Shown: one piece after another, positions 1 through 64,000 of the stretch | Numbering within the stretch: the first letter of the stretch is position 1 | How the letters are laid out: every line of letters starts with the position of its first letter | Made by a program: the position numbers and the translations under genes | From: Bacillus sp. F19 | GTDB lineage: Bacteria; Bacillota; Bacilli; Bacillales; Bacillaceae | DNA: 64,000 nucleotides | Reading direction: 5' to 3' | NCBI GenBank assembly: GCA_023823795.1 | Contig: CP085710.1 | Coordinates: 2,816,001-2,880,000 of the forward strand | The notes under the pieces: generated by a model | What the model was told of the DNA's origin: nothing | What the model saw: the letters and a program-made list of their open reading frames with translations, nothing else | Databases searched by the model: none

Positions 1-188
1 TGCATCCTCCTTAAATTGTAGTGCGTTAAAACTATGTAATGTTCATGACAAATCGTTTCCATTAAGTCAGAAATAAATTGTCTTTCTATACTATACGTTC
101 CCTGCCGCTCTTTTTTTGTCTGTTCTATTAAAATGGAGGATTTTTTTAATGCTGAAACTCTTGTTGATTCAGTATTAAAATAGGCTCT
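1..188. other. Left-edge intergenic region
   Basis: No gene of useful size is seen. On the minus strand a GGAGG run (6-10) sits at the very edge and may be the ribosome binding site of a gene starting outside the window. On the plus strand a GGAGG at 136-140 precedes a ten-codon ORF at 154-183, too short to call a gene. Confidence 0.4.
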
Positions 189-650
189 TTACTCGTGCCA
201 TGCCTTAACGGGCCGGTCATCAGGATACCCGAATGTTTCACGGTATTTCTTACGCTCCCCGGTAAAATCCCACCAGTTTTTATCACTGCCTGGATGATTT
301 GCATGATAGACAGCACATCTCATGACGTCTTCTACACAAGGATCCATCCATACACCGTATTTTTTCTCAAGTTCATGAACAAGCTCTTCTCCTTTCCTGT
401 TCTTTATATCCGCTAAAGCAGAGAAGCCAAAATCTACAGCCAAATTATGGGCAAGCTTTGGGCCCACTGACGGAATAGACTGAAAGACAGCAAGTCCAAT
501 TAATTCCCCGGCACGTTCGTTTGGAACTTCAATTAAAGCAGCTAATTCGTTTGCCTTCATCTCTTTTATCTCTGAGAGTTTGATTTTGCCCTTTCTCAGG
601 TGTTCCCTCTCCTTGTCAGTTAGGGGAAGTTTTGGTGATTTTTGCTTCAT
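189..650 (-). CDS. Helix-hairpin-helix protein, Cdd1-like
   Basis: 153-residue cytosolic protein resembling the 'pathogenicity locus' Cdd1 family. Residues about 58-85 (SIPSVGPKLAHNLAVDFGF) form a helix-hairpin-helix of the kind that contacts DNA non-specifically. The C-terminal half carries conserved Trp, Cys and His residues (WMDPCVEDVMRCAVYHANH), then a PDDRPVKAWHE tail. No catalytic motif is seen and the role is unknown. The start is supported by an AGGAGAGGAG run just upstream. It stands alone, downstream of the spo0M terminator on the same strand. Confidence 0.75.
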   Translation of the reverse strand: MKQKSPKLPLTDKEREHLRKGKIKLSEIKEMKANELAALIEVPNERAGELIGLAVFQSIPSVGPKLAHNLAVDFGFSALADIKNRKGEELVHELEKKYGVWMDPCVEDVMRCAVYHANHPGSDKNWWDFTGERKKYRETFGYPDDRPVKAWHE

Positions 651-688
651 TTCGTTTCTCCTCTCCTATTAAATTGGTTTTCTCAATC

Positions 689-721
689 AAAAAACAGCAG
701 TGATAAACTCTTCACTGCTGT
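689..721 (-). terminator. Rho-independent terminator of the spo0M operon
   Basis: Nine-bp stem CAGCAGTGA/TCACTGCTG with an 8-nt loop. On the minus strand it is followed by a run of T. It lies just after the spo0M stop and before the Cdd1-like gene. Confidence 0.8.
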
Positions 722-729
722 CACCTTGA

Positions 730-1500
730 TTAACTATACCGCTGTATGACATTTTCAAGCGTTCTTCTGATAGATGCCTGATCTTGCTGAGTAATCATAA
801 CTTTTAACAGGGATTCATCCATTTCGAGGGCCTCAGATAAAAAGCCTCCGAGTCCCCTTGCCCGGCGATCTACTTCGAGCAGCAGCTCAACTCCGTGATG
901 GCTTACATTTGAAATGACGACTTCCAGTTCATCGAGCTTGCCGCGGAATGGACCTGCGGTTGGATAGAACTCAAATTCCTGAATGAAAGGAAGCCTTTTC
1001 CTCAAATGATACGGAGCTGCCTCGTTTTCTACTTTTCTCAGGTTAAAGCCAAGGTCCCTTAGTGCGGAGAAAATTGTTTGCACGAGCGGCGGTGCTTCCA
1101 CAACTAAAATGTCTTTGTCACTCGGGTCAACTGCTCCTTTAATATCAAGCCCGGTTTCTAGCCAAACCTTTGATGAGCCGAGGGTGATTGGTGTGTCAGC
1201 AGGCAATGGAAAAGCAAATGGAATTTCTTTTATTTCATTTGCCATGATTACAAATGGTTCATTAATTTTCACCTTTGTAATGGTTGCAGACTGATGATAT
1301 TTTTTATCATCTGATTCTTTTAAATAAGTTGTTTGCAGAGAAAGGTAGATTTCATCGATCTGCTGTTCGATGTTTCCGCCTTGGACGTGAATGATCCCTT
1401 TCAGCTCTTCTCCCAAAACAATTTTATCAGAAGCTAATCGCGCATCCACTTTAGCTGCACCAATCCCTACACTTGAAAGAATCTTATTAAAAAATGACAT
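730..1500 (-). CDS. spo0M: Sporulation-control protein Spo0M
   Basis: 256-residue arrestin-fold protein that influences entry into sporulation in B. subtilis. The N-terminus (MSFFNKILSSVGIGAAKVD) and the two-domain beta-rich layout match the family and its usual length of about 255-260. An upstream in-frame ATG exists, but GGGAGAG sits at the right distance only from the ATG at 1500. That start overlaps the end of the kinase gene by 14 bp, so the two are translationally linked. Last gene of a three-gene minus-strand operon. Confidence 0.9.
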   Translation of the reverse strand: MSFFNKILSSVGIGAAKVDARLASDKIVLGEELKGIIHVQGGNIEQQIDEIYLSLQTTYLKESDDKKYHQSATITKVKINEPFVIMANEIKEIPFAFPLPADTPITLGSSKVWLETGLDIKGAVDPSDKDILVVEAPPLVQTIFSALRDLGFNLRKVENEAAPYHLRKRLPFIQEFEFYPTAGPFRGKLDELEVVISNVSHHGVELLLEVDRRARGLGGFLSEALEMDESLLKVMITQQDQASIRRTLENVIQRYS

Positions 1501-2302
1501 TCTGTTCTCTCCCATCCGCACACTTCAATACTTCCACTATAAGCTCATCAATAGAATCATATGGCTTTAGAAGCTTGAGCATCCGTTTTATAATTTCTTT
1601 AGCAAACGATGATAATTCAAGTTCATCTTCCCAGCTTCTGCTCTTTCTTGAAGAAGGAACATAGCCTGAATACAATAAAAAAAGCACGAAATGTCCCAAA
1701 GCAAAAAAATCGCTCTGATAGGAAACCTCTCTGAAAAGAATCTTTTTTTCGGAGTATTTTGTTTCAGATTTGCATATTTCATAAGAATCCTTCAGTCTTC
1801 TGGCTAATCCAAAATCAATAATATGAATGGACTGATTTTTCATGAGAATGTTCGGTATTCTTAAATCCCTGTGAACAATTCCATTTTGATGAAGAATCTT
1901 TACTGCCTTTAATACTTTCAACAATATATGAAAGGATTCCTTCTCTCCATAAGCTTCTTTTTTAATAAATATTAAATCCTCGAATGTCTCGCCTTCTATA
2001 TACTCCATTGAAATAAAGTGGTTCTTTTCCCATTGAAATGATTCGTAAAAATCGGGAAAGGCAGAATTGCGCATGCTTGACTGAATGTCAGCTTCCCGCA
2101 TGAACGAAAGCAGCCCTTTACTGGTACGCGCTTTATAAGCTCTAAGCTGCTTTACGACAGCAGTCCTACAATGAATATCTTCGGTAAGATATGTAATGCC
2201 ATAGCCTCCCATACCCAGCACTTTTTTTATGAGGTATTTGCTGTTAATCGTTTTACCTGATTTTAACGGCCTTTCCCCATATTTTAATAACAGGTTAACC
2301 AT
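1487..2302 (-). CDS. Hanks-type Ser/Thr protein kinase (YrzF-like)
   Basis: 271-residue single-domain eukaryotic-like kinase without a membrane segment. Visible motifs: glycine loop GMGGYG (30-35), ATP-site Lys51, catalytic HRD (144-146) and metal-binding DFG (163-165). The usual HRDLKxxN is HRDLRIPN here, so the catalytic-loop Lys is Arg, as in some divergent bacterial kinases; activity is likely but unproven. Its ATG overlaps the stop of the upstream small ORF (TAATG) and its end overlaps spo0M, so the three genes look co-transcribed and translationally coupled. The substrate is unknown; Spo0M or the small basic protein are candidates only by position. Confidence 0.8.
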   Translation of the reverse strand: MVNLLLKYGERPLKSGKTINSKYLIKKVLGMGGYGITYLTEDIHCRTAVVKQLRAYKARTSKGLLSFMREADIQSSMRNSAFPDFYESFQWEKNHFISMEYIEGETFEDLIFIKKEAYGEKESFHILLKVLKAVKILHQNGIVHRDLRIPNILMKNQSIHIIDFGLARRLKDSYEICKSETKYSEKKILFREVSYQSDFFALGHFVLFLLYSGYVPSSRKSRSWEDELELSSFAKEIIKRMLKLLKPYDSIDELIVEVLKCADGREQNVIF

Positions 2303-2466
2303 TAACTGCTGTAGGATCTTGAAAAACGGCTTGATCCAGATTTCCGCTTATAATGCTTGTGGCCATACTTAGCGGGATTTCCATAATGTCTATTACTGCG
2401 GTCGCTGCTGCTGTATCTGTGATGTGATTTTTTCCCTAAAAATGAATTGATCAGTTTTTTTAACAT
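2302..2466 (-). CDS. Small Ser/His/Arg-rich basic protein
   Basis: 54 codons, too short for many gene finders. The product starts MLKKLINSFLGKK and continues with a tail rich in Ser, His, Tyr, Arg and Lys (for example HYGNPAKYGHKHYKRK). GAGGGATC precedes the ATG and the stop overlaps the kinase start by one base, which argues for real coupled translation. An amphipathic N-terminus plus a basic Ser-rich tail could be a kinase substrate or a spore or membrane-surface protein; this is inference. I do not recognise a named family with certainty. Confidence 0.6.
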   Translation of the reverse strand: MLKKLINSFLGKKSHHRYSSSDRSNRHYGNPAKYGHKHYKRKSGSSRFSRSYSS

Positions 2467-2570
2467 ATAGATCCCTCATTCTTTCTTTCTTTATTTACTA
2501 CGTTTCATAAGAACAAAAGTTTCAGCTTTTTCATATGTAAGTAGGAGGCACGGATATAGGAGCTGGCTAT
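2467..2570. promoter_or_regulatory. Divergent intergenic region
   Basis: About 100 bp between the small-protein/kinase/spo0M operon (minus) and the DUF2515 gene (plus). It must hold both promoters, but I cannot assign -35/-10 boxes with confidence. Two AGGAG-like sites (near 2542 and 2558) lie before the plus gene; the second, with 8-nt spacing, fits the start at 2571. Confidence 0.4.
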
Positions 2571-3653
2571 ATGAATATCCTCCCGCTTTTTAAGAAGAAA
2601 GCATTACCTGTCCTTTTACCCAATACGGAAAAATTAAACCTGGAAAAAACTTTGTCAAACTCTTTGGATTTGAAAAGTCCCCTAGTACTTTATGGAGAAG
2701 AAAGACTTGCTGTTTTGGACATAAGGGCTCAGACTGCCGAGTTGAACAGGAACAACCTGACAAGAACGGAAGCCTATATAGCTTTTTATTTAAAGCACCC
2801 TGAAATTCACTGGTCTTTTCTTGCCCATATGGTGTCAAGAAACGGGGGCTACAGCATGACTGATTTGAAAAATGGCATTGTCGGTCATCCAGAAAAAGAG
2901 ATTATCGCTCTTTTTCAATTTCTTGAAACGGCAAACGCTCTTATTTTCCATGATGCCTATCCGCAGCTGATGCTATACGAAAAAAGTCTTTTTTTCGGCA
3001 GACCGCTTTTTCATTTATTGCCCGCTTTAAATGTTTCGCGATTTATGATGCCAATCTGGGAGATATTTTTTATAAAGAGACGCTCTGACGTGCTTACGCT
3101 TGTCTTAATTACAAACGAGCAGCATTATGTGAAGAATCAGCTGCTGTCAAAATCGTCCGGCATCTTAAAAACATTCCCTTATGCCCTGCAGGAAAAATGC
3201 GGACTGACGAATGTTGTCTTTCCATACAAAAAGCACTTTTATGATAAAAAATATTCCCTTGCAGGAATGGAAGTAGATAACTTTATTAAGCCTGAAGCAA
3301 GAATCAAAATAGGAAAGATCCTTTATCAAACTCTTTTTCATCCAGCCGTCTTCAATGAGGCAATGTTATTTTCAAAGCATTCCCCGCATACTGGCTCAAG
3401 AAGTGACTATTGGCCACACCTCTTCTCAGCTGCTAATGAGAAGCAAAAATTCCAGAGCCCGAAGCTGCTGGATGCATGGGAAGATGTTCATCATACTTTT
3501 CACAGATACAGCGATTGGCTTTTGAATATAGATTTAATTTCAGATTTTGATGCTTTTCCGCACACAGGCACCTATAAAGACATAACAAAGAATGTAAAAA
3601 TGAATTTGCTGAAAATGAGCTCCCTCCATTTGATTGCAAAGAAAATATTTTGA
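2571..3653 (+). CDS. DUF2515 family protein (YppC-like)
   Basis: 360-residue protein of a Bacillus family of unknown function. The conserved block around residues 55-95 (NNLTRTEAYIAFYLKHPEIH, then WSFLAHMVSRNGGYSMTDLK) is typical of DUF2515. No signal peptide, clear membrane helix or catalytic triad is seen. The start is set by AGGAGC eight bases upstream. It stands alone between a divergent operon and a bidirectional terminator. Confidence 0.75.
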   Translation: MNILPLFKKKALPVLLPNTEKLNLEKTLSNSLDLKSPLVLYGEERLAVLDIRAQTAELNRNNLTRTEAYIAFYLKHPEIHWSFLAHMVSRNGGYSMTDLKNGIVGHPEKEIIALFQFLETANALIFHDAYPQLMLYEKSLFFGRPLFHLLPALNVSRFMMPIWEIFFIKRRSDVLTLVLITNEQHYVKNQLLSKSSGILKTFPYALQEKCGLTNVVFPYKKHFYDKKYSLAGMEVDNFIKPEARIKIGKILYQTLFHPAVFNEAMLFSKHSPHTGSRSDYWPHLFSAANEKQKFQSPKLLDAWEDVHHTFHRYSDWLLNIDLISDFDAFPHTGTYKDITKNVKMNLLKMSSLHLIAKKIF

Positions 3654-3670
3654 CATGATGCCAATAAAAA

Positions 3671-3690
3671 ACGACGAGAATCCTCGTCGT
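3671..3690. terminator. Bidirectional terminator
   Basis: Perfect 8-bp stem ACGACGAG/CTCGTCGT with a 4-nt AATC loop, flanked by A-rich DNA on the left and T-rich DNA on the right. It ends the DUF2515 gene from the left and directly abuts the yozD stop codon on the right. Confidence 0.8.
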
Positions 3691-3867
3691 TTATTCTATG
3701 TCTTCCAAATCTTCATCAATTATGCATTTTTCGAGTAAATAATCGAATGCGATATCTGCTATTGTATCCAGTTCGAGTTCTGAGGGAATGTATCCCCTTT
3801 TCGTCAGCTCATTGTAAAAGAATTCTGCCATTTCTTCTGTATCAATAATAACTTCAATTTCTTTCAC
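3691..3867 (-). CDS. yozD: YozD family protein
   Basis: 58 residues, acidic, GTG start, preceded by an AAGGGGG ribosome site. The sequence around KEIEVIIDTEEMAEFFYNEL matches the Bacillus YozD family as I remember it. No catalytic motif; function unknown. In B. subtilis yozD lies beside yodN, and the same pair is found here, which supports the call. Confidence 0.8.
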   Translation of the reverse strand: MKEIEVIIDTEEMAEFFYNELTKRGYIPSELELDTIADIAFDYLLEKCIIDEDLEDIE

Positions 3868-4018
3868 AACATCGCCCCCTTAGTAATTGTTTATATGTCC
3901 CAATTTTCAAAACTATGTCTGGAATGAATAAGCTTTCGATAAATTTTATTGTTCATAATCTGTCCATGCCTGCATACCATTTAAGTAAATGGACAAGCCA
4001 AAGAGGAGATGACCTGAA

Positions 4019-4192
4019 ATGAAGAACTTACAAGCGGTTTCAAAAAAAGAAGAAGAAAATATCGTGCTGCAATTTATAGACGGAGCAGGTTTTGATCAAC
4101 TGCTTGAACAAACGATTAAGATCCTTCAGGGGGCTATGCTCTTCGGGTGTGTGCCGTATTTTATTTACTTGCTGGTTTCACTGTTTTCTTAA
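4019..4192 (+). CDS. Small single-pass membrane protein
   Basis: 57 codons. AGAGGAGATGACC precedes the ATG at good spacing. The N-terminal half is polar and charged (MKNLQAVSKKEEENIV); the C-terminal half (about residues 38-57, AMLFGCVPYFIYLLVSLFS) is one hydrophobic helix, so it may be tail-anchored. Its stop overlaps the stop of the convergent yodN-like gene by 4 bp, so neither has a separate terminator. No family is recognised. Confidence 0.55.
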   Translation: MKNLQAVSKKEEENIVLQFIDGAGFDQLLEQTIKILQGAMLFGCVPYFIYLLVSLFS

Positions 4193-4866
4193 TGATCCTT
4201 TGTATACTTGCTTAAACTATCGATTATAAAATCCATCATTTCTTTATACTCAGGATCACCAAACATATCGTATAATGACAAATAATCATTGTATATATCA
4301 AGAAGTTCATCAACAATATCCTTTTTGCTTCGTTTTACTTTGCGGGCGGCGGGTTCTTGCTTTGTCAGCTTTTCTTTGGCAAGGAGCTGTTCCATCGCTT
4401 TACTTTCTGGAGAAACAATATGCATCAGGCTCAGCTGCTGAACGAATGTTCCTGCCTGTTTTTTCCCAATAACGAATACAAGCTCTTCCTCGGATGCTTC
4501 AAGCCATTCCCCGTCGTTGATGCGCATGAGCTCATAGATAATATCTTCCCAGCCATCCTCTGTATATCTCCAGATTTCTGTACGAAAACCGACTACCTTG
4601 AACAATACTTCTTCGTAGCCCTTTACTTGTACAATATCTCCAATATGGTACTGAAATTCAATTTCTATTTTTTCGGAATCAATGACTTTTCCGGTGTATT
4701 CTGAGTAAAGCTGGATCGCGTTTTCGAAGTATAAAATCTCGCTGTGATTCACTTCATATAGATAATGCTGATCGATTTGATGAACGTTTGTAACCGTTCC
4801 AACCGTACTGTACATAACAATCACGACAGTATCACCGACTTTATACTTTGGAATTTTTTTGTTCAC
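4189..4866 (-). CDS. yodN: YodN-like hypothetical protein
   Basis: 225 residues, cytosolic. The N-terminal half has two SH3-like beta repeats (KYKVGDTVVIVMYSTVGTV at about 7-25 and FQYHIGDIVQVKGYEEVLFK at about 71-90), followed by a charged linker (RKVKRSKKDIVDELLDIY) and a short helical tail. The two GDxV repeats suggest a KOW/SH3-type binding module. Function unknown. Named from similarity to, and synteny with, B. subtilis yozD-yodN recalled from memory. Confidence 0.6.
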   Translation of the reverse strand: MNKKIPKYKVGDTVVIVMYSTVGTVTNVHQIDQHYLYEVNHSEILYFENAIQLYSEYTGKVIDSEKIEIEFQYHIGDIVQVKGYEEVLFKVVGFRTEIWRYTEDGWEDIIYELMRINDGEWLEASEEELVFVIGKKQAGTFVQQLSLMHIVSPESKAMEQLLAKEKLTKQEPAARKVKRSKKDIVDELLDIYNDYLSLYDMFGDPEYKEMMDFIIDSLSKYTKDH

Positions 4867-5060
4867 TAAAAGATCCTCCTCTGCCGCGATTCATAAAAGT
4901 TAGAATAGTATATGCTGTAAAACCTGAATACGTAATAGGCAAATCAGCAAAGGATTTTCTAAAATAATAGACAATTTGGCTTCATTTAAATGATTGACTC
5001 ATTTTTTCAGGACACCTGGAGATAGTAAGAATATGAAGTCATTTTAGGAGGTCATATTTT

Positions 5061-5183
5061 ATGGAAAACACATCTAATTACGTTGAAGACTTACATGAAA
5101 AACAGCAAAAGGACGAGCAGAACAGACAGCACCAGGGCAAAGGTAACCCGGGCAAGAAAAAGCCGAATAAAACGCATAAATGA
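5061..5183 (+). CDS. DUF4023 family small protein
   Basis: 40 codons behind a strong TAGGAGGT site. The product is very hydrophilic, with an acidic start (MENTSNYVEDLHEKQQKDEQ) and a Lys-rich end (GKGNPGKKKPNKTHK), the layout of DUF4023 proteins in Bacillus. Function unknown; likely intrinsically disordered. A longer overlapping frame in the same place is a shadow. Confidence 0.75.
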   Translation: MENTSNYVEDLHEKQQKDEQNRQHQGKGNPGKKKPNKTHK

Positions 5184-5190
5184 TAGGGAA

Positions 5191-5341
5191 ATGCGGAATC
5201 GCCTGGTTAGCTCCGACAAACAGAAAAGGCTCCGCCATAAAAGTCTGGGTTTGACTTTTATAGCGGAGCCGATCTTTCCGAGGAGTTAGGCGATGGAGCT
5301 GGACAATAACGAGTTGCGGAGCCGACTGGTTAGCCCAGATA
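5191..5341. repeat. Paired intergenic repeats with hairpin
   Basis: Two related copies of GCGGAnnCGnCTGGTTAGC lie at about 5192-5211 and 5317-5336, bracketing a long hairpin (5228-5270) whose 18-nt arms read GGCTCCGCCATAAAAGTC and its near-complement. GGAGCTGGACAATAACG (5293-5309) is echoed by the related CCAGTTGGACAATGACG (5417-5433). This looks like a non-coding repeat element rather than a gene. Confidence 0.5.
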
Positions 5342-5355
5342 TGGCTTACAACAAT

Positions 5356-5398
5356 TCCCCCAGAAAGTCAGCGTTTGACTTTTTGGGGGATTTCTTTT
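5356..5398 (+). terminator. Strong terminator hairpin
   Basis: 15-bp stem TCCCCCAGAAAGTCA / TGACTTTTTGGGGGA (one wobble), 5-nt loop, followed by TTTCTTTT. It follows the DUF4023 gene and repeat element on the plus strand. Confidence 0.75.
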
Positions 5399-5700
5399 GA
5401 TTGAGGAATCAGGAGGTCCAGTTGGACAATGACGCAGGCTCCTTAATGATAATAGCGAACTTTCGCACCTTCAGCTGGGAGGCATCTGGAAAAAAGAAAG
5501 TATTTCCTATAAATAGGCAAGTATTTTACCAAATCCGGCCAGTAAAAGATGTAATCTGGAAAGTATTTTACTCGTTTCAGCAAGTAAATCGCCAATCGCT
5601 TTATATCCAAATGCCAAATGCACACTCCTCTTCAGTTTTCCCCAGATATTTTTATATTGGCACTATCCAGCTCCCCAGCATTCCTACAACAAACTTTCAT
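5399..5700. other. Intergenic stretch, no gene supported
   Basis: About 300 bp between the terminator and the ywaF-like gene. ORFs here have poor starts and composition, with no ribosome site. AAAGTATTT-like words recur around 5498-5575 without clear meaning. Confidence 0.5.
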
Positions 5701-6417
5701 CTAATCAAAACGTAATTGCTTCAATTTAATACACCCGTATAAAAAGAGAAAACTCGCAATCATAAAGACCTCCATCCAAAGCAAATACCACGGCCAAGCC
5801 CCAAGAAAATCTAAAAATGAAGCATTTTCAGGTTTTTTCATGATGTAGAGATAATTTGAGCCAATCCCTTTATTTAAAAGATAAATACATCCGGCATAAA
5901 CATTGACAATCAGCACTGAAGCCCATAATGAGCGCCATGTTGGCAAAAAGTGATAGGCCAGTATCATAAACAAGCATGCAATGATCACTCCTCCATGTGA
6001 CAGAAAGAAAACGATATACTGGAAATGCGGAAAAGAATACTCTCCAAGGTCGGGTGTGAGAATGGCCTGAATGGAACTTGCAATTCCTGCGTAATACAGA
6101 AATTGAAACAGTCTGGTGCTTTTTGCAATGAGCATGATAATGGCCAGAATGACAGTAATATCACTAAGGTGAAGGGGCAGTGAAGATTGGGGTGCCCATG
6201 CCCCTTCTGATATTAGCCACAGCTGTTGCACAAACATGGAAAGAAAAAGAATAACTGCCAGTGCAATACGCACGGGGTGTCTCGTTACTTTAACTTTTTT
6301 CTTAAAAATAAATAAAAGGGAAGTCAAAAACAGGATTAAAACCAATGTCCATATGTGTTCTGCTGAAAATAGACGGAAATTTTCAAGCTTGGGGTCGTGC
6401 TGAAAGTATTCGTACAT
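5701..6417 (-). CDS. ywaF: TIGR02206 family membrane protein (YwaF-like)
   Basis: 238 residues with about seven hydrophobic helices. Family signs: the N-terminal FRLFSAEHIWTL segment, SLPLHLSDITVILAIIML in mid-protein, and the C-terminal WPWYLLWMEVF. It is an integral membrane protein of unknown function. Monocistronic and separate from the ABC exporter upstream, which ends in its own terminator. Confidence 0.8.
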   Translation of the reverse strand: MYEYFQHDPKLENFRLFSAEHIWTLVLILFLTSLLFIFKKKVKVTRHPVRIALAVILFLSMFVQQLWLISEGAWAPQSSLPLHLSDITVILAIIMLIAKSTRLFQFLYYAGIASSIQAILTPDLGEYSFPHFQYIVFFLSHGGVIIACLFMILAYHFLPTWRSLWASVLIVNVYAGCIYLLNKGIGSNYLYIMKKPENASFLDFLGAWPWYLLWMEVFMIASFLFLYGCIKLKQLRFD

Positions 6418-6482
6418 TCATGCCACTCCGTTTTTCTATTTAGTTTGAGGCAATTTCACATAATCTATGCCGATAACCGCTG

Positions 6483-6510
6483 CAAAAAAAAACTGACCTC
6501 AAAGTCAGCT
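6483..6510 (-). terminator. Terminator of the ABC exporter operon
   Basis: Five-bp stem CTGAC/GTCAG; on the minus strand it is followed by a run of about eight T. It lies just past the stop of the last permease gene. Confidence 0.7.
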
Positions 6511-6521
6511 CTTTCTTCCCA

Positions 6522-7316
6522 TTAAGTTCCCGTACTAGCATATGCCTTTAAGCCATAAAGCCAAAATACATAAGCAAGTGTTATGCTCCCCGCTCCAACC
6601 AGAGGCGAGACCGCACCGACAAATGAGTACCCATTCCCGTCCAAAAACCACGCTGCCGGATAAAAGGCGGTAAACCCGTAAGGAATGATCCACGTCAGGA
6701 ATACACGAATGGTTTTGTTATAAATCGTAAGCGGGTACTTAGCAAATTCACTTAAATTAAAAACCGCATAGACAACAGGAAGACTATCGACCATCCAAAA
6801 TGAAAAAGTGGCAAAGAATAAATTGATGGCGATGAAGATCAATCCGCTTGAGATGATCATCACAACAAGCATGATCCAGTCCATTACCCCAAATGCAAGG
6901 TCTAAATGCGGAAAGGCCGTTGACAATATAATGATGCCGATAAAAAGCTGTCCGATACCATCCTGCTGCAGCCTGTCAGCACACACATGAAACAGCGGGT
7001 TGATTGGCCTTATCAGCAGCCGGTCCATTTGCCCCGGACGGACATACTGCCATCCAAGCGTCCATAAATTGTCAAAGAAAATATGATGCAGCGATCTTCC
7101 CGCAGCTGCGATGCCATAAATAAATAAGATTTCATAAAATGTCCAGCCGTTGATTTGCTCGATATGATCAAAGACAACTTTTACAAAGAAGATGCTCGCA
7201 AACTGCTGCAGCATAACACTGATCACACCGATAAAAAAATCCACTCTGTATTCCATCATTACTTTTACATGGTTTTTAGCAAAAATATAATATAGCTTTG
7301 CGTAGCGTTTCAGCAT
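6522..7316 (-). CDS. ABC-2 family permease (DUF990 type), second subunit
   Basis: 264 residues with about six membrane helices. It belongs to the family once called DUF990 (ABC2_membrane_6), membrane halves of exporters that work with an ABC ATPase. Typical segments: YRVDFFIGVISVMLQQFASI near the N-terminus and YVRPGQMDRLLIRPINPL around residues 95-113. It starts 12 bp after the first permease and the two probably form a heterodimer. Substrate unknown. Confidence 0.8.
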   Translation of the reverse strand: MLKRYAKLYYIFAKNHVKVMMEYRVDFFIGVISVMLQQFASIFFVKVVFDHIEQINGWTFYEILFIYGIAAAGRSLHHIFFDNLWTLGWQYVRPGQMDRLLIRPINPLFHVCADRLQQDGIGQLFIGIIILSTAFPHLDLAFGVMDWIMLVVMIISSGLIFIAINLFFATFSFWMVDSLPVVYAVFNLSEFAKYPLTIYNKTIRVFLTWIIPYGFTAFYPAAWFLDGNGYSFVGAVSPLVGAGSITLAYVFWLYGLKAYASTGT

Positions 7317-7328
7317 AAATTCACTCCC

Positions 7329-8120
7329 TTACCCGCCAAATATCGTTACCTTTTTGATTGCCTGAGCCCAAATCAGCTTCATGACAAGAAACATGCCCAG
7401 GCACCATCCGAGCTGGATCAGCACTGCAATATACGCCGCTTGCCCATCAATAATCCCTGTATAAATAGAGACAGGTGTGAAAACCATCGCCTGAAATGGC
7501 AAGAAGGAGCTGATTGTCTCAAGCCATCCTGGAAAAAGGGTAATTGGGACAAGCGCTCCTGAGAAAAAGGTTATGACTCCCTCCTTCAATACTCGAAGCC
7601 CCCATACATTTACTGTCCAAAATGCGATAATCCCGATCATTAAATCAAAAAACGTTCCAATCCAAATGCCAAGACCGGCACTGATCACAAATAAAATCGC
7701 AGCTTCAGGCGAAGCCGGCAAAGCAATATGTATAAAGATAAATGCAATAACCATCAGCGGAAGGGTTTCTCTGAATAAGTGAGTGATTTTCCCTCCAAAG
7801 TCCATAAAAATAAGCTTAAAAATCACATCATAAGGCCTCATTAGTTCAATGGCGATATTTCCATGTCTGATTTCTTGTGCAAGCTCATTTCCTACACCTG
7901 ATACGTATCCCTGAATGAACATCGCAACAACGATATAAGTAAGCATCTCCTGCAGCGTTAAATTTTGAATGGTGTCCTTGCCTTCATATACGGCATGCCA
8001 GAAATAAAACATAATCATCAGACGCATGACAGATGAGATTGTTCCGGCCCAATACCATGCAGAATAAGCTGCATTTATCTGCATTTGGGATTTCGCGAAC
8101 ATCAAGTATTTTTTCAACAC
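7329..8120 (-). CDS. ABC-2 family permease (DUF990 type), first subunit
   Basis: 263 residues, six predicted helices, a paralogue of the next gene. The EIRHGNIAIELMRPYDVIFK loop (about residues 85-104) is the family hallmark, equivalent to the RPGQMDRLLIRP loop in its partner. It lies 9 bp after the ATPase gene in a three-gene operon. Confidence 0.8.
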   Translation of the reverse strand: MLKKYLMFAKSQMQINAAYSAWYWAGTISSVMRLMIMFYFWHAVYEGKDTIQNLTLQEMLTYIVVAMFIQGYVSGVGNELAQEIRHGNIAIELMRPYDVIFKLIFMDFGGKITHLFRETLPLMVIAFIFIHIALPASPEAAILFVISAGLGIWIGTFFDLMIGIIAFWTVNVWGLRVLKEGVITFFSGALVPITLFPGWLETISSFLPFQAMVFTPVSIYTGIIDGQAAYIAVLIQLGWCLGMFLVMKLIWAQAIKKVTIFGG

Positions 8121-8129
8121 TCACACCCC

Positions 8130-9125
8130 CTATAGTCCGCGGTTATAAATTTCTTCAACAATCGTCTCAATCTTTGGATCATATAACGAAAGATCGATAA
8201 TTTCATTTTCAGCAAGAACGGCAGAAATCACTTCAGACGCGGATATTTGTTTTTGTGAAAAAGCCAAAATGACTTTCTGCTGCTGTTCTTCATCAATCAC
8301 ACTCATTTCAGCGCGGTCTCTTATAGACAGCGGGAATGAAAACGATTGCACAATTTTGATCTCAAAATGGATTTCTCTTTTTGCTGCAAACTTGTCTTTA
8401 ATTGCATGCAAATCTCCATCATATAAAATCGTTCCATTATCAATGATAATAATCCGATTGCAGATCTCTTCAATGTCCTGCATATCATGGGTTGTAAGCA
8501 ACACAGTCGTTCCAAAGCGCGCATTCATTTCTTTAATAAATTTACGGATTCTCACTTTAACTGCAACATCAAGACCAATGGTCGGTTCATCCAAATAAAC
8601 AACATCGGGTCTGTGCAAAAACGCAGCAGCAAGCTCACATCTCATTTTTTGCCCCAAAGAAAGCTGTCTAACTGGAATTGACAGCAGCGGTCCAAGCTGC
8701 AGAACCTCTGTAAATAGCCCCAGTGTCTCCTGATACTGCTCTTCTGGAACTTCATAAATGTGCTTCAACAAATCAAATGACTCTGAAACCGGAATATCCC
8801 AAAACAGCTGTGTCCTCTGTCCGAATACCGCTCCAATCTGTTTTGCATTTTGTTTTCTGTTTTTGTAAGGAACAATTCCTCCTACCTTTACTTCACCTGA
8901 AGAAGGCGTCAGGATTCCTGTCAGCATTTTTATCGTGGTTGACTTCCCTGCTCCATTCGCGCCGATATAGCCGATCATTTCGCCTTTTTCAATCTTAAAA
9001 TTGACCCCTTTTACAGCTGTCTTCGTCATATACGTCCGTTTAAAAAGAGATTTCATCGCGCCTCTAAGACCCGGATCCCGTTTAACCAGCTTATATTCCT
9101 TTTTTAAATCTCTAACTTCAATCAC
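8130..9125 (-). CDS. ABC exporter ATP-binding protein
   Basis: 331 residues, GTG start. Nucleotide-binding domain with Walker A (GANGAGKS, about 56-63), the signature LSLGQ (about 156-160) and Walker B with DEPTIGLD (about 180-187). The C-terminal 90 residues are an extra domain common in DUF990-linked ATPases. First gene of the operon with two permeases, together a complete exporter of unknown substrate. Confidence 0.88.
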   Translation of the reverse strand: MIEVRDLKKEYKLVKRDPGLRGAMKSLFKRTYMTKTAVKGVNFKIEKGEMIGYIGANGAGKSTTIKMLTGILTPSSGEVKVGGIVPYKNRKQNAKQIGAVFGQRTQLFWDIPVSESFDLLKHIYEVPEEQYQETLGLFTEVLQLGPLLSIPVRQLSLGQKMRCELAAAFLHRPDVVYLDEPTIGLDVAVKVRIRKFIKEMNARFGTTVLLTTHDMQDIEEICNRIIIIDNGTILYDGDLHAIKDKFAAKREIHFEIKIVQSFSFPLSIRDRAEMSVIDEEQQQKVILAFSQKQISASEVISAVLAENEIIDLSLYDPKIETIVEEIYNRGL

Positions 9126-9397
9126 CCTATAATTCCCCCATTCAGAATCAGCTGCTTCTATGTAACTATAAAATTATAGAATGATTTGAAATTTATGTAA
9201 ATCACTTTTTTAGCTGCACTTGCATAAAATCGAATTTGTTTTTAACAGGTAAGATTACGGGATAAATACTTGTTAGCCTTTATTTCTCCAACCAATAACA
9301 CCTATGTAAAATCCTACTATAGAAGAATGTGATAGAGGTTTAAAAATGGTAAAATTCACTATATGAATTTCAATTATGATTTTGGGGAGTGATAGAT

Positions 9398-10582
9398 ATG
9401 AAACGCCGGATTTGTATTGTTGGGACCGGGACAGCTGGTCTCCATTTAGCATATGCTCTTAAAAAGGAGTTTGATGTGACGGTGATCTCCCATCGCACAG
9501 CAGAACAGATCAGAAATGGCAGAATTCAGTCAACACAAGTACATTTCGGCTCGACACTTGAAAGAGAAAGACGTTTTTCTATGCCAAAATGGAGTGAGCA
9601 TACACGAATTAAAAGCATCCATATGACCATTGGTCAGCAAAAACTGTTTGCTGGAATGCTGGCTGAACCCGCACTATCTGTTGATCAGCGCTTCTATTTT
9701 TCACATTGTTTAGAGGAACTAAAAGAGAGAAAGGTCCCTGTTCTTTTTAAAAAAATAAATAAAGAGAATCTCAATGAATTAATAGAAGAATTTGACTTGA
9801 TTATTGACTGTACAGGCAAAAAAGGGCCGCTTTTTCCCTTTCCTATAGAAAAAGATTTTTCACCATTCCAGACACCTCAAAGAAAATGCATCGTTGGATA
9901 CTTTAGAGGCATAAAGCCGCTTACACCTCAAGGAATTAATGTCACTATTCTCCCGGGGGAAGGAGAAATGTTTGAAATACCTGCATTAACAGACCAGGGT
10001 CCAGTGACAATCTTGTTTATTATGGCAATTCAGGAAAAGAGTCTAGATATTTTCAAAGCGATTCGCTCATCAGACGAATTCACGTTAAAAATACGGACGG
10101 TTTTACAAACCTTTTTCCCGGAAATCGCAAGCCGTATAGTAGAGGAAAGCTTTGCTCTAAATGACGAAAAGGGCTTTCTGCAAACAGCGATCACACCCGT
10201 TATTCGAAAACCGTATACAATTATACAAAATAAATTAGCAGTCGGATGCGGAGACAGCGTGTTTTTGAATGATCCGATTACAGGACAAGGCTGCAATCTT
10301 TCTTCTTATTGCGCAGAAAAACTGTATGAGACGTTGATTGAGTTTAAAGATGAACCTTGGAATTCACAGCTCGGGGAGTCATATTGGAATAGAACCAAAC
10401 CATTAGTCAAGCAAGTGACAGAATGGACAAATGCGATGACAATGCCGATGCCTGAGCATGTTATCGAACAAATCCTTCAAGGTTCCGGTGAACAGGCAAA
10501 AGCCGATCGAATTGCCGGCTGGTTTGCTGATCCAAGCACAGCCTATCAGGATATTTTTCAAGCAGCAAAATCCAGCAGTTAA
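9398..10582 (+). CDS. StyA-like FAD monooxygenase
   Basis: 394 residues. The N-terminal Rossmann fold has GTGTAG (9-14), and a later GDSVFLNDPITGQGCNLSS segment is the FAD-ribityl region of group E flavin monooxygenases (styrene/indole monooxygenase StyA family, usually 400-420 residues). These enzymes epoxidise or oxygenate aromatic substrates using FADH2 from a separate reductase (StyB). No reductase gene is adjacent. ATG 9398 is chosen because GGGGAG (9384-9389) is at the right spacing; an upstream GTG overlaps that site. Monocistronic. The substrate here is unknown. Confidence 0.75.
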   Translation: MKRRICIVGTGTAGLHLAYALKKEFDVTVISHRTAEQIRNGRIQSTQVHFGSTLERERRFSMPKWSEHTRIKSIHMTIGQQKLFAGMLAEPALSVDQRFYFSHCLEELKERKVPVLFKKINKENLNELIEEFDLIIDCTGKKGPLFPFPIEKDFSPFQTPQRKCIVGYFRGIKPLTPQGINVTILPGEGEMFEIPALTDQGPVTILFIMAIQEKSLDIFKAIRSSDEFTLKIRTVLQTFFPEIASRIVEESFALNDEKGFLQTAITPVIRKPYTIIQNKLAVGCGDSVFLNDPITGQGCNLSSYCAEKLYETLIEFKDEPWNSQLGESYWNRTKPLVKQVTEWTNAMTMPMPEHVIEQILQGSGEQAKADRIAGWFADPSTAYQDIFQAAKSSS

Positions 10583-10588
10583 TAAGGA

Positions 10589-10619
10589 GAAGGGTGAACT
10601 GCTGATTCACCCTTCTTTC
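10589..10619. terminator. Convergent terminator
   Basis: Ten-bp perfect stem GAAGGGTGAA/TTCACCCTTC, 7-nt loop, then TTTC. It ends the monooxygenase gene and overlaps the 3' end of the DUF6886-like gene. Confidence 0.75.
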
Positions 10620-11131
10620 ATTCTTGCGGCATTTCGAAAACGAATAATTGAAAAATTCAAGGATGATGAAAGAACACGATTCCTGATTGGATATAGGTCT
10701 GGAGTAAACCTAAGTTCAGCGTTTGCCTTCACAATCTTCTCCAATAAATCGCCTGCAGGCTCAACGTTCAGCGGCACAACTTCTTCAAAAGAAATATAGT
10801 ATCCTGCCGTTTTCGCTTCTTCAAACAACTCAAATGATTCCGGCTTAAATGTATAAACGTATAAATTTGTGCTTCGGATCCGTTCAAGCCATGAGCTTTC
10901 AATCACAATAATCTTATCTGTACTAGTCTCACCAAAGAATCTGGCTGAATCCTCTTCCTTCGTTTGCTCACCCTTCCAATATATAACTCTTGGACAATCC
11001 CGCGGAAAATAATAATGAAGCGCATGCTCCTGATCAATGGCCCAGACAACTGGACGAAGGTTTGAAAAAGAGGCAGATTGCCGCGGTTTAAAAAGATCAA
11101 TAGAAGGATCTTCACTAAAATGGTATAGCAT
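10607..11131 (-). CDS. DUF6886-like hypothetical protein
   Basis: 174 residues starting MLYHFSEDPSIDLFKPRQ, with VVWAIDQEHALHYYFPRDCP around residues 28-47. The pattern (HFSEDP, then 'acts as DP..VWAID' and a YTF segment) resembles small Bacillus proteins annotated DUF6886, whose N-terminus recalls ADP-ribosyltransferase-like folds. No catalytic assignment is possible. Convergent with the monooxygenase and divergent from aadK. Confidence 0.6.
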   Translation of the reverse strand: MLYHFSEDPSIDLFKPRQSASFSNLRPVVWAIDQEHALHYYFPRDCPRVIYWKGEQTKEEDSARFFGETSTDKIIVIESSWLERIRSTNLYVYTFKPESFELFEEAKTAGYYISFEEVVPLNVEPAGDLLEKIVKANAELRFTPDLYPIRNRVLSSSLNFSIIRFRNAARMKEG

Positions 11132-11255
11132 TCACTTTGGTCCCCTATTCTATCCTTATTAAAAATGAGTGCATTCTTCAACCTTAGTATGGTCTAATAA
11201 AAACCACCTTTGCTATACTTTACAATAAAATAGTTAGTTTTTGGAGGAAACAAAA

Positions 11256-12119
11256 TTGAGAAGCGAAAGCGAAATGATGAAATTAATTCTTGATGTTGCC
11301 AAAAATGATAAAAGAATCCGTTTAGTAACTCTAGAGGGTTCCAGAGCCAATAAAAATGTACCAAGAGACAAATTTCAAGACTTTGATATTTCCTATTTTG
11401 TAACGGATATTGATTCTTTTAAATCCAGCGATGAATGGTTAAATCAATTTGGCAAAAGAATCATGATGCAAAAGCCGGAAGATATGGAACTTTTCCCACC
11501 GGAACTTGGCAATTGGTTTTCCTATTTGATGTTATTTGCAGATGAACATAAAATCGATTTAACTCTTATCCCAATTGATGAGCTGGAACAGTATTTATCA
11601 GAAAGTGACGGCTTGGTAAAATTATTGTTGGATAAGGATTCAGAGATAAATAAAAAAATGGATCCTAATAATGAAAAATATCACATAAAAAAACCTTCAG
11701 CTGGAGAATTTGATGATTGCTGCAATGAATTTTGGATGGTGTCAACGTATGTTGTTAAAGGTTTAGCACGAAATGAAATCCTTTTTGCAATTGATCATTT
11801 AAATGACATAGCTAGACCTAACCTCTTACGAATGATGGCTTGGAATATTGGGATCGAAACTGATTTCTCTTTAAGTGTTGGAAAGAACTATAAGTATATT
11901 CAAAAATATTTAGACATAAACGACTGGGAAAAATTGCTTAATACGTATGCAGAGAATAGTTACGAAAATATGTGGCAATCTTTATTTGATTGCTATGATC
12001 TTTTTAGAAAATATTCCAAATTAGTTGCACATAATTTAAGTTACGACTATCCAGATTATGATGAACGGATTACAGGATATACTAAAAAAAATTTTCATTC
12101 CTTTCGTAAAAACTCTTAA
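11256..12119 (+). CDS. aadK: Aminoglycoside 6-adenylyltransferase
   Basis: 287 residues, close to B. subtilis AadK along its whole length. It transfers AMP from ATP to the 6-hydroxyl of streptomycin. Nucleotidyltransferase motifs: LEGSR (26-30) and the metal-binding pair in FQDFDIS (Asp42, Asp44). Other family blocks are MQKPEDMELFPPELGNWFSY and EFWMVSTYVVKGLARNEI. The start is TTG 11256: GGAGG (11243-11247) lies 8 bp upstream, whereas the more upstream TTG falls inside that site. Probably an intrinsic chromosomal gene, as in B. subtilis. Confidence 0.92.
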   Translation: MRSESEMMKLILDVAKNDKRIRLVTLEGSRANKNVPRDKFQDFDISYFVTDIDSFKSSDEWLNQFGKRIMMQKPEDMELFPPELGNWFSYLMLFADEHKIDLTLIPIDELEQYLSESDGLVKLLLDKDSEINKKMDPNNEKYHIKKPSAGEFDDCCNEFWMVSTYVVKGLARNEILFAIDHLNDIARPNLLRMMAWNIGIETDFSLSVGKNYKYIQKYLDINDWEKLLNTYAENSYENMWQSLFDCYDLFRKYSKLVAHNLSYDYPDYDERITGYTKKNFHSFRKNS

Positions 12120-12131
12120 AAGCGGGAAATG

Positions 12132-12167
12132 AAAAAACCTGATCAGCAGCTGCTGATCAGGTTTTTT
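12132..12167. terminator. Perfect-palindrome bidirectional terminator
   Basis: A 36-bp perfect palindrome built on AAAAAACCTGATCAGCAG and its complement, with T runs at both ends. It serves aadK and the convergent DoxX-like gene. Confidence 0.9.
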
Positions 12168-12174
12168 CATACAT

Positions 12175-12603
12175 TTAAATATGTGATTGAATCTTTTTGT
12201 CAGCTGAAAGCTGTTTCCTAAACGGAAATAGACTGCGTACGGTTTCATCCCGCAGCCATAAGCCTCCCCATGCTAAAACAGCTAAATATACAGGAAACAA
12301 TGTATGAGAAAAGAGCGGGGCATCCAATCGCAAATGTGTGACGATGACGCCTCCATAATAGCCGGTCAGGAGCACTGCCCCCAAGAAAGAAGTCCGCGGT
12401 ACAAGATACAGAATCGTAGATAGTAGCCCAAGCAAGCCAATGATAAAAATGTGATGCTCCTCAAAACCAAGCGAAAGGGTCCCTTCAACAACTTGAGCAG
12501 GCTTAACAAATTTCATAATACTGTCAAGTAACATAAACATGATAACCAGTCCGCTCATCACCCAAGCAGTCAACAGGCGGCCTTTTGAAACACTTTTTGC
12601 CAT
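12175..12603 (-). CDS. DoxX-like membrane protein
   Basis: 142 residues with four membrane helices. Features of DoxX-like proteins: MKFVKPAQVVEGTLSLGFE (about 30-48) and GAVLLTGYYGGVIVTHLR (about 75-92). Role unclear; relatives are small quinone-linked or redox-stress membrane proteins. Preceded by a GGAGG-like site (AGGAGGTACC). Monocistronic. Confidence 0.7.
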   Translation of the reverse strand: MAKSVSKGRLLTAWVMSGLVIMFMLLDSIMKFVKPAQVVEGTLSLGFEEHHIFIIGLLGLLSTILYLVPRTSFLGAVLLTGYYGGVIVTHLRLDAPLFSHTLFPVYLAVLAWGGLWLRDETVRSLFPFRKQLSADKKIQSHI

Positions 12604-13050
12604 GATTGTTGGTACCTCCTGATTTTTGTATGATACTCTGTAAACTTTAGTTCCTCATGTGTAATCCTACATCATTTCAAGATACTGAATGGGTTTAAAA
12701 ATTATGACTTCCAATTCTGTTCTTATATCCGAGGCTAATGAAATCCTTCTCTTTCTTTTTTTCTATAAACATCTTTGAAATCCCGGATTATCATAATGCA
12801 CAATGCAATATGGACGACTTGGAGTTTGAATTTATTGCATCTACTTTCCTTTCCAAATCTCACATTTCATGCAAACGGTCCTCTTAACTTTCCGAATTAC
12901 CGTGAAATAAATATAACTCCTTTTTTCATTCATTTTTGCAGACAACATTTTGATTTCAAATTGCCGCTGATCAGCTCTTTTCAGTCAAACAAACCCAAGT
13001 TTTGTTGCTTCATTTTTACTCTTCCTTCAGCTTAAAAAACGATCAGTCTC
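12604..13050. other. Intergenic stretch, no gene supported
   Basis: About 450 bp, AT-rich. A plus-strand ORF at 12775-13035 has no ribosome site and low-complexity content, so I do not call it. I see no RNA gene or terminator here. Confidence 0.5.
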
Positions 13051-13521
13051 CTATTCAAACATCATAACCCCGGGATCTTTTTTATAACAATGCACAAGCA
13101 TCGCATGCAGCTGGCCTCGATGATGATACAAATGAACGGCCATTTCTAAAAGCCATTCAAACCGGGTATAAACGGTTCCCCAATAAGAGGTCATTTCCTG
13201 ATGAAGTTCTTTTTCATTAAATTGACTGAACCGTTCTGATAAAATAACGTGATTCTTAATCAATGCTTCTTTTATGTCGTGAAGGTTATTTAAAGCTGCA
13301 GAAGAATAAAAGCCGGCCATCTCTTCCCCGCTTGCTCCTTCAGAAATCAGCAGATCTGCATGACAGATCATTGCAATATGTTTGAGCAGCTCTCCGATGG
13401 AATGCTTGTCAGCTGTCGGTCTTTTCATCAAATCACTTTCTTCCAGCGTTTCTATGATTTTAATAATAGTGTCAATTGCCACTTCAATTTGATGCAACGC
13501 ATATTTAACATATGGATTCAA
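13051..13521 (-). CDS. DinB family protein
   Basis: 156 residues, four-helix DinB/YfiT fold. Candidate metal-binding histidines are in SIGELLKHIAMICHADLL and in MAVHLYHHRGQLHAML (HxxxHRGQ-like motif near the C-terminus). Family members are metal-binding enzymes, some being bacillithiol- or mycothiol-dependent transferases; the substrate is unknown. Monocistronic. Confidence 0.8.
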   Translation of the reverse strand: MNPYVKYALHQIEVAIDTIIKIIETLEESDLMKRPTADKHSIGELLKHIAMICHADLLISEGASGEEMAGFYSSAALNNLHDIKEALIKNHVILSERFSQFNEKELHQEMTSYWGTVYTRFEWLLEMAVHLYHHRGQLHAMLVHCYKKDPGVMMFE

Positions 13522-13586
13522 AAGTCAAACCTCACCCTCTATTTCCTCTTTAAAATAATTATCGGGTATTTGACTTTTCTCTACAA

Positions 13587-13624
13587 GAAAAAAAGCCGCT
13601 CTATTCGTTAGAATAAAGCAGCTG
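13587..13624 (-). terminator. Terminator after the LtaS-like pseudogene
   Basis: 13-bp stem (AGCCGCTCTATTC with two wobble pairs) and 4-nt loop; the minus strand continues into a T run. Confidence 0.7.
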
Positions 13625-13634
13625 ATTCAAAAGA

Positions 13635-14482
13635 TTAATATAATTTGCTGATTAAATCATTTTCCAAAAACATCGTTGATAATTCTATATCTTTATATAA
13701 CGTTTTATAGTTTTCTCTGCAAGCTTCAATTCCTGTCTGCTTTTTGGTTTTATTATCAATAAATTTACCAGATGAAAAAACGCCATCATGAGAAGCGATG
13801 TAGTCATAGTTATCAGAGTAAAACGAATAACGCGTTGCTTCGTAAGCAAATCCTGCAAAGCCCTCATGATCTGCATCAAGAGGTTTCCCAAACTGAATCA
13901 GCTTCTGGTCGATTCCAAGCAAAGACGTGATTGTTGGAAAGTTGTCCATCTGGCTGGCAGTTACTTCATTGACTGCACCCTCTATTTGCCCGGGATGATG
14001 AATGATAAGCGGGATATTGAATTGTTCTTTTTCATTAAAATCCACACCAAGCAGTTTATTGATTTCATCTTTATCCATTGGCAGCGGTCCATAGTGATCG
14101 CCATATACAAAAAAGATTGTATCGTCCCACAGGTTTTTCTTTTTCAGATCTTCGATAAATAGACCAATTGTATCGTCAAAGTATTTTGTAGACTGCAAAT
14201 AATGACCTGTATTCGTACCTTCAAACCTTTTTGGAAGATTTAAATATTGATAGTCTTTCGGCATAACAAAAGGAGGATGGTTGGTGAGCGAGACAATGAA
14301 GTTATAGAAAGGCTTTTTATCTTTTATGTATATCTCAGCCATTTGTACTTTCATCAGAAATACCAAGTCCAACAATTTCATCCGCTTTTATTTTCGGGTG
14401 ATTTTTTTGATAAAACGTTTGATACCCTTGTTCTGGATAGGCTTGATGCTTTTCCGCTTCGTTTTTTATGAATGAAAACATT
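13635..14482 (-). pseudogene. Truncated, frameshifted LtaS-family lipoteichoic acid synthase
   Basis: The C-terminal extracellular sulfatase-fold part of an LtaS-type enzyme: FYNFIVSLTNHPPFVMP, DDTIFFVYGDHYGPLP (metal-binding Asp/His) and a FAYEATRYSFYSDNY end. The reading frame breaks near 14340; upstream codons in another frame still encode DEIVGLGISDES and YQTFYQKNHPKIKA. The five-helix membrane domain and the catalytic Thr region are missing altogether, so the enzyme cannot work. The upstream limit near 14482 is where similarity fades; there the remnant meets an opposite-strand decayed gene. Full-length relatives are about 600-650 residues. Confidence 0.75.
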
Positions 14483-14757
14483 GAATTAGTAATGAAGCAG
14501 GACATGGAGATTCATCAGGACGGAATACAGCTTGAAGAAATCGAGGTTCCTCCTTAAACAGCAGGTCCTGTTCCCCAAACAGCGCCAATCAGTGTCTTTG
14601 TGGAAACAGACACCATTCCAACAATATCAATCGATTCCCTATGAATGGCTAAAGGAACATTACACTGCAAGCTTTTTAGGGAGAATCAGAAACATTTAAA
14701 GAAGATGCTGCAAAAATAGTAAATGAATTTAAAGATCAATACGCAGATGAAGGCTAA
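14468..14757 (+). pseudogene. Decayed small unknown gene
   Basis: Three consecutive coding-like segments in different frames: one beginning MNENIELVMKQDMEIHQDG and ending EEIEVPP; then KQQVLFPKQRQSVSLW through YEWLKEHYTASFLG; then ESETFKEDAAKIVNEFKDQY to a stop at 14757. Joined with two frameshifts (near 14555 and 14680) they make about 96 residues. No family recognised and no ribosome site seen. Best read as a disrupted small gene. Confidence 0.45.
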
Positions 14758-14850
14758 AGCCTGACTTTTGGCGGACGCTGCTGATCGTTCGTGCTTTATA
14801 TATAGTCGCAGAGAAACTTCGTGGCAAAAGAAGAAAAGCATGTTACAGGT

Positions 14851-14878
14851 CTGCCTATTATTGGCAGCCTTTTTGTTT
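14851..14878 (+). terminator. Terminator-like hairpin
   Basis: CTGCC/GGCAG stem, 7-nt loop, then CCTTTTTG. It would stop plus-strand transcripts from the decayed region just before the acetyltransferase gene. Confidence 0.55.
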
Positions 14879-14922
14879 CATAGTATAGTAATAAAATAGA
14901 GAATGAGATTGGGGGATCTAAT

Positions 14923-15489
14923 TTGTTTGCACATATAATAGATAATGAAGTTTCACTAAAATTAATGGATATAAGAGATGGAGATGGGCTGTTCAAGCTC
15001 ACAGATCAATCAAGAAACCATCTGCGTGAATGGCTTCCCTGGCTTGACTTCACAACAAAAGCTGAGGATACAAAAACGTTTATTGAAGGCTGTTTACGGG
15101 CTTATGCAGAAAATAAAAGTTTAAATGCGGTTATTTTATATAAAGGCGAACTCGCCGGAACAGCAGGCTTTAACCAAATCAATTGGTCAAACAAGACAGC
15201 TTATATCGGATATTGGCTCGGAGCAGAGTTTCAGGGCAACGGGATTATGACAAAAGTTGCCGGAGCCTTGACGGATATAGCCTTTCAGAAGTACAACTTG
15301 AACAAAGTTGAAATCCGGGCTGCTGTTCTGAACACTAAAAGCAGAAGCATCCCAGAGCGGCTTGGCTTTGTTCATGAAGGAAACATAAGACAAGCTGAAT
15401 GGCTCTATGATCATTTTGTCGATCATGCCGTGTATGGCATGCTTGCTGAAGAGTGGAAGCAGAAAAAATTCAAAAAGCACCTGACTTAG
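14923..15489 (+). CDS. GNAT acetyltransferase, RimL/YdaF type
   Basis: 188 residues, TTG start behind GGGGGAT. Ribosomal-protein-type acetyltransferase signs: SRNHLREWLPWLDF near residue 30, the acetyl-CoA loop GAEFQGNGIMTKVAGAL, and the NLNKVEIRAAVLNTKSRSIP and LGFVHEGNIRQAEW blocks. Probably acetylates an N-terminal or side-chain amine in the cytosol; target unknown. Convergent with the MFS gene. Confidence 0.85.
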   Translation: MFAHIIDNEVSLKLMDIRDGDGLFKLTDQSRNHLREWLPWLDFTTKAEDTKTFIEGCLRAYAENKSLNAVILYKGELAGTAGFNQINWSNKTAYIGYWLGAEFQGNGIMTKVAGALTDIAFQKYNLNKVEIRAAVLNTKSRSIPERLGFVHEGNIRQAEWLYDHFVDHAVYGMLAEEWKQKKFKKHLT

Positions 15490-15504
15490 TCAGATGCTTT
15501 CTTC
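15474..15504. terminator. Convergent terminator
   Basis: Stem AAAGCAcCTGAC / GTCAGaTGCTTT with a TTA loop, then TTCTTCC. Lies between the acetyltransferase and MFS stops. Confidence 0.65.
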
Positions 15505-15508
15505 CATT

Positions 15509-16714
15509 TTAATAAGTAGACGCGGCTGTCCGTTCTTTTGTAACCCTTCTGCCCTTTCCTTCTAAAAGAGTCAGTATCATGGGTACGATAAGAAATATGC
15601 TCGAAATTTGAAAGAGAACCGCCGTTTCAAGATATTGGGCCAGCAAGCCAAAAACGATTCCGCTTAGACCTATCCCAAAATCAATCGCAGAGAAAAACAT
15701 TCCATTTGCCACACCCCTGCGGCTGTCCGGCGTTTTTGAAAGCGTCCATGACTGCAGAGTCGGAAGCAGCGAACCGAATCCGATTCCAAATAAAATCCCG
15801 GCAATAGCAATACCTATATTGGTGTGAGAGAAAGAAAGAACCCACATTCCAGCAAAAGTCAGTGTCGAACAGACAATGATCAGCCCCTTAGGCCCTCTTT
15901 CGTCAAACCACTTCCCTGCAATTGGTCTTGAAATCGAAGCCATAACTGCATTAAACAGATAGAAAAGGAAAATCTGATCGATTCCTCGTTCTTCACCGAA
16001 AATCACAATAAAAGTCACAACAGATCCATAGCCGAATGTCGCAATCATCGTGATAAAAGCCGGATACCAGCTTGTTTTTTCCACGAGCGAGCCAAGATAT
16101 GAGAATTTCAGATCTTCTTTTTTGGCCAGTCTGACCGATTCCGGTGTGCAGTAACGTACAGCTGATAAAAGAATAATCGCAATGACCCCAAGTGCACAGG
16201 AAATATAGATTAAATTGTTAAACGTTGTAACCCCGAATAAAAAGATACCAAGGCTTGGCGCAATAATCATTCCGAGCGTAACGGAAAGGCCAAAATACCC
16301 CATTCCTTCCCCAAGACGGGAATTCGGAATCACATCCACGGCGGCCGTTCCGTTCACTGTGGTGGAAAAACCCCAGGCAAGACCATGGATAAACCTGAAC
16401 ATCAGGAAAATAAGAATGACATTTGAAATGGGGTAAAAAATGGTGATCGCAAGAAGAGCGGCTGCTCCAATCAAAACGAGCGGCTTGCGGGCTTTATATT
16501 CAAGCATGTACCCGATAAACGGACGGCTCAAAACCGCTCCTATCGAAAATAAAGCCGTAACTAACCCAATCTCAAGTCCCGAAGCTCCCAAAGATTTAAT
16601 ATAAGGCGGGAGTGTGGGAATCAGCATTTGAAATGACATAAAAATAAATAAGTTGCCAAGCATAAGCATAATAAACGATTTGGTCCAAAGAGGTGCTTTC
16701 GTTAATTGATTCAC
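15509..16714 (-). CDS. MFS transporter (drug-efflux type)
   Basis: 401 residues, twelve predicted helices. The MFS A-motif region is visible after helix 2 (GYMLEYKARKPLVLIG) and again in the second half (GKWFDERGPKGLIIV). Proton-driven export of small molecules is likely; the substrate cannot be told from sequence. Monocistronic with an SD site (AGGAGAG) before the start. Confidence 0.85.
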   Translation of the reverse strand: MNQLTKAPLWTKSFIMLMLGNLFIFMSFQMLIPTLPPYIKSLGASGLEIGLVTALFSIGAVLSRPFIGYMLEYKARKPLVLIGAAALLAITIFYPISNVILIFLMFRFIHGLAWGFSTTVNGTAAVDVIPNSRLGEGMGYFGLSVTLGMIIAPSLGIFLFGVTTFNNLIYISCALGVIAIILLSAVRYCTPESVRLAKKEDLKFSYLGSLVEKTSWYPAFITMIATFGYGSVVTFIVIFGEERGIDQIFLFYLFNAVMASISRPIAGKWFDERGPKGLIIVCSTLTFAGMWVLSFSHTNIGIAIAGILFGIGFGSLLPTLQSWTLSKTPDSRRGVANGMFFSAIDFGIGLSGIVFGLLAQYLETAVLFQISSIFLIVPMILTLLEGKGRRVTKERTAASTY

Positions 16715-16904
16715 TGTATCTCTCCTAATTTAACTGAATACCATAAATTTATTTCGGATTACTAAATAATATCACAATCAATGAAGGGATGAAATTATAA
16801 AGTTTTATTATCACTTATGGTTATTTATACCAAATAAAAGGATTTTTTACTTTTTAGGGAGAAAGAATCTAATAAAATTTGGTTTTTCATAGGAGAAGCT
16901 GATT

Positions 16905-17403
16905 TTGAGATTGTAGCGGTTTGTTATTTTATTTTTTCTATTGTTGCTTATTGGATGTTCTGCTAATGAAGATCACACAAAATGGTTTGCTACTCAAAAG
17001 CAGCCATCCAAAACGGTCTAAAAGATGAAGGCTTATTAACAGGCAATCTTTTAGGAAAAATACAATCAGATGGAGAACTGTTTGTATTTTTCAAAAGAAA
17101 AGTTGATGATGGTGATGCAGCAGGCTTTGTCCACCTAAGAAAATCTAATGGGAAATACGCGTGGTATAAACCAATGCTGAGGTACTGGTTAAGTATAAAG
17201 ATAGAAAAAAAGCACCACATGTATCATTTGAATTAAAAACTCATTCAGACAAGGCGTATAAAGCCTATTTTGGAATCGCTGATTTAGCTGATATGGCGAT
17301 TTCAACAGATTATGGACCAAAGGTTTCTCCGGTAATTGATAAAGAAAGTCAAATTTATTTTTGCATTGTGCCAATTAATAATTATAAAGTGAAAGGTTCC
17401 TAA
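16905..17403 (+). pseudogene. Disrupted lipoprotein gene
   Basis: AGGAG (16891-16895) precedes TTG 16905, but codon 4 is TAG. Reading on in frame gives a signal sequence with lipobox (RFVILFFLLLLIGCSANED). A frameshift near 17020 leads into LKDEGLLTGNLLGKIQSDGE and a second near 17180 into APHVSFELKTHSDKAYKAYF through to the stop at 17403. One nonsense codon and two frameshifts show clear decay of a protein of about 165 residues. Family unknown. Confidence 0.65.
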
Positions 17404-17476
17404 AATTCACCTGATAATGGGTTTTGGGGAATCATAGCGTAGGTTGATTCCTCAGTTTTAACTGCTCCATGTTTTT

Positions 17477-18390
17477 GGGTACTCATAGCTTGCCTTTGAG
17501 TACTCCCCTTCATCTTTTTCAAGGTTTTGGGTACTCATAGCTTGCCTTTGAGTACTCTCATTCATCTTTTTCAAGGTTTTGGGTACTCATAGCTTGCCTT
17601 TGAGTACTCCCCTTCATCTTTTTCAAGGTTTTGGGTACTCATAGCTTGCCTTTGAGTACTCTCATTCATCTTTTTCAAGGTTTTGGGTACTCATAGCTTG
17701 CCTTTGAGTACTCTTATTCATCTTTTTCAAGGTTTTGGGTACTCATAGCTTGCCTTTGAGTACTCTCATTCATCTTTTTCATGGATTTGGGTACTCATAG
17801 CTTGACTTTGAGTACTCTCATTCATCTTTTTCAAGGATTTGGGTACTCATAGCGTGCTTTGAGTACTCTCATTCATCTTTTTCAAGGTTTTGGGTACTCA
17901 TAGCTTGCCTTTGAGTACTCTCATTCATCTTTTTCAAGGTTTTGGGTACTCATAGCTTGACTTTGAGTACTCTCATTCATCTTTTTCATGGATTTGGGTA
18001 CTCATAGCTTGACTTTGAGTACTCTCATTCATCTTTTTCATGGTTTTGGGTACTCATAGCTTGCCTTTGAGTACTCTCATTCATCTTTTTCAAGGTTTTG
18101 GGTACTCATAGTCTGCCTTTGAGTACTCTTATTGACCTTTTTCAAGGTTTTGGGTACTCATAGCTTGCCTTTGAGTACTCTCATTCATCTTTTTCAAGAA
18201 TTTGGGTACTCATAGCTTGCCTTTGAGTACTCTCATTCATCTTTTTCAAGGATTTTGGGTACCGCATAGTCTGCTTTGACTCCTCTCATTCACCTGATCA
18301 TGGATTTTGGATACTCATAGCGCGCCTTTGAGTACTCAAACTTGCCTGATCATGGATTTTGAGTCCTCATAGCTTGCCTTTGTTCCTCAA
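17477..18390. repeat. 52-bp tandem repeat array, 18 units
   Basis: Units begin at 17477 and recur every 52 bp (17529, 17581, 17633, 17685, 17737, 17789, 17841), then 17892 (one 51-bp unit), 17944, 17996, 18048, 18100, 18152, 18204, 18257, and two degenerate units at 18309 and 18361. Each unit carries GGGTACTCA, an 11-nt loop TAGCTTGCCTT, and TGAGTACTC, a 9-bp stem with one wobble; the remaining 22 bp (about TCATTCATCTTTTTCAAGG) is also conserved. Copies 1 and 3 share a CCCC variant and 2 and 4 do not, suggesting duplication of a 104-bp dimer. Not coding. Confidence 0.95.
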
Positions 18391-18393
18391 CAA

Positions 18394-18434
18394 CAAAAAA
18401 ACGGATACCAATCGCTGTGCAATTTGGTACCCGT
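18394..18434 (-). terminator. Terminator of the GH18 gene
   Basis: Minus-strand stem ACGGGTACCAAA / TTGGTATCCGT (one mismatch) followed by seven T. About 45 bp past the gene and directly beside the repeat array. Confidence 0.75.
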
Positions 18435-18476
18435 TCCCCTCTGTGCTTTTTTCTCTATCACGTTATCTATCTATCA

Positions 18477-20024
18477 TTAATTAAAATGATAAACATCCCA
18501 TATATCCGAAGTTTCTGAACCTATATACCATGCTGCAGCTCCGCCTAAATGATTCTCTTTCACCATCTTCATTCTCAGCTCAATTGATTTTTTATCCTCT
18601 ATCCACAATTGATGTTTTTCACCGTTTTCAGTGAATTCAGCATAATACTGTGATGTTTTCTGATCCCATACCTTCTTAAGCCCTTTTGATGAAATCATTT
18701 GATTCACTTCGGCCATCGAGCGGTCGATGCTTCGCAGCTCGCCATCAGATAAGTCTGTCACCCATTCTCTCGTATAAAAAGGCACAGCGAGAATGATTTT
18801 ATGTGTGGGCACATCTTTCATTAGCAGCTTAATGCCTTCTTCAACCCAAGGCAGGGAAGCAACAGAACCCGCTTTCAGTCCCCCTCCCCAATGCTCATCG
18901 TATCCCATCATAATCACATAATCGGCTATTTTGCCGAGTTCTTTGCGGTCTAAGCTACCAGACCAGAATGGGTCATCACTTGTTCTGGTCACATCGACAG
19001 ACACGATAATTCCATGAGGTTTCAGGGCTGTTTTTATTTCCCTGATAAACGTTACGTAATCCTGTTTATTTTTTATATCAATGTTTTCAAAATCCACATT
19101 AATTCCATCACTCTTGCTTTTAATTAAAGCAGTCTGAAGTTCTGAAACGAGTTTTTGTCTTTTTTGAGGATTGCTTATGATTGAATCTGTCAGAACAGGG
19201 TCAAAGTTGTTGCCAAGAAGCGGCCAAACGTTTTTCCCTGCAGCATGTGCTGCCTTTGTATATGCAGCATCCGTTTTAATAGAAACACCTGCTTCAGATT
19301 GATTTAACGTAAACCAGCGCGGAGAGACAACATTTAAATTTGGTTTGTTTTTCATTTGCTGAATGTAAGTATTTGCTGTTCCATTAAAACTCCAGCCCAT
19401 AACAACACGTTTGCTTGTTTTCACTTGCAGGTGCGATTTTTTGATCCACCCTTTTTTCCCGCCAAGCAGCTGAACTTCATAATAATACACAGGAATTTTT
19501 AATTTTTGGCCGATTTTAAGCTGAGCAGTCTTTATATCATTTAGCTTGGTAATATCATTGACGGCTACTCCATATTTGTTCGAGATTTTCCATAGTGTAT
19601 CACCTGAACTCACTTGATGAGCTTGAACGGTCTGAGGAATCTTTATATTTTGCCCGAGGGAAATCTTATCGTTTTTTAAGCTATTGAACATTTTCAGTTC
19701 GTGAACGGTTGTTCCATATTGGCTGGCTATTTTCCACAGCGTATTTCCGCTGGTAACTTTATGTGTAATAGCATCGGCAGAATCTCCCGCTGCTGATTGA
19801 ATAAGAGGATATTCATCACCTTTTTGAAGAACAGCTGCCACAGCCGAGCTTAATTTTGGAGAAGAATATACATTGACGCTGTTCCCTTTTACAGACCCGA
19901 TTTGCTGAGTATTCGACTCAGCTTTGCCTATTAGAGGCATTTGATTTTGCATCAGGAATAAAACTAGTAAACTGCTGAAAACCTTTTTCACTGCCTTCAT
20001 CTTCTTTCTCAAACCTTTTAACAT
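18477..20024 (-). CDS. LysM/SH3 glycoside hydrolase family 18 protein
   Basis: 515 residues, exported: N-terminal signal peptide to about residue 36. Two LysM domains (about 88-130 and 136-178) bind peptidoglycan, followed by a GH18 domain from about 205 with catalytic DGINVDFE (306-313, Glu313 the acid; the second Asp of the usual motif is Asn). Close in design to B. subtilis YdhD/YaaH-type spore or cell-wall N-acetylglucosaminidases. An SH3b-like half at about 44-78 seems to be completed by EVQLLGGKKGWIKKSHLQV at about 183-201, so the LysM pair appears inserted into it. Monocistronic. Confidence 0.85.
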   Translation of the reverse strand: MLKGLRKKMKAVKKVFSSLLVLFLMQNQMPLIGKAESNTQQIGSVKGNSVNVYSSPKLSSAVAAVLQKGDEYPLIQSAAGDSADAITHKVTSGNTLWKIASQYGTTVHELKMFNSLKNDKISLGQNIKIPQTVQAHQVSSGDTLWKISNKYGVAVNDITKLNDIKTAQLKIGQKLKIPVYYYEVQLLGGKKGWIKKSHLQVKTSKRVVMGWSFNGTANTYIQQMKNKPNLNVVSPRWFTLNQSEAGVSIKTDAAYTKAAHAAGKNVWPLLGNNFDPVLTDSIISNPQKRQKLVSELQTALIKSKSDGINVDFENIDIKNKQDYVTFIREIKTALKPHGIIVSVDVTRTSDDPFWSGSLDRKELGKIADYVIMMGYDEHWGGGLKAGSVASLPWVEEGIKLLMKDVPTHKIILAVPFYTREWVTDLSDGELRSIDRSMAEVNQMISSKGLKKVWDQKTSQYYAEFTENGEKHQLWIEDKKSIELRMKMVKENHLGGAAAWYIGSETSDIWDVYHFN

Positions 20025-20132
20025 ATAAATGTAATCATACTCCCGGAAGATATGAATTGAAAAGTGGGATTTAGTGGGGATTTTGTATCAGGGATAGGCT
20101 CTATAGAATTCATGCTGAAATTGCAATTTCAA

Positions 20133-20170
20133 TAAAAAAACAAGACCCAATGTTCTTTAGATCTTGTTTC
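20133..20170 (-). terminator. Terminator of the beta-lactamase gene
   Basis: Eight-bp stem AAACAAGA/TCTTGTTT; the minus strand continues into a T run. Confidence 0.65.
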
Positions 20171-20178
20171 ATTTTTTC

Positions 20179-20964
20179 TTATTTACTAATTATTTTTAAC
20201 TGTTTCAATACCTCTATTGTGATATTCTTTGCCTCGGTTCCGCTTCCGTCTATATTTGCCGCAAAAACCCATTCAGCTTTTTCTGTTTCGGCGTACCCAA
20301 CATACCAGCCGAGTCCAAGATCTGAAAGGCGTGTACCCGTTTTGCCATGCAGCACATATGAATCCGCTTCTTCATTAATCATGATTCTTTTAACTGTTCT
20401 CATTTGCTGCTTATCAAAAGGAAGTGTCTCTTCAACAAGATTTTCAAAAAAACGGATTTGTTCTTGTGCAGATATTTTTAAACTGCTGTCAAGCCAGAAA
20501 CGATCGATCCCTCCGCCTATGTCACGATTTCCATAGTTCAGCAAATCAACATTTTCCTGCATTACAGCAGGACCTATATCTCTTGCCATCGATTGGTAGT
20601 ACCAAATGACGGAATACCTCATACCAGAAGCTAAGGTATGATCCCTGTTCCAATCTTCAATTTCCCTGAGTGTTCCGTCCCATCGCTTCACTTCATATTC
20701 ATCTTTGACAGCACCTGTTTTTAACCCAATTAACGCATTTGGCACTTTGAAAGTCGATTCAGGTGTCATGCGCTCCTTGCTTCTCTTTTTGTTATAAACA
20801 TAAATTTTATCTGTTTTCAGATTTTTAACCACAATGGTTCCTTGTTTTCCTTTAAACAGCTCGGCCACCTGCAGGTTTTCTGGTTTTGGCGATTCAGCAA
20901 TTGCGGGGGATCCCGTCAAGCACACTAATAAGATACTGAGTAAAAACATCATCATTTTCTTCAT
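20179..20964 (-). CDS. Class D beta-lactamase
   Basis: 261 residues with signal peptide (MKKMMMFLLSILLVCLTGSP, cleavage near AIAES). Serine beta-lactamase motifs: S70-TFK-73 (nucleophile and base), YSVI at 117-120 (S-x-V with Ile in place of Val), YGN (144-146) and KTG (208-210). Similar to the Bacillus class D enzymes such as YbxI and BPU-1. Several upstream ATGs are in frame, but AAAGGAG is at proper spacing only from the ATG at 20964. Divergent from a MocR-type regulator 192 bp away. Confidence 0.9.
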   Translation of the reverse strand: MKKMMMFLLSILLVCLTGSPAIAESPKPENLQVAELFKGKQGTIVVKNLKTDKIYVYNKKRSKERMTPESTFKVPNALIGLKTGAVKDEYEVKRWDGTLREIEDWNRDHTLASGMRYSVIWYYQSMARDIGPAVMQENVDLLNYGNRDIGGGIDRFWLDSSLKISAQEQIRFFENLVEETLPFDKQQMRTVKRIMINEEADSYVLHGKTGTRLSDLGLGWYVGYAETEKAEWVFAANIDGSGTEAKNITIEVLKQLKIISK

Positions 20965-21124
20965 TTTTTGCATTCTCCTTTTTAAAGTATTTAATTTTAA
21001 ACGAAGCTTGCCAGGCATTTCCACCTTCTTTCGCTGCTTTTCTATACTGATGAGAAGCACCATTTATTTATTGATTTCAAGTATACTTATCCTTATCAGG
21101 AACCGAAATCCCATTTTTCTTGCT

Positions 21125-21138
21125 CTGTACCCGTACAG
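21125..21138. promoter_or_regulatory. Inverted repeat in the bla/MocR intergenic region
   Basis: CTGTAC-CC-GTACAG, a perfect 6-bp dyad with a 2-nt centre, 19 bp before the MocR-type gene. Possible operator or leader hairpin; the binding protein is unknown. Confidence 0.4.
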
Positions 21139-21156
21139 ATTTAGGAGGAGAAGCTG

Positions 21157-22539
21157 ATGACAAAGAAAAAATACGAAGAGGTTATGATGGAAATTGCACA
21201 TCGTGCAGCGGCTGGAGTATTAAAGCCTGGGAGCAGACTCCCTTCAATAAGAGCTTTATCTGAAGAACTATCCTGCAGTAAGAATACAATTATCAAAGCT
21301 TATCAGGAACTGGAACTGAATCATCAAATCTACTCAGTCAAAAAGAGCGGTTATTACCTTGTAGAAGACTATCAATTTCAGAAAAAAGAGTCCTCACAAA
21401 ACAGAAAGATTGATTTTTTATCAGCTGGACCGGACAAAGAAGCTATGCCTTACTTGGACTTTAAGCATTGCATAAATCAGGCAATCGATCGCTACAAAGA
21501 AGACATGTTCTCCTATTCAGAGCTTCAGGGCCTGTATTCCCTCCGCAAACAGCTTGCCAGGCATTTGCAGGATCTTCAGGTATTTACTGTGCCTGAACGG
21601 ATTGCTGCCGTAACTGGCTCACAGCAAGCCCTTCATCTTCTTGTCTCTCTTCCATTTCCTAATGGAAAGAGCAAAATATGTGCAGAACAGCCGACGCATC
21701 CAGGATTTATTGAATCGCTTAAGACACAAAAAGCGGATGCTGTTGGCATTGAAATTCAAAAAAACGGCATTGATCTGGATCGTTTAGAGGAAATCTTCAA
21801 ATATGAAAACATAAAATTCTTTTATACCGTCTCACGCTTTCATAATCCAACCGGATACAGCTACACAAACGCAGAAAAGAAAAAAATCGTTGAACTTGCC
21901 CAAAAATACGACGTATATATAGTGGAAGATGATTATATGGGTGACCTTGATCCGAATATGAAGCAGGATCCAATGTTTGCATATGACCCCTCAGGAAGAG
22001 TCATATACACGAAAAGCTTTTCAAAAACGCTGCTGCCAGGGCTCAGACTTGGTTTAATTGTCATGCCTGAAGCGCTTAAAGCAGATTTTTTGCAGGTAAA
22101 GTTCGCTGCTGATGTTCACACCCCTGTTCTCACACAGGGTGCACTTGAAATTTACTTGAAAAACGGAATGTTCGATGCGCACATCTCAAAAATCAGACAG
22201 ACTTACCATGAAAAAGGAAAGCTGCTGCAGAAGGCCTACTCGGAATTCTTATCTCCTGATGCAGTTTATACAGGTTCATCATCAGGATTTTACTCAACTA
22301 TTCACCTGCCTCCTCCTTTAATAGCACAGCAGCTGATTAGCTTATTAGAAAAAGAAAATGTCTTTTTAGATAATGCCGAAAGAATGTATCTCCCTGCATA
22401 TAAAAAGGAAAATGTCCTGAGACTTAGTGTTTCACAAGTGGAAGATGAGTTAATTGCTAAAGGAATTCAAAAAATTGCCGCCGGTATTCAGACGATGATT
22501 CTAGAAAAGAAAAAGGTCCTGACTTGGTCATTTAAATAA
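21157..22539 (+). CDS. MocR/PdxR-type GntR-aminotransferase regulator
   Basis: 460 residues: N-terminal winged-helix GntR domain (about 1-72, with PGSRLPSIRALSEELSCSKN) fused to a class I aminotransferase-like domain. The PLP lysine is in YTKSFSKTLLPGLRLG, with HNPTGYSY and EDDYMGDL also conserved. Such proteins sense PLP or an amino-group ligand and bind direct repeats near their own divergent target. Start is set by TTTAGGAGGAG. The divergent neighbour is the beta-lactamase, an unusual partner. Confidence 0.88.
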   Translation: MTKKKYEEVMMEIAHRAAAGVLKPGSRLPSIRALSEELSCSKNTIIKAYQELELNHQIYSVKKSGYYLVEDYQFQKKESSQNRKIDFLSAGPDKEAMPYLDFKHCINQAIDRYKEDMFSYSELQGLYSLRKQLARHLQDLQVFTVPERIAAVTGSQQALHLLVSLPFPNGKSKICAEQPTHPGFIESLKTQKADAVGIEIQKNGIDLDRLEEIFKYENIKFFYTVSRFHNPTGYSYTNAEKKKIVELAQKYDVYIVEDDYMGDLDPNMKQDPMFAYDPSGRVIYTKSFSKTLLPGLRLGLIVMPEALKADFLQVKFAADVHTPVLTQGALEIYLKNGMFDAHISKIRQTYHEKGKLLQKAYSEFLSPDAVYTGSSSGFYSTIHLPPPLIAQQLISLLEKENVFLDNAERMYLPAYKKENVLRLSVSQVEDELIAKGIQKIAAGIQTMILEKKKVLTWSFK

Positions 22540-22542
22540 GAA

Positions 22543-22564
22543 GGGAGCCGGAGATCCGGCTCCC
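22543..22564. terminator. GC-rich hairpin after the MocR-type gene
   Basis: Nine-bp perfect stem GGGAGCCGG/CCGGCTCCC, AGAT loop. The T tail is weak, so termination is likely but not certain. Confidence 0.6.
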
Positions 22565-22617
22565 AAAAGTTCATGATTTTCGTCAAACTTCATTTTGAAA
22601 GGAAAGCATAATCTTTT

Positions 22618-23109
22618 TTATATCTGATTCAAAGGGCCCGTTATTTTCAGGTAAAATACAAGCGTTGTTTGATCATTCAGCTTTTTTCTTATACCAGTCA
22701 CGGAGTAACCCATTTTTTCATAGAGATAACAATTGCGTTCTTCCTCCAATATTGTGGCTAATTCCCAACTGGCTGCTTGAGGGAACATCTTTTCAGCCAT
22801 CTTTATTGCTCTCTGAGCGATCCCCTTTCCTTGAAAATCAGGCAGAATAAACATTGGACTTATCCAAAATTGTGATGTTTCCACTTTCCAGCATATACAT
22901 ATTGCCCCCACAAGAATGTTATCATCCAATATTTTATAAAATTCACCTGAAGGATTATTTATTCTAGTAATAACTCGATTGATGGTTTCATTTGCAGGAC
23001 TAGTATCGTAGTCTTTATATTTCTCCAATAATGGCGTAAATGCCTTTACTTGCATATCAAAAATAGAATCTGCATCAGAGTCTATTGCCTTTTCTAAAAC
23101 TATTTCCAT
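22618..23109 (-). CDS. GNAT family N-acetyltransferase
   Basis: 163 residues from ATG 23109, where TTGGAGTGG lies upstream; a longer frame reaches 23319 but its first 70 codons look non-coding. GNAT signs: SPMFILPDFQGKGIAQRAIK (acetyl-CoA pyrophosphate loop Q-G-K-G-I-A) and CYLYEKMGYSVTGIRKK at the C-terminus. Target unknown. Monocistronic. Confidence 0.8.
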   Translation of the reverse strand: MEIVLEKAIDSDADSIFDMQVKAFTPLLEKYKDYDTSPANETINRVITRINNPSGEFYKILDDNILVGAICICWKVETSQFWISPMFILPDFQGKGIAQRAIKMAEKMFPQAASWELATILEEERNCYLYEKMGYSVTGIRKKLNDQTTLVFYLKITGPLNQI

Positions 23110-23454
23110 AATAACCACTCCAAGATTGTTATTAGAAGCAATATCTGACAGTATAGATAAATTGAATATGGTTATGTTCAACCGATCATCATAAAACTCC
23201 TTCTTTAACCCCTCCATTTGTGAAAAAAAATGCCTATTAAGATTAGTAATTTTTTCTTTGGGTTTCCTTCTGACAAAACATGCAACAAGTTGAAGATCTA
23301 TCTTTCTTATCATCTTCAATTCTATTCGATCACATTAGTGTTGAAAAAAGCTTTACGATAAAGTGACACTTCACTCAGTGGGGTTTCTCTTTTCACCTAT
23401 GGTGGTTTAGTAAGGCCAAAGGACTTTACAAAGGTAAAGATAAAGATAAAGACA
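23110..23454. other. Intergenic stretch, no gene supported
   Basis: About 340 bp upstream of the acetyltransferase. A short AAAGATAAAGATAAAG simple repeat lies near 23439-23454. No RNA gene or ORF with a ribosome site is visible. Confidence 0.5.
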
Positions 23455-23492
23455 AAACAAAAATCCCATATTAAAAGTTTAATACAGGATTT
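23455..23492 (-). terminator. Terminator of the secreted hydrolase gene
   Basis: Minus-strand hairpin AAATCC..TATTAA / TTAATA..GGATTT with an internal mismatch, followed by TTTTTGTTTTG. Confidence 0.6.
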
Positions 23493-23548
23493 GATACATT
23501 TAAATTTAATCTCCATGTATACCTTAGTTCATGGTTCGGAATCATTTA

Positions 23549-25078
23549 TTACCTTGGCTCAACCTCTTTTCCTGTTTTAAGGTCGATAACCTTCGTTGTA
23601 TCATCAGGGACAGGAATTGTTTTGCTTCGAGGTGCCTTCTCCCCATTCTCTACCCAATCTACCAATAAATCAAATGACTGATGGGCATAAGGGAGCAGCG
23701 GCTGCAGTTTTTTGTCTGAGTCCGTTGTAGAATTCCATACTAGACTGTCAACATGATTTCCATTTTCAATCGAATACATGCGGTGAAGCTTTTCCTTGCC
23801 AGCTTTTTTCACAAGTTTTTCATAGCCCCTTGCATGAATATCAGGGAAAATCAATGCATCCAATGTTCCTGTAAAACTGATAAGCGGAACGTCTATGTCA
23901 CCCGTATTAGCAATTTCTTTTATGTTCTCTTTAACACTTTTCGGACGGCTTTGATACTTGTAATCTTCAAAAATATAATCGTAGCTTCTGTCCCTGACTC
24001 CATTTATAAAGTTTAAGTAGTTTCTCCACGGAATGCTGTCCGGGGCATTTGGATCAAAATGGTCACGGTAGATGTTCGCTGTAATAAACCAATAAACCTG
24101 ATCATGGTATGACCACAATTTTTCCGATCCTTTTGGAAGACCGGCTTTATACATTTCTTTCATAGCTTTTTCTTTTTCTTTTCCAGTGCCGTAGATGGCA
24201 GCCTCAGCATGATTAACAACTGCTGTGAGAGAAGAAATTAAGTTTGGCTGCTTTTCCGTCCAAAGAACACCTTCCCAATCTACACCTCCATCAAACAGGC
24301 GGTTTTCTTTTTTCTGGCGGCCGTCATGCTCCAGAGCATACCTGACGACATATCCCCCATTTGAGATCCCCATTGCATAAGTAGGAACACTGTGATTCTT
24401 TCTCACCAAATGATGTGCTGGATTTGATTTATCTTTTGAAGAAATCAGCTGCTCTTGATAATGTTCCGCTAAATACGATTGTGCGGCTTTCGTGATTTGT
24501 CTGAAGCGCTTATGCCACTCTGCGACGCTGTCATCTTCGGCAGCCAGGGCGTTTTTCGCTTTTGCAAATGGGTCACTAGGATCCATCTCTCCTTGTGTCC
24601 CCTTGTCAATTGCTGCAAACGCATACCCTTTTTCAAGAACAAAATCACTGAACAGTAAGTCTGTTGACATTTCATTTCGAGTAGCAGGAATACCAGCCAC
24701 CACAAGTTTCCCATTCCACTTATCAGGGACACGTATTACAAACTGAGCGTCTTCAAAAGCGCCATTTATCTGAGTTCCGCTGATGGCTGCGGGTTTATTC
24801 ATCTTGTACCAGCCTGTCCCTTCATTTACACTTCCCCAATTGACAGGAGCAAGACCTATGTTTCCAAACAATGTTGCATTTTGAAATTGAAGAGGATTTT
24901 TCGTTGTTAAGTAATTTCCGTTCACTCCATCAAAATAAGTTTCAACTACATTCTGTGTTCCTGGTATAGGAAGACTCTGCAGCTGGGAGGTTTCTGCATT
25001 TACAGCATGGTGTGGAATCGGCAGCACTGATGCAAGCATAGCTGCCGATAAAGCAAACGCTATCATTTCTTTTTTCAA
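23549..25078 (-). CDS. Secreted alpha/beta hydrolase (tannase/oligomer-hydrolase like)
   Basis: 509 residues with a signal peptide ending near AVNAETS (about residue 30). Alpha/beta-hydrolase features: nucleophile elbow GISNGG at about 239-244, an acid in [12 protein letters not shown] and the C-terminal base in ENGNHVDSL. The length and the [13 protein letters not shown] block resemble tannase/feruloyl-esterase and 3-hydroxybutyrate-oligomer hydrolase families. Likely an extracellular esterase; the substrate is not determined. No co-transcribed neighbour. Confidence 0.7.
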
Positions 25079-25317
25079 TAAAACACATCCTTTATTAGAA
25101 TTTTCTGCAAACTAAGCAATTCTAGTTTACTCTTTTAGGAAATGATAGACATGGTGCAAAAGATATAACTGGATTAATGGTCTATAGACCTATAAATTAT
25201 TGTTGCTTAAGTAGAATCATATGATTTTATTAAAAATTTTCTATTATTAATATAATTAGTAATTAGAGGAATTTCTCCATTTATGTCGAAAATGAATAGG
25301 ATAAAGGGGATGACCCA

Positions 25318-25530
25318 ATGAATAAAGATAAATTATTAAAAAAAATGCATCACGCCAGCCGAGGTAATTTGTTTTCAATTGAAGTTCAAAAGGCTACGAA
25401 AGAAGATGAACGGCAGATTGATCAATTTTTATCTGAATTAGAAAGAGAAGGAAAAATCAAATTAAGAGAAGTTGTGCAGCGCGAATATTCCGTTTATTTA
25501 CACGGAATTGTTAAGTATGCATCCGAATAA
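25318..25530 (+). CDS. Small hypothetical protein
   Basis: 70 residues, highly charged and helical, with KEDERQIDQFLSELEREGKI in mid-protein and a short beta-like end; the layout recalls a half winged-helix. AAAGGGGATGACC precedes the ATG and a good terminator overlaps the stop, both arguing that it is a real gene. No family recognised. Confidence 0.6.
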   Translation: MNKDKLLKKMHHASRGNLFSIEVQKATKEDERQIDQFLSELEREGKIKLREVVQREYSVYLHGIVKYASE

Positions 25531-25546
25531 TAGGATGCTTTTTTTC
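25519..25546 (+). terminator. Terminator overlapping the small gene's stop
   Basis: GCATCC/GGATGC stem, 8-nt loop, then TTTTTTT. Confidence 0.8.
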
Positions 25547-25714
25547 ATTTCTTATCTGCGAATATTGAGCAGGATGATGCATATCCACTTTCAATATCCT
25601 GCTCTTTATGGAGCTTATCCAGTCATTTTTGTAGAAACTCCCATCCTCCGCATAACCAGGTGTAATGATATCACTGCAGATAAAAAAGGGAGCATGATAA
25701 AACTTGAAAAAGCA

Positions 25715-25741
25715 TAAAAAAATAACCTTTTCGCAAAGGTC
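25715..25741 (-). terminator. Terminator of the DUF3817 gene
   Basis: Minus-strand stem ACCTTT/AAAGGT with a 4-nt loop, followed by seven or more T. Confidence 0.75.
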
Positions 25742-25760
25742 ATTTGTACATTTCATTTTC

Positions 25761-26054
25761 TTATAAATTTGCTTTTTTTAGTCTCGCATCCAGAATCATG
25801 TTGCCAAACGGAATAAACGCTACAGCGACTGCACTGAATACCCAGGCGAAGGACCATCTGATTTTATACGTAGTATAGGCAATGATCAGCAAATACGTGA
25901 TAAAGAAAAAGCCATGAATTGATCCCACAATTGTTACGGCCATAGGGATTTCTGCCAGATATTTTAAAGGCATGGCAATAAAAAGAAGAATCAGCAAAGA
26001 CGCTCCTTCGATGAATCCCATGAGCCTAAAGCGGCCAATTGGTGATTGAAGCAT
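25761..26054 (-). CDS. DUF3817 membrane protein (YdzA-like)
   Basis: 97 residues with three membrane helices. FRLMGFIEGASLLILLFIAM at the N-terminus and IVGSIHGFFFITYLL are characteristic of DUF3817. Function unknown. The start at 26054 is chosen over the upstream frame because family members begin at this point and a GGGGGT site lies before it. Confidence 0.8.
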   Translation of the reverse strand: MLQSPIGRFRLMGFIEGASLLILLFIAMPLKYLAEIPMAVTIVGSIHGFFFITYLLIIAYTTYKIRWSFAWVFSAVAVAFIPFGNMILDARLKKANL

Positions 26055-26162
26055 AGGTGAACCCCCAGTACACTTTTTTCTTTTATTATAGAATATGAAG
26101 GGTCTAAAAACTACTTTTGCCAAGCAGACGTCATAGAATGTTCATTTCTATATGTATGTCCA

Positions 26163-26345
26163 CTAAGAGGTTTTATTCTTTTGATTTAGCCGGATTGAGA
26201 TTGCCATGTAAAGGACTGCAATAAAACCAATGACTCCAAAGATGATTTCCATAACATAAGGCAAAGTAAATTCGAAATAATAAATGCCCCGAATAAAGCT
26301 TAACACCACCAAAATAACGAGCAGCTAATGTCCATATTTATTCAA
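26163..26345 (-). pseudogene. Small membrane-protein ORF broken by TAG
   Basis: A 61-codon frame that starts with TTG overlapping the stop of the DinB gene and has an in-frame TAG at codon 7 (26325-26327). After the TAG it encodes two hydrophobic stretches (LLVILVVLSFIRGIYYF and VMEIIFGVIGFIAVLYMAIS) and a Lys/Asn-rich end. The coherent membrane profile suggests a real former gene. It could also start after the TAG, but no ATG or ribosome site is seen there. Confidence 0.45.
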
Positions 26346-26863
26346 TGCTGCTTTTTCTTTTCATAAAGATAAAACACATAATCCAAAGATACACCTGGCA
26401 CACCCTGCTGCCTAAGCATTGCTGTGATGTTTCCGCGGTGATAGGTTCCGTGGTTTGCTACATGCTGGATCAATTCAAAAACATTTGTCTCTAAATTTCC
26501 ATACATCGGGTGTTCAATAGTAAATGCTCTTTCCGCATCTCTATTGTCTTTTAAAAATAATTCGTATTCATTCGCAAGTTTTGCAAACATTCTCTCTAAT
26601 TCTTCCATACTCCTATTCTCTGTTTCTTTTTGAGCCTCGCCAAGATAAGCCATTATTCGTTCAAAAGAATCCCGCTTGATTACTTTCAGCCAAAGGGCAT
26701 CCGTAAGATAAATGTGAACCATGACGTGTGACAGAGACGGAAATACACTTTCTATTTCGTTAGTATACAATTCCTTCGGCAGTTCCTTCAATCGGCTAAA
26801 CACTCTGGTATTAGACCACTTGTGAAAATCGTACAGCTGAATAGCATTTGTCATTAAGCTCAT
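26342..26863 (-). CDS. DinB family protein
   Basis: 173 residues, DinB fold. The metal-site histidines are in LSHVMVHIYLTDALW and in QHVANHGTYHRGNIT (NHxxxHRG motif at about 135-144). Resembles bacillithiol-transferase-like DinB proteins; substrate unknown. An AAGGGATGAGC site precedes the start. Confidence 0.85.
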   Translation of the reverse strand: MSLMTNAIQLYDFHKWSNTRVFSRLKELPKELYTNEIESVFPSLSHVMVHIYLTDALWLKVIKRDSFERIMAYLGEAQKETENRSMEELERMFAKLANEYELFLKDNRDAERAFTIEHPMYGNLETNVFELIQHVANHGTYHRGNITAMLRQQGVPGVSLDYVFYLYEKKKQH

Positions 26864-26932
26864 CCCTTTCCTTATATATGAATTCTCCTCTCAATTATAG
26901 CTTATTATGGAAAAAATTTCATTTTAGAATCT

Positions 26933-26968
26933 AAAAAACCAAGGCAAAAAATGCACCTTGGTTTATTA
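26933..26968 (-). terminator. Terminator of the MarR-MFS operon
   Basis: Nine-bp perfect stem AAACCAAGG/CCTTGGTTT; the minus strand runs into TTTAG after six A/T pairs. Confidence 0.7.
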
Positions 26969-28597
26969 TTAATTTTCGTTGCTCTGTAATTTTCCTGTTT
27001 TAATGACGTTTTCTTTTTTTACAGATGACTGATCCTTTGCACTTCTGAGCGGAATTTCTTTAATAAAGAATGTTAAGAGAATCGCGACGGCCATGGTGAT
27101 GGTGACAAAGATAAAAACACCAGATAATGCATAGCTCAGAGAATCCTGAAGATTGAGAATGACATTATCAAAGAAAGGAATCGCCTCTTGCGGCAATGTA
27201 TTTTTAAGCCCCTCAAGTTTTTCATGGTCCAGCAGAAGCTGAGGATTTTGAAGAGATTCCAATTTGCCGGCAAGTTCCGGTGAAGCGGCCATTTGATTGG
27301 TGTCTCCCGTTTGACTCATGGACGCCATTTTATCCTGCATCCGTGAGTTGAGCAAGGTTCCCATGATGGCAACCCCAACCGTTCCGCCTACAGATCTGAA
27401 AAGCTGTGACGAAGCAGTTGCTACACCGAGCAGTTTTTGATCTACCGCATTTTGTACCGTTAAGGTAAAGACGGTCATACCAATTCCTATTCCAAATCCT
27501 ACTAAAGTTAAGTAAAACACCAATAGGTATTGAGACGTTTCTACAGTCATTGTAGAAAGCAGGTATAGACCTATTGCAGAAATAAAAAGACCGATGATGG
27601 CCTGCAGCTTATATTTTCCTGTTTTCGAAATAATCTGGCCGCCAAGAGCACTGGCAAAAACCAACCCAAGAGTCATCGACATCGTCAGAAAGCTGGAATG
27701 TGTAGCTGAATAGCCAAGTACTCCCTGAATGAAGTAAGGCACGTACATGACGCCTCCGAACATCGAAACTCCGATGACAAAACCAATAATATTTGAAATC
27801 GTAAAAATGCTGTTTTTAAATAAGTCTAGTGGCAAGATCGGACTTACCGCTTTTCTTTCAACAAAGACAAAAATGATCAGAGACAGTGCGGAAGCTCCAA
27901 ACAACGATAAAATCTGAACAGAGCCCCAGTCGTATTTTGTTCCTGCCCATGAAAAAGCCATTAATGCCGTTGTGATCGCTGATGATAAAAAGACAGATCC
28001 AAGATAGTCGACTTTCTCACCTGCTTTTTTAACAGTTGATGGGAAAAGCTTCCAAATTAGAACGAGAGCTACTATACCAAGCGGCAAGAACACCCAGAAG
28101 ACCCATTTCCACTCAAGGTTATCAACGATATATCCGCCAAGGGTTGGACCAAATAGACTTGAAATCCCGAAGACTGCACTCATGGCACCCTGCCATTTTC
28201 CCCGTTCACGCGGTGCGAAAAGATCTCCAACAGCAGTAAAAGCTGTAGACATAATCATCCCTGCACCAAATCCCTGAATTCCGCGGTAGATAATCATTTG
28301 AATGATATCCATTGATGTTCCGGCTAAAAAAGCCCCAATTGAAAAGATGATGATACCAATAATGATAAACGGCTTTCTTCCATAAATATCTGACAGCTTA
28401 CCGACAAGGATCGTAGTGATCGCACTTGTCAGCATGTAAATCGTAAATACCCAGCTATAATAGTCCAGTCCGCCGAGATCCGAAATAATCTTCGGCAAAG
28501 CATTTCCGACGATCGTTTGATTGACAGCTGCGAAAAACATCGCGGCAATAATCGCAATCATAATCGTGATTTTTTCTTTATGACTTAAATGTTCCAT
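26969..28597 (-). CDS. DHA2-type MFS multidrug transporter (EmrB/QacA-like)
   Basis: 542 residues, fourteen predicted helices. The N-terminal NQTIVGNALPKIISDLGG and GKLSDIYGRKPFIIIG (motif A) are typical of the DHA2 family, and motif C-like GPTLGGYIVDNLEWKWVFW is present. A proton antiporter for drugs or lipophilic compounds. Start at 28597, set by GAGGTGG. The start lies 11 bp after the MarR gene's last base, so the two are one operon under MarR control. Confidence 0.9.
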   Translation of the reverse strand: MEHLSHKEKITIMIAIIAAMFFAAVNQTIVGNALPKIISDLGGLDYYSWVFTIYMLTSAITTILVGKLSDIYGRKPFIIIGIIIFSIGAFLAGTSMDIIQMIIYRGIQGFGAGMIMSTAFTAVGDLFAPRERGKWQGAMSAVFGISSLFGPTLGGYIVDNLEWKWVFWVFLPLGIVALVLIWKLFPSTVKKAGEKVDYLGSVFLSSAITTALMAFSWAGTKYDWGSVQILSLFGASALSLIIFVFVERKAVSPILPLDLFKNSIFTISNIIGFVIGVSMFGGVMYVPYFIQGVLGYSATHSSFLTMSMTLGLVFASALGGQIISKTGKYKLQAIIGLFISAIGLYLLSTMTVETSQYLLVFYLTLVGFGIGIGMTVFTLTVQNAVDQKLLGVATASSQLFRSVGGTVGVAIMGTLLNSRMQDKMASMSQTGDTNQMAASPELAGKLESLQNPQLLLDHEKLEGLKNTLPQEAIPFFDNVILNLQDSLSYALSGVFIFVTITMAVAILLTFFIKEIPLRSAKDQSSVKKENVIKTGKLQSNEN

Positions 28598-28607
28598 TGT
28601 TCCACCT

Positions 28608-29033
28608 CTATTGTTCATCTAGTAGTTTCGTTAATAATTTATTAAACACAATGAGTTCATCATCGGTTACGTTTTTTAGTTTGTGATGAAAGTATTCCAT
28701 AATGGTCGTTTCCACTTCAGTCTTCACTTTTTCACCTATGTCAGTCAGCTCCAGATAGACCACTCTCCTGTCATCCTCAGCGCGCATCCGATTCAAATAG
28801 CCCTTTTTGATCAGTTTTTCACTTACAGATGTGATATGGCTGCTTGAAACACTTAATCGTTCAGCAATTTGGCTGACATTTTGATGGCTCTGTTCATGAA
28901 TCAGACGAAGGACCATAAATTCATTGAACGGGAGATAAGTTTCCAGCATTTCATTCAAATTTGTCCGGGTCATTTTATTTAACTTCCGGTAATTAGAGAG
29001 AAATTCATACGTAAGTTCCTGTCTGGTTTCCAT
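28608..29033 (-). CDS. MarR family regulator of the adjacent MFS pump
   Basis: 141 residues, winged helix-turn-helix: VSQIAERLSVSSSHITSVSE (about 53-72) is the recognition region, followed by RMRAEDDRRVVYLELTD (wing). Leads the operon with the DHA2 pump; presumably a ligand-responsive repressor. Repeated TTAAC words in the promoter region (about 29065-29098) may include its operator. Confidence 0.88.
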   Translation of the reverse strand: METRQELTYEFLSNYRKLNKMTRTNLNEMLETYLPFNEFMVLRLIHEQSHQNVSQIAERLSVSSSHITSVSEKLIKKGYLNRMRAEDDRRVVYLELTDIGEKVKTEVETTIMEYFHHKLKNVTDDELIVFNKLLTKLLDEQ

Positions 29034-29489
29034 TTTCCCCTCCTGTACACTTAATGAAATTAATACTTAACCTACTTAACTATTAACTTTATTAACTATA
29101 TGATTATTCGAAGGTAATGTCAAGAATAAAAGTTGAGGGAGTGATTTAGCATTTGCCTTCCTATTTGTGTTTTTTGCTGGTGAATCTCGGGTAACCATAA
29201 GCCCTCTTTAATACCTTGAAATCTCGAATTAGATCATTTTAGGTAACCATAGACCCTCTTTGACACACTGATATCTGGACTGATTTTTGTCTCTTTTTCA
29301 TTTTATTCGGATCACTATTTTTATCAGGCTCTATCAGTTTTATCACGCTCTATTCCGATAACTATCAGGCACTATTTCACTTTTTTCCGGTGCACTTTTT
29401 AAATGGTTAAGACGGCACGCAAATGAAATTTCGCGCACAATTAATGTCCAAAATTTGCACAAAAAAACAACCTACAAAGTAAGTTGTTT
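29034..29489. other. Intergenic stretch with degenerate repeats
   Basis: Holds the MarR promoter (TTAAC-rich, 29065-29098). Two copies of GGTAACCATAnnCCCTCTTT lie at about 29190 and 29242, resembling the loop-flanking part of the 17.5-kb tandem repeat. Three TATCA(G/C)GC(T/A)CTAT words lie between 29320 and 29375. No ORF with a ribosome site is seen. Confidence 0.5.
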
Positions 29490-29491
29490 TT
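29460..29491 (-). terminator. Terminator of the yokU-yozE end of the cluster
   Basis: Stem AACAAC-TAC / GTA-GTTGTT with one mismatch, followed by a T run on the minus strand. Confidence 0.65.
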
Positions 29492-29723
29492 AGATCGATG
29501 CTTTTTTAAGGATTTCGGTTTCATACAATTCCCAGGCATCATCGAAGACGACGAGGCTGTGAAGGTAAGATCCATTCAGTTCGAGGTAGGAGCTGATTTC
29601 ATGGTAATCTTCGGATGATTTCGGGAAGCTGTGGTCGTCATAGGCGTCGTTTGCAAATTGGCTGATGTCATCGGCCGGTTTTGGATGACGGTATTTCATC
29701 AGGTAATGGTAAAAAGATTTCAC
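29490..29723 (-). CDS. yozE: YozE family protein
   Basis: 77 residues (family usually about 74), starting MKSFYHYLMKYRHPKPADDI and containing FANDAYDDHSFPKSSEDYHE, both characteristic of YozE (SAM-like fold, function unknown). Found next to yokU and kamA as in B. subtilis, which supports the name. Confidence 0.9.
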   Translation of the reverse strand: MKSFYHYLMKYRHPKPADDISQFANDAYDDHSFPKSSEDYHEISSYLELNGSYLHSLVVFDDAWELYETEILKKASI

Positions 29724-29813
29724 GGTAAATCCCCCTGTCGCAATTACGTTTGGAAATTGACCCTATTATAACGTTTATTGTACAAGAAGGAAACCTCAGA
29801 AGGTTCTTTAGGT

Positions 29814-30095
29814 TCAGGTAAAATCAAAATAGTTTCGCTTCAGGTGACGCTTCCATTTCATCAGTTCTTTGTAATCTATGCGGTTTGGCAGTTCTTTAAC
29901 GGCAATTAAAAGCAGCTGATTTTCGATTTCGTTAACGGTTTGTTCGCTTTGATAGCTGATACCGCAGTCCGGACAAGTAATACATGGTGTGTCTGAAATT
30001 TCGATGGCGCGCGAACCGTCAGGCAGCTCCCAGTGAACTAGATTGCTTGAGCTCTTTGCATTTTGCGATTCACACCAGTCGCAGCGTTCATTCAT
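29814..30095 (-). CDS. yokU: YokU family zinc-ribbon protein
   Basis: 93 residues with two CxxC pairs (CDWC at 5-8 and CPDC near 39-42) that likely bind zinc. YokU family; function unknown but conserved beside kamA. Its start overlaps the 3' end of kamA by 8 bp, so the two are translationally coupled. Confidence 0.88.
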   Translation of the reverse strand: MNERCDWCESQNAKSSSNLVHWELPDGSRAIEISDTPCITCPDCGISYQSEQTVNEIENQLLLIAVKELPNRIDYKELMKWKRHLKRNYFDFT

Positions 30096-31500
30096 TTTCT
30101 GCCGCCTTCTTTTCTTCGGATTTTAATAGCTGCGCACGGTACTTTTTATCCTTTAACTCATCACGCTTTTCCCGTTTATCCTTTAATGTGGAATGAGCAG
30201 GGTTTGTTTCAAACGTTTTTCTCCTATTTATTCTTCCGATGCCTTCAGGGATTAAGTTAAATTGAGCGTCTTCGTACAAACCAGCAATTCCTGATAGAGA
30301 TTTTTTTGATGCAGAGTCTGGATAGACTTCATTAAAGTAATCATCTGCAAGCCCAGGCGTATAGTTTTCCGGCTCCGGATAGGTTGTGATGACTCCTTCA
30401 AAGTTACGGAGCACAACTTTATCCGGGCTTTGAGAAATTAAATAGTTAGGCTGAAGGGCAATTTTCCCGCCGCCTCCCGGAGCATCGACGACAAAAGTTG
30501 GAACCGAATAGCCGCTTGTATGTCCGCGGAGTCCCTCAATTATCTCAAGTCCTTTTGAAACTGGCGCACGGAAATGCCCGATTCCTTCTGACAAATCACA
30601 TTGATAAATGTAATAAGGCCGCACTCTTATTTTGACAAGATCATGCATCAGTTTTTTCATAATTTGCACACTGTCATTAATTCCCGCAAGAATAACGGCC
30701 TGATTTCCGACTGGCACGCCGGAGTTCACAAGCATTTCACATGCCTTCTTAGATTCTTCAGTAATTTCAATGGAAGTATTGAAATGTGTATTCAGCCAGA
30801 CCGGATGATATTTTTTCAAGATGCTGCAGAGATTTTCTGTGATGCGCTGAGGAAATACTACAGGCGCGCGTGTACCGATTCTGATGATTTCAACATGATC
30901 AATCGCTCGGAGATTTTTCAAAATATATTCAAGAATTGTGTCATTAATCAGCAATCCGTCTCCCCCTGAAATCAGCACATCCCGGACTTCTGGCGTTTGA
31001 GCGATGTAGTTAATCGCATCATCAAGCTGCTTTTTAGGCACACCCATGCCAATTTGGCCTGAGAAACGTCTTCTCGTGCAATATCTGCAGTACATCGAGC
31101 ATTGATTTGTCACTAGAAATAAGACGCGATCGGGATAGCGGTGTGTCAGGCCAGGTACAGGTGAATCTTCATCTTCGTGAAGCGGATCTTCAAGGTCATA
31201 TTTTGTTTTATAAAGCTCCTGTGATATCGGAACCGACTGCATGCGGATCGGACATCTCGGATCATCTTCGTTCATTAGCCATGCATAGTAGGGAGTAATA
31301 TTTAAGGGGATGGTTTTCGTTGATATTTTAACCCCTTCTTCTTCATCAGGAGTCAGATTAATTACTTTTTTTAGGTCATCCAGTGTTCGGATGGTATTTG
31401 TAAGCTGCCAGAGCCAGTCATTCCACTGTTCATCTGTGACATCTTTCCAGAGTTCGATGTCTTTCCAGTCGCGCTTCGGCTTGTATAGATCGTATTTCAT
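30088..31500 (-). CDS. kamA: Lysine 2,3-aminomutase
   Basis: 470 residues. Converts L-lysine to L-beta-lysine using [4Fe-4S], S-adenosylmethionine and PLP. The radical-SAM cluster motif is C134-SMY-C138-RY-C141. The PLP-binding end shows DAPGGGGKIALQPNY. The first 26 codons of the open frame upstream overlap the promoter, so ATG 31500 is used. Preceded at 31537-31553 by a -24/-12 sigma-54 promoter and by a sigma-54 activator gene. The product beta-lysine can be acetylated by AblB (compatible solute) or fed to the yodQ-T steps. Confidence 0.93.
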   Translation of the reverse strand: MKYDLYKPKRDWKDIELWKDVTDEQWNDWLWQLTNTIRTLDDLKKVINLTPDEEEGVKISTKTIPLNITPYYAWLMNEDDPRCPIRMQSVPISQELYKTKYDLEDPLHEDEDSPVPGLTHRYPDRVLFLVTNQCSMYCRYCTRRRFSGQIGMGVPKKQLDDAINYIAQTPEVRDVLISGGDGLLINDTILEYILKNLRAIDHVEIIRIGTRAPVVFPQRITENLCSILKKYHPVWLNTHFNTSIEITEESKKACEMLVNSGVPVGNQAVILAGINDSVQIMKKLMHDLVKIRVRPYYIYQCDLSEGIGHFRAPVSKGLEIIEGLRGHTSGYSVPTFVVDAPGGGGKIALQPNYLISQSPDKVVLRNFEGVITTYPEPENYTPGLADDYFNEVYPDSASKKSLSGIAGLYEDAQFNLIPEGIGRINRRKTFETNPAHSTLKDKREKRDELKDKKYRAQLLKSEEKKAAENE

Positions 31501-31536
31501 GGAAGTTCCCCCAATTCGGTCTTTACCATTAATACA

Positions 31537-31553
31537 TGCAAAAACCATGCCAA
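31537..31553 (-). promoter_or_regulatory. Sigma-54 (-24/-12) promoter of kamA
   Basis: Minus-strand TTGGCATGGTTTTTGCA: the invariant GG and GC are separated by 10 nt, and it matches the YTGGCAYRNNNYTGCW consensus. It lies 37 bp before the kamA start and just after a sigma-54 activator gene. Confidence 0.85.
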
Positions 31554-31554
31554 C

Positions 31555-31578
31555 GTGACTGTAAGCTGTTACAATCAC
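31555..31578. promoter_or_regulatory. Inverted repeat abutting the kamA promoter
   Basis: Plus-strand GTGACTGTAA-GCTG-TTACAATCAC: two 10-bp arms with one mismatch. It ends 2 bp from the -24 box and follows the activator's stop. No T run follows, so it is more likely a protein site than a terminator. Confidence 0.5.
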
Positions 31579-31587
31579 ATCCGCTAT

Positions 31588-32997
31588 TTATGCTTTCAAT
31601 TTTGGTGCCGAAAATTGGTCAGGAAAATATTTTTTCACTTTGTATTGAAGGGTTTGTCTCGGAATTTGGAGCAGCTTTGCTGTTTTCAAAATATTTCCTT
31701 CGCTTTGAACAAGTGCTTGTTGGATGATCTCTTTTTCCATCATTGACATTTTTTCATGAAGAGAATGCGCTTCCTTTGCCGTCTTTTCCTCTTTCTGTAA
31801 ATATGGCGGTAAATGACCGGTTATAATTCTATTCCCATCACACATATTCATGGCAAACTCAATGCAATGCTTCAACTCTCTTACATTCCCAGGCCAGTGA
31901 TGGTGCTTTAATAGGGCTTGTGCTTCATCTGATAATCCGGCAACACGCTTTTGAAATTCATGATTGTACTTTTTAATAAAATAAGAAATTAGTAAGGGGA
32001 GGTCCAATGGCCGTTCTCTGAGCGGGGGAAGATTGATTCCGAAGACGTTTAAGCGAAAATAAAGATCTTCCCGCATTTTCCCCTCCGAAAGACATTGTTC
32101 AGGGTTGATGTTCATAGCGGCAATCACTTTGACATCGACTGTGATTGAATGACTGCTTCCGATTCTCCTGATTGTGCCATCGTCAATGACTCTAAGCAGC
32201 TTTGCCTGCAGGTTCAGAGGCATCGATTGTAGTTCATCCAGAAAAAGCGTTCCGCCGTGAGACAGTTCAAATAAACCTGGCCTGTCTACCGCGCCTGTAT
32301 AGCTTCCTTTTGCTGTCCCAAATAATAAACTTTCAAGCAAGGCTTCAGGAAGCGCCGCACAGTTTTGTGCTATAAAAGGAGCATCTCTTCGCTGTGATTC
32401 GTTATGAATGGCCTGTACAATTAATTCTTTTCCAGTACCTGTTTCCCCATAAACGAGAACATTTGATGAGGTTTTTGCCGCTTTTTTCACAAGCGTTTTA
32501 ATCATAAGAAGGTTCTTGCTTGCAGTAATGATGTCATCAAGAACATACTTTGTGCCGTTGGATCCCTCTGCTTTTGGTGGGGAATGCACTTGTTGCTGCA
32601 GGTCAGCCAGCCGCTCTGTCAACCGCTTGATCGCTGAAAAATCCTTTGCAATTTCAACAGCGCCGATTACTTTATCCTCAGATAAAATCGGCAGGCTCGT
32701 GTTCACTGTCTCAATTTTTTCGCCCTTAACATTTATGTACGTTTGGGAATGGTGATAAATCGGTTTTTTCGTTTTAATGGCTTTTAAGAGTGTGCTCGTT
32801 TCTTCAGAAAGGGACGGAAAAACATCAAATAAATGCTTGCCCACAACCTCATCGACTTTCAAACCATCATGATAGGCTGCAATCTCGTTGTAAAAAACTG
32901 TGATTCCTTTCTCGTCAACCGCATGAATCCCCTCATCAATCGTTTCTAAAATATGATGAATGATTCGATCCCGATTTTGATTTGTCAAAGGTTCCAC
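31588..32997 (-). CDS. Sigma-54-dependent PAS activator (RocR-like)
   Basis: 469 residues: N-terminal PAS sensor (about 15-125, DEGIHAVDEKGITVFYNE), AAA+ domain with Walker A GETGTGK (184-190) and the sigma-54 contact loop GSYTGA (231-236, GAFTGA variant), and a Fis-type helix-turn-helix at the C-terminus (GNILKTAKLLQIPRQTLQYK). Resembles RocR/BkdR-class activators. Placed directly upstream of kamA, which carries the -24/-12 promoter, so it very likely activates kamA in response to lysine or a product; ligand inferred. Confidence 0.88.
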   Translation of the reverse strand: MEPLTNQNRDRIIHHILETIDEGIHAVDEKGITVFYNEIAAYHDGLKVDEVVGKHLFDVFPSLSEETSTLLKAIKTKKPIYHHSQTYINVKGEKIETVNTSLPILSEDKVIGAVEIAKDFSAIKRLTERLADLQQQVHSPPKAEGSNGTKYVLDDIITASKNLLMIKTLVKKAAKTSSNVLVYGETGTGKELIVQAIHNESQRRDAPFIAQNCAALPEALLESLLFGTAKGSYTGAVDRPGLFELSHGGTLFLDELQSMPLNLQAKLLRVIDDGTIRRIGSSHSITVDVKVIAAMNINPEQCLSEGKMREDLYFRLNVFGINLPPLRERPLDLPLLISYFIKKYNHEFQKRVAGLSDEAQALLKHHHWPGNVRELKHCIEFAMNMCDGNRIITGHLPPYLQKEEKTAKEAHSLHEKMSMMEKEIIQQALVQSEGNILKTAKLLQIPRQTLQYKVKKYFPDQFSAPKLKA

Positions 32998-33013
32998 TCC
33001 TCTTTACATAACC

Positions 33014-33050
33014 TGCCGGATTTTCGGCATATACTGCTCAATTTTCGGCA
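33014..33050. promoter_or_regulatory. Pair of 16-bp dyads, candidate activator sites
   Basis: TGCCG-GATTTT-CGGCA (33014-33029) and TGCTC-AATTTT-CGGCA (33035-33050), spaced 21 bp (two helical turns). The second overlaps the ablB stop. They lie 17 bp upstream of the activator start and about 1.5 kb from the kamA promoter. Confidence 0.5.
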
Positions 33051-33892
33051 GACAGATCTTTGCACCATACATTCATGTTTTCAAGATCTGTACTAATGAT
33101 ACAATTATTTGTAAGTCTGCCGGTATATTCATAATCCAGCTGATGCAAAACGGCGTTCATGCCGAAAGAATCCGCCCTTGCAATCGAATAAGCACAAAAA
33201 ATACCGTTTTCACAAAGCTTTTGCTCAAGTAATAAAATCAGGCTTCTCATTAATTTATGCTTTCTGACTTCGGACAGCGTTGCACAGTCTGTTATTTCAG
33301 CATTGTGGTATGCTGAATTGATTTCAGCAGAAGCAGCACTTACGATGTTGTCTCCTTTTTCAGCAAGATAATAGATGGTGCCATCCCTCATCGTTTTTTG
33401 TATATAATCACTTGAATGGAGGGGTGTTGGATACACTTCGAATACTGCTCTGTATAACTCTGCAAGCTTCTTTGCATCATGTTCTTCAGCTGCACGAAAT
33501 ATAAATGCTGCTGACTGCACTTGTCCTGTCTTCTTTTTTTCATATATGGATGTGATGATGCTGTCCTGCTTTGTCCAGCTGTCAGTTTTTCTTCTTTCTT
33601 CACTTAAATATTTCGTGAAAAAATAGGCATCATCACTGTGAAAATAATTTTTAATGATGGCTTCAAGCTGAAATTGCTGCATCAGTAAAAAAGGGATGTC
33701 ACAGGCTTTTGCCTTGACAATCACTTTTGTGAAGCTATAATCTGAAGCTAATTTGAATGCATCTGTGAGCAAGGACTCTGTATTTCCGCGATAGTCATCG
33801 ATTCGGAGCCTTTTATTAAAATAATCGAGTACTGCTTCAGCACGATAATTCTTTTTAGCTAACGTTTTTGTTTCGAAGTACGTTTTTTTCAA
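33038..33892 (-). CDS. ablB: Beta-lysine N-acetyltransferase
   Basis: 284 residues from TTG 33892, chosen because AGGGGG lies 7 bp upstream; the longer frame runs into the terminator hairpin. Two-part GNAT protein with FIFRAAEEHDAKKLAELYRA and ATLSEVRKHKLMRSLILLLE in the catalytic half. Equals B. subtilis YodP; acetylates beta-lysine to N-epsilon-acetyl-beta-lysine, an osmolyte in archaea and some Bacillus. It lies between the aldehyde dehydrogenase and the sigma-54 activator. Confidence 0.85.
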   Translation of the reverse strand: MKKTYFETKTLAKKNYRAEAVLDYFNKRLRIDDYRGNTESLLTDAFKLASDYSFTKVIVKAKACDIPFLLMQQFQLEAIIKNYFHSDDAYFFTKYLSEERRKTDSWTKQDSIITSIYEKKKTGQVQSAAFIFRAAEEHDAKKLAELYRAVFEVYPTPLHSSDYIQKTMRDGTIYYLAEKGDNIVSAASAEINSAYHNAEITDCATLSEVRKHKLMRSLILLLEQKLCENGIFCAYSIARADSFGMNAVLHQLDYEYTGRLTNNCIISTDLENMNVWCKDLSAEN

Positions 33893-33923
33893 GACCAGTC
33901 CCCCTAAAATAAAAATTACCCTG

Positions 33924-33960
33924 AAAAAATAGAGTGCGGCAAAGCACACTCTATTTTTTT
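33924..33960. terminator. Internal terminator between the dehydrogenase gene and ablB
   Basis: Twelve-bp stem AAAAATAGAGTG / CACTCTATTTTT with a 10-nt loop and T runs on both sides. It lies within the cluster and probably reduces read-through into ablB. Confidence 0.75.
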
Positions 33961-33965
33961 TCAGC

Positions 33966-35396
33966 TTAGAACTTGGCATGATTAAACGAGATCAGCTTCA
34001 ACTCGGTCAGTTCTTCAATGGCATATTTAATGCCTTCTCTGCCGAATCCGCTGTCCTTCACACCGCCATATGGCATATGATCGACACGGAAGGTTGGAAT
34101 GTCATTGATCATGACACCGCCGACATGAAGGGCTTTTGCTGCTTGAAAGGCCAGGTCGACTTTATTTGTAAATATGCCCGCTTGAAGACCATATCTCGAG
34201 TTGTTCACTTCTTCAATTGCTTCATCAAATGTTTTGAATGAGTTGATGATGACAATTGGAGCAAATGCTTCCTCACAGGAGAGATTGACTTCAGACGAGA
34301 CATTCAGCAAGATAGTCGGCTGAACAATCTGATGATCCTCTGATTTGCCGCCGCATTCGATTAGAGCTCCTGCATTCTCAGCTTCTTCAATCCAGGAAAT
34401 GGCGCGATCCACGTCTTCACTTGAGATTAATGAGGAGACATCTGTCTCTTCAGCAAGGGGATCGCCGAGTTTAAGTTTTTTCGTCTCTTTAACAGCCTTT
34501 GCAACGAACTCATCAAATACGTTTTCGTGTACATAAATTCGCTGCACGGATATGCAAACCTGGCCCGCATACGCGAAAGCTCCTGTTATACATCTTGGAG
34601 CTACCTTTGAAACATCAGCATCTTCCGCGACAATGACAGCTGAATTTGATCCTAATTCAAGCAGCGTCTTTCTCAGGCCGGCTTCTTTTTTCAGTTTTTT
34701 CCCGACGTCTGGACTTCCTGTAAACGTAAGGGCCTTTACGCGTTCATCTGATGTAAAATGCTGGCCGATTTCACTGCCTTTTCCCGTTACAATGTTCAGT
34801 GCGCCTTCAGGCAGACCCGCTTCATGAAAAAGCTCTCCGATGAAGTAGGAGCTTAAAGGTGTTTGCGTCGCAGGTTTTAATACAACTGTATTGCCTGCGG
34901 CAAGAGCAGGCCCAAGCTTGTGCGCAACGAGATTCATCGGGAAATTAAAAGGCGTGATCGCTCCAATAACTCCGATTGGCTCGCGCACTGTGTAGGCTGT
35001 CCGGTTTTCACCGCCTGGCGCTGCATCCATTGAAATCGTCTCACCGTTCAGCCTTCTCGCTTCCTCAGCGGCAAATGTGTATGTCATAACCGTGCGGTCC
35101 ACTTCTGCTCTCGCAGTTTTAATTGGTTTAGCGGCTTCTTTAGCAATAATCACTGCCGCTTCTTCTTTTCGTTCAGCAAGAAGATGGGCTGTTTTCAATA
35201 AAATATCTGCACGCTTATATGCAGGCAAAGCGTTCATCTTACTGATCGCTTCACTTGCTGCGTCAACTGCTGCTTTTACTTGATTCTGATCTGCAATGGC
35301 TACCTCTGCCAGCAATTCATCCGTGTAAGGAGACTTTAATTCCTGATACTTGCTTGCTTCCATATTCTGTCCATTGATCCATAAATGCTGCTTCAT
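33966..35396 (-). CDS. NAD(P)-dependent aldehyde dehydrogenase
   Basis: 476 residues, full-length ALDH. Catalytic Cys281 in AYAGQVCISVQRIYV, general base Glu247 in LLELGSNSAV, and the PFNFPMN motif near 150. Class resembles lactaldehyde/succinate-semialdehyde dehydrogenases. It sits inside the beta-lysine cluster between yodQ and ablB, where I recall no such gene in B. subtilis, so it probably oxidises an aldehyde made in this pathway; inference. Confidence 0.85.
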   Translation of the reverse strand: MKQHLWINGQNMEASKYQELKSPYTDELLAEVAIADQNQVKAAVDAASEAISKMNALPAYKRADILLKTAHLLAERKEEAAVIIAKEAAKPIKTARAEVDRTVMTYTFAAEEARRLNGETISMDAAPGGENRTAYTVREPIGVIGAITPFNFPMNLVAHKLGPALAAGNTVVLKPATQTPLSSYFIGELFHEAGLPEGALNIVTGKGSEIGQHFTSDERVKALTFTGSPDVGKKLKKEAGLRKTLLELGSNSAVIVAEDADVSKVAPRCITGAFAYAGQVCISVQRIYVHENVFDEFVAKAVKETKKLKLGDPLAEETDVSSLISSEDVDRAISWIEEAENAGALIECGGKSEDHQIVQPTILLNVSSEVNLSCEEAFAPIVIINSFKTFDEAIEEVNNSRYGLQAGIFTNKVDLAFQAAKALHVGGVMINDIPTFRVDHMPYGGVKDSGFGREGIKYAIEELTELKLISFNHAKF

Positions 35397-35432
35397 TTGC
35401 TAACACCTCAATTATATAGTCGTTATCTTCAA

Positions 35433-36734
35433 TTATTTACCCTTTCCATCAATCTGTAAAAACATCTGCTCTGATACACCGCACCAGTGCATTAAGAAAA
35501 CAGCCAGAATTTTTGTACAGTCGATGATTTTATCAATTTCAATAAATTCATTCGGAAAGTGAGCCACCTCTGTTTCGCCGGGGCCAAATACAATGGAAGG
35601 AATATCGCCTGCATGAGATATAAGGCCTGCATCTGTTCCCCAAGGAGATGCTTCAATGATCGGTTCTTTATCCATGATCTCTTTATAAGAATTTATCAAA
35701 GTCGCGGTTAGAGGATGTTCGCTTCCGATTTCATTTGGAAGCCACCTTGCCCCAAACCACTCCAGTTCAACCGGATGTTCATTGAACCATTCATCCTTTG
35801 AAGAAAGGCCAGAAATCCAATTTTGAAATTCTCTCTGCACCTCTTCTATCGTTTCATTCGGTGCGATCCCGCACCTTCCTTCTAAGGTGACAAGATCTGC
35901 CACAGAGGATGGCCACGTGCCTCCTTCTATTTTTCCAATATTAATAGGAACTGGAATCGGAACCTTATTGTAAAGAGCATCGTTTATTTTTTCGTTTCGC
36001 TTTTTTTCAAGCTCCAGGATATGCTTGACAACCAGCATGCTTTTTTCAATGGCGCTGATTCCCTCATATCTCGTTCCCCCATGTGCAGAACGCCCCTTTA
36101 TTTTCAGCCTGAACCACATAGATCCCTGCTGTTTTTGAAAAATTTTCATTTTAGTAGGCTCCGGAATAATAGCTGCATCTGCCTTGTATCCGCGTAAAAT
36201 GGCAGCAAGAGTTCCCGCTCCGCCGCTTTCTTCTTCAATGACACTTTGAAAAATGACGTCTCCCTTTAAGGAAATACCTGATGCTTTAATAGCTTCCATT
36301 GCCATTAAAAGACAGACATTCCCGCCTTTCATATCCGTCGATCCGCGTCCATAAAGACGGTTTTCGGTTACCACTGCCTGATAAGGGTCCACATCCCATT
36401 GCTCTAAGTCGCCTTCCGGCACGACATCGATGTGTCCATTTAAAATAACGGATTTCCCGTCTCCTTTTCCTTTTAAAACTCCGACAATGTTCGGGCTGTC
36501 TTTAAAAGATGTTCTCGTTGCCACAAAATGCGGGTGCTGTTTAAGGAGTTTGCCGCCAGGCTCCCACAGATCTATATCCAGGCTAAGCTGACGGCATTTT
36601 TCCAGCACGACCGCTTGGGCTGACGCCTCATTTCCCTGAACACTTCTCTGTTCGACCATCTTTTTAAGTAATTTAATTGACCGGTTTCGATTTTCTTCTA
36701 TCCATGTGCAAACTTGCTCTTGCAAGTTATTCAT
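35433..36734 (-). CDS. yodQ: M20 family deacylase YodQ
   Basis: 433 residues, ArgE/DapE-type zinc peptidase fold. Metal ligands and catalytic acids appear in NGHIDVVPEG, GRGSTDMKGGN and VIEEESGGAG; the dimerisation lid has GRSAHGGTRYEG. Probably removes an acyl group from an amino-acid intermediate. It follows yodR by 12 bp. Called by similarity and position to B. subtilis yodQ. Confidence 0.87.
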   Translation of the reverse strand: MNNLQEQVCTWIEENRNRSIKLLKKMVEQRSVQGNEASAQAVVLEKCRQLSLDIDLWEPGGKLLKQHPHFVATRTSFKDSPNIVGVLKGKGDGKSVILNGHIDVVPEGDLEQWDVDPYQAVVTENRLYGRGSTDMKGGNVCLLMAMEAIKASGISLKGDVIFQSVIEEESGGAGTLAAILRGYKADAAIIPEPTKMKIFQKQQGSMWFRLKIKGRSAHGGTRYEGISAIEKSMLVVKHILELEKKRNEKINDALYNKVPIPVPINIGKIEGGTWPSSVADLVTLEGRCGIAPNETIEEVQREFQNWISGLSSKDEWFNEHPVELEWFGARWLPNEIGSEHPLTATLINSYKEIMDKEPIIEASPWGTDAGLISHAGDIPSIVFGPGETEVAHFPNEFIEIDKIIDCTKILAVFLMHWCGVSEQMFLQIDGKGK

Positions 36735-36746
36735 CGAATCACTCCT

Positions 36747-37397
36747 TCAAAGATTCATGCCGATTTCAAGCTTTGCTCCTGTGCATTTCATCACATCCTG
36801 GACTGTGAATGGAACCATGATCTCTTTTAATATAAGTCCTGTCTCATGCACTTCAATTACCGCCATATCCGTAATAATTAAATCGACACATTGTTTGGAT
36901 GTAAGCGGCAGGGTGCAGCTTGTGAGAATTTTCGGATCGCCGTTTTTATTGACATGATTCATGACGACAATGACTTTTTTTGCTTTTCCGGCAAGTTCCA
37001 TTGCTCCGCCCATTCCAGGCACACGCTTACCAGGTACGATCCAATTGGCGAGGTCTCCTTTTTCGCTTACCTGGAGAGAACCTAGAATCGTCAAATCAAT
37101 GCACCCCCTTCGAATCATGCCAAACGCTGTGGTTGTGTCAAAATAAGAGGCTCCTTTTTCCAGGGTTACAGGATAGCCTGCAGCATTGCACAGTGTCTCC
37201 TCTTCTTCTCCTTGCAAAGGTGTTGATCCAATGCCGAGGATGCCGTTTTCAGCCTGAATCATCACTTGAGGTTTGTTTTTCAGATAATTCGGCACGAGAG
37301 AGGGAATCCCTATGCCAAGATTGACGATCATGCCGTTATCAATTTCCTGTGCTGCACGTTTCGCAATATTTTCTCTTACTTCGGTTCCCATACCCAC
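36747..37397 (-). CDS. yodR: 3-oxoacid CoA-transferase subunit B (YodR)
   Basis: 216 residues. The catalytic Glu of class I CoA-transferases is in QAENGILGIG, and the GIGIPSL nucleotide-like loop is at about 28-34. It forms a heterodimer with YodS; the two genes overlap by 22 bp. Moves CoA between a 3-oxoacid and a short acyl-CoA, consistent with the end of a lysine-fermentation-like route. Confidence 0.9.
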   Translation of the reverse strand: MGMGTEVRENIAKRAAQEIDNGMIVNLGIGIPSLVPNYLKNKPQVMIQAENGILGIGSTPLQGEEEETLCNAAGYPVTLEKGASYFDTTTAFGMIRRGCIDLTILGSLQVSEKGDLANWIVPGKRVPGMGGAMELAGKAKKVIVVMNHVNKNGDPKILTSCTLPLTSKQCVDLIITDMAVIEVHETGLILKEIMVPFTVQDVMKCTGAKLEIGMNL

Positions 37398-38077
37398 TTC
37401 CAGTTCACCCCTTCACTTTGTACGATGGCTTGAACAAATACACCCGGGGTGATGATGGCTTCGGGATCAAGCTCGCCTAAAGTTACGATTTCATCGACTT
37501 CCGCAATGGTATAATCTCCTGCCATGGCCATAAGCGGGTTCATATTCCGTGCACTTTTTTTGTAGATGATGTTTCCGAATTCATCCGCTGTCTTTCCGCA
37601 AATGATGGCCACATCAGCAGTTAAGGCTGTTTCAATAAAATAGGTGCGCCCTTCCACTTGCACAAGCTCTTTTCCTTTTTCTGCAATCTCACTTCCCATG
37701 CCTACATCTGACAAAATGCCTCCAAGACCCATTCCGCCGGCACGGATTCGCTCGCCAAGAGTTCCCTGCGGCGAAAATTCCACTTCGAGCTTGCCTTCTG
37801 ACATCAAGTTTCCGGCGATTGGATTTGAGCCAATATGCGAGGCAATTACTTTTCGGACACGCCCTGCCGAGATCAGTTTCCCTATTCCGATATGCGGAAA
37901 ACCAGTGTCATTGCAGATAATTTCGAGTTCCCGGACCTCTTTTTCCAAAATCGCGTCAATCAAAGACGGAGGGGTGCCAACACCGCCAAATCCACCTGCC
38001 ATCAGCGTGCAGCCGTCATTGATTTTGCCTATAATCTCATCAATTAGTCTGATTTTCTGAAAAGAGTTAGCAATCAT
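37376..38077 (-). CDS. yodS: 3-oxoacid CoA-transferase subunit A (YodS)
   Basis: 233 residues. GCTLMAGGFGGVGTPPSLID (about 19-38) is the CoA-binding glycine motif of subunit A, and ELEVEFSPQGTLGERIRAGG precedes GMGLGG. Partner of YodR. Starts 14 bp after yodT. Confidence 0.9.
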   Translation of the reverse strand: MIANSFQKIRLIDEIIGKINDGCTLMAGGFGGVGTPPSLIDAILEKEVRELEIICNDTGFPHIGIGKLISAGRVRKVIASHIGSNPIAGNLMSEGKLEVEFSPQGTLGERIRAGGMGLGGILSDVGMGSEIAEKGKELVQVEGRTYFIETALTADVAIICGKTADEFGNIIYKKSARNMNPLMAMAGDYTIAEVDEIVTLGELDPEAIITPGVFVQAIVQSEGVNWKWVWEPK

Positions 38078-38091
38078 ACAGATTCTCCTTT

Positions 38092-39435
38092 TTATGACAT
38101 TGGCAGCACTTCGGCTTCTATTTCTGCTGTCGTTTTTGAAAATAGCTGGACAAGTTCGTTTAGCTCTTCATCATTAATGGTCAGCGGCGGGGCAATTAAT
38201 ATGGCGTCGCCGTCGCCGCCTTCAATTCCAGCAGCAGACGGATAGACAAGCAGCCCGTTCTGATTTGCTTTCTTAATGATGCGGCTCGTAAGATTATAAG
38301 ATTTCGGAAAAGGCTGTTTGGTCGTCTGGTTTATAACAAATTCAATTCCTATTAATAATCCTTTTCCCCTGACATCTCCAATGATTTCTGTTTTTTCCTG
38401 CAATTTTTGCAGGTGTTTGATCAGTATCTTTCCTTTTTCAGAAGCTGCATCGTTCAATTGATTTTTTTCAATATAATGCAAGACTGCGAGACTGACAGCT
38501 GCGGATTGAGGATTCGCGCTGTACGTATGCCCGCTCATGATTAATTTTGATCCTTGCTGAATTGGCCGCATCACCCTGTCACTGATTAAAGTAGCAGCAA
38601 CTGGAGCATAACCGGCACTTAATCCTTTCCCGAGTGCAACGATGTCAGGCAATGCTCCCCAATGCTCCATCGCAAGAGTTTTTCCTGTTCTTCCAATGCC
38701 TGTCATGACTTCATCCGCTATGAACAGAATGTCATTTCGATCACAAATATCGCGGATTTTTTCGTAATATCCTTCTGGAGGTGTAATTGCTGCTCCCGCT
38801 GCACCGACAACCGGCTCTGCAACAAAAGCAGCAACGTGATCAGCACCGACTCTTCTTATTGCCGTTTCCAATTCTTCTGTACATTTCGCCTTGCAAGAGG
38901 AGGGTTTTAATCCATATGGACAACGATAACAGTACGCAGGAGATACCACCGGATTTGCTTCAAGCAGCGGCTGAAACCGGAAACGGCGCTCTGGATAGCC
39001 TGATAAAGAAAGCGCGCCAATTGTAATCCCGTGGTAGCTCATCCACCTGGAAATAATTTTTGTTTTTTTAGGCATGTTTTTTTCCTGAAAATACTGTATT
39101 GCTGTCTTCATGGCCGTTTCAATGGCTTCAGATCCGCTGTTGACCAGAAAGGTCCAGTTAAGATCACCCGGCGTCATCTCTGCAAGCTTCTTTGACAGGC
39201 CCTCTGCTGCATAGCTAGAGAATTGGGACCGATAGACAAACGATACTTCTCGCGCCTGCTCCACCATAGCCTCCACTATTTCACTGACACCATGTCCGAT
39301 TGAACAAGTTACAGCTCCAGATGATCCATCCAAATATTTCTTGCCAGAAGTATCGTATAAATAAACACCTTGTCCATGGCTGACCTTTTTATAGCTTTCA
39401 TCAAGCATCGGTTTAATTAAGTACTCCCTCTCCAT
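38092..39435 (-). CDS. yodT: Class III PLP aminotransferase YodT
   Basis: 447 residues from ATG 39435, behind GAGGTGGG. Class III aminotransferase: DEVMTGIGRTG binds the PLP ring, and the Schiff-base lysine is in VALGKGLSAGYAPV. SGSEAIETAMKTA and the SYHGITIGALSLSG block are also standard. An omega-amino acid (such as a beta-lysine derivative) is a plausible donor. First gene of the yodTSRQ-aldh run. Confidence 0.9.
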   Translation of the reverse strand: MEREYLIKPMLDESYKKVSHGQGVYLYDTSGKKYLDGSSGAVTCSIGHGVSEIVEAMVEQAREVSFVYRSQFSSYAAEGLSKKLAEMTPGDLNWTFLVNSGSEAIETAMKTAIQYFQEKNMPKKTKIISRWMSYHGITIGALSLSGYPERRFRFQPLLEANPVVSPAYCYRCPYGLKPSSCKAKCTEELETAIRRVGADHVAAFVAEPVVGAAGAAITPPEGYYEKIRDICDRNDILFIADEVMTGIGRTGKTLAMEHWGALPDIVALGKGLSAGYAPVAATLISDRVMRPIQQGSKLIMSGHTYSANPQSAAVSLAVLHYIEKNQLNDAASEKGKILIKHLQKLQEKTEIIGDVRGKGLLIGIEFVINQTTKQPFPKSYNLTSRIIKKANQNGLLVYPSAAGIEGGDGDAILIAPPLTINDEELNELVQLFSKTTAEIEAEVLPMS

Positions 39436-39479
39436 CCGGAAACCCACCTCACTTGCATTCTGAATATCATACTTCTTAC

Positions 39480-39509
39480 ATTCTATGTGAAGGATAAACA
39501 GGTTATTTC
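39480..39509 (-). promoter_or_regulatory. Possible SigE promoter of yodT
   Basis: Minus-strand CATAGAAT (-10-like, 39480-39487) and GAAATAAC (-35-like, 39502-39509), separated by 14 bp, the SigE spacing. The B. subtilis yodT operon is known from memory as SigE-dependent. Confidence 0.4.
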
Positions 39510-39550
39510 TATAGATGAAGGATGCTTTGAATTAGATAATCAATTCAGTT

Positions 39551-39564
39551 TGAAAGCGCTGTCA
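39551..39564. promoter_or_regulatory. cre site (CcpA), perfect consensus match
   Basis: TGAAAGCGCTGTCA fits TGWAANCGNTNWCA at every position. It lies in the divergent region between yodT and the small plus-strand gene. Confidence 0.7.
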
Positions 39565-39636
39565 TTTTTAAGGACTAATTTATCTCCGACTCATAATGAA
39601 ACATATGATATATGAAAAAGGCAAAGGTGATATTCT

Positions 39637-39822
39637 TTGAAGTGGATTGTGAATGTAGTGTTCCTTCTTTTATTCATGCTGCTGGCTTTCTTTGGAATCG
39701 GCCCTGCGCTGTTTTCAGACGGAGCTTTGGATGAAAGAATTGTAACAGGATTTTTTGTCATCATGACAGCGAGTTTTCTTTGTGTTTTGTATCATTCTTT
39801 CACAAAAAATTTCTTCAAATAA
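39637..39822 (+). CDS. Small two-helix membrane protein
   Basis: 61 residues, TTG start behind AAGGTGA. Two hydrophobic helices (IVNVVFLLLFMLLAFFGIG and IVTGFFVIMTASFLCVLYHS) joined by a short DGALDER loop. A good terminator follows at once. Family not recognised. Divergent from yodT. Confidence 0.6.
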   Translation: MKWIVNVVFLLLFMLLAFFGIGPALFSDGALDERIVTGFFVIMTASFLCVLYHSFTKNFFK

Positions 39823-39823
39823 A

Positions 39824-39855
39824 CGCTTGGAAGTCTTCCAAGCGCTTACTTTTTC
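39824..39855. terminator. Convergent terminator
   Basis: Nine-bp perfect stem CGCTTGGAA/TTCCAAGCG, GTC loop, then a T run (CTTTTTCC). Confidence 0.75.
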
Positions 39856-39858
39856 CTC

Positions 39859-40302
39859 TCAAATGGAGTAGGTCAGAAAGTCTCCTTTTCTGCCTCCCAT
39901 CTTTTCATAAAAGCGCTGTGCTCTTGCATTATCCCGCGCTGTTTCCCAGGTCATGGCAGCATATTGATGCTGCTTGCTGTATGTCTGGCAGCTTTTGAAA
40001 AGTTTTTCTGCTGCTTTAGATCCCCTGTATGCTTCGGCAACATAAAGGTCATTCATAATCGTAATGGGTTCAGCTCTAGTTGTGCTGTAAGTGAAATAAA
40101 GTGTCGCGAATCCGACAGCCTTGCCGTTTTCCTCCGCCAAAAATTGAATACCCTTCTCTTCTTGCTGAAGTGTCTTAATCAACTGATGAATTTTTTGCTC
40201 TGGAGGTTTTGGACATTGATAAAAATCGACGATATATTCATACATAAGCGCTGTCAGAGCATCAAAATCCATTTCATTTGGATGACGTATGATTAGTGAC
40301 AT
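39859..40302 (-). CDS. GNAT family N-acetyltransferase
   Basis: 147 residues from ATG 40302, where AGGAGAG has good spacing; two upstream ATGs are too close to it or lack a site. GNAT features: ITIMNDLYVAEAYRGSKAAE (beta4 and CoA loop, R-G-S-K replacing Q-G-x-G) and NARAQRFYEKMGGRKG. Target unknown. It starts 16 bp after the nucleotidyltransferase gene. Confidence 0.8.
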   Translation of the reverse strand: MSLIIRHPNEMDFDALTALMYEYIVDFYQCPKPPEQKIHQLIKTLQQEEKGIQFLAEENGKAVGFATLYFTYSTTRAEPITIMNDLYVAEAYRGSKAAEKLFKSCQTYSKQHQYAAMTWETARDNARAQRFYEKMGGRKGDFLTYSI

Positions 40303-40318
40303 GATCATCTCTCCTATT

Positions 40319-41038
40319 CTATTCTTTTTTTCCCAGTGAAAACCCTTCAAAAAATCTGCCGCCGTGGGGCTCCAAAATCGAATCCGTCAAGGCAATAACA
40401 TTGTCTTTGCATCCTGTACGGTAATACTCGTCAAAAACGGAGGTGAATTCAGCGGCGAATACAGGATCATACTGCATGAGAGCCCTTGGAATCCATTTTG
40501 ATTTCCCTATATATATTCCATTTGTCAGCAGGACAAATTCATGGATCAGCTCTGCGAGTACCGCAGCAATAAAAATTTCTTCCGAGCGTTTGCCGCTCCC
40601 CGTAAAATCATCAAGTGCATCAGTTATAAAATAGCGTCTCATTTCTATATCTTCTTTCGAAAGAGGATCCGGACCTTTTTCTAAAAGTTCCTGAGCTTCC
40701 CTTTTAATTGGCTCAAGCAAATCTTCTCCTTTTAAGACAAGTCCTTCATATACCATTCTCGGCATGGATGGCGTGCCGCTTTTGCAGTCACTCTGAAAAA
40801 ACTGCCGGTATGACTCGAAATTATGGACGAATGCTTCGACTGGCCATTCAAACATAACATATGATTCCCGGTAGGAAGACTCTAATGCTTGATCAAAAAT
40901 AACGAGATCAAGATCTGACGTTTTAGTGCTTTCCCCTCTTACCACACTGCCTGATAATACAGCGGCTTTGCATGATGGGTACCGTTTTTCTATGATTCTT
41001 TTTGCAGCTGCTACTGGATCCAGTCTCATATTTATCAC
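40319..41038 (-). CDS. Nucleotidyltransferase-domain protein
   Basis: 239 residues. Pol-beta-type nucleotidyltransferase start: AVLSGSVVRGESTKTSDLDL with the GS and DxD metal ligands near residues 30-45. A helical C-terminal region follows, like that of aminoglycoside adenylyltransferase-related proteins of unknown target. Leads a two-gene unit with the acetyltransferase; a link to amine or drug modification is speculative. Confidence 0.75.
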   Translation of the reverse strand: MINMRLDPVAAAKRIIEKRYPSCKAAVLSGSVVRGESTKTSDLDLVIFDQALESSYRESYVMFEWPVEAFVHNFESYRQFFQSDCKSGTPSMPRMVYEGLVLKGEDLLEPIKREAQELLEKGPDPLSKEDIEMRRYFITDALDDFTGSGKRSEEIFIAAVLAELIHEFVLLTNGIYIGKSKWIPRALMQYDPVFAAEFTSVFDEYYRTGCKDNVIALTDSILEPHGGRFFEGFSLGKKE

Positions 41039-41045
41039 TCTCCCC

Positions 41046-41399
41046 TTAAGGATTTTTCAGCAGATTGATAAAATCTATGTGATATTTTCGATTTGATATT
41101 TCTGCAGCACTTCTTTGTTCGCCTCTTAGGGTGTCTGCTCCGTTATGTATTAATAGACTTCCAATCTCTGTATTCCCTTCAAAAGCTGCGTTCCTTAATC
41201 GGAGCATCTCAGTCGATGTCGATTGGGTTAACATCTGCACCGTCTCAGAAGCATGTCAATAAACTTTGGAGACTGTTTCCCTGAAATGGCTGCATGCAGA
41301 TCTGAAATTGCTGCTTTTTCAAGCAGCAAAGGACAACGGAATGCACATTTTATCCACATACTTCCACCCTTTTCATCCCCCTGGTGTAACTGGGGTCAT
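41046..41399 (-). pseudogene. Frameshifted ankyrin-repeat gene
   Basis: GGAGGTGG precedes an ATG at 41399, but the frame breaks within ten codons. Coding similarity continues in other frames: CPLLLEKAAISDLHAAISGK, then GADVNPIDID, then LRNAAFEGNTEIGSLLIHNG, ending in YHIDFINLLKNP at 41046. The motif sequence (GADVN, LRNAA, EIGSLLIHNGAD) is that of ankyrin repeats. At least three frameshifts, so not functional. Reconstructed length about 115 residues. Confidence 0.65.
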
Positions 41400-41458
41400 T
41401 GTTTTATCCACCTCCCATATGTCGATTCACACATAGCCAGAAGAAAGATATGCTTCAC

Positions 41459-41690
41459 TTAATTTTTATACATACGGGGAACATGATCCTGAATTTCAGG
41501 CAGAATCTCTTTTATATGGCCTTCATCTAAAAAAGCTCTGATTTACTCCATTTCCAGGGGAGTAAGCGGATCACAGCTTGTTTTTCCGAAAGAAATCAAA
41601 GCTCTGGATTCTTCACAAGGAGGGAATCAATTTGAGTCTTCATAATAAAAGCGCATTAAACCGTGGCTTTCTTCCGGCAATATAAATCAT
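41459..41690 (-). pseudogene. Decayed gene of unknown family
   Basis: An open-looking minus frame with two in-frame stops encodes LPEESHGLMRFYYEDSN, FPPCEESRALISFGKTSCDP and IRAFLDEGHIKEILPEIQDH, ending VPRMYKN. Composition is protein-like but disrupted by a TGA and a TAA. Family not identified. Lies just upstream of the ankyrin remnant on the same strand. Confidence 0.4.
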
Positions 41691-41898
41691 GAAAGGGCTT
41701 CATCCTAAAAACTCAAGACCAAAACGAACCGATGAAGAAAGTGTACAGGGAGACAACTGGGATAAAATTGGACTGAATGAAATGTTAAAAAGTAATCACC
41801 GTAATTTATTCGATAAAAAGAGCAGGTTCCAAAAGATACAAATTTTAGAAGCAACTGATCTGCGTATGTATCTAGATGTCCAGCTCCAATTCAGTTAG
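41689..41898 (+). pseudogene. N-terminal fragment resembling spermidine synthase
   Basis: 69 codons without a ribosome site. The segment HRNLFDKKSRFQKIQILEAT followed by MYLDVQLQFS resembles the N-terminal beta domain of polyamine aminopropyltransferases. The frame stops exactly where the catalytic domain would begin. Weak assignment; it may be a chance ORF. Confidence 0.3.
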
Positions 41899-42087
41899 CT
41901 TAATGAAAGGATTAATCATGCTGTATTTTATTTAAAAAACGTTTATCGGATTCATCTTTTTTCACGAAATAAAAGGAAATGTTTCCTTTTATTTCTATAA
42001 GGGTATATCTAGAATCATATTCATACATATATAAATAACAGCTTCTAATGGATGAGAACTTATTGCCGATAAAAGGAGGCTACGCAT
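41899..42087. other. Intergenic stretch
   Basis: About 190 bp, AT-rich, holding the promoter of the small CxxC protein. No other feature is seen. Confidence 0.4.
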
Positions 42088-42207
42088 GTGAAAAACATTG
42101 AAGAAAAAGAAGATCTATGCGACGAATGCTCATTTCATAAAAAATTGACATTCTCCGAAGCGGAAAATTTATGGCTGTGCGATACTTGCTCAAATGAAGA
42201 AAGCTAA
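42088..42207 (+). CDS. Small double-CxxC zinc-finger-like protein
   Basis: 39 residues, GTG start behind AAAAGGAGG. Two Cys pairs (CDEC near 11-14 and CDTC near 31-34) 16 residues apart suit a treble-clef or zinc-ribbon site. A perfect terminator follows the stop. Function unknown; small proteins of this type are often missed in annotation. Confidence 0.65.
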   Translation: MKNIEEKEDLCDECSFHKKLTFSEAENLWLCDTCSNEES

Positions 42208-42210
42208 ACA

Positions 42211-42238
42211 AAAGAAAGCCAGATCACTGGCTTTCTTT
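42211..42238. terminator. Perfect terminator hairpin
   Basis: Twelve-bp stem AAAGAAAGCCAG/CTGGCTTTCTTT with an ATCA loop, ending in T-rich DNA. Confidence 0.85.
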
Positions 42239-42282
42239 TAAATGTAAACCTTAAAACTCTCCTGTCAGCATAAAGCTTAATT

Positions 42283-42711
42283 TTATTGCCCCATTAAACA
42301 TTTGTAAAAGATATCCCGCAAATTCTGAATTTCTTCATCTGAAAGCATTCCGAACATTTTTTGGATCTGCTGATTGATTTGGCTCCTGGCCGACTTCAGA
42401 AGATCTTTACCAGAATCCGTGATTTCAAGATTGTATGCTCTGCGGTCGCGTTCGTTTTGACATTTTTGGACAAACCCGTCTTTGATAAGTTTGCTTGTGA
42501 GGACGGTCACACCGCCAGTAGTAATCTGTAATTGTTCTGCAAGTATTGACGGACGCTTCAGCCCTTCCGTTTCAAGAATTTGCAATATCAAAATATGAGT
42601 TTTCGAAAGGCCGACCTGGTTCAGATGATTCCAGTCATTCGTCCATTTACGTTCAAGTGAAACGAATATCTCAAATAAGGAGACGATATTTTCACTTCTT
42701 TTTATATTCAT
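42283..42711 (-). CDS. MarR family regulator
   Basis: 142 residues, winged helix: RPSILAEQLQITTGGVTVLT (about 53-72) recognition region and CQNERDRRAYNLEITDSG wing. Downstream of the alarmone-synthetase gene by 26 bp, so probably one operon with the Spx-like gene. A near-perfect 14+14-bp palindrome in the operon promoter is a candidate site for this protein. Confidence 0.85.
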   Translation of the reverse strand: MNIKRSENIVSLFEIFVSLERKWTNDWNHLNQVGLSKTHILILQILETEGLKRPSILAEQLQITTGGVTVLTSKLIKDGFVQKCQNERDRRAYNLEITDSGKDLLKSARSQINQQIQKMFGMLSDEEIQNLRDIFYKCLMGQ

Positions 42712-42737
42712 ACAAATTCATCTCCAAAGACAGTTCC

Positions 42738-43478
42738 TTATTTTAATGAGTTTAATAAATCAATGGGAAGCTTAAATTGTTTATTGCTTAACAGCAGCTG
42801 GGACAGTTCCCCGGCTGGTTCCTCTGCTTCTTTTAAATCTGTCATTTCATTATGAAGCTTCTCCATTTTGAGGTCTAGTTCCGCAGCAGAAACTGCCGCT
42901 TCTTTTAATTCTTTTGTAAGCCGATCAGGAATTTCCTTATTATATTTATAATAAATCTTGTGTTCAAGGCTTGCCCAAAAATCCATCGCGATCGTTCTAA
43001 TTTGTACCTCTACAAGGATGTCTTCCTGGCGGTCTGACATAAACACTGGAATTTCCACTATTAAATGCAGACTTTGATAGCCGTTTGGCTTAGGATTTTT
43101 TATATAATCCTTGCATTCAATGACGGTGATATCTTTTTGGTTTTGAATCATCTCGCTGATTTGATAGATGTCAGACAAAAAAGAACAGGTGATGCGAACA
43201 CCTGCTATGTCTTTAATGTTCTTTTTAATATCTGTCAGGGAAAGGTCGTAGTTCTTCCTGTAAATTTTGTTTACAATGCTATCAGGAGACTTCAGACGCG
43301 AGCTGACATGTTCAATCGGATTATACTCATGAATATATTGAAATTCCTGTTCAAGGATATTTATTTTCGTGTTTATTTCTTCTAACGCAAATTTATAGGA
43401 CATCATAAAGCGCGTTAATTCTTTTTTTATTTTCTTAAGCTGATCAAAATTCATGTTAGGTAATTGCAATTCTTCCAC
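42738..43478 (-). CDS. Small alarmone synthetase-like (p)ppGpp synthetase
   Basis: 246 residues from GTG 43478, behind AAAGGAG. RelA/SpoT synthetase domain: DIAGVRIT (about 90-97), the GTP-contact PNGYQSLH (131-138), EVQIRT (157-162) and DFWASLEHK (166-174). No HD hydrolase, TGS or ACT domain, as in YjbM/YwaC, though longer than those (about 210) owing to a C-terminal extension with a coiled-coil-like segment. Transfers pyrophosphate from ATP to GTP or GDP. Lies between a Spx-like and a MarR gene. Confidence 0.85.
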   Translation of the reverse strand: MEELQLPNMNFDQLKKIKKELTRFMMSYKFALEEINTKINILEQEFQYIHEYNPIEHVSSRLKSPDSIVNKIYRKNYDLSLTDIKKNIKDIAGVRITCSFLSDIYQISEMIQNQKDITVIECKDYIKNPKPNGYQSLHLIVEIPVFMSDRQEDILVEVQIRTIAMDFWASLEHKIYYKYNKEIPDRLTKELKEAAVSAAELDLKMEKLHNEMTDLKEAEEPAGELSQLLLSNKQFKLPIDLLNSLK

Positions 43479-43506
43479 TTCTAATTCTCCTTTATCAGTC
43501 AAACCA

Positions 43507-43914
43507 TTAATTAGGCAGCATTGTTTTCGCTTCAAGCAGTTTTAAAAGGTAGGCCCGTATATTGCGGGGAAGGAATTTCCGGATCTCATCTTCGTTAAAT
43601 CCCACTAAAAAACGTTTTTCATCAAGTATGATCGGGCAGCGCATAATTCCCGGCTTCTCTTGAATAAGTGCAAGTAATTCCTGCAGATGCAATGCATCTA
43701 AATTCATATCCAATTCCTGAAATTGCTTTGAGCGGGTGGATAGAATTTCATCTGTCCCCTCTTCTGTCATGTGAAGAATTTGTTTTAGTTCTTTCATTGT
43801 TAAAGGCTGAGTAAGAATATTTCTTTCTATATAGGAAATTCCATGCTCTTCCATCCACATTTTTGACTTTCTGCAAGATGTACAGCTGCAAGACGTAAAT
43901 ATAGTAATGGCCAT
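43507..43914 (-). CDS. Spx/MgsR-family regulator
   Basis: 135 residues, ArsC/Spx thioredoxin-like fold. CxxC redox switch in [13 protein letters not shown] (Cys11 and Cys14, with an extra Cys9 before it). [19 protein letters not shown] and [20 protein letters not shown] are nearly as in Spx. Such proteins bind the RNA polymerase alpha C-terminal domain under thiol stress. It leads an apparent operon with the alarmone synthetase and MarR genes, suggesting a stress-response unit. Confidence 0.88.
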
Positions 43915-43985
43915 TTATGAATTCCTCTCCTTTAATGATTGATTTTACATTCACTGGTTCGTGAAATGAATTTAATTAATTATTA

Positions 43986-44015
43986 TATATATATCTTACA
44001 AGTAAGATATATATA
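43986..44015. promoter_or_regulatory. Near-perfect palindromic operator and promoter
   Basis: Two 14-bp arms (TATATATATCTTAC and its complement) around a 2-nt AA centre. On the minus strand TTGACT lies just upstream and TAAGAT falls 17 bp later inside the palindrome, so the palindrome covers the spacer and -10 of the Spx-operon promoter. Confidence 0.7.
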
Positions 44016-44087
44016 AGTCAACCCTTAGGAAGGAACCCTCTTTTTTTAGCTTTCCTGTTTTGTCTGCCTTTTATTACTTACGAATAA

Positions 44088-44116
44088 AACCATCAATAAA
44101 ATTGATGGTTTCATTT
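44088..44116. terminator. Terminator of the zinc-ribbon gene
   Basis: Ten-bp perfect stem AACCATCAAT/ATTGATGGTT with a 3-nt loop. T-rich flank on the plus side; A-rich upstream for minus transcripts. Confidence 0.65.
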
Positions 44117-44173
44117 TCTGACCATGAGTCCCTGTTCGTTACTACTTTTTTACCAAGCGTTTTCCGGCGCTTT

Positions 44174-44290
44174 TTAAGGATATAAGGCCAAAATGGAATC
44201 CATGACTGTATGTCCGCACACCTGGCACTTACTGTCTGTATGCGTTTGAAGCATTCTGCATTTAGGACAATTCTTTACTTCTTCTTCCAT
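44174..44290 (-). CDS. Small zinc-ribbon protein
   Basis: 38 residues with CPKC (8-11) and CQVC (22-25), a classic zinc ribbon, ending in a hydrophobic ILALYP. GGAGG precedes the ATG. Function unknown. Confidence 0.65.
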   Translation of the reverse strand: MEEEVKNCPKCRMLQTHTDSKCQVCGHTVMDSILALYP

Positions 44291-44392
44291 CAGTCATCCT
44301 CCAGCCTGATTAAATACTTTCCTTCTATATCGGCCAATTTTTCAAAACTTTAACACGGACATTAAATTACTCGCTTAAAATGATAATGATTT

Positions 44393-45883
44393 TTAGAAAA
44401 ATGGATTCCCTTCCATGCCAATCCACAGATCAGATTGTTCAAGCTGACCTGCCAGTGCAAGAAGCATGTCTTCTTTCCCTTTAGGTGCCACAAATTGAAC
44501 ACCCAAAGGCAATCCTTCAGCTGTGATATGAGTGGGCACACTCATCGCAGGCTGTCCTGTCAGGTTTGCAAGCTGTGTAAAAGGTGTAACCGTTAAGCTC
44601 TTTAAGAACATGTCATAAACGAATGATAAATGTTCTTCTTTTTTCAGCTCACTTACCTTCAGCAGCGACTGGATTTCTTCTTCAGTCTGGGTGAGCTCCC
44701 CGGCTTTAGGAGCTGGAAATGCAGTTGCCGGAGTTAAATACAAATCGAACGTTTCATGAAAAGCAGCCATTTGAGCAGCTGCAGTATCCCATTCAGCCAG
44801 ACTCTGTGTAAATTCGGCAGCGGTTACGGAATGTCCTGCAACACTTAACACCCAAGTCACAATTTCTACGTCATTTGCTGCAATTGGTCTGCCGAGCATT
44901 TTTTCAAGGCCGAGAATAGTTGCAGCCATTTCACCATTATTCATAATATAGTAGTTTTCCATCAGTCTGACACCGTCGATGCCGTTTCCGCGCTCTTCTA
45001 CTTCATGCCCCTGATCTTCAAGCCACTTCACCATACGATTAACGGCTGTAATTGCTTCGTCACTGACTGGTGTTCCGACAGGAGACTGGGTTTGAAACGC
45101 TACCCGTAAAGGGCGTTTTATCCCTTTTTTCGAAACATCCGTATATTTGCCTGCAAACAACGGGGTATGGAAAGCAGCTTCCGGCTGAATGATTTGGAGA
45201 ATATCAAGCATAGCGGCACTGTCGCGGACGGTTTTTGTCAGCACAAAGTCAATCGAAGCTCCCTGCCATTGCCTGCCGACACTTGGTCCTACTGGCGTTC
45301 TTCCTCTAGTAGGTTTTAGTCCAAACAGGCTCGTAAAAGAGGCCGGAATTCGGATTGAGCCTCCCCCGTCACTTGCGCCGGCAATCGGAACTATGCCTGC
45401 AGCCACGCTCGCTGCTGATCCGCCGCTCGACCCGCCTGCTGAGTACTTTGTATTCCATGGATTCTTCGTCTGTCCATGAACTTCAGGCTCTGTAATATTT
45501 TTTAAACCAAATTCAGGAGTGTTCGTATGGCCCAAAAATAAAAATCCCGCGTGTCTTAACCGTGCAACAAAATTAGAATCTTTGCCTGAAATGTTATCTT
45601 TAAGGAGCCTTGATCCTGCCGTTAAAGGTTCCCCTTCAACCGCCTGAGAAATATCCTTCAGCAGCATGGGTACCCCCGCAAACGGCTGCTTCTGAAGATC
45701 CAGCTGCGCAAGCTCTTTTAAAACCTTTTCCTGCCGCGTGCGGACCACACCATTTAAGATAGGATTGACATGCTCAATTTGTTTAAAAGCGGCTTCTGTC
45801 AATTCTTTCGGTGTTACTTCTTTCTTTTTCACCAATTCGGCAAGTCCAGTGCCATCGTATTTTGCATATGTATATAAATCCAC
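44393..45883 (-). CDS. Amidase (amidase-signature family)
   Basis: 496 residues. Catalytic triad of the family: Lys in MLLKDISQAVEG, Ser in GGSSGGSAASVAAG and Ser in DGGGSIRIPAS. Full-length relative to 6-aminohexanoate/indole-acetamide-type amidases. Hydrolyses a carboxamide; substrate unknown. Not a GatA because no gatB/C is nearby. Monocistronic. Confidence 0.9.
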   Translation of the reverse strand: MDLYTYAKYDGTGLAELVKKKEVTPKELTEAAFKQIEHVNPILNGVVRTRQEKVLKELAQLDLQKQPFAGVPMLLKDISQAVEGEPLTAGSRLLKDNISGKDSNFVARLRHAGFLFLGHTNTPEFGLKNITEPEVHGQTKNPWNTKYSAGGSSGGSAASVAAGIVPIAGASDGGGSIRIPASFTSLFGLKPTRGRTPVGPSVGRQWQGASIDFVLTKTVRDSAAMLDILQIIQPEAAFHTPLFAGKYTDVSKKGIKRPLRVAFQTQSPVGTPVSDEAITAVNRMVKWLEDQGHEVEERGNGIDGVRLMENYYIMNNGEMAATILGLEKMLGRPIAANDVEIVTWVLSVAGHSVTAAEFTQSLAEWDTAAAQMAAFHETFDLYLTPATAFPAPKAGELTQTEEEIQSLLKVSELKKEEHLSFVYDMFLKSLTVTPFTQLANLTGQPAMSVPTHITAEGLPLGVQFVAPKGKEDMLLALAGQLEQSDLWIGMEGNPFF

Positions 45884-46103
45884 AATTTAACCTCGCTCTA
45901 TGATTTTGTGCTGCTTTGCTCTATGTTTTTAAATAATCTGACAAGGGTTTCGGCCGCAAGACATTTATCCGAAATCGATTTAGGGGACAGCACTACCTGA
46001 TTCGTTCATAGGCTGCCTCCTGTTATTCTGTATGATTTAACTTTACCAAATATCCAGGAAAAAGAGCCAGATTTTAAAGCTCTCCATATAAAAATTACAG
46101 CGT
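45884..46103. other. Intergenic stretch, nothing assigned
   Basis: About 220 bp between the amidase start and the SRPBCC gene end. No ORF, hairpin or RNA gene is clear. Confidence 0.4.
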
Positions 46104-46541
46104 TTATCTATTTTCCAGGATGTTCTTCAGTTTTTTTAAATCTTTGGTATTCGCTCTTTTCATCATGATAGACATAAACGGAGCTAACCGTTTTGAAAAG
46201 CCTGTCGGATTCCCTATATTTTGAAGTGTCATTCGGGTTGTATGCTGATCAGCTGCCTGCCAAGTGTAGATGGTCTCCATTGGAAAAGGTCCGTCAGCCG
46301 TTCTCATGACCATTCTTTCACCTGGAATGAATTCTGCAATTTCATAAACATACGAGAGCTCCCTCCTGAGGAATTTTGCTTTAAATGCAATTTGAGAGCC
46401 AATTGTTAACGATTTTGCGGTCATCCATTCTGCCGAATGAATATTTACATACCATTCAGGTGCATTGTCAGGATCTGAAGCAAACGCTGACACCTTTTCA
46501 GCAGTGCACTTGATTTCTATCTCAGTGAATACGTCGACCAT
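46104..46541 (-). CDS. SRPBCC family protein
   Basis: 145 residues from ATG 46541 behind GGAGG. START/Bet v1-like fold with FTEIEIKCTAEKVSAFASDP and PGERMVMRTADGPFPMET. Binds a hydrophobic ligand in related proteins. It starts 28 bp after the ArsR-AHSA1 fusion gene and is probably co-transcribed with it. Confidence 0.8.
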   Translation of the reverse strand: MVDVFTEIEIKCTAEKVSAFASDPDNAPEWYVNIHSAEWMTAKSLTIGSQIAFKAKFLRRELSYVYEIAEFIPGERMVMRTADGPFPMETIYTWQAADQHTTRMTLQNIGNPTGFSKRLAPFMSIMMKRANTKDLKKLKNILENR

Positions 46542-46568
46542 TCTCTTTAATCCTCCAAAAGGCAACTA

Positions 46569-47354
46569 TCAATTATTTTGTTCTGCATATTTTTTTAATA
46601 ATGTTCCCAGCAGATGTTTCCATCCTTCAGTATGATCCTGCTCCCAGTTTTCTTCAATCAATCCTGAAGCGGTATGGGAAAGCTGAAGGATTGTAGCATC
46701 ATTTTTTTCAATTAAACGGTACGTATAAGAACTATTGACTGCTCCCTGCATTCCCAAATGCCCATGAAGGCGTATCTCTTCCGGAGCATTAACATAATAA
46801 ACATTCCCCCACACTGCCCCTTCTGTTTCACCCCATCTTTCAATAAACTGGCCGCCTGGCACAGGATCAAACGTAAACTTCGATGTCACTCCTTTTGGAG
46901 CCAACCGAAACTCCCACCAATCTTCTGCCTTTTCTGTCAATGCCTTGAATACCTGTTCTCTTGGTGCGTCTATGAAAACCTCTTGTTCAATTCGAAACAC
47001 TTTTGCTTGTTCTGTTGAGTTCATTTCTTCTTCTCCTTTTTGTTCAGCAGCCAATTTTAATTGAAGTAAAGAACCAGCCGCTGTCTCCATGTATTTTCCC
47101 ACCCACCGGTTATGCATTTCCTGCAGAGGAACGGCGTTTAAGTAATTAAGTCTGTATTTTCCTTCCCGTCTTACAACAACCAAGTTCCCTTCCTCAAGGG
47201 CGGTCAGATGTTTCATGATTGCATACCTTGATACTTCAGGAAAATAATCATTTAATTCGCCAGTTGTTTTAGCTGATTCTTTAAGAATATCAAGAATGCG
47301 TCTCCTAATTGGGTGGCCCAGCGCTTTAAACAATGTGGAAAGCTTGTCTTCCAT
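46569..47354 (-). CDS. ArsR regulator fused to an AHSA1/SRPBCC domain
   Basis: 261 residues from ATG 47354 (a GTG two codons earlier is too close to the AGGA site). N-terminal ArsR winged helix (about 1-90: ALGHPIRRRILDILKESAKT, then YFPEVSRYAIMKHLTALEEG), a Glu-rich linker, then an AHSA1-type domain (about 120-261: VFIDAPREQVFKALTEKAED, PVPGGQFIERWGETEGAV). The SRPBCC half may be the effector-binding module. No obvious metal-site Cys pair. Its promoter region has dyads that could be its operator. Confidence 0.85.
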   Translation of the reverse strand: MEDKLSTLFKALGHPIRRRILDILKESAKTTGELNDYFPEVSRYAIMKHLTALEEGNLVVVRREGKYRLNYLNAVPLQEMHNRWVGKYMETAAGSLLQLKLAAEQKGEEEMNSTEQAKVFRIEQEVFIDAPREQVFKALTEKAEDWWEFRLAPKGVTSKFTFDPVPGGQFIERWGETEGAVWGNVYYVNAPEEIRLHGHLGMQGAVNSSYTYRLIEKNDATILQLSHTASGLIEENWEQDHTEGWKHLLGTLLKKYAEQNN

Positions 47355-47390
47355 ATCCACGATCCTTTCGTTCTTTTCAGCATGGAATGC

Positions 47391-47426
47391 TCACACGTGA
47401 CCAGATAGTCACATATGACGTGTGAC
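47391..47426. promoter_or_regulatory. Operator-like dyads upstream of the ArsR fusion gene
   Basis: TCACACGT (47391-47398) with ACGTGTGA (47418-47425), and a nested GTCACA (47408-47413) with TGTGAC (47421-47426). The overlapping dyads 37 bp before the gene suggest autoregulation. Confidence 0.55.
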
Positions 47427-47751
47427 TTCATAGTAACATGTTAATTCAAGAAGCTCAATCATTCAAATAACGGGAATTGTTTCCATTATAGATTCTTGCC
47501 TGTCTCTATTTTTGAAACTCCTTTCTAAAAATATTTATTAGAGGATCCCTTTAGTGAAATACTTATAATATAAAGAAAGGCGGTTCAAGCATTCTCAAAG
47601 AATAAGAAAAGATGGGAGCAGGTTTCATATCCTGCTTCCATCTTTTTTCTTCTGCCCCCTGCTCTATACTTCTCATTCGTTATACCTATTCCCAGCATAT
47701 TGGCGAATAGATTTTAGCACTCCCATTTTCTGATGGTGCATTCTGAAAAAG
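47427..47751. other. Intergenic stretch
   Basis: About 325 bp between the ArsR fusion and the sigma-54 activator end. Apart from the terminator at 47606-47648 I see no gene or RNA. Confidence 0.45.
47606..47648. terminator. Bidirectional terminator
   Basis: Fifteen-bp stem AAAGATGGgAGCAGG / CCTGCTtCCATCTTT, 8-nt loop, T run on the right and A run on the left. It lies 104 bp past the activator stop. Confidence 0.8.
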
Positions 47752-49176
47752 TCAACTTATCCCATACCCCTTGCATTTATCATAAAAACTTGTCTTCCCA
47801 ATTCCAAGCAGTTTGGCTGCCTCCATTTTGTTCCCTTTCGCTTCCGTAAGAGCATGGAATATTGCTTCTTTCTCAGCTTCCGCCACGATGTCTTTAAGCG
47901 GTTTGACAGGTCCATAAAGTTTGCTGCCGTTCATAGGACTATGCGGCAGATGTGCAGTGTATGCTTGGCTATGGCTCTTCCCTTCCTGCTGAAGATACAG
48001 AGGCAGATGTTCAGGATAAATCATTTGGCCGTCCAGTACGTTAACTGCACGTTCAAGTACGTTCTCAAGCTCACGAATGTTTCCGGGCCAAGAGTGTCTT
48101 TCCAGGTCAAGCTTCACCTCTTCAGAGAGATCAAGACCATACCTGTGAAATTTAGTCCCCAGCTTTTTTAATAGAATTCTTGAAATTGGGACTATGTCTT
48201 CCTTACGATCCTTAAGTGAGGGAATATCGATTTTGATGACATTAAGGCGATAATAAAGATCCTCCCTAAACTCACCGTCCAAAACCATTTTTTCCAGGTT
48301 GCGATGGGTAGCGGCAATCACTCGTACATCGATTTGAATAGGAGCGCGTCCGCCGATTCGCTCAATTTCTTTTTCCTGAAGCACACGAAGCAATTTGCTT
48401 TGCATCTGAAGAGGGAGGTCGCCAATCTCATCAAGAAAAATTGTTCCTCCGTGTGCCAGCTCAAACTTTCCCTTTTTTCCGCCCTTTTTTGCACCGGTAA
48501 AGGAACCTTCTTCATACCCGAAAATTTCCGATTCAAATAAATGCTCGGGAATCGAAGCGCAATTAACCCTCATGAAAGGGGCAAAACGTCTTCCGCTAGT
48601 CTGATGAATGGCATGGGCAAACAGCTCTTTTCCAGTTCCAGATGCCCCAAGCAGGAGAACGGCCGACTGACTGTCCGAAACCCGCTCTGCCAGCTTCTTG
48701 GCTTCCATGAATTTGGGACTGCTTCCAACCAGATCCCCAAAATGATATTTGCTGAAAAGTTCTTTCTCAAATTTCGTTTTATAATAGTTTAATTCTTCCA
48801 TGATCGGCTGGATTTTCTTAGAATAGTCCAGCCATTCCTGAGCATTGCGGAACATCACTGTTCCTACAGCACCCACCAGCTGTCCTTTCACATAGAGGGG
48901 ATACCGGTTTGCAATCATTTCGCTTCCGTTAATGGGATGAATGGACGCCACTTCCGCCTGACCGGTTTTAGCTACAATTTGCATTCTCGTATTTTCAATA
49001 ACCTCCTGAACCGGTTTCCCAATTGATTCTTCTGCGGTTACATTCAGGAATTCACAATAGGCCGAATTGAGATAAACAACAATTCCTTCATGATCCACTA
49101 CTACCATGCATTCTGCCGCTAAATTGACTACTTCTTCAATCCAATCATAGGGAAGCTTTTCCATTAATCCTTTCAT
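47752..49176 (-). CDS. Sigma-54-dependent PAS activator of the ketone-body operon
   Basis: 474 residues from ATG 49176 behind GAGGTGG. PAS domain (about 12-110, AAECMVVVDHEGIVVYLNSA), AAA+ domain with Walker A GASGTGKE (177-184, Ala where Glu is usual) and the sigma-54 contact loop GSFTGA (224-229), and a Fis-type helix-turn-helix (GNKMEAAKLLGIGKTSFYDK). It lies just downstream of the permease-sco-hbd operon, which has a -24/-12 promoter and TTCCG dyads, so it is very likely its activator. Confidence 0.88.
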   Translation of the reverse strand: MKGLMEKLPYDWIEEVVNLAAECMVVVDHEGIVVYLNSAYCEFLNVTAEESIGKPVQEVIENTRMQIVAKTGQAEVASIHPINGSEMIANRYPLYVKGQLVGAVGTVMFRNAQEWLDYSKKIQPIMEELNYYKTKFEKELFSKYHFGDLVGSSPKFMEAKKLAERVSDSQSAVLLLGASGTGKELFAHAIHQTSGRRFAPFMRVNCASIPEHLFESEIFGYEEGSFTGAKKGGKKGKFELAHGGTIFLDEIGDLPLQMQSKLLRVLQEKEIERIGGRAPIQIDVRVIAATHRNLEKMVLDGEFREDLYYRLNVIKIDIPSLKDRKEDIVPISRILLKKLGTKFHRYGLDLSEEVKLDLERHSWPGNIRELENVLERAVNVLDGQMIYPEHLPLYLQQEGKSHSQAYTAHLPHSPMNGSKLYGPVKPLKDIVAEAEKEAIFHALTEAKGNKMEAAKLLGIGKTSFYDKCKGYGIS

Positions 49177-49327
49177 TTTCTCCACCTCTTTCCTTACTGT
49201 CTGAAATAAACCGTTTACATTTGTATGATTATCTTACACAGACCTATTAATAAAAATCAATATATTGGGAGATTCAGATCAATAAATCACTTTGGTAAAG
49301 ACAGCCATTTACTTTATCATTGCAAAA

Positions 49328-49352
49328 ATAAAGGACAGCATGGGCTGTCCCT
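49328..49352 (-). terminator. Terminator of the hbd end of the sco operon
   Basis: Minus-strand stem GGACAGC/GCTGTCC followed by TTTATTTTTGC. Separates the operon from the activator gene. Confidence 0.8.
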
Positions 49353-49368
49353 TTTCTGAATATAAGTA

Positions 49369-50154
49369 TTATTGAACCGTATACCCACCATCAAGAATAG
49401 CTGCCTGACCGGTAATTCCTTTTGCTTTATCACTTGCCAGAAAGACTGCATAATCGGCAATTTCCTGAACTGAGAGCAATCTTTTCTGCGGAACGAGAGG
49501 ATAAATCACTTGTTCTAGAACACGTTCAAGCTCTACGTTTCGCGTTTTCGCAAGGTCAGCAAGCTGGTTGCGAACCAAAGGGGTATCAACGTAGCCCGGA
49601 CAAAGTGCGTTAACGGTGATTCCATGTTCCGCCCCTTCAAGCGCAGCAACCTTAGTCAGTCCGATGACACCGTGTTTGGCGCTGTTGTAAGCTGCTTTTC
49701 CTGCAAAACCGATAACTCCATTAATAGATGCCATATTAATAATCCGGCCAAAATTTTGTTTTTTCATGATTGGAAAAACGTGTTTTGTAGCTACAAACGG
49801 CGCTGTCAGCATGACTTTGATCAGGAATTCAAACCGGTCAGTCGGGAATTCTTCGATTGGAGAAACATGCTGCAGTCCAGCATTGTTAACAAGAATGTCC
49901 AAGCGGCCGTACAGTTTTTGAACGGTTTCAATCGTTTGAATGATCTGATCTTCCTTTGTTACATCGCAAGCAGCAGCAATGGATTCAAAACCTTCTTCCT
50001 TCAATTTTTCAGCTGCTGCTTCGGCTGCTTCCAGATTCACATCGGAAATGACTACTGCCGCTCCTTCTTTTGCAAATTCCTTAGCAACTTCAAATCCGAT
50101 GCCGCTCGCGGCACCTGTCACAAGCGCTGCCTTTTCCTTAAGTAATCGATTCAT
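49369..50154 (-). CDS. 3-hydroxybutyrate dehydrogenase (SDR)
   Basis: 261 residues from the second ATG (50154), which has better spacing from AAAGGG than the first. Short-chain dehydrogenase: TGAASGIG cofactor loop (about 13-20), NNAG (about 89-92), catalytic Ser/Tyr/Lys in INMASINGVIGF and AAYNSAKHG. Closest in type to BdhA/HbdH, oxidising D-3-hydroxybutyrate to acetoacetate. Last gene of the ketone-body operon; 27 bp after scoB. Confidence 0.88.
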   Translation of the reverse strand: MNRLLKEKAALVTGAASGIGFEVAKEFAKEGAAVVISDVNLEAAEAAAEKLKEEGFESIAAACDVTKEDQIIQTIETVQKLYGRLDILVNNAGLQHVSPIEEFPTDRFEFLIKVMLTAPFVATKHVFPIMKKQNFGRIINMASINGVIGFAGKAAYNSAKHGVIGLTKVAALEGAEHGITVNALCPGYVDTPLVRNQLADLAKTRNVELERVLEQVIYPLVPQKRLLSVQEIADYAVFLASDKAKGITGQAAILDGGYTVQ

Positions 50155-50180
50155 CGCCATTTCCCTTTCTATTGCTCGCC

Positions 50181-50834
50181 TTAATGGGCGGTCAGCAGTG
50201 ATTGACTTATTGTAAATGAGGCTTCTGTTTTCTCTTTTACTTCCTCAATGGTCACCCCGTCCTGAAGTTCAACGAGCTCCATCATGCCATCTGCAAAATC
50301 AAATACAGCAAGCTCTGTAATTAGGCGGTTGACAACCTGTTTCCCTGTCAAAGGAAGAGTGCATTCTTTTTTAACCTTGGATTCACCATATTTATTGACA
50401 TGTTCCATAATAACAATTATCCGTTTGGCGCCATTAACAAGATCCATGGCACCGCCCATCCCCTTAACCATTTTTCCAGGGATCATCCAATTCGCAAGGT
50501 CTCCCTGTTCAGAAACCTCCATGCCTCCTAGAATAGCAAGATCAATATGTCCTCCGCGTATCATGGCGAAAGATTCTGCACTGTCAAAATAAGATGCGCC
50601 AGGTACACTTGTTACCGTTTCTTTTCCTGCATTGATCAGGTCTGGATCTTCCGTTCCTGCAATCGGATACGGTCCGATTCCAAGCAGGCCATTCTCCGAT
50701 TGCAAAAGCACATTATAATCATCTGGAATTTCATTTGCTACAAGAGTAGGCATCCCGATTCCAAGATTTACGTTCATGCCGTCTTTTATTTCTTTAACTG
50801 CTCGCTTCACCATTTTATGTCTGCTGTCACTCAT
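50181..50834 (-). CDS. scoB: Succinyl-CoA:3-ketoacid CoA-transferase subunit B
   Basis: 217 residues. Class I CoA-transferase beta subunit; catalytic Glu in LLQSENGLLGIG. AAGGAGGC precedes the start. Activates acetoacetate to acetoacetyl-CoA with scoA. A paralogue, yodR, lies at 36747, so the window has two such systems. 15 bp after scoA. Confidence 0.92.
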   Translation of the reverse strand: MSDSRHKMVKRAVKEIKDGMNVNLGIGMPTLVANEIPDDYNVLLQSENGLLGIGPYPIAGTEDPDLINAGKETVTSVPGASYFDSAESFAMIRGGHIDLAILGGMEVSEQGDLANWMIPGKMVKGMGGAMDLVNGAKRIIVIMEHVNKYGESKVKKECTLPLTGKQVVNRLITELAVFDFADGMMELVELQDGVTIEEVKEKTEASFTISQSLLTAH

Positions 50835-50849
50835 GTTTTTGCCTCCTTT

Positions 50850-51551
50850 TTATGCCTGACGAACCGTAAGGCGTTCGATTCGTTTTTCATAGTTCTCACC
50901 AAGCAATACATGCTGAACATAAATGCCAGGTGTATGAATTTCGTCTGGATTCAGCTCTCCGGTTTCAACAATTTCTTCGACCTCTGCTATTGTAATTTTC
51001 CCGGCCATCGCAGCCACTGGATTAAAATTTCGGGAAGTTTTCCTGAAAACCAAGTTACCAAGCGGGTCCGCTTTCCATGCTTTAACTAGGGCAAAGTCTC
51101 CAACGATTCCTCTTTCAAGGATATACGTCCGGCCATCGAAATCTTTGTGCTCCTTGCCTTCAGCCACCTTCGTTCCAACTCCGGTTGCTGTATAAAAGCC
51201 AGGAATTCCAGCGCCTCCAGCCCGCATTCTCTCAGCTAAAGTTCCTTGAGGGATCAGCTCTACTTCCAATTCACCGCTTAAATACTGACGTTCAAAAATT
51301 TTGTTTTCTCCTACATAAGAAGACATCATTTTTTTGATCTGTTTGTTTGCAAGCAGCAAGCCAAGGCCCCAATCGTCAACTCCGCAGTTATTGCTTACAA
51401 CAGTAAGATCTTTGACACCTTTATCTCTTAAAGCAAGAATCGTTTTTTCAGGTATGCCGCAGAGGCCGAAGCCTCCAACGACCAATGTTGCACCGTCTTC
51501 CACCGTATCAATTGCTTGTTTAAATGAGTCTAGAACTTTTCCCTTTGCCAT
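50850..51551 (-). CDS. scoA: Succinyl-CoA:3-ketoacid CoA-transferase subunit A
   Basis: 233 residues. [20 protein letters not shown] (about 20-39) is the glycine-rich CoA motif of subunit A, with [17 protein letters not shown] downstream. Works with ScoB. GAGGAAAC before the start. It follows the permease by 30 bp. Confidence 0.92.
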
Positions 51552-51581
51552 CTAAGTTTCCTCTCTTTCTGTGATGATTGT

Positions 51582-53024
51582 TTAAACTAGGCCGAATAGG
51601 CTGTAAATCGCGATAATGACAAATACGGCAACTGTCTTAATAATCGTAATGGCAAAAATATCACGGTAAGATTGACGGTGAGTAAGACCTGTAACCGCAA
51701 GAAGCGTAATAACCGCTCCATTGTGAGGCAGAGTATCCATACCGCCTGATGCCATAGAAATAACCCTATGCATAACCTCCGGAGGAATATTGAACTTTTC
51801 AATTGCCTCCAAATACTTATCAGACATTGCGCTTAGCGCAATTCCCATCCCTCCGGATGCGGAGCCTGTGATACCTGCAAGTGTGGTTGTCGTCACAGCT
51901 CCGTTTACAAGCGGATCCGTAAATGTTGAGGAAATCCCATTGCTCACCGTTTTAAATCCAGGAAGTGCAGCGATGACTCCGCCAAATCCATACTCAGCTC
52001 CTGTATTCATGGCGGCAAGCAGTGCACCGCTAATCCCAGCATTCAAACCGTCTTTAATGTTAGCGGTTACAGCTTTCCAGTCAAAAGCAATTGTCGTTAT
52101 GATTCCTATTAATAGCGCAAGTTCAACAGACCATATTGCAACAACAGATGGAAGCTCGATTTTACCAAACGCTTCAAGTCCGATCGCTGAGAAATCAAAT
52201 CCGTTTGGATACCATTTCGGAAAAGAAACGGTGAAGAATTTGTTCATGACACCAACCAAAATAAGTGGCACGAAGGCTAGAATCTGACGGGCAACACTAA
52301 GTTCCGTTCCTGCAGAAACAGCAGCCTCTTCTTTTTCACGAGCAAGCTCAGGGTCTAGTCCTGCAGCAGTCTCTGAATGAAATCCTGCATACCCTTCACC
52401 TGCTTTTTCCGCTTTTTTGCGTCGTGATTCCAAATACCACATTCCAAGTGACAAGACAAAAATCGCACCTATAATCCCAAGAACAGGAGCTGCATAAATA
52501 TCAGTTTTGAAGAAGGTTGTCGGGATGACGTTTTGAATTTGCGGCGTACCCGGAAGTGCGTCCATCGTAAAAGTAAAAGCTCCAAGAGCAATTGTTCCTG
52601 GAATCAGACGTTTTGGAATGTCTGCCTCAATGAACAGATTTTTAGCAAATGGATAGACAGCGAACACCACAACAAACAAACTGACACCGCTGTATGTCAG
52701 GATGGCACCCATCAGAACAATGGCAAGAATCGCTCTCCTTGCTCCTACAAGCTTAACAATCGTTTTGGCAATGGATTCAGCAAGACCGGACATTTCCACG
52801 ACCTTCCCAAAAATAGCTCCAAGCAAGAATACCGGAAAATAAAGTTTAATGAATCCGACCATCTTCTCCATAAACACGTTGGAGAAAAACGGCAGTACAT
52901 AACTAGGATCTGTCAGCAATACTGCAAACAGAGCACAGATCGGAGCAAACAAAATAACTGAAAATCCCCGATAAGCAACAAACATCAGTAAACTTAGTGA
53001 TAATAAAATAATAATGATTTCCAC
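51582..53024 (-). CDS. GntP family permease (probable 3-hydroxybutyrate/acetoacetate uptake)
   Basis: 480 residues, twelve or more helices. The family N-terminus VEIIIILLSLSLLMFVAYRG is reached from GTG 53024, which has AAGGGGG 6 bp upstream; a longer frame from ATG 53060 is possible. Related to gluconate/hydroxybutyrate permeases (YxjC-type). First gene of an operon with scoA, scoB and 3-hydroxybutyrate dehydrogenase, which indicates ketone-body import. Preceded by a cre-like site, a sigma-54 promoter and dyads. Confidence 0.87.
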   Translation of the reverse strand: MEIIIILLSLSLLMFVAYRGFSVILFAPICALFAVLLTDPSYVLPFFSNVFMEKMVGFIKLYFPVFLLGAIFGKVVEMSGLAESIAKTIVKLVGARRAILAIVLMGAILTYSGVSLFVVVFAVYPFAKNLFIEADIPKRLIPGTIALGAFTFTMDALPGTPQIQNVIPTTFFKTDIYAAPVLGIIGAIFVLSLGMWYLESRRKKAEKAGEGYAGFHSETAAGLDPELAREKEEAAVSAGTELSVARQILAFVPLILVGVMNKFFTVSFPKWYPNGFDFSAIGLEAFGKIELPSVVAIWSVELALLIGIITTIAFDWKAVTANIKDGLNAGISGALLAAMNTGAEYGFGGVIAALPGFKTVSNGISSTFTDPLVNGAVTTTTLAGITGSASGGMGIALSAMSDKYLEAIEKFNIPPEVMHRVISMASGGMDTLPHNGAVITLLAVTGLTHRQSYRDIFAITIIKTVAVFVIIAIYSLFGLV

Positions 53025-53076
53025 AAACATCCCCCTTTTTGGCCTCTTTGATTCTTGCATTGAGCAGACCTTTACC

Positions 53077-53090
53077 GGTAAGCGCTTACA
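53077..53090. promoter_or_regulatory. cre-like site in the sco operon leader
   Basis: On the minus strand TGTAAGCGCTTACC matches TGWAANCGNTNWCA at all but the last position. It lies between the sigma-54 promoter and the permease start, a roadblock position for CcpA. Confidence 0.7.
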
Positions 53091-53149
53091 TCGTGTGCAA
53101 TCAGACCTGTTTTCGCTCTCCTTCTAAATGACCAGCTCGTTGTTATACT

Positions 53150-53166
53150 TGCAAGAAGCGTGCCAA
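53150..53166 (-). promoter_or_regulatory. Sigma-54 (-24/-12) promoter of the sco operon
   Basis: Minus-strand TTGGCACGCTTCTTGCA: perfect to the YTGGCACGNNNNTTGCW consensus with 10 nt between GG and GC. About 125 bp upstream of the permease start. Confidence 0.9.
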
Positions 53167-53270
53167 CTATTTATTTTTATGAAAATTCGTATAATAGCCA
53201 CAATTCTGTTTTATTGTTGGCTTTGCGTATCAGATAGACTGCATGTTTTAATATTAAGAGTCACTAAAAA

Positions 53271-53335
53271 TTCCGGATTTCAGGAATAAATTTCGAATAA
53301 GTTCCGTTATTTCGGAAAATTCCGCAATAACGGAA
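53271..53335. promoter_or_regulatory. Three TTCCG-N6-CGGAA dyads, candidate activator sites
   Basis: 53271-53286 (TTCCGGATTTCAGGAA, one mismatch), 53302-53317 (TTCCGTTATTTCGGAA) and 53320-53335 (TTCCGCAATAACGGAA). They lie 105-185 bp upstream of the -24/-12 promoter, the usual place for a sigma-54 activator. Confidence 0.75.
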
Positions 53336-53349
53336 GTCAGTATACTCTT

Positions 53350-53547
53350 TCACCTGTCACTTGAATGCAGAACAAAAAAACCGACTGGTTCCATACCGCT
53401 TAAAATGACGACAGGATGTTTTTCATGTGTTATTTCCGCCATCTGATTTGGTAAAGCAGTGAACAGAAGCTGATCCTCCTGCAGGTTGAATCCATTGATA
53501 GAATCGAAATATTCAGAATTATAAAATTGTACCTTTATTGGTTTCAT
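53350..53547 (-). pseudogene. Truncated GNAT acetyltransferase
   Basis: 65 codons starting MKPIKVQFYNSEYFDSINGF and reaching EKHPVVILSGMEPVGFFVLH, the first half of a GNAT domain. The acetyl-CoA loop and the C-terminal half are absent; the frame stops at the edge of the TTCCG dyad region. A ribosome site (GGAAGGTGG) is still present, so it may be translated but not active. Confidence 0.55.
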
Positions 53548-53631
53548 AAGTATCCACCTTCCTGAACAGGATGAATAGTTTCGCCTGCAAGGTAAACATT
53601 CCTAGATAAACTTGTATTCAAGTAATAATCT

Positions 53632-53940
53632 TTATTTAATGATGCTCATCCAATTAACAAATTCTCTAAATTCATTTATATTTTTCATTACTTGATTCGG
53701 CTGTGTGACAAAATCAATCGTTTGATATTCCTGCAGCCATTGCACCCCGATTGTATAAGCATTTGCTCGTACTCCTGCTAGAATGTCTGCCTCACTGTCT
53801 CCGATAAAAAGGGCTTCATTATTTTCCGCCCCAAAAATAAATAATGCCTTCTTTACTCCCTCAGGATGAGGTTGTGGTTTTTCAACATCGTCTCTTGTAA
53901 TGATTACGTCAAACAAATCAACCATGCATGCATAAATAAA
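53632..53940 (-). pseudogene. C-terminal fragment of a HAD-family phosphatase
   Basis: About 100 codons with VDLFDVIITRDDVEKPQPHP (motif III Lys) and ALFIGDSEADILAGVRANAY (motif IV, GDSxxD), the second half of a phosphoglycolate-phosphatase-like HAD enzyme. The N-terminal nucleophile motif (DxDGT) is missing; the open frame runs back into the terminator of the next gene, which marks the deletion junction. Confidence 0.65.
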
Positions 53941-53977
53941 AGAGGGTGCCCCAAAACACCTTGCGGGCACCCTCCTT
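53941..53977 (-). terminator. Terminator of the HEAT-like gene
   Basis: Ten-bp stem GAGGGTGCCC/GGGCACCCTC; the minus strand then runs TTTTATTTA. Confidence 0.75.
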
Positions 53978-53995
53978 TATAACTTATGACTGGTT

Positions 53996-54552
53996 TTAAA
54001 GGCCTGACTTACTCCGTACATTTTTCCAAACCGACATATACTTCTTTTGATACTTACTCTCTTCTTCCATTTCAATCAATTCCAATGCTTTTTCTTTTAT
54101 TTCTTCTTCATTTAATTGCTCATATAAGTTTTTAAGATCTTGGATAATATCAAACCGAATCAACGTGTAATTCTTCTCATTGGAACAGGTTTGAAAACGT
54201 TCTATTAGATGATCCAATACTAACTTCTTTTGCCGGGATCCAGCAAGGCCAATTTTCCAAATGGACTGCAGGCTGTGCCGGGCGGTAACGAATTTAGGAT
54301 CTTTTGTCACTTCCCAGACGGCCGGAAAATCATTAAGCATCCGATTATCGGGATCACTGATTGCCAGACTGGATAGGAATTGGGCTGAACGAGATCTTTG
54401 ATGATTGTCTTTTGAGCTTAAACCTCCCAAACATCATAAGCCCAGGCCACTTTTTCCTGTATTGCTGAGAGAATGCCTTGATAAGCTTCGTATTGAACGT
54501 CCCTGTCTTTTGAATTCAGCTGCTCAAAGTATGTTTTGATTACCTTGTCCAT
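53996..54552 (-). pseudogene. Frameshifted HEAT-repeat-like protein
   Basis: GGAG precedes ATG 54552; the first frame gives MDKVIKTYFEQLNSKDRDVQ to AYDVWEV and stops. The second frame continues directly with SSKDNHQRSRSAQFLSSLAI and runs to 53996 (VWKNVRSKSGL). One frameshift near 54420-54432 breaks what would be a protein of about 185 residues, all-helical and HEAT/Armadillo-like. Otherwise intact, so this may be a recent mutation or a sequence error. Confidence 0.65.
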
Positions 54553-54712
54553 TTTCACCATCTCCTGTAAAAATCATCTATTAAAGCATAGGGACATTTC
54601 ATGATAAACCTGAATGATGTGTGAAATCAATAATCAATGCTGAGACCATCTTGTTATTTCTTCTTTTCTCTCTTAAAAAATCCTTTCATTCACAATAAAA
54701 TAGACGGCCTTT

Positions 54713-55525
54713 TTAGAAGAGCCGCCTTTGTAAACTAATGGTATTCTTCTGTGTGAAATTCACTCGATTGAGCACAAATCCTGTAACAATTTCATTGAAT
54801 ATGTTCCATTTCTTCGTAGGAAGCTGATGATTTTGGTTTGTAAATAGGAAAAACTCTGCGTGTTTGCATTTATTTCGATAAAGTTTTAAATAATAGTTCG
54901 ACCAGTCTCCTGCTTCTCCGTACATAAACAGCATAGGCATCGTGATGTGATGAAGTTTGTCGAGACAGCTGTATTGCAAAGAGTGAATATAATACTGCTT
55001 CCAAACTTCTTTGTCCGCTTTTTTCATATGGCCACTTAGCATTTTTCTCATCTTTTTATCTTTTGTATGACTCCTTGAAATAATTTCTATTAATAAATTC
55101 AAATAATTCTCTGCCATATATATGCCTGAATGATGCAATATTTGTCCTGATGCATCATCAACGCATGGATAGGCACCTGATAAAATGAGCAATTCGATTC
55201 TTTCTGAATGATAAATGGCAAGATGCTGGGCGATCATGCACCCCGCTGAGTATCCGCATATAACGGCTTTTTCCAGATTTAAAGCATCCATAAAACATAA
55301 TATTTCACTTGCATAATACGGAATCGAAATTTCATGCGAAGCTGTCTCACTATCTCCGTGGCCGCTTAAGTCCGGAAAAATAACTCTCATATGCTTTGAT
55401 AAATTGTGCTGATAAAAAAACACTTTTTTTCCCATACCGGGAGGATGAATAAATATAACCGGTATCCCTTGACCGAATTCCTCGTAATGGAAAGAATTGC
55501 AGCTGTCTATCTTGATTGAGGGCAT
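54713..55525 (-). CDS. Alpha/beta hydrolase
   Basis: 270 residues. Oxyanion-hole block IPVIFIHPPGMGKK, nucleophile elbow GYSAG at about 91-95, and the C-terminal His in FTNQNHQLP. Resembles haloperoxidase/BioH-type esterases. Cytosolic, substrate unknown. Divergent from the phosphodiesterase lipoprotein. Confidence 0.82.
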   Translation of the reverse strand: MPSIKIDSCNSFHYEEFGQGIPVIFIHPPGMGKKVFFYQHNLSKHMRVIFPDLSGHGDSETASHEISIPYYASEILCFMDALNLEKAVICGYSAGCMIAQHLAIYHSERIELLILSGAYPCVDDASGQILHHSGIYMAENYLNLLIEIISRSHTKDKKMRKMLSGHMKKADKEVWKQYYIHSLQYSCLDKLHHITMPMLFMYGEAGDWSNYYLKLYRNKCKHAEFFLFTNQNHQLPTKKWNIFNEIVTGFVLNRVNFTQKNTISLQRRLF

Positions 55526-55694
55526 AATTTTTTCACTCCAAATGATTCTTGAGCCGACTAATTGATTTTCTTTTCGCCACCTTACCTTCCCCGAATAAAA
55601 AATTCTTTATTCACTTTTTGATTACGTTTTTTAACATGAATGCGAAGATATTGTAAATAATAAGGAGAACTTGTAAACCGAAGGTGGAGTCTGA

Positions 55695-57257
55695 ATGAAG
55701 AATTGTACGCTAGCTCTAGTAACCCTTTCAATCATCCTGATTACCGGCTGCTCAGCCAATAATGATCAAGTATCTCCAAACATGATTCAAACAAAGGACT
55801 CCTCTTCACCAAAAGTGATTCTTCTTGTTGTGGATTCATTAATGGACAAACCATTAAAAAAAGCGATTCATGAAAATAAAGCCCCTGCTCTCGAATTTTT
55901 CCTGAACAATGGTCAGTACAGTAAAGAGCTGATAAGTGCTTATCCAACTATGTCCGTTACCATTGACAGCACTTTGCTTACAGGAACAAACCCGGATAAG
56001 CATAAAATACCCGGTCTTGTTTGGTATAACGAAGATGAACAGCGGGTGATCAGCTATGGGAATGGATTCTTAGAAACCTTGAAATATGGAGTTAAGGATG
56101 TGGCAGACAACAGCCTCTATCAAATTAATAACGAAGATCTAAGTAAAAATGTGAAAACAATCCATGAAGAACTGGATGATAGAGGAAAACAAACTGCCTC
56201 TATCAACGCTGTAATTTACAGGGGAAATTATCAGCATACCTTGATGGTTCCAAAAATTTTAGCAAAAACGACTTCCCTGCCAGACAAATACAATACAAAC
56301 GGACCGAAGATATTAACTTTAGGAGATTTTCTTAATCAGGATCCGGAAAACAATCATGTGATCAATCGATTAGGTATTAATGATGCTTTTGCTGTTCAAG
56401 AGTTAACCTATCTTCTAAAAAACAAGCTTCTTCCTGAATTTACAATTTTGTACTTGCCCGAAAATGATCATGCAGTCCATAGAAAAGGACCTAAAACAAC
56501 AGATGGGATTGAAAAACTTGATAAACATCTTCAAGAAATATTGAATTCTTATCCAAAGTGGAATGACGCTCTCGCAAACACAGTATGGATTATTATGGGA
56601 GACGGTAATCAATCAGCTGTAGAAAAGAACAAAAAGAAAGCCTTGATCAACTTAAGAGATGCCCTATCGGATTACCAGCATTTAAAGCTTGGTGATCAAG
56701 TTCAAAAAAACACTGAAATTGCGATTACTGCAAATGAACGAATGGCATATATTTACAAACTAAAAAAGGATCCCTCTATAAAAAAAATAGCCAGTAACTT
56801 GCAGACAGATCCTCGAATTGCCTGGATCGCCTGGAAAGAAAACGATATGGTGCAAGTACTTTCAAATGGCCGCAAAGGAACTCTCCAATTTAAACCTGGA
56901 GGCCTTTATCAAGATCGTTATCATCAAAACTGGGAGATAAAAGGGAACATGGACATTTTAGATGTGAAAGCAAATAGCCACAAACAGCTTAGCTATGGGG
57001 ATTACCCTGATGGTTTATCAAGATTGTATGGAGCCATTCATTCACAAGAAGGAGAATTTATAATAGCGGATGCAAAACCCGGCTATGAATTCATAGGAGA
57101 AAGCTCTCCAGAACATACTGGCGGAGGAGCCCACGGTTCTATGCACAGAGTTGATTCTTATGCTCCTATAATCGTTACAGGAACCGACCGTCACATTGAT
57201 CAATTACGGATTGTTGATTTAAAAAACTGGATTATTAATATCTTAGGAGAAGAATAA
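55695..57257 (+). CDS. Lipoprotein phosphodiesterase/nucleotide pyrophosphatase family
   Basis: 520 residues with a type II signal peptide and lipobox LITGCSANN (Cys19), so anchored outside the membrane. Alkaline-phosphatase superfamily: KVILLVVDSLMDKP with the first metal Asp, AYPTMSVTIDSTLLTGTNPD with the nucleophile Thr, and the late HTGGGAHGS metal block. Hydrolyses phosphodiesters or sugar-phosphates outside the cell; substrate unknown. AAGGTGGAG sets the start. Confidence 0.83.
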   Translation: MKNCTLALVTLSIILITGCSANNDQVSPNMIQTKDSSSPKVILLVVDSLMDKPLKKAIHENKAPALEFFLNNGQYSKELISAYPTMSVTIDSTLLTGTNPDKHKIPGLVWYNEDEQRVISYGNGFLETLKYGVKDVADNSLYQINNEDLSKNVKTIHEELDDRGKQTASINAVIYRGNYQHTLMVPKILAKTTSLPDKYNTNGPKILTLGDFLNQDPENNHVINRLGINDAFAVQELTYLLKNKLLPEFTILYLPENDHAVHRKGPKTTDGIEKLDKHLQEILNSYPKWNDALANTVWIIMGDGNQSAVEKNKKKALINLRDALSDYQHLKLGDQVQKNTEIAITANERMAYIYKLKKDPSIKKIASNLQTDPRIAWIAWKENDMVQVLSNGRKGTLQFKPGGLYQDRYHQNWEIKGNMDILDVKANSHKQLSYGDYPDGLSRLYGAIHSQEGEFIIADAKPGYEFIGESSPEHTGGGAHGSMHRVDSYAPIIVTGTDRHIDQLRIVDLKNWIINILGEE

Positions 57258-57315
57258 TTACATGAGATGTTTATGTATGAACAAAATAAAGACAGGATTA
57301 CTGCCTCATACAGTC

Positions 57316-58017
57316 CTAATATTTCTGTAATTCATTCACCGTAACAAATTGATACCCGTCTTCAGTTAATGATTTGATGATTTCTTCAAGAGCTTTTAGT
57401 TCTTTTCCTGTCTCATCGTACATTGGATGAAGCAAAATGATGGACCCTGGTTCAGTCTTTTCGTTTACATAACTTACTTTGTCAGATATGGAACTGCAGT
57501 AAGTGTCAGGTTCAATGTTCCATGTGATTGTATCCATTTGACGTTTGTTTAAATAATAGGGCAGCAAGGCTAATTTTTTCCCGTTAGGAGGCCGAAAATC
57601 AATTTCTCCTTCATAGCCTGTGAGGCGTATTAAGTTGTTTGTTTTTTCGATTTCCTCCTTGATGAAGGATGGTGACTTGAAAATCATTCTGCTGTGAGAA
57701 TATGTATGATTTCCAATCTGATGTCCCGCTTCCTCTATCATTTGTCCTTCTTTCGGATGATTTTCCAGCTCATTCCCGATTAAAAAGAAGGTAGCCCTCG
57801 CATGATATTTATCCAGTATAGCCAATATTTCATCCGTATTTCCAGCCGGCCCATCATCAAACGTCAAAGCGACTGCTTTTTGTGCCGTTTCAACATTGCT
57901 GGTTAACCCGCCAAATAATTGAAAGGTTCTTGAATTCATTAAATGATACATAGAGAATAATAGAATAATGAATGAAACTAAGCCTATAAATGGTGTGACG
58001 TATCTTTTTTTCAGCAT
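57316..58017 (-). CDS. Polysaccharide deacetylase (NodB domain)
   Basis: 233 residues with one N-terminal membrane helix. NodB motifs: TFDDGP (MT1, about 52-57), HTYSHS (MT2), FRPPNGKK (MT3) and LHPM near the C-terminus. Removes N-acetyl groups from cell-wall sugar polymers (PdaA/YheN class). Outside-facing, anchored by the helix. Convergent with the phosphodiesterase. Confidence 0.87.
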   Translation of the reverse strand: MLKKRYVTPFIGLVSFIILLFSMYHLMNSRTFQLFGGLTSNVETAQKAVALTFDDGPAGNTDEILAILDKYHARATFFLIGNELENHPKEGQMIEEAGHQIGNHTYSHSRMIFKSPSFIKEEIEKTNNLIRLTGYEGEIDFRPPNGKKLALLPYYLNKRQMDTITWNIEPDTYCSSISDKVSYVNEKTEPGSIILLHPMYDETGKELKALEEIIKSLTEDGYQFVTVNELQKY

Positions 58018-58170
58018 AAACCACTACCTCTTACTTCTTTTCTTTATTTTGTATTATTTTCCAACTAATGAATACCCAATATAATCAAGAGCGTCACTCT
58101 ATTTCTCCTAAAAAATACATGATACCTAATTATATCATTTGTGAAGAAGTAAGTATTTCCACGTTTGAAA

Positions 58171-58590
58171 TTAGAAAAATTCCATATGTTTTTTCTCCTG
58201 TCGATAATAAGCTAATCTGTCTTCCAATGTACCCGTATGAAACTCAAACTTATGACCATCCGGGTCTGTAAAATATATCGATTTTTTATCTTTCTCATCT
58301 CTTGAACGTCCAGAAAGAATGTTTACATTTAACTTTTCCAACCGATCACACATTTTATCAAAATCCGCTTCATCTATTGAAAAAGCTATATGTGTATATG
58401 ATTGATTCTGTTCACTGCGGGAAATATTTTTTTCCACATTGAGAGCGAGCCACATGCCATTTAAATCAAAATAGGCAGTGCTTCTTCCTTTTACCAATAA
58501 CTTTGCATCAAATACATGCTGGTAAAATTCGATTGAATGCTCCAAATTAGCAACGGAAAATAAAAAATGATTCAAACCTTTAATAGTCAT
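58171..58590 (-). CDS. fosB: FosB-type metallothiol transferase
   Basis: 139 residues, the normal FosB length. Glyoxalase-fold metal ligands: His in GLNHFLF, His in YTHIAFS and Glu in HKFEFHTGTLEDRL. IYFTDPDGHK is also as in FosB. Opens the epoxide of fosfomycin with bacillithiol. The Cys at position 9 seen in some FosB proteins is absent (FLF replaces IC). Monocistronic and probably intrinsic. Confidence 0.9.
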   Translation of the reverse strand: MTIKGLNHFLFSVANLEHSIEFYQHVFDAKLLVKGRSTAYFDLNGMWLALNVEKNISRSEQNQSYTHIAFSIDEADFDKMCDRLEKLNVNILSGRSRDEKDKKSIYFTDPDGHKFEFHTGTLEDRLAYYRQEKKHMEFF

Positions 58591-58840
58591 GCCTTCACCT
58601 CATTAAATGTTTATTATACATCCGATGTGTCATTTAGCGTTTCTATTTGATAAAATCACTATCGTTATGAAAATTTTCTCATCCTGTTTCACTAGTGTGT
58701 AAAAGGATTCTGCTATCTCTTCTTCCTGCACGAACCAGGCTTAAAACGATTTATTCTTCATTAAATTCAGAAGTCCTTTCCCCAGCACTTTTTTATTAGC
58801 GGACAAGTATAATCCTTTTATAAAAAAGATAAAAACAAAG
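58591..58840. other. Intergenic stretch
   Basis: About 250 bp upstream of fosB and downstream of the amino-acid permease. A minus-frame ending KVLGKGLLNLMKNKSF near 58745-58835 looks like the tail of a lost gene but cannot be supported. Confidence 0.4.
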
Positions 58841-58873
58841 AAGCCGGATTTTCTCATAAATGAAAATCCGGCT
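58838..58873 (-). terminator. Terminator of the amino-acid ABC operon
   Basis: Twelve-bp perfect stem AGCCGGATTTTC/GAAAATCCGGCT, 8-nt loop; minus strand continues TTCTTTGTTTTT. Confidence 0.85.
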
Positions 58874-58892
58874 CCAATGCTGTGACCTGAAT

Positions 58893-59570
58893 TTATACTA
58901 GGTATTCATATCTTTTCTCGAGGTAATTTTGGACAATTGTCAAAAGAGAACAAATTCCCCAATAAATGAGGGCAACGAGAATATACATTGTCATGTAATC
59001 AAGCTCCCTGCCCCCGACAATTTTAGCCTGCTGAAAAAGCTCCGGCACAGTTATCATCGCGGCCAGTGAGGATGCTTTCGTCAAATCAAGCAGCACGTTA
59101 GAAAGAGGGGGCAGCGCAATTCTGAAAGCCTGCGGCAAAATAATCCCTCTCATCGTCTGCCAGTAGGAAAGACCAAGCGACTTGGAAGCCTCCCACTGTC
59201 CTCGGTCAACAGAGGCTAAAGCTGAACGGTTAATTTCCGCCATATAGGCAGCACTGTTTAAACTGAATCCGATTAAAGCAGCCGTTATGGCTGTGAACTC
59301 GATTCCGATAATCGGAAAACCAAAATATAAAATAAACAGAATAACAAGAATCGGAACCCCTCGCATAAACGAAATATAGATTCTAGCCGGCCATGTGAAA
59401 AACGAGTACTTAGAAGTGCGCCCTAGTGCGAGAAAAAAACCGAGCACCAAACCGATTGCCATGCTGACTAAGGAAATGAGCAGGGTATTCCAGATCCCTT
59501 GTATCACATATGAAAAAGAGTCCACAGCAAGTTCATAATTAAAGACGTATTCCCACTGAATATCTCCCAT
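58893..59570 (-). CDS. Polar amino acid ABC transporter permease
   Basis: 225 residues from ATG 59570 behind AAGGTGA. HisM-type permease with five helices and the ATPase-contact EAA loop (WEASKSLGLSYWQTMRGIIL, about 130-149). Resembles YxeN/TcyB permeases for cystine or sulfur amino acids. Follows the binding-protein gene by 25 bp. No ATPase gene follows; the operon ends in a terminator. Confidence 0.88.
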   Translation of the reverse strand: MGDIQWEYVFNYELAVDSFSYVIQGIWNTLLISLVSMAIGLVLGFFLALGRTSKYSFFTWPARIYISFMRGVPILVILFILYFGFPIIGIEFTAITAALIGFSLNSAAYMAEINRSALASVDRGQWEASKSLGLSYWQTMRGIILPQAFRIALPPLSNVLLDLTKASSLAAMITVPELFQQAKIVGGRELDYMTMYILVALIYWGICSLLTIVQNYLEKRYEYLV

Positions 59571-59595
59571 CGCACTCACCTTCTTCTGTTACCAG

Positions 59596-60444
59596 TTACT
59601 CAAAATCAACATCCGGTTTTTTTGAAACATCAGCACCATCAAAGTATTTCTTCGAGATCTCGGAAATGGTTCCATCTTCATGCATTTCTTTTAATGCTGC
59701 ATCAATGTTCTTTTTCAATTCAGCGCTGCCCTTTTTCATAATGATGCCCTGGCTGTTAGGGTTGAACTTGATGTCAGGATGAATGGCAATATTTAAGTCA
59801 GGAAACGCTGCAACCGCAAGGCGCTGCAGGTAATAATCATTTAAAATAACGTCGGTTCGTCCAGTTGATACATCTCTTAAGTATTGATCATTTGTTGCAT
59901 TGTCATAAATAACTTCCTCCGCACCGTATTCTCGGGCAACAGCCATGTATGTAGTAGTTGCTTCTCCCGCTGCTTTTTTCCCTTCTAAATCCTCCAATGA
60001 TTTTATTCCAGATAGATCATCTTTCCGGACCATCGCTGTACCGTATGAGAATTTATATGGATTGGCGAATTCGAATTTTTCTTTTCGTTCATTATTAATC
60101 ATAATATCGTTTGCAGCGATATCCACTTTTCCGCTTTGGATGGATGTCAGCATTCCGTCAAATGCCATCTCAGAAAATTCTGCTTCCAGATCCATGCGCT
60201 TTGCCATTTCACGAACTACCTCTACTTCATATCCAGTCAGCTCATTTGTTTCAGAATCGTGGTAAGACGTTGGATAAAGCGTGCCAGAAGTAGCAACTGT
60301 CAGCTTGCCTTCTTCTTTTATTGTATCCCATGCCGTTTTTTCTTCTTTTTTCTCTGTAGAACTGCTGCATCCGGCAATCACTAATGCAAATGCCATCATA
60401 ATCATCATGGCATTCAGCTTGTTTGAAGTAAATAATCTTGTCAT
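59596..60444 (-). CDS. Amino acid ABC transporter binding lipoprotein
   Basis: 282 residues with lipobox ALVIAGCSSS (Cys25). Family 3 solute-binding protein (SBP_bac_3): GKLTVATSGTLYPTSYHDSE, GYEVEVVREMAKRMDLEAEF and TGRTDVILNDYYLQRLAV are typical. Likely amino-acid ligand, possibly sulfur-containing by likeness to YxeM. GGTGG precedes the start. First gene of a two-gene operon. Confidence 0.88.
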   Translation of the reverse strand: MTRLFTSNKLNAMMIMMAFALVIAGCSSSTEKKEEKTAWDTIKEEGKLTVATSGTLYPTSYHDSETNELTGYEVEVVREMAKRMDLEAEFSEMAFDGMLTSIQSGKVDIAANDIMINNERKEKFEFANPYKFSYGTAMVRKDDLSGIKSLEDLEGKKAAGEATTTYMAVAREYGAEEVIYDNATNDQYLRDVSTGRTDVILNDYYLQRLAVAAFPDLNIAIHPDIKFNPNSQGIIMKKGSAELKKNIDAALKEMHEDGTISEISKKYFDGADVSKKPDVDFE

Positions 60445-60516
60445 TACGAATCCACCTTTTTTCTATAATCCTATAAAAGATAGCATTACAGCAGGGATTT
60501 CGCAATTTTTTTGTTC

Positions 60517-60545
60517 AAAAAAAGCTTACAGAAGCTGTAAGCTTA
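60517..60545 (-). terminator. Terminator of the DUF2164 gene
   Basis: Ten-bp perfect stem AAGCTTACAG/CTGTAAGCTT with a 3-nt loop and a T run on the minus strand. Confidence 0.85.
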
Positions 60546-60553
60546 AGACCACT

Positions 60554-60805
60554 TTATCTTTTTATAGATCTTTCAAGTGCATAAAGATCTTCTTCCATCG
60601 TCTGCATTCTTTGTTCAACTAAATTTTTGGCGTCTTTAATCGCCTGATTATAAAAGTGAGGTCCGATGGATTCTTTAATGAACTCCAATAGATTTTCTGC
60701 CGCAAGCTCGCCAATTTCATCCCCATTTTCCTGGTAGTAATAGCGCTGAATATCTTCAATCATCATCATTTTTTCTTCTTTGGAAAATTTAATAAACATT
60801 TTCAT
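60554..60805 (-). CDS. DUF2164 family protein
   Basis: 83 residues, helical, IQRYYYQENGDEIGELAAEN then FIKESIGPHFYNQAIKDAKN, characteristic of DUF2164. Function unknown. Its ribosome site (AAAGG next to GGCTG) directly follows one arm of a 16-bp inverted repeat. Confidence 0.82.
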   Translation of the reverse strand: MKMFIKFSKEEKMMMIEDIQRYYYQENGDEIGELAAENLLEFIKESIGPHFYNQAIKDAKNLVEQRMQTMEEDLYALERSIKR

Positions 60806-60810
60806 CAGCC

Positions 60811-60856
60811 TTTCTTTCTTGTTATCTTCCCTTTTTTGATGATAACAAGAAAGAAA
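60811..60856. promoter_or_regulatory. 16-bp inverted repeat before the DUF2164 gene
   Basis: TTTCTTTCTTGTTATC (60811-60826) and its perfect complement (60841-60856) with a 14-nt loop. In the minus-strand mRNA the downstream arm ends five bases before the start codon, so the hairpin could mask the ribosome site. Confidence 0.6.
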
Positions 60857-60912
60857 AAAGAAAGGCAGACTGGTATTTAAAAAAATTCTGTGTACAAAGT
60901 GAGAAGGATCGT

Positions 60913-61266
60913 CTAATTATCTTCCCTAACAATTTCCTCTATAATAGATTCTCCCTCTGTCTTGTCCCGGTCAAACCACTGCCATTTTTCATGAAGTCTG
61001 ATTCTGCCGTCAGATAATATCTCTGGCTTGGAAAAGCAGTGCCCTCCCCTGATTTCATTGTTTAAATTGATATGATTATACTTAAATTCTAATGTGCCAT
61101 CTTCTTTGACAAGCCCAATTAATGTCCCTTTGACAATCTCTCCGCCTTCATAAGCTGCTGAAAGTATTCGGCCATCTTGCTTATACGTGAAAACAGTTTT
61201 AGAGGAGACCTCTCCATTTGCTGTATTTTCTACAGACAAAAAGCGGCGATTATGGTAATTGATCAA
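60913..61266 (-). CDS. Conserved hypothetical protein
   Basis: 117 residues, beta-rich. [20 protein letters not shown], then [10 protein letters not shown], and a late [20 protein letters not shown] mark a small family often labelled (without proof) 'N-acetylglutamate synthase'. Repeating antiparallel strands suggest a MORN-like or barrel fold. No catalytic motif is visible. Monocistronic. Confidence 0.6.
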
Positions 61267-61415
61267 TTGGATTCTCCTTTATTAAAATTTAAGCCATCTT
61301 ATCATATTTAATAAATGTATCCAATTATTTATTTCAATTTTATAAAAATTACGTATAATAAACAGTACCACATGTACAATATATTGCACACATGCTGTCT
61401 AAGGGAGGATTATTT

Positions 61416-62369
61416 ATGAGAGAAATCTTGATCGGTATTATTGCTTCCATGTTTTTTGCAGTCACTTTTATCTTAAACCGGTCAATGGAACTTTCAGGGG
61501 GAAGCTGGTTATGGAGCTCCTCTCTCAGATTCTTTTTTATGGTTCCATTTTTACTGATGATCGTGATTTTCCGCAAAAACATGAAACAGCTTCTTGCAGA
61601 AATGAAAGCAAGTCCGTTTCAATGGCTTATTTGGAGCTTTTCAGGATTTGTCTTGTTTTACGGACCTATTACATACGCTGCTGCATATGGTCCGGGCTGG
61701 CTTGTTGCTGGCACCTGGCAGCTGACGATCGTAGCCGGAATCCTATTGGCACCCTTTTTCTATGAGAATAGTCATTCTATTAAAACGCGAAAGAGGATTC
61801 CGTTTCAGGCTCTCTGCTTTTCGATGATTATTTTAGCAGGTGTCGTCTTGATTCAAGTAAGAAATGGGACGGATATCAATTTTAATCAGCTGCTTGCAGG
61901 GATCCTCCCAGTCGTCATCGCGGCTTTTGCTTACCCTTTAGGGAACCGTAAAATGATGGAAGTCTGCGGAGGCAGACTCGATACATTTCAGCGGGTGCTA
62001 GGTATGACCCTTGCAAGCCTCCCTTTTTGGTTTATTCTTGCAGTTTATGGGTTAATTAAAGTTGGTCCCCCATCTGCTGAACAAACCACCCAGTCGTTTA
62101 TCGTTGCCGTTTCCTCGGGTGTCATTGCTACAACATTATTTTTTATTGCGACAGATCGCGTAAGAAATGATGAGGAAAAATTAGCTTCAGTTGAAGCCAC
62201 ACAATCCACTCAAGTCCTGTTTGTTCTTTTTGGTGAAGTGCTTCTGCTCCAAGCACCGCTGCCGGACGGATTGACGCTGATTGGTATTTTCCTTATCATG
62301 CTTGGAATGCTTCTGCACAGCTTTTTTTCCGCTCCCCAACGGATAAAAATAAAAGGGCAGCACGCATAA
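61416..62369 (+). CDS. Multidrug-resistance efflux family protein (EmrE/DMT type)
   Basis: 317 residues from ATG 61416 behind AGGGAGG. About ten helices, drug/metabolite transporter superfamily; GPGWLVAGTWQLTIVAGILL and VEATQSTQVLFVLFGEVLLL fit the family labelled 'multidrug resistance efflux transporter'. Substrate unknown. Monocistronic. Confidence 0.82.
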   Translation: MREILIGIIASMFFAVTFILNRSMELSGGSWLWSSSLRFFFMVPFLLMIVIFRKNMKQLLAEMKASPFQWLIWSFSGFVLFYGPITYAAAYGPGWLVAGTWQLTIVAGILLAPFFYENSHSIKTRKRIPFQALCFSMIILAGVVLIQVRNGTDINFNQLLAGILPVVIAAFAYPLGNRKMMEVCGGRLDTFQRVLGMTLASLPFWFILAVYGLIKVGPPSAEQTTQSFIVAVSSGVIATTLFFIATDRVRNDEEKLASVEATQSTQVLFVLFGEVLLLQAPLPDGLTLIGIFLIMLGMLLHSFFSAPQRIKIKGQHA

Positions 62370-62549
62370 AACAAAAATGTTCCGTTTTGAGGTACTTTTC
62401 TCAATTTGAAATCCTAATTGACGCTCAGACTGACTTAAGCTATAGCAATAAACACAAAAAACTCGCCGTAAAATTGGCGAGTTTTTTCTTAATCCAAGTT
62501 TCACAGGTCAGTAGACTTGGGACCTTACTCAACTAAAGCGCACCTTTAA
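62370..62549. other. Intergenic stretch
   Basis: Contains the terminator at 62461-62488; otherwise no feature. Confidence 0.45.
62461..62488 (+). terminator. Terminator of the efflux gene
   Basis: Seven-bp stem ACTCGCC/GGCGAGT, 8-nt loop, then TTTTTTC. Confidence 0.85.
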
Positions 62550-62654
62550 ATGAAGGAAATTCTTCGTGAAATTGGAATGATAGCAAGGGCATTAGACTCT
62601 ATAAGTAATATAGAATTTAAAGAATATGATGTTAATAATTCGAGAATTAACTAA
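62550..62654 (+). pseudogene. N-terminal remnant of a MarR-family gene
   Basis: 34 codons starting MKEILREIGMIARALDSISN then IEFKEYDV, which is how a subgroup of MarR regulators begins. The frame then diverges and stops at 62654, so only the first helix remains. No ribosome site. A truncated relic beside another remnant. Confidence 0.45.
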
Positions 62655-62829
62655 ATTGAATATACTATTACATTTCTTCCGCTGGCAGTGATATATTCTG
62701 GAACATTATTGCTGTTACAGTAATTCCAAACAGAATTAGCATCATCTTCAAAGTCTAACTTAAACAATTTGCCACAATTGGAATACGATAAGACTCTGAA
62801 GATGGAGCCTATATAATTAAGGCGTTTAA
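62651..62829 (-). pseudogene. Unidentified open frame, probably a remnant
   Basis: A minus frame of about 59 codons with no start codon: GSIFRVLSYSNCGKLFKLDF, then DDANSVWNYCNSNNVPEYIT, ending RNVIVYSI. Composition is protein-like. Its 5' end overlaps the stop of the PH-like gene. Family unknown; no start, so likely a truncated gene. Confidence 0.35.
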
Positions 62830-63185
62830 TTATTTATGTGAGAGCAACGCATCAAGATATTTTTTTCTAGTTGTTCAGGATCCTCGTTTTCAATCACTAT
62901 TTTGTCAAATTCAAATCTTTTCAAACCAAGAATAGCTACTTTATTTGCGTCATGATAGGATAAGAAATATTTCTTTTTATCAATAATGAAAATCCCAGCT
63001 TTATAGCCGATTGTAGTAATGCCTGTTCTTTTTATAGCTGTCAAAGGAAACTTGAAATTTCCAACCTGTACTTCTTCGACCGAATTGTAAGGAATTTCTA
63101 TCTTTTTTCTTAAAGTAGTAACCATTGTCTGACCTGAAATATTCAATATTAAAGCAGTATCACCAAATTCAATTTGAACACTCAC
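62826..63185 (-). CDS. PH-domain-like protein
   Basis: 119 residues, GTG start with AAAGGAGGTGAT upstream. Beta-rich pattern MVTTLRKKIEIPYNSVEEVQ and GYKAGIFIIDKKKYFLSYHD, with a C-terminal helix, the arrangement of bacterial PH-like proteins. Function unknown. It lies just downstream of an ABC-2 permease gene. Confidence 0.65.
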   Translation of the reverse strand: MSVQIEFGDTALILNISGQTMVTTLRKKIEIPYNSVEEVQVGNFKFPLTAIKRTGITTIGYKAGIFIIDKKKYFLSYHDANKVAILGLKRFEFDKIVIENEDPEQLEKNILMRCSHINN

Positions 63186-63273
63186 CTTTTATCACCTCCT
63201 TTATAATGTCAGAAATCGTTTCTTTTAATCTCTCTTATACGTATGCTCCATCATATTATTGATATAAAATTAG

Positions 63274-64000
63274 TCACATAGAAGGCAACTCTTTTCGGTA
63301 TAAATAATATTTTGATAAAAACAGGATAAATAATATGAGCAGTAACTTTACAGCCACTGTTGTGAAAAAATGAGGTAAAGCATTGCCGGTTATTATGATG
63401 TTGACAGCATGATTCGTCAAATATGAGGGATTTAAAATTTGAAATACCGAACCAAATACGGTTACGACTTTCAAAAGGATCAGAACAAAAATCGATATCA
63501 CAGCAACTGCCGAAGATCTAGAAAGTAAAGCACCCATCATTAGTGCTACCGTCAATATAAACAGGCACCAAATGTAATAAACACCAAGCCCTGCTACAAC
63601 TCTAGCTAATGGAACAAAGTGATACAAATAGGAGGTATAAAATACGGCCATCAGAAATCCTGTCGTCACTGACCCTGCAACAATAGCAGCCTGCCCAATC
63701 CACTTGCTCAGCAAATACTCGCCTAGTGTTGTGTTGCGTGTCAAAATAAACGTCAGCATTCCGTTTTTTTTATCTGCTACAACAATATCCATCATACCAA
63801 TTACGATGACTATTAAGCCTAATTGGTCAAATTGATTGGTTAAGGTCGAAGTCAAAACATCTTCTGCGGTAAACTGGGGTAATGTAATATCCATACCTTC
63901 AGGCAATCCACCAGCCATATGCAAAATTTGAGGTAAATAATAGCACGAAAGAGGTTGAATGATTCCCAAAAACATAAATACCACAGGAAACCAAAGTAGT
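63274..64000 (-). CDS. ABC-2 type permease, partial
   Basis: At least 242 residues; the frame continues past the right edge, so the 5' end is missing. Six helices are visible, with LTSTLTNQFDQLGLIVIVIG and a KKNGMLTFILTRNTTLGEYL loop typical of ABC-2 permeases that work with a separate ATPase. The ATPase gene is presumably outside the window. Substrate unknown. Confidence 0.75.
   Translation of the reverse strand, partial: LLWFPVVFMFLGIIQPLSCYYLPQILHMAGGLPEGMDITLPQFTAEDVLTSTLTNQFDQLGLIVIVIGMMDIVVADKKNGMLTFILTRNTTLGEYLLSKWIGQAAIVAGSVTTGFLMAVFYTSYLYHFVPLARVVAGLGVYYIWCLFILTVALMMGALLSRSSAVAVISIFVLILLKVVTVFGSVFQILNPSYLTNHAVNIIITGNALPHFFTTVAVKLLLILFILFLSKYYLYRKELPSM

Follow-up and report, generated by a model that had tools for sequence, protein, structure and literature searches.

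The kamA locus of Bacillus sp. F19: a conserved σ54-type promoter, an upstream KamR-type activator gene and a candidate enhancer

In Bacillus sp. F19, kamA and yokU lie behind a predicted σ54-type promoter, and an activator that we assign to KamR is encoded upstream. This arrangement of the kam locus is real, ordinary in kind and well conserved. We studied it in a 64,000-nucleotide stretch of the chromosome (referred to as the window) and in kamA loci of other Bacillales genera. Judged from sequence, it is quite probable that we are dealing with a KamR-type kam locus for lysine catabolism in which a pair of boxes would act as enhancer through a DNA loop across kamR, and in which yodT would be preceded by a SigE promoter.

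Results

Genes and promoter of the kam locus

The features of the locus are compiled in Table 1. The kamA product reached 634.8 bits with TIGR03820 (cut-off 525.4). A mechanical list of open reading frames starts kamA on the far side of the promoter, at GTG 31578; a G-rich ribosome site precedes the ATG at 31500. The mechanical frame of yodP extends to 33979. Among the matches listed, the closest named kamA is 99% identical and stems from a record labelled Peribacillus frigoritolerans F-D2; other Peribacillus kamA genes in these matches are 83–85% identical. The aldehyde dehydrogenase gene occurs in some relatives and is missing in others, and it is thus an optional member of the locus; every NCBIfam match of its product was below cut-off among the best 25 of 44 models. 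No RNA family was detected in the window at gathering scores.

Table 1. Annotated and predicted features of the kam locus (window positions)
Feature	Position	Strand	Basis or remark
yokU, overlapping kamA end	29814..30095	minus	TIGR03829, 134.2 bits (cut-off 90.85)
kamA, lysine 2,3-aminomutase, 470 aa, ATG start	30088..31500	minus	TIGR03820, LAM_C, Radical_SAM
Predicted σ54 (-24/-12) promoter of kamA, TTGGCATGGTTTTTGCA	31537..31553	minus	Pattern, matrix, conservation
kamR, σ54 activator	31588..32997	minus	PAS, AAA+, HTH_8
Weaker box-like sequence, last kamR codons	31606..31621	minus	2 mismatches
Predicted KamR box 2, TGCCGAAAATCCGGCA	33014..33029	minus	One mismatch; 21 bp from box 1
Predicted KamR box 1, TGCCGAAAATTGAGCA, overlapping yodP stop codon	33035..33050	minus	One mismatch
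yodP, putative β-lysine N-acetyltransferase	33038..33895	minus	TIGR03827, 311.5 bits (cut-off 205.1)
Aldehyde dehydrogenase, between yodQ and yodP	33966..35396	minus	PF00171
yodQ, ArgE/DapE-type deacylase	35433..36734	minus	TIGR01910, 391.1 bits (cut-off 217.6)
yodR, 3-oxoacid CoA-transferase subunit B	36747..37397	minus	TIGR02428, over cut-off
yodS, 3-oxoacid CoA-transferase subunit A	37376..38077	minus	TIGR02429, over cut-off
yodT, class III aminotransferase	38092..39447	minus	NF005375, over cut-off
Candidate SigE promoter of yodT, AAATAAC, 14 bp, CATAGAAT	39480..39508	minus	Score 13.3 of 16; weak

A σ54 site before kamA had been proposed in the first-pass annotation, and its sequence and coordinates agree with ours. 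The site is separated from the kamA ATG by 36 nt. Exact matches to TTGGCAYGNNNNTTGCW occur twice in the window (31537–31553 and 53150–53166, both on the minus strand) compared with 0.01 expected, and none of 100 shuffles contained two; a looser scan allowing 2 mismatches was uninformative (26 matches versus 19.5 expected). With a matrix built from 11 B. thuringiensis sites (PMC4428206, Table 2; kamA's own site excluded) the kamA site scored 24.7 of a maximum of 27.5. The window holds three matrix matches of at least 14 (24.8, 24.7 and 14.4), versus 0.43 per shuffled window. Since the -24 GG is located at 31551–31550 and the -12 GC at 31539–31538, a transcript start is expected near 31526, next to the position near 31525 predicted earlier. 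Loss of the GG/GC pair in close relatives had been named as an outcome that would speak against the promoter; both elements are kept in the F19 genome and in 7 of 7 relatives of the same genus. The promoter block is also intact in L019 and L020, two loci in which the interval separating it from kamR is longer by about 590 bp and about 460 bp, respectively. By eye, repeated blocks have been inserted in these extended gaps.

Two candidate features around the promoter were discarded. The inverted repeat TGTAACAGCTTACA (31560–31573), just 5' of the -24 element, was considered as an activator site and is not conserved in same-genus relatives. We also discarded a short leader frame in the interval from promoter to kamA, since its ATG precedes the expected transcript start.

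A second σ54 unit is present at 47752–53166 on the minus strand, where the site TTGGCACGCTTCTTGCA (53150–53166) precedes genes for 3-oxoacid CoA-transferase subunits, a 3-hydroxybutyrate dehydrogenase, a σ54 activator (47752–49185) and a 492-aa protein with no Pfam or NCBIfam match. By its gene content, this unit looks like an operon for 3-hydroxybutyrate or acetoacetate utilisation.

The activator gene that the first-pass annotation had called RocR-like and placed immediately upstream of kamA corresponds to an open reading frame with PAS, σ54-type AAA+ and HTH_8 domains that is co-directional with kamA. From the spacing of the ribosome site (by eye), TTG 32985 is a likelier start than the listed GTG. 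The best NCBIfam model for the activator was PrdR, below its cut-off. Its loop reads GSYTGA rather than GAFTGA, and in 123 aligned relatives (not deduplicated) GSYTGA was found 97 times, GSFTGA 22 times and GSFTGS three times, with one unread. On the basis of domain content and gene order, the predicted protein matches the described KamR in role and position. For SigL, the genome contains one PF04552 match (207.3 bits).

σ54 site and activator gene mostly co-occur

Among 80 named kamA loci, 77 carry a σ54 site scoring at least 14 in the 120 nt upstream of kamA, and the three loci without it also have no kamR beside kamA. Within 3 kb of the 77 sites, a script found kamR in 73 cases. In the remaining four, kamR is located further upstream (L056), is represented by an N-terminal piece only (L107) or was not found (L046, L084). 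In L107 the kamR piece covers positions 9381–9725 and the -24 GG (site at 9948–9964) reads GT; the compared locus L108 has a longer kamR match and the site TTGGCATGGCTCTTGCA. The sequence of L107 thus points to an apparent joint decay of activator and promoter.

For a broader view, one kamA locus was taken from each of 49 other genera; 54 of 113 genera carry kamA, and the genus of F19 itself as well as g34, g68, g72 and g94 were left out. Site and upstream activator occurred together in 36 of the 49 loci, one locus (L145) combines an activator with a low-scoring site (10.8), and 12 have neither, one of them being borderline (L165, with a site of 13.5 and a box). There was no locus with a site of at least 14 that lacked the activator. 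The Fisher p for this association is 1.4e-10 (shared ancestry ignored), and most of the sampled genera with kamA (37/49) show the activator-bearing arrangement. Seven further loci (L186–L192; six second copies and one more g15 genome) were kept out of this count. L188 has site and activator, four have neither, and the second copies L186 and L190 have a site with no activator found within 6 kb upstream.

A palindrome as the predicted KamR box

A de novo search for palindromic motifs in 77 upstream regions returned TGCCGAATATTCGGCA with a score of 616.6 at width 18, compared with a best score of 35.1 in the shuffled set. Weaker palindromes, some of which probably derive from the conserved end of kamR, were also obtained. 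From this search and the distribution of matches, the 16-bp palindrome TGCYGAAWWTTCRGCA is the probable KamR binding site. Allowing up to 2 mismatches, it occurs 46 times in 10.95 kb 5' of kamR and 42 times in 13.2 kb between kamR and kamA, as opposed to five times in 101 kb of kamR and 18 times in 1.36 Mb elsewhere in the loci; five control palindromes yielded 0 or 1 matches 5' of kamR and between kamR and kamA. Of the 37 activator-bearing loci in the 49-genus sample, 35 have a box in the 5 kb upstream of kamA, versus one of the 12 loci without activator.

The window contains two one-mismatch boxes (0.08 expected), both between yodP and kamR and about 1.47–1.49 kb upstream of the -24 element. 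Across loci, the spacing of such pairs is 20–22 bp in 55 of 56 cases, i.e., about two helical turns. The centre of the weaker box-like sequence at the kamR end is 62 bp upstream of the -24 element; it is also present in the same-genus loci L132, L134 and L135 and may reflect coding constraint only.

Genome-wide, 66 boxes with up to 2 mismatches were counted, compared with 22 matches to the reversed pattern. On its own the motif is therefore not specific, and it becomes informative only together with its position. A wider KamR regulon was considered and rejected. Among the matches listed, there are at least 8 one-mismatch boxes, six of them outside the kam locus; all six sit in open frames of more than 120 aa, and the 1.2 kb around them contain no σ54 site of at least 14 (best 12.5).

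Box placement follows gene order

The position of boxes (up to 3 mismatches) relative to kamR was determined in 113 of 147 loci; left out were loci missing a kamR match of 250 bits, duplicates, and loci that were cut off or had an unreadable gene order. Where kamR adjoins kamA, boxes are located 5' of kamR in 97 of 103 loci, whereas this was the case in none of the ten loci where yodP separates kamR from kamA. All eight separated loci that reach kamA instead have boxes within 350 bp of kamA. A box near kamA was also found in 52 of 92 loci with the order yodP-kamR-kamA. T-runs were found after 33 of the 56 proximal boxes in adjacent loci, compared with 8 of 73 boxes 5' of kamR, and proximal boxes of this kind may be terminators. 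Our first reading, in which the box near kamA served as the enhancer, became doubtful because of these T-runs.

Six adjacent loci lack a 5' box. Of these, L047 carries two boxes next to the kamA promoter, neither with a T-run, and L022, L064 and L154 have one proximal box each (up to 2 mismatches, no T-run); by eye, further degenerate copies are present in L022 and L154, and the L064 box is possibly a terminator. Two proximal boxes without T-run occur in none of the 97 loci with 5' boxes, and one occurs in 18. In L083 and L105, which possess kamR and the site, no box was found at 3 mismatches 5' of kamR or near kamA. A σ54 site of at least 14 before kamR was detected in 5 of 73 loci (best 14.4).

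A SigE-like element before yodT

A SigE-like element before yodT scored at least 13 in 57% of 70 loci versus 5% of shuffles, where the score is ad hoc and the shuffles keep base counts only. No σ54 site was found before yodT in any of 64 loci. With such an element at the head of the locus, KamR could also be made in the mother cell.

Additional kam genes in F19 and L056

The F19 chromosome contains a second kam cluster (L123, C1:539000-556000) with kamA and yokU-, yodP-, yodT-, yodS-, yodR- and yodQ-like genes, two tandem σ54 activator genes and one σ54 site, which precedes kamA. Its further products include a thiolase (over cut-off with TIGR01930) and a permease scoring 750.5 against a cut-off of 735 with PRK10836; this model is named 'amino acid permease', and we take it to be the lysine permease model. 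No KamR box was found in this cluster at 3 mismatches. A different palindrome, ACGCAAAATATCTTGCGT, was noticed upstream by eye. Next after yodQ, L056 has a gene for 4-aminobutyrate transaminase (over cut-off with TIGR00700). In the same locus, which comes from a metagenome-assembled genome labelled Alkalihalobacillus macyae, yodP has a σ54-like site of its own (TTGGCACAGTCCTTGCA, 8583–8599) besides that of kamA.

Discussion

Taking gene order, box positions and domain content together, we propose that KamR dimers bind the helically phased TGCYGAAWWTTCRGCA pair between yodP and kamR and contact SigL-RNA polymerase via a DNA loop that would span kamR itself. The signal sensed by the PAS domain is probably lysine or an early product. 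The enzymes of the locus would then convert lysine via β-lysine, N-acetyl-β-lysine, a 3-keto acid and 4-acetamidobutyrate to GABA, and the separate promoter before yodT, probably of the SigE type, would serve the mother cell. Chances seem about even for the more specific proposition that the phased pair beyond its own gene is the main enhancer of KamR, that the boxes take their place beside kamA where kamR is not adjacent, and that SigE-only control is a derived state. If this is true, the SigE-only state seen in B. subtilis would have arisen by joint loss of kamR, boxes and σ54 site, and the ancestral state of kamA control would be a lysine-catabolic switch. If the far pair is indeed the enhancer, the locus would be a naturally occurring example of an activator gene placed between enhancer and promoter, for which the natural rearrangements of the kamR/yodP order serve as controls. 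The predicted TGCYGAAWWTTCRGCA offers a concrete binding site for testing.

The pair is located roughly 20–80 bp before the kamR start, where an autoregulatory operator would be expected, and other activators repress their own genes. One may thus ask whether KamR uses the pair as an operator to control its own gene, for instance by autorepression, with kamA being activated from weaker sites near its promoter; the proximal boxes in 52 of 92 loci would suit this role, as would the single one without T-run in 18 of the 97 loci that have boxes 5' of kamR. Against this, boxes are present 5' of kamR in nearly all adjacent loci and in none of the separated ones, and four of the six adjacent loci lacking them carry proximal boxes, two in L047 and one each in L022, L064 and L154. 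This pattern of box placement favours an enhancer of kamA over an operator of kamR. Moreover, where kamR adjoins kamA a T-run follows more than half of the proximal boxes (33 of 56), and GabR, likewise a PAS-type activator, does not bind its own promoter in B. thuringiensis according to the available text of PMC4279683. We therefore regard the operator as an unlikely, though not far-fetched, explanation of the pair. It is clearly less probable that the σ54 site is little used and that kamA is transcribed mainly by read-through from the SigE promoter before yodT, as in B. subtilis. The element before yodT with its score of 13.3 of 16, its recurrence in other loci and the co-directional genes from yodT to kamA are compatible with read-through, as is a report that kamA expression in B. 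cereus ATCC 14579 was unaffected in an rpoN mutant (PMC4524646, in excerpt), an experiment in which inducing conditions may have been missing. Against it, nearly every sampled genus has either both site and activator or neither of them, and the promoter block persisted in L019 and L020 despite the extra sequence alongside.

With regard to function, lysine is degraded in Pseudomonas via β-lysine, acetyl-β-lysine, 3-keto-6-acetamidohexanoate and 4-acetamidobutyrate to GABA, whereas the ablAB genes of methanogens provide N-ε-acetyl-β-lysine as a salt-induced osmolyte. AblA- and AblB-type genes are found together in the F19 locus (TIGR03820 and TIGR03827, both over cut-off), and kamA might accordingly make β-lysine for that osmolyte. 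The ablAB osmolyte system is, however, a two-gene biosynthetic unit without degradative genes, which this locus is not: it also includes genes for an aminotransferase, a CoA-transferase, a deacylase and an aldehyde dehydrogenase. The thiolase and the permease of the second cluster and the GABA transaminase gene after yodQ in L056 also speak against osmolyte synthesis. The flanking genes and the second cluster suggest a better fit with lysine catabolism via β-lysine, and the locus thereby suggests a lysine-catabolic role for the KamA enzyme; salt-induced osmolyte synthesis appears improbable. As excerpted, one account names β-lysine as the initial metabolite when Bacillus degrades lysine, with reference to Zhang et al. 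(PMC6957869). In another, lysine could not serve B. thuringiensis HD73 as a nitrogen source, a result that argues against catabolism in this species and would be in line with an osmolyte, and loss of kamR slightly lowered sporulation (PMC4428206, in excerpt). The function of kamA in B. subtilis is called undetermined in the available part of PMC6522883. Our literature search on pathway intermediates did not find 3-keto-6-acetamidohexanoate, N6-acetyl-β-lysine or 4-acetamidobutyrate in the papers that it covered.

In B. subtilis, kamA is described as SigE-dependent and sporulation-specific (PMC6522883, PMC6957869, both in excerpt), in agreement with its assignment to a SigE sporulation operon in the first-pass annotation. 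That annotation had further suggested that kamA can be switched on in vegetative cells by a ligand such as lysine, or by salt. The σ54 promoter with its own activator makes expression outside the SigE programme plausible, the more so as the kamA promoter of B. thuringiensis is reported to depend on sigL and KamR from T0 (excerpted text of PMC4428206). Induction by salt is unsupported by anything found.

The closest known system is that of B. thuringiensis HD73, whose kamA has a -24/-12 promoter controlled early by sigL and KamR and later by SigK and GerE, as described in the consulted portion of PMC4428206. As in F19, a PAS-containing activator is encoded upstream of and co-directionally with kamA, and the kamA unit comprises a further small gene. 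The site listed for B. thuringiensis, TTGGCATAACTATTGCT, is placed at -38 from the start codon, compared with TTGGCATGGTTTTTGCA and 36 nt here; none of 397 genomes matched the B. thuringiensis kamA site. Unlike B. thuringiensis, F19 has an aldehyde dehydrogenase gene between yodQ and yodP and a second kam cluster. No KamR box was found in the available text of that account, and neither the predicted box nor its movable position was found in the literature covered, which did not extend to the primary KamR paper. GabR, which acts on gabT in B. thuringiensis, has the PAS-AAA+-HTH architecture of KamR and binds to a repeat region, as KamR is predicted to; its PAS domain represses until GABA is added (PMC4279683, in excerpt). 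The GabR binding region adjoins the gabT promoter, however, whereas the predicted main pair of KamR lies beyond the activator gene, at a distance of about 1.5 kb.

B. subtilis shares the enzyme with F19 and has its aminotransferase YodT under SigE control; in contrast to the situation here, the excerpted accounts of its kamA mention neither an activator nor a σ54 site (PMC6522883, PMC6957869). Neither lysine nor kamA is mentioned in a paper on the σ54 regulons of Clostridiales (PMC6615313). According to a 2025 survey, lysine 2,3-aminomutase (COG1509) is among the predominantly σ54-regulated genes of Bacilli; the available part of that survey names no activator or binding site for it (PMC12316311). 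Considering this survey and the B. thuringiensis system, the locus of F19 is a further member of a known system, and the KamR-σ54-kamA arrangement as such is not new. In the excerpt of PMC4428206 the KamR gene organisation is called unique to the B. cereus group, whereas we find it in 37 of 49 other genera. The KamR switch thus appears to extend well beyond that group, as the majority state among the sampled kamA-bearing genera of Bacillales.
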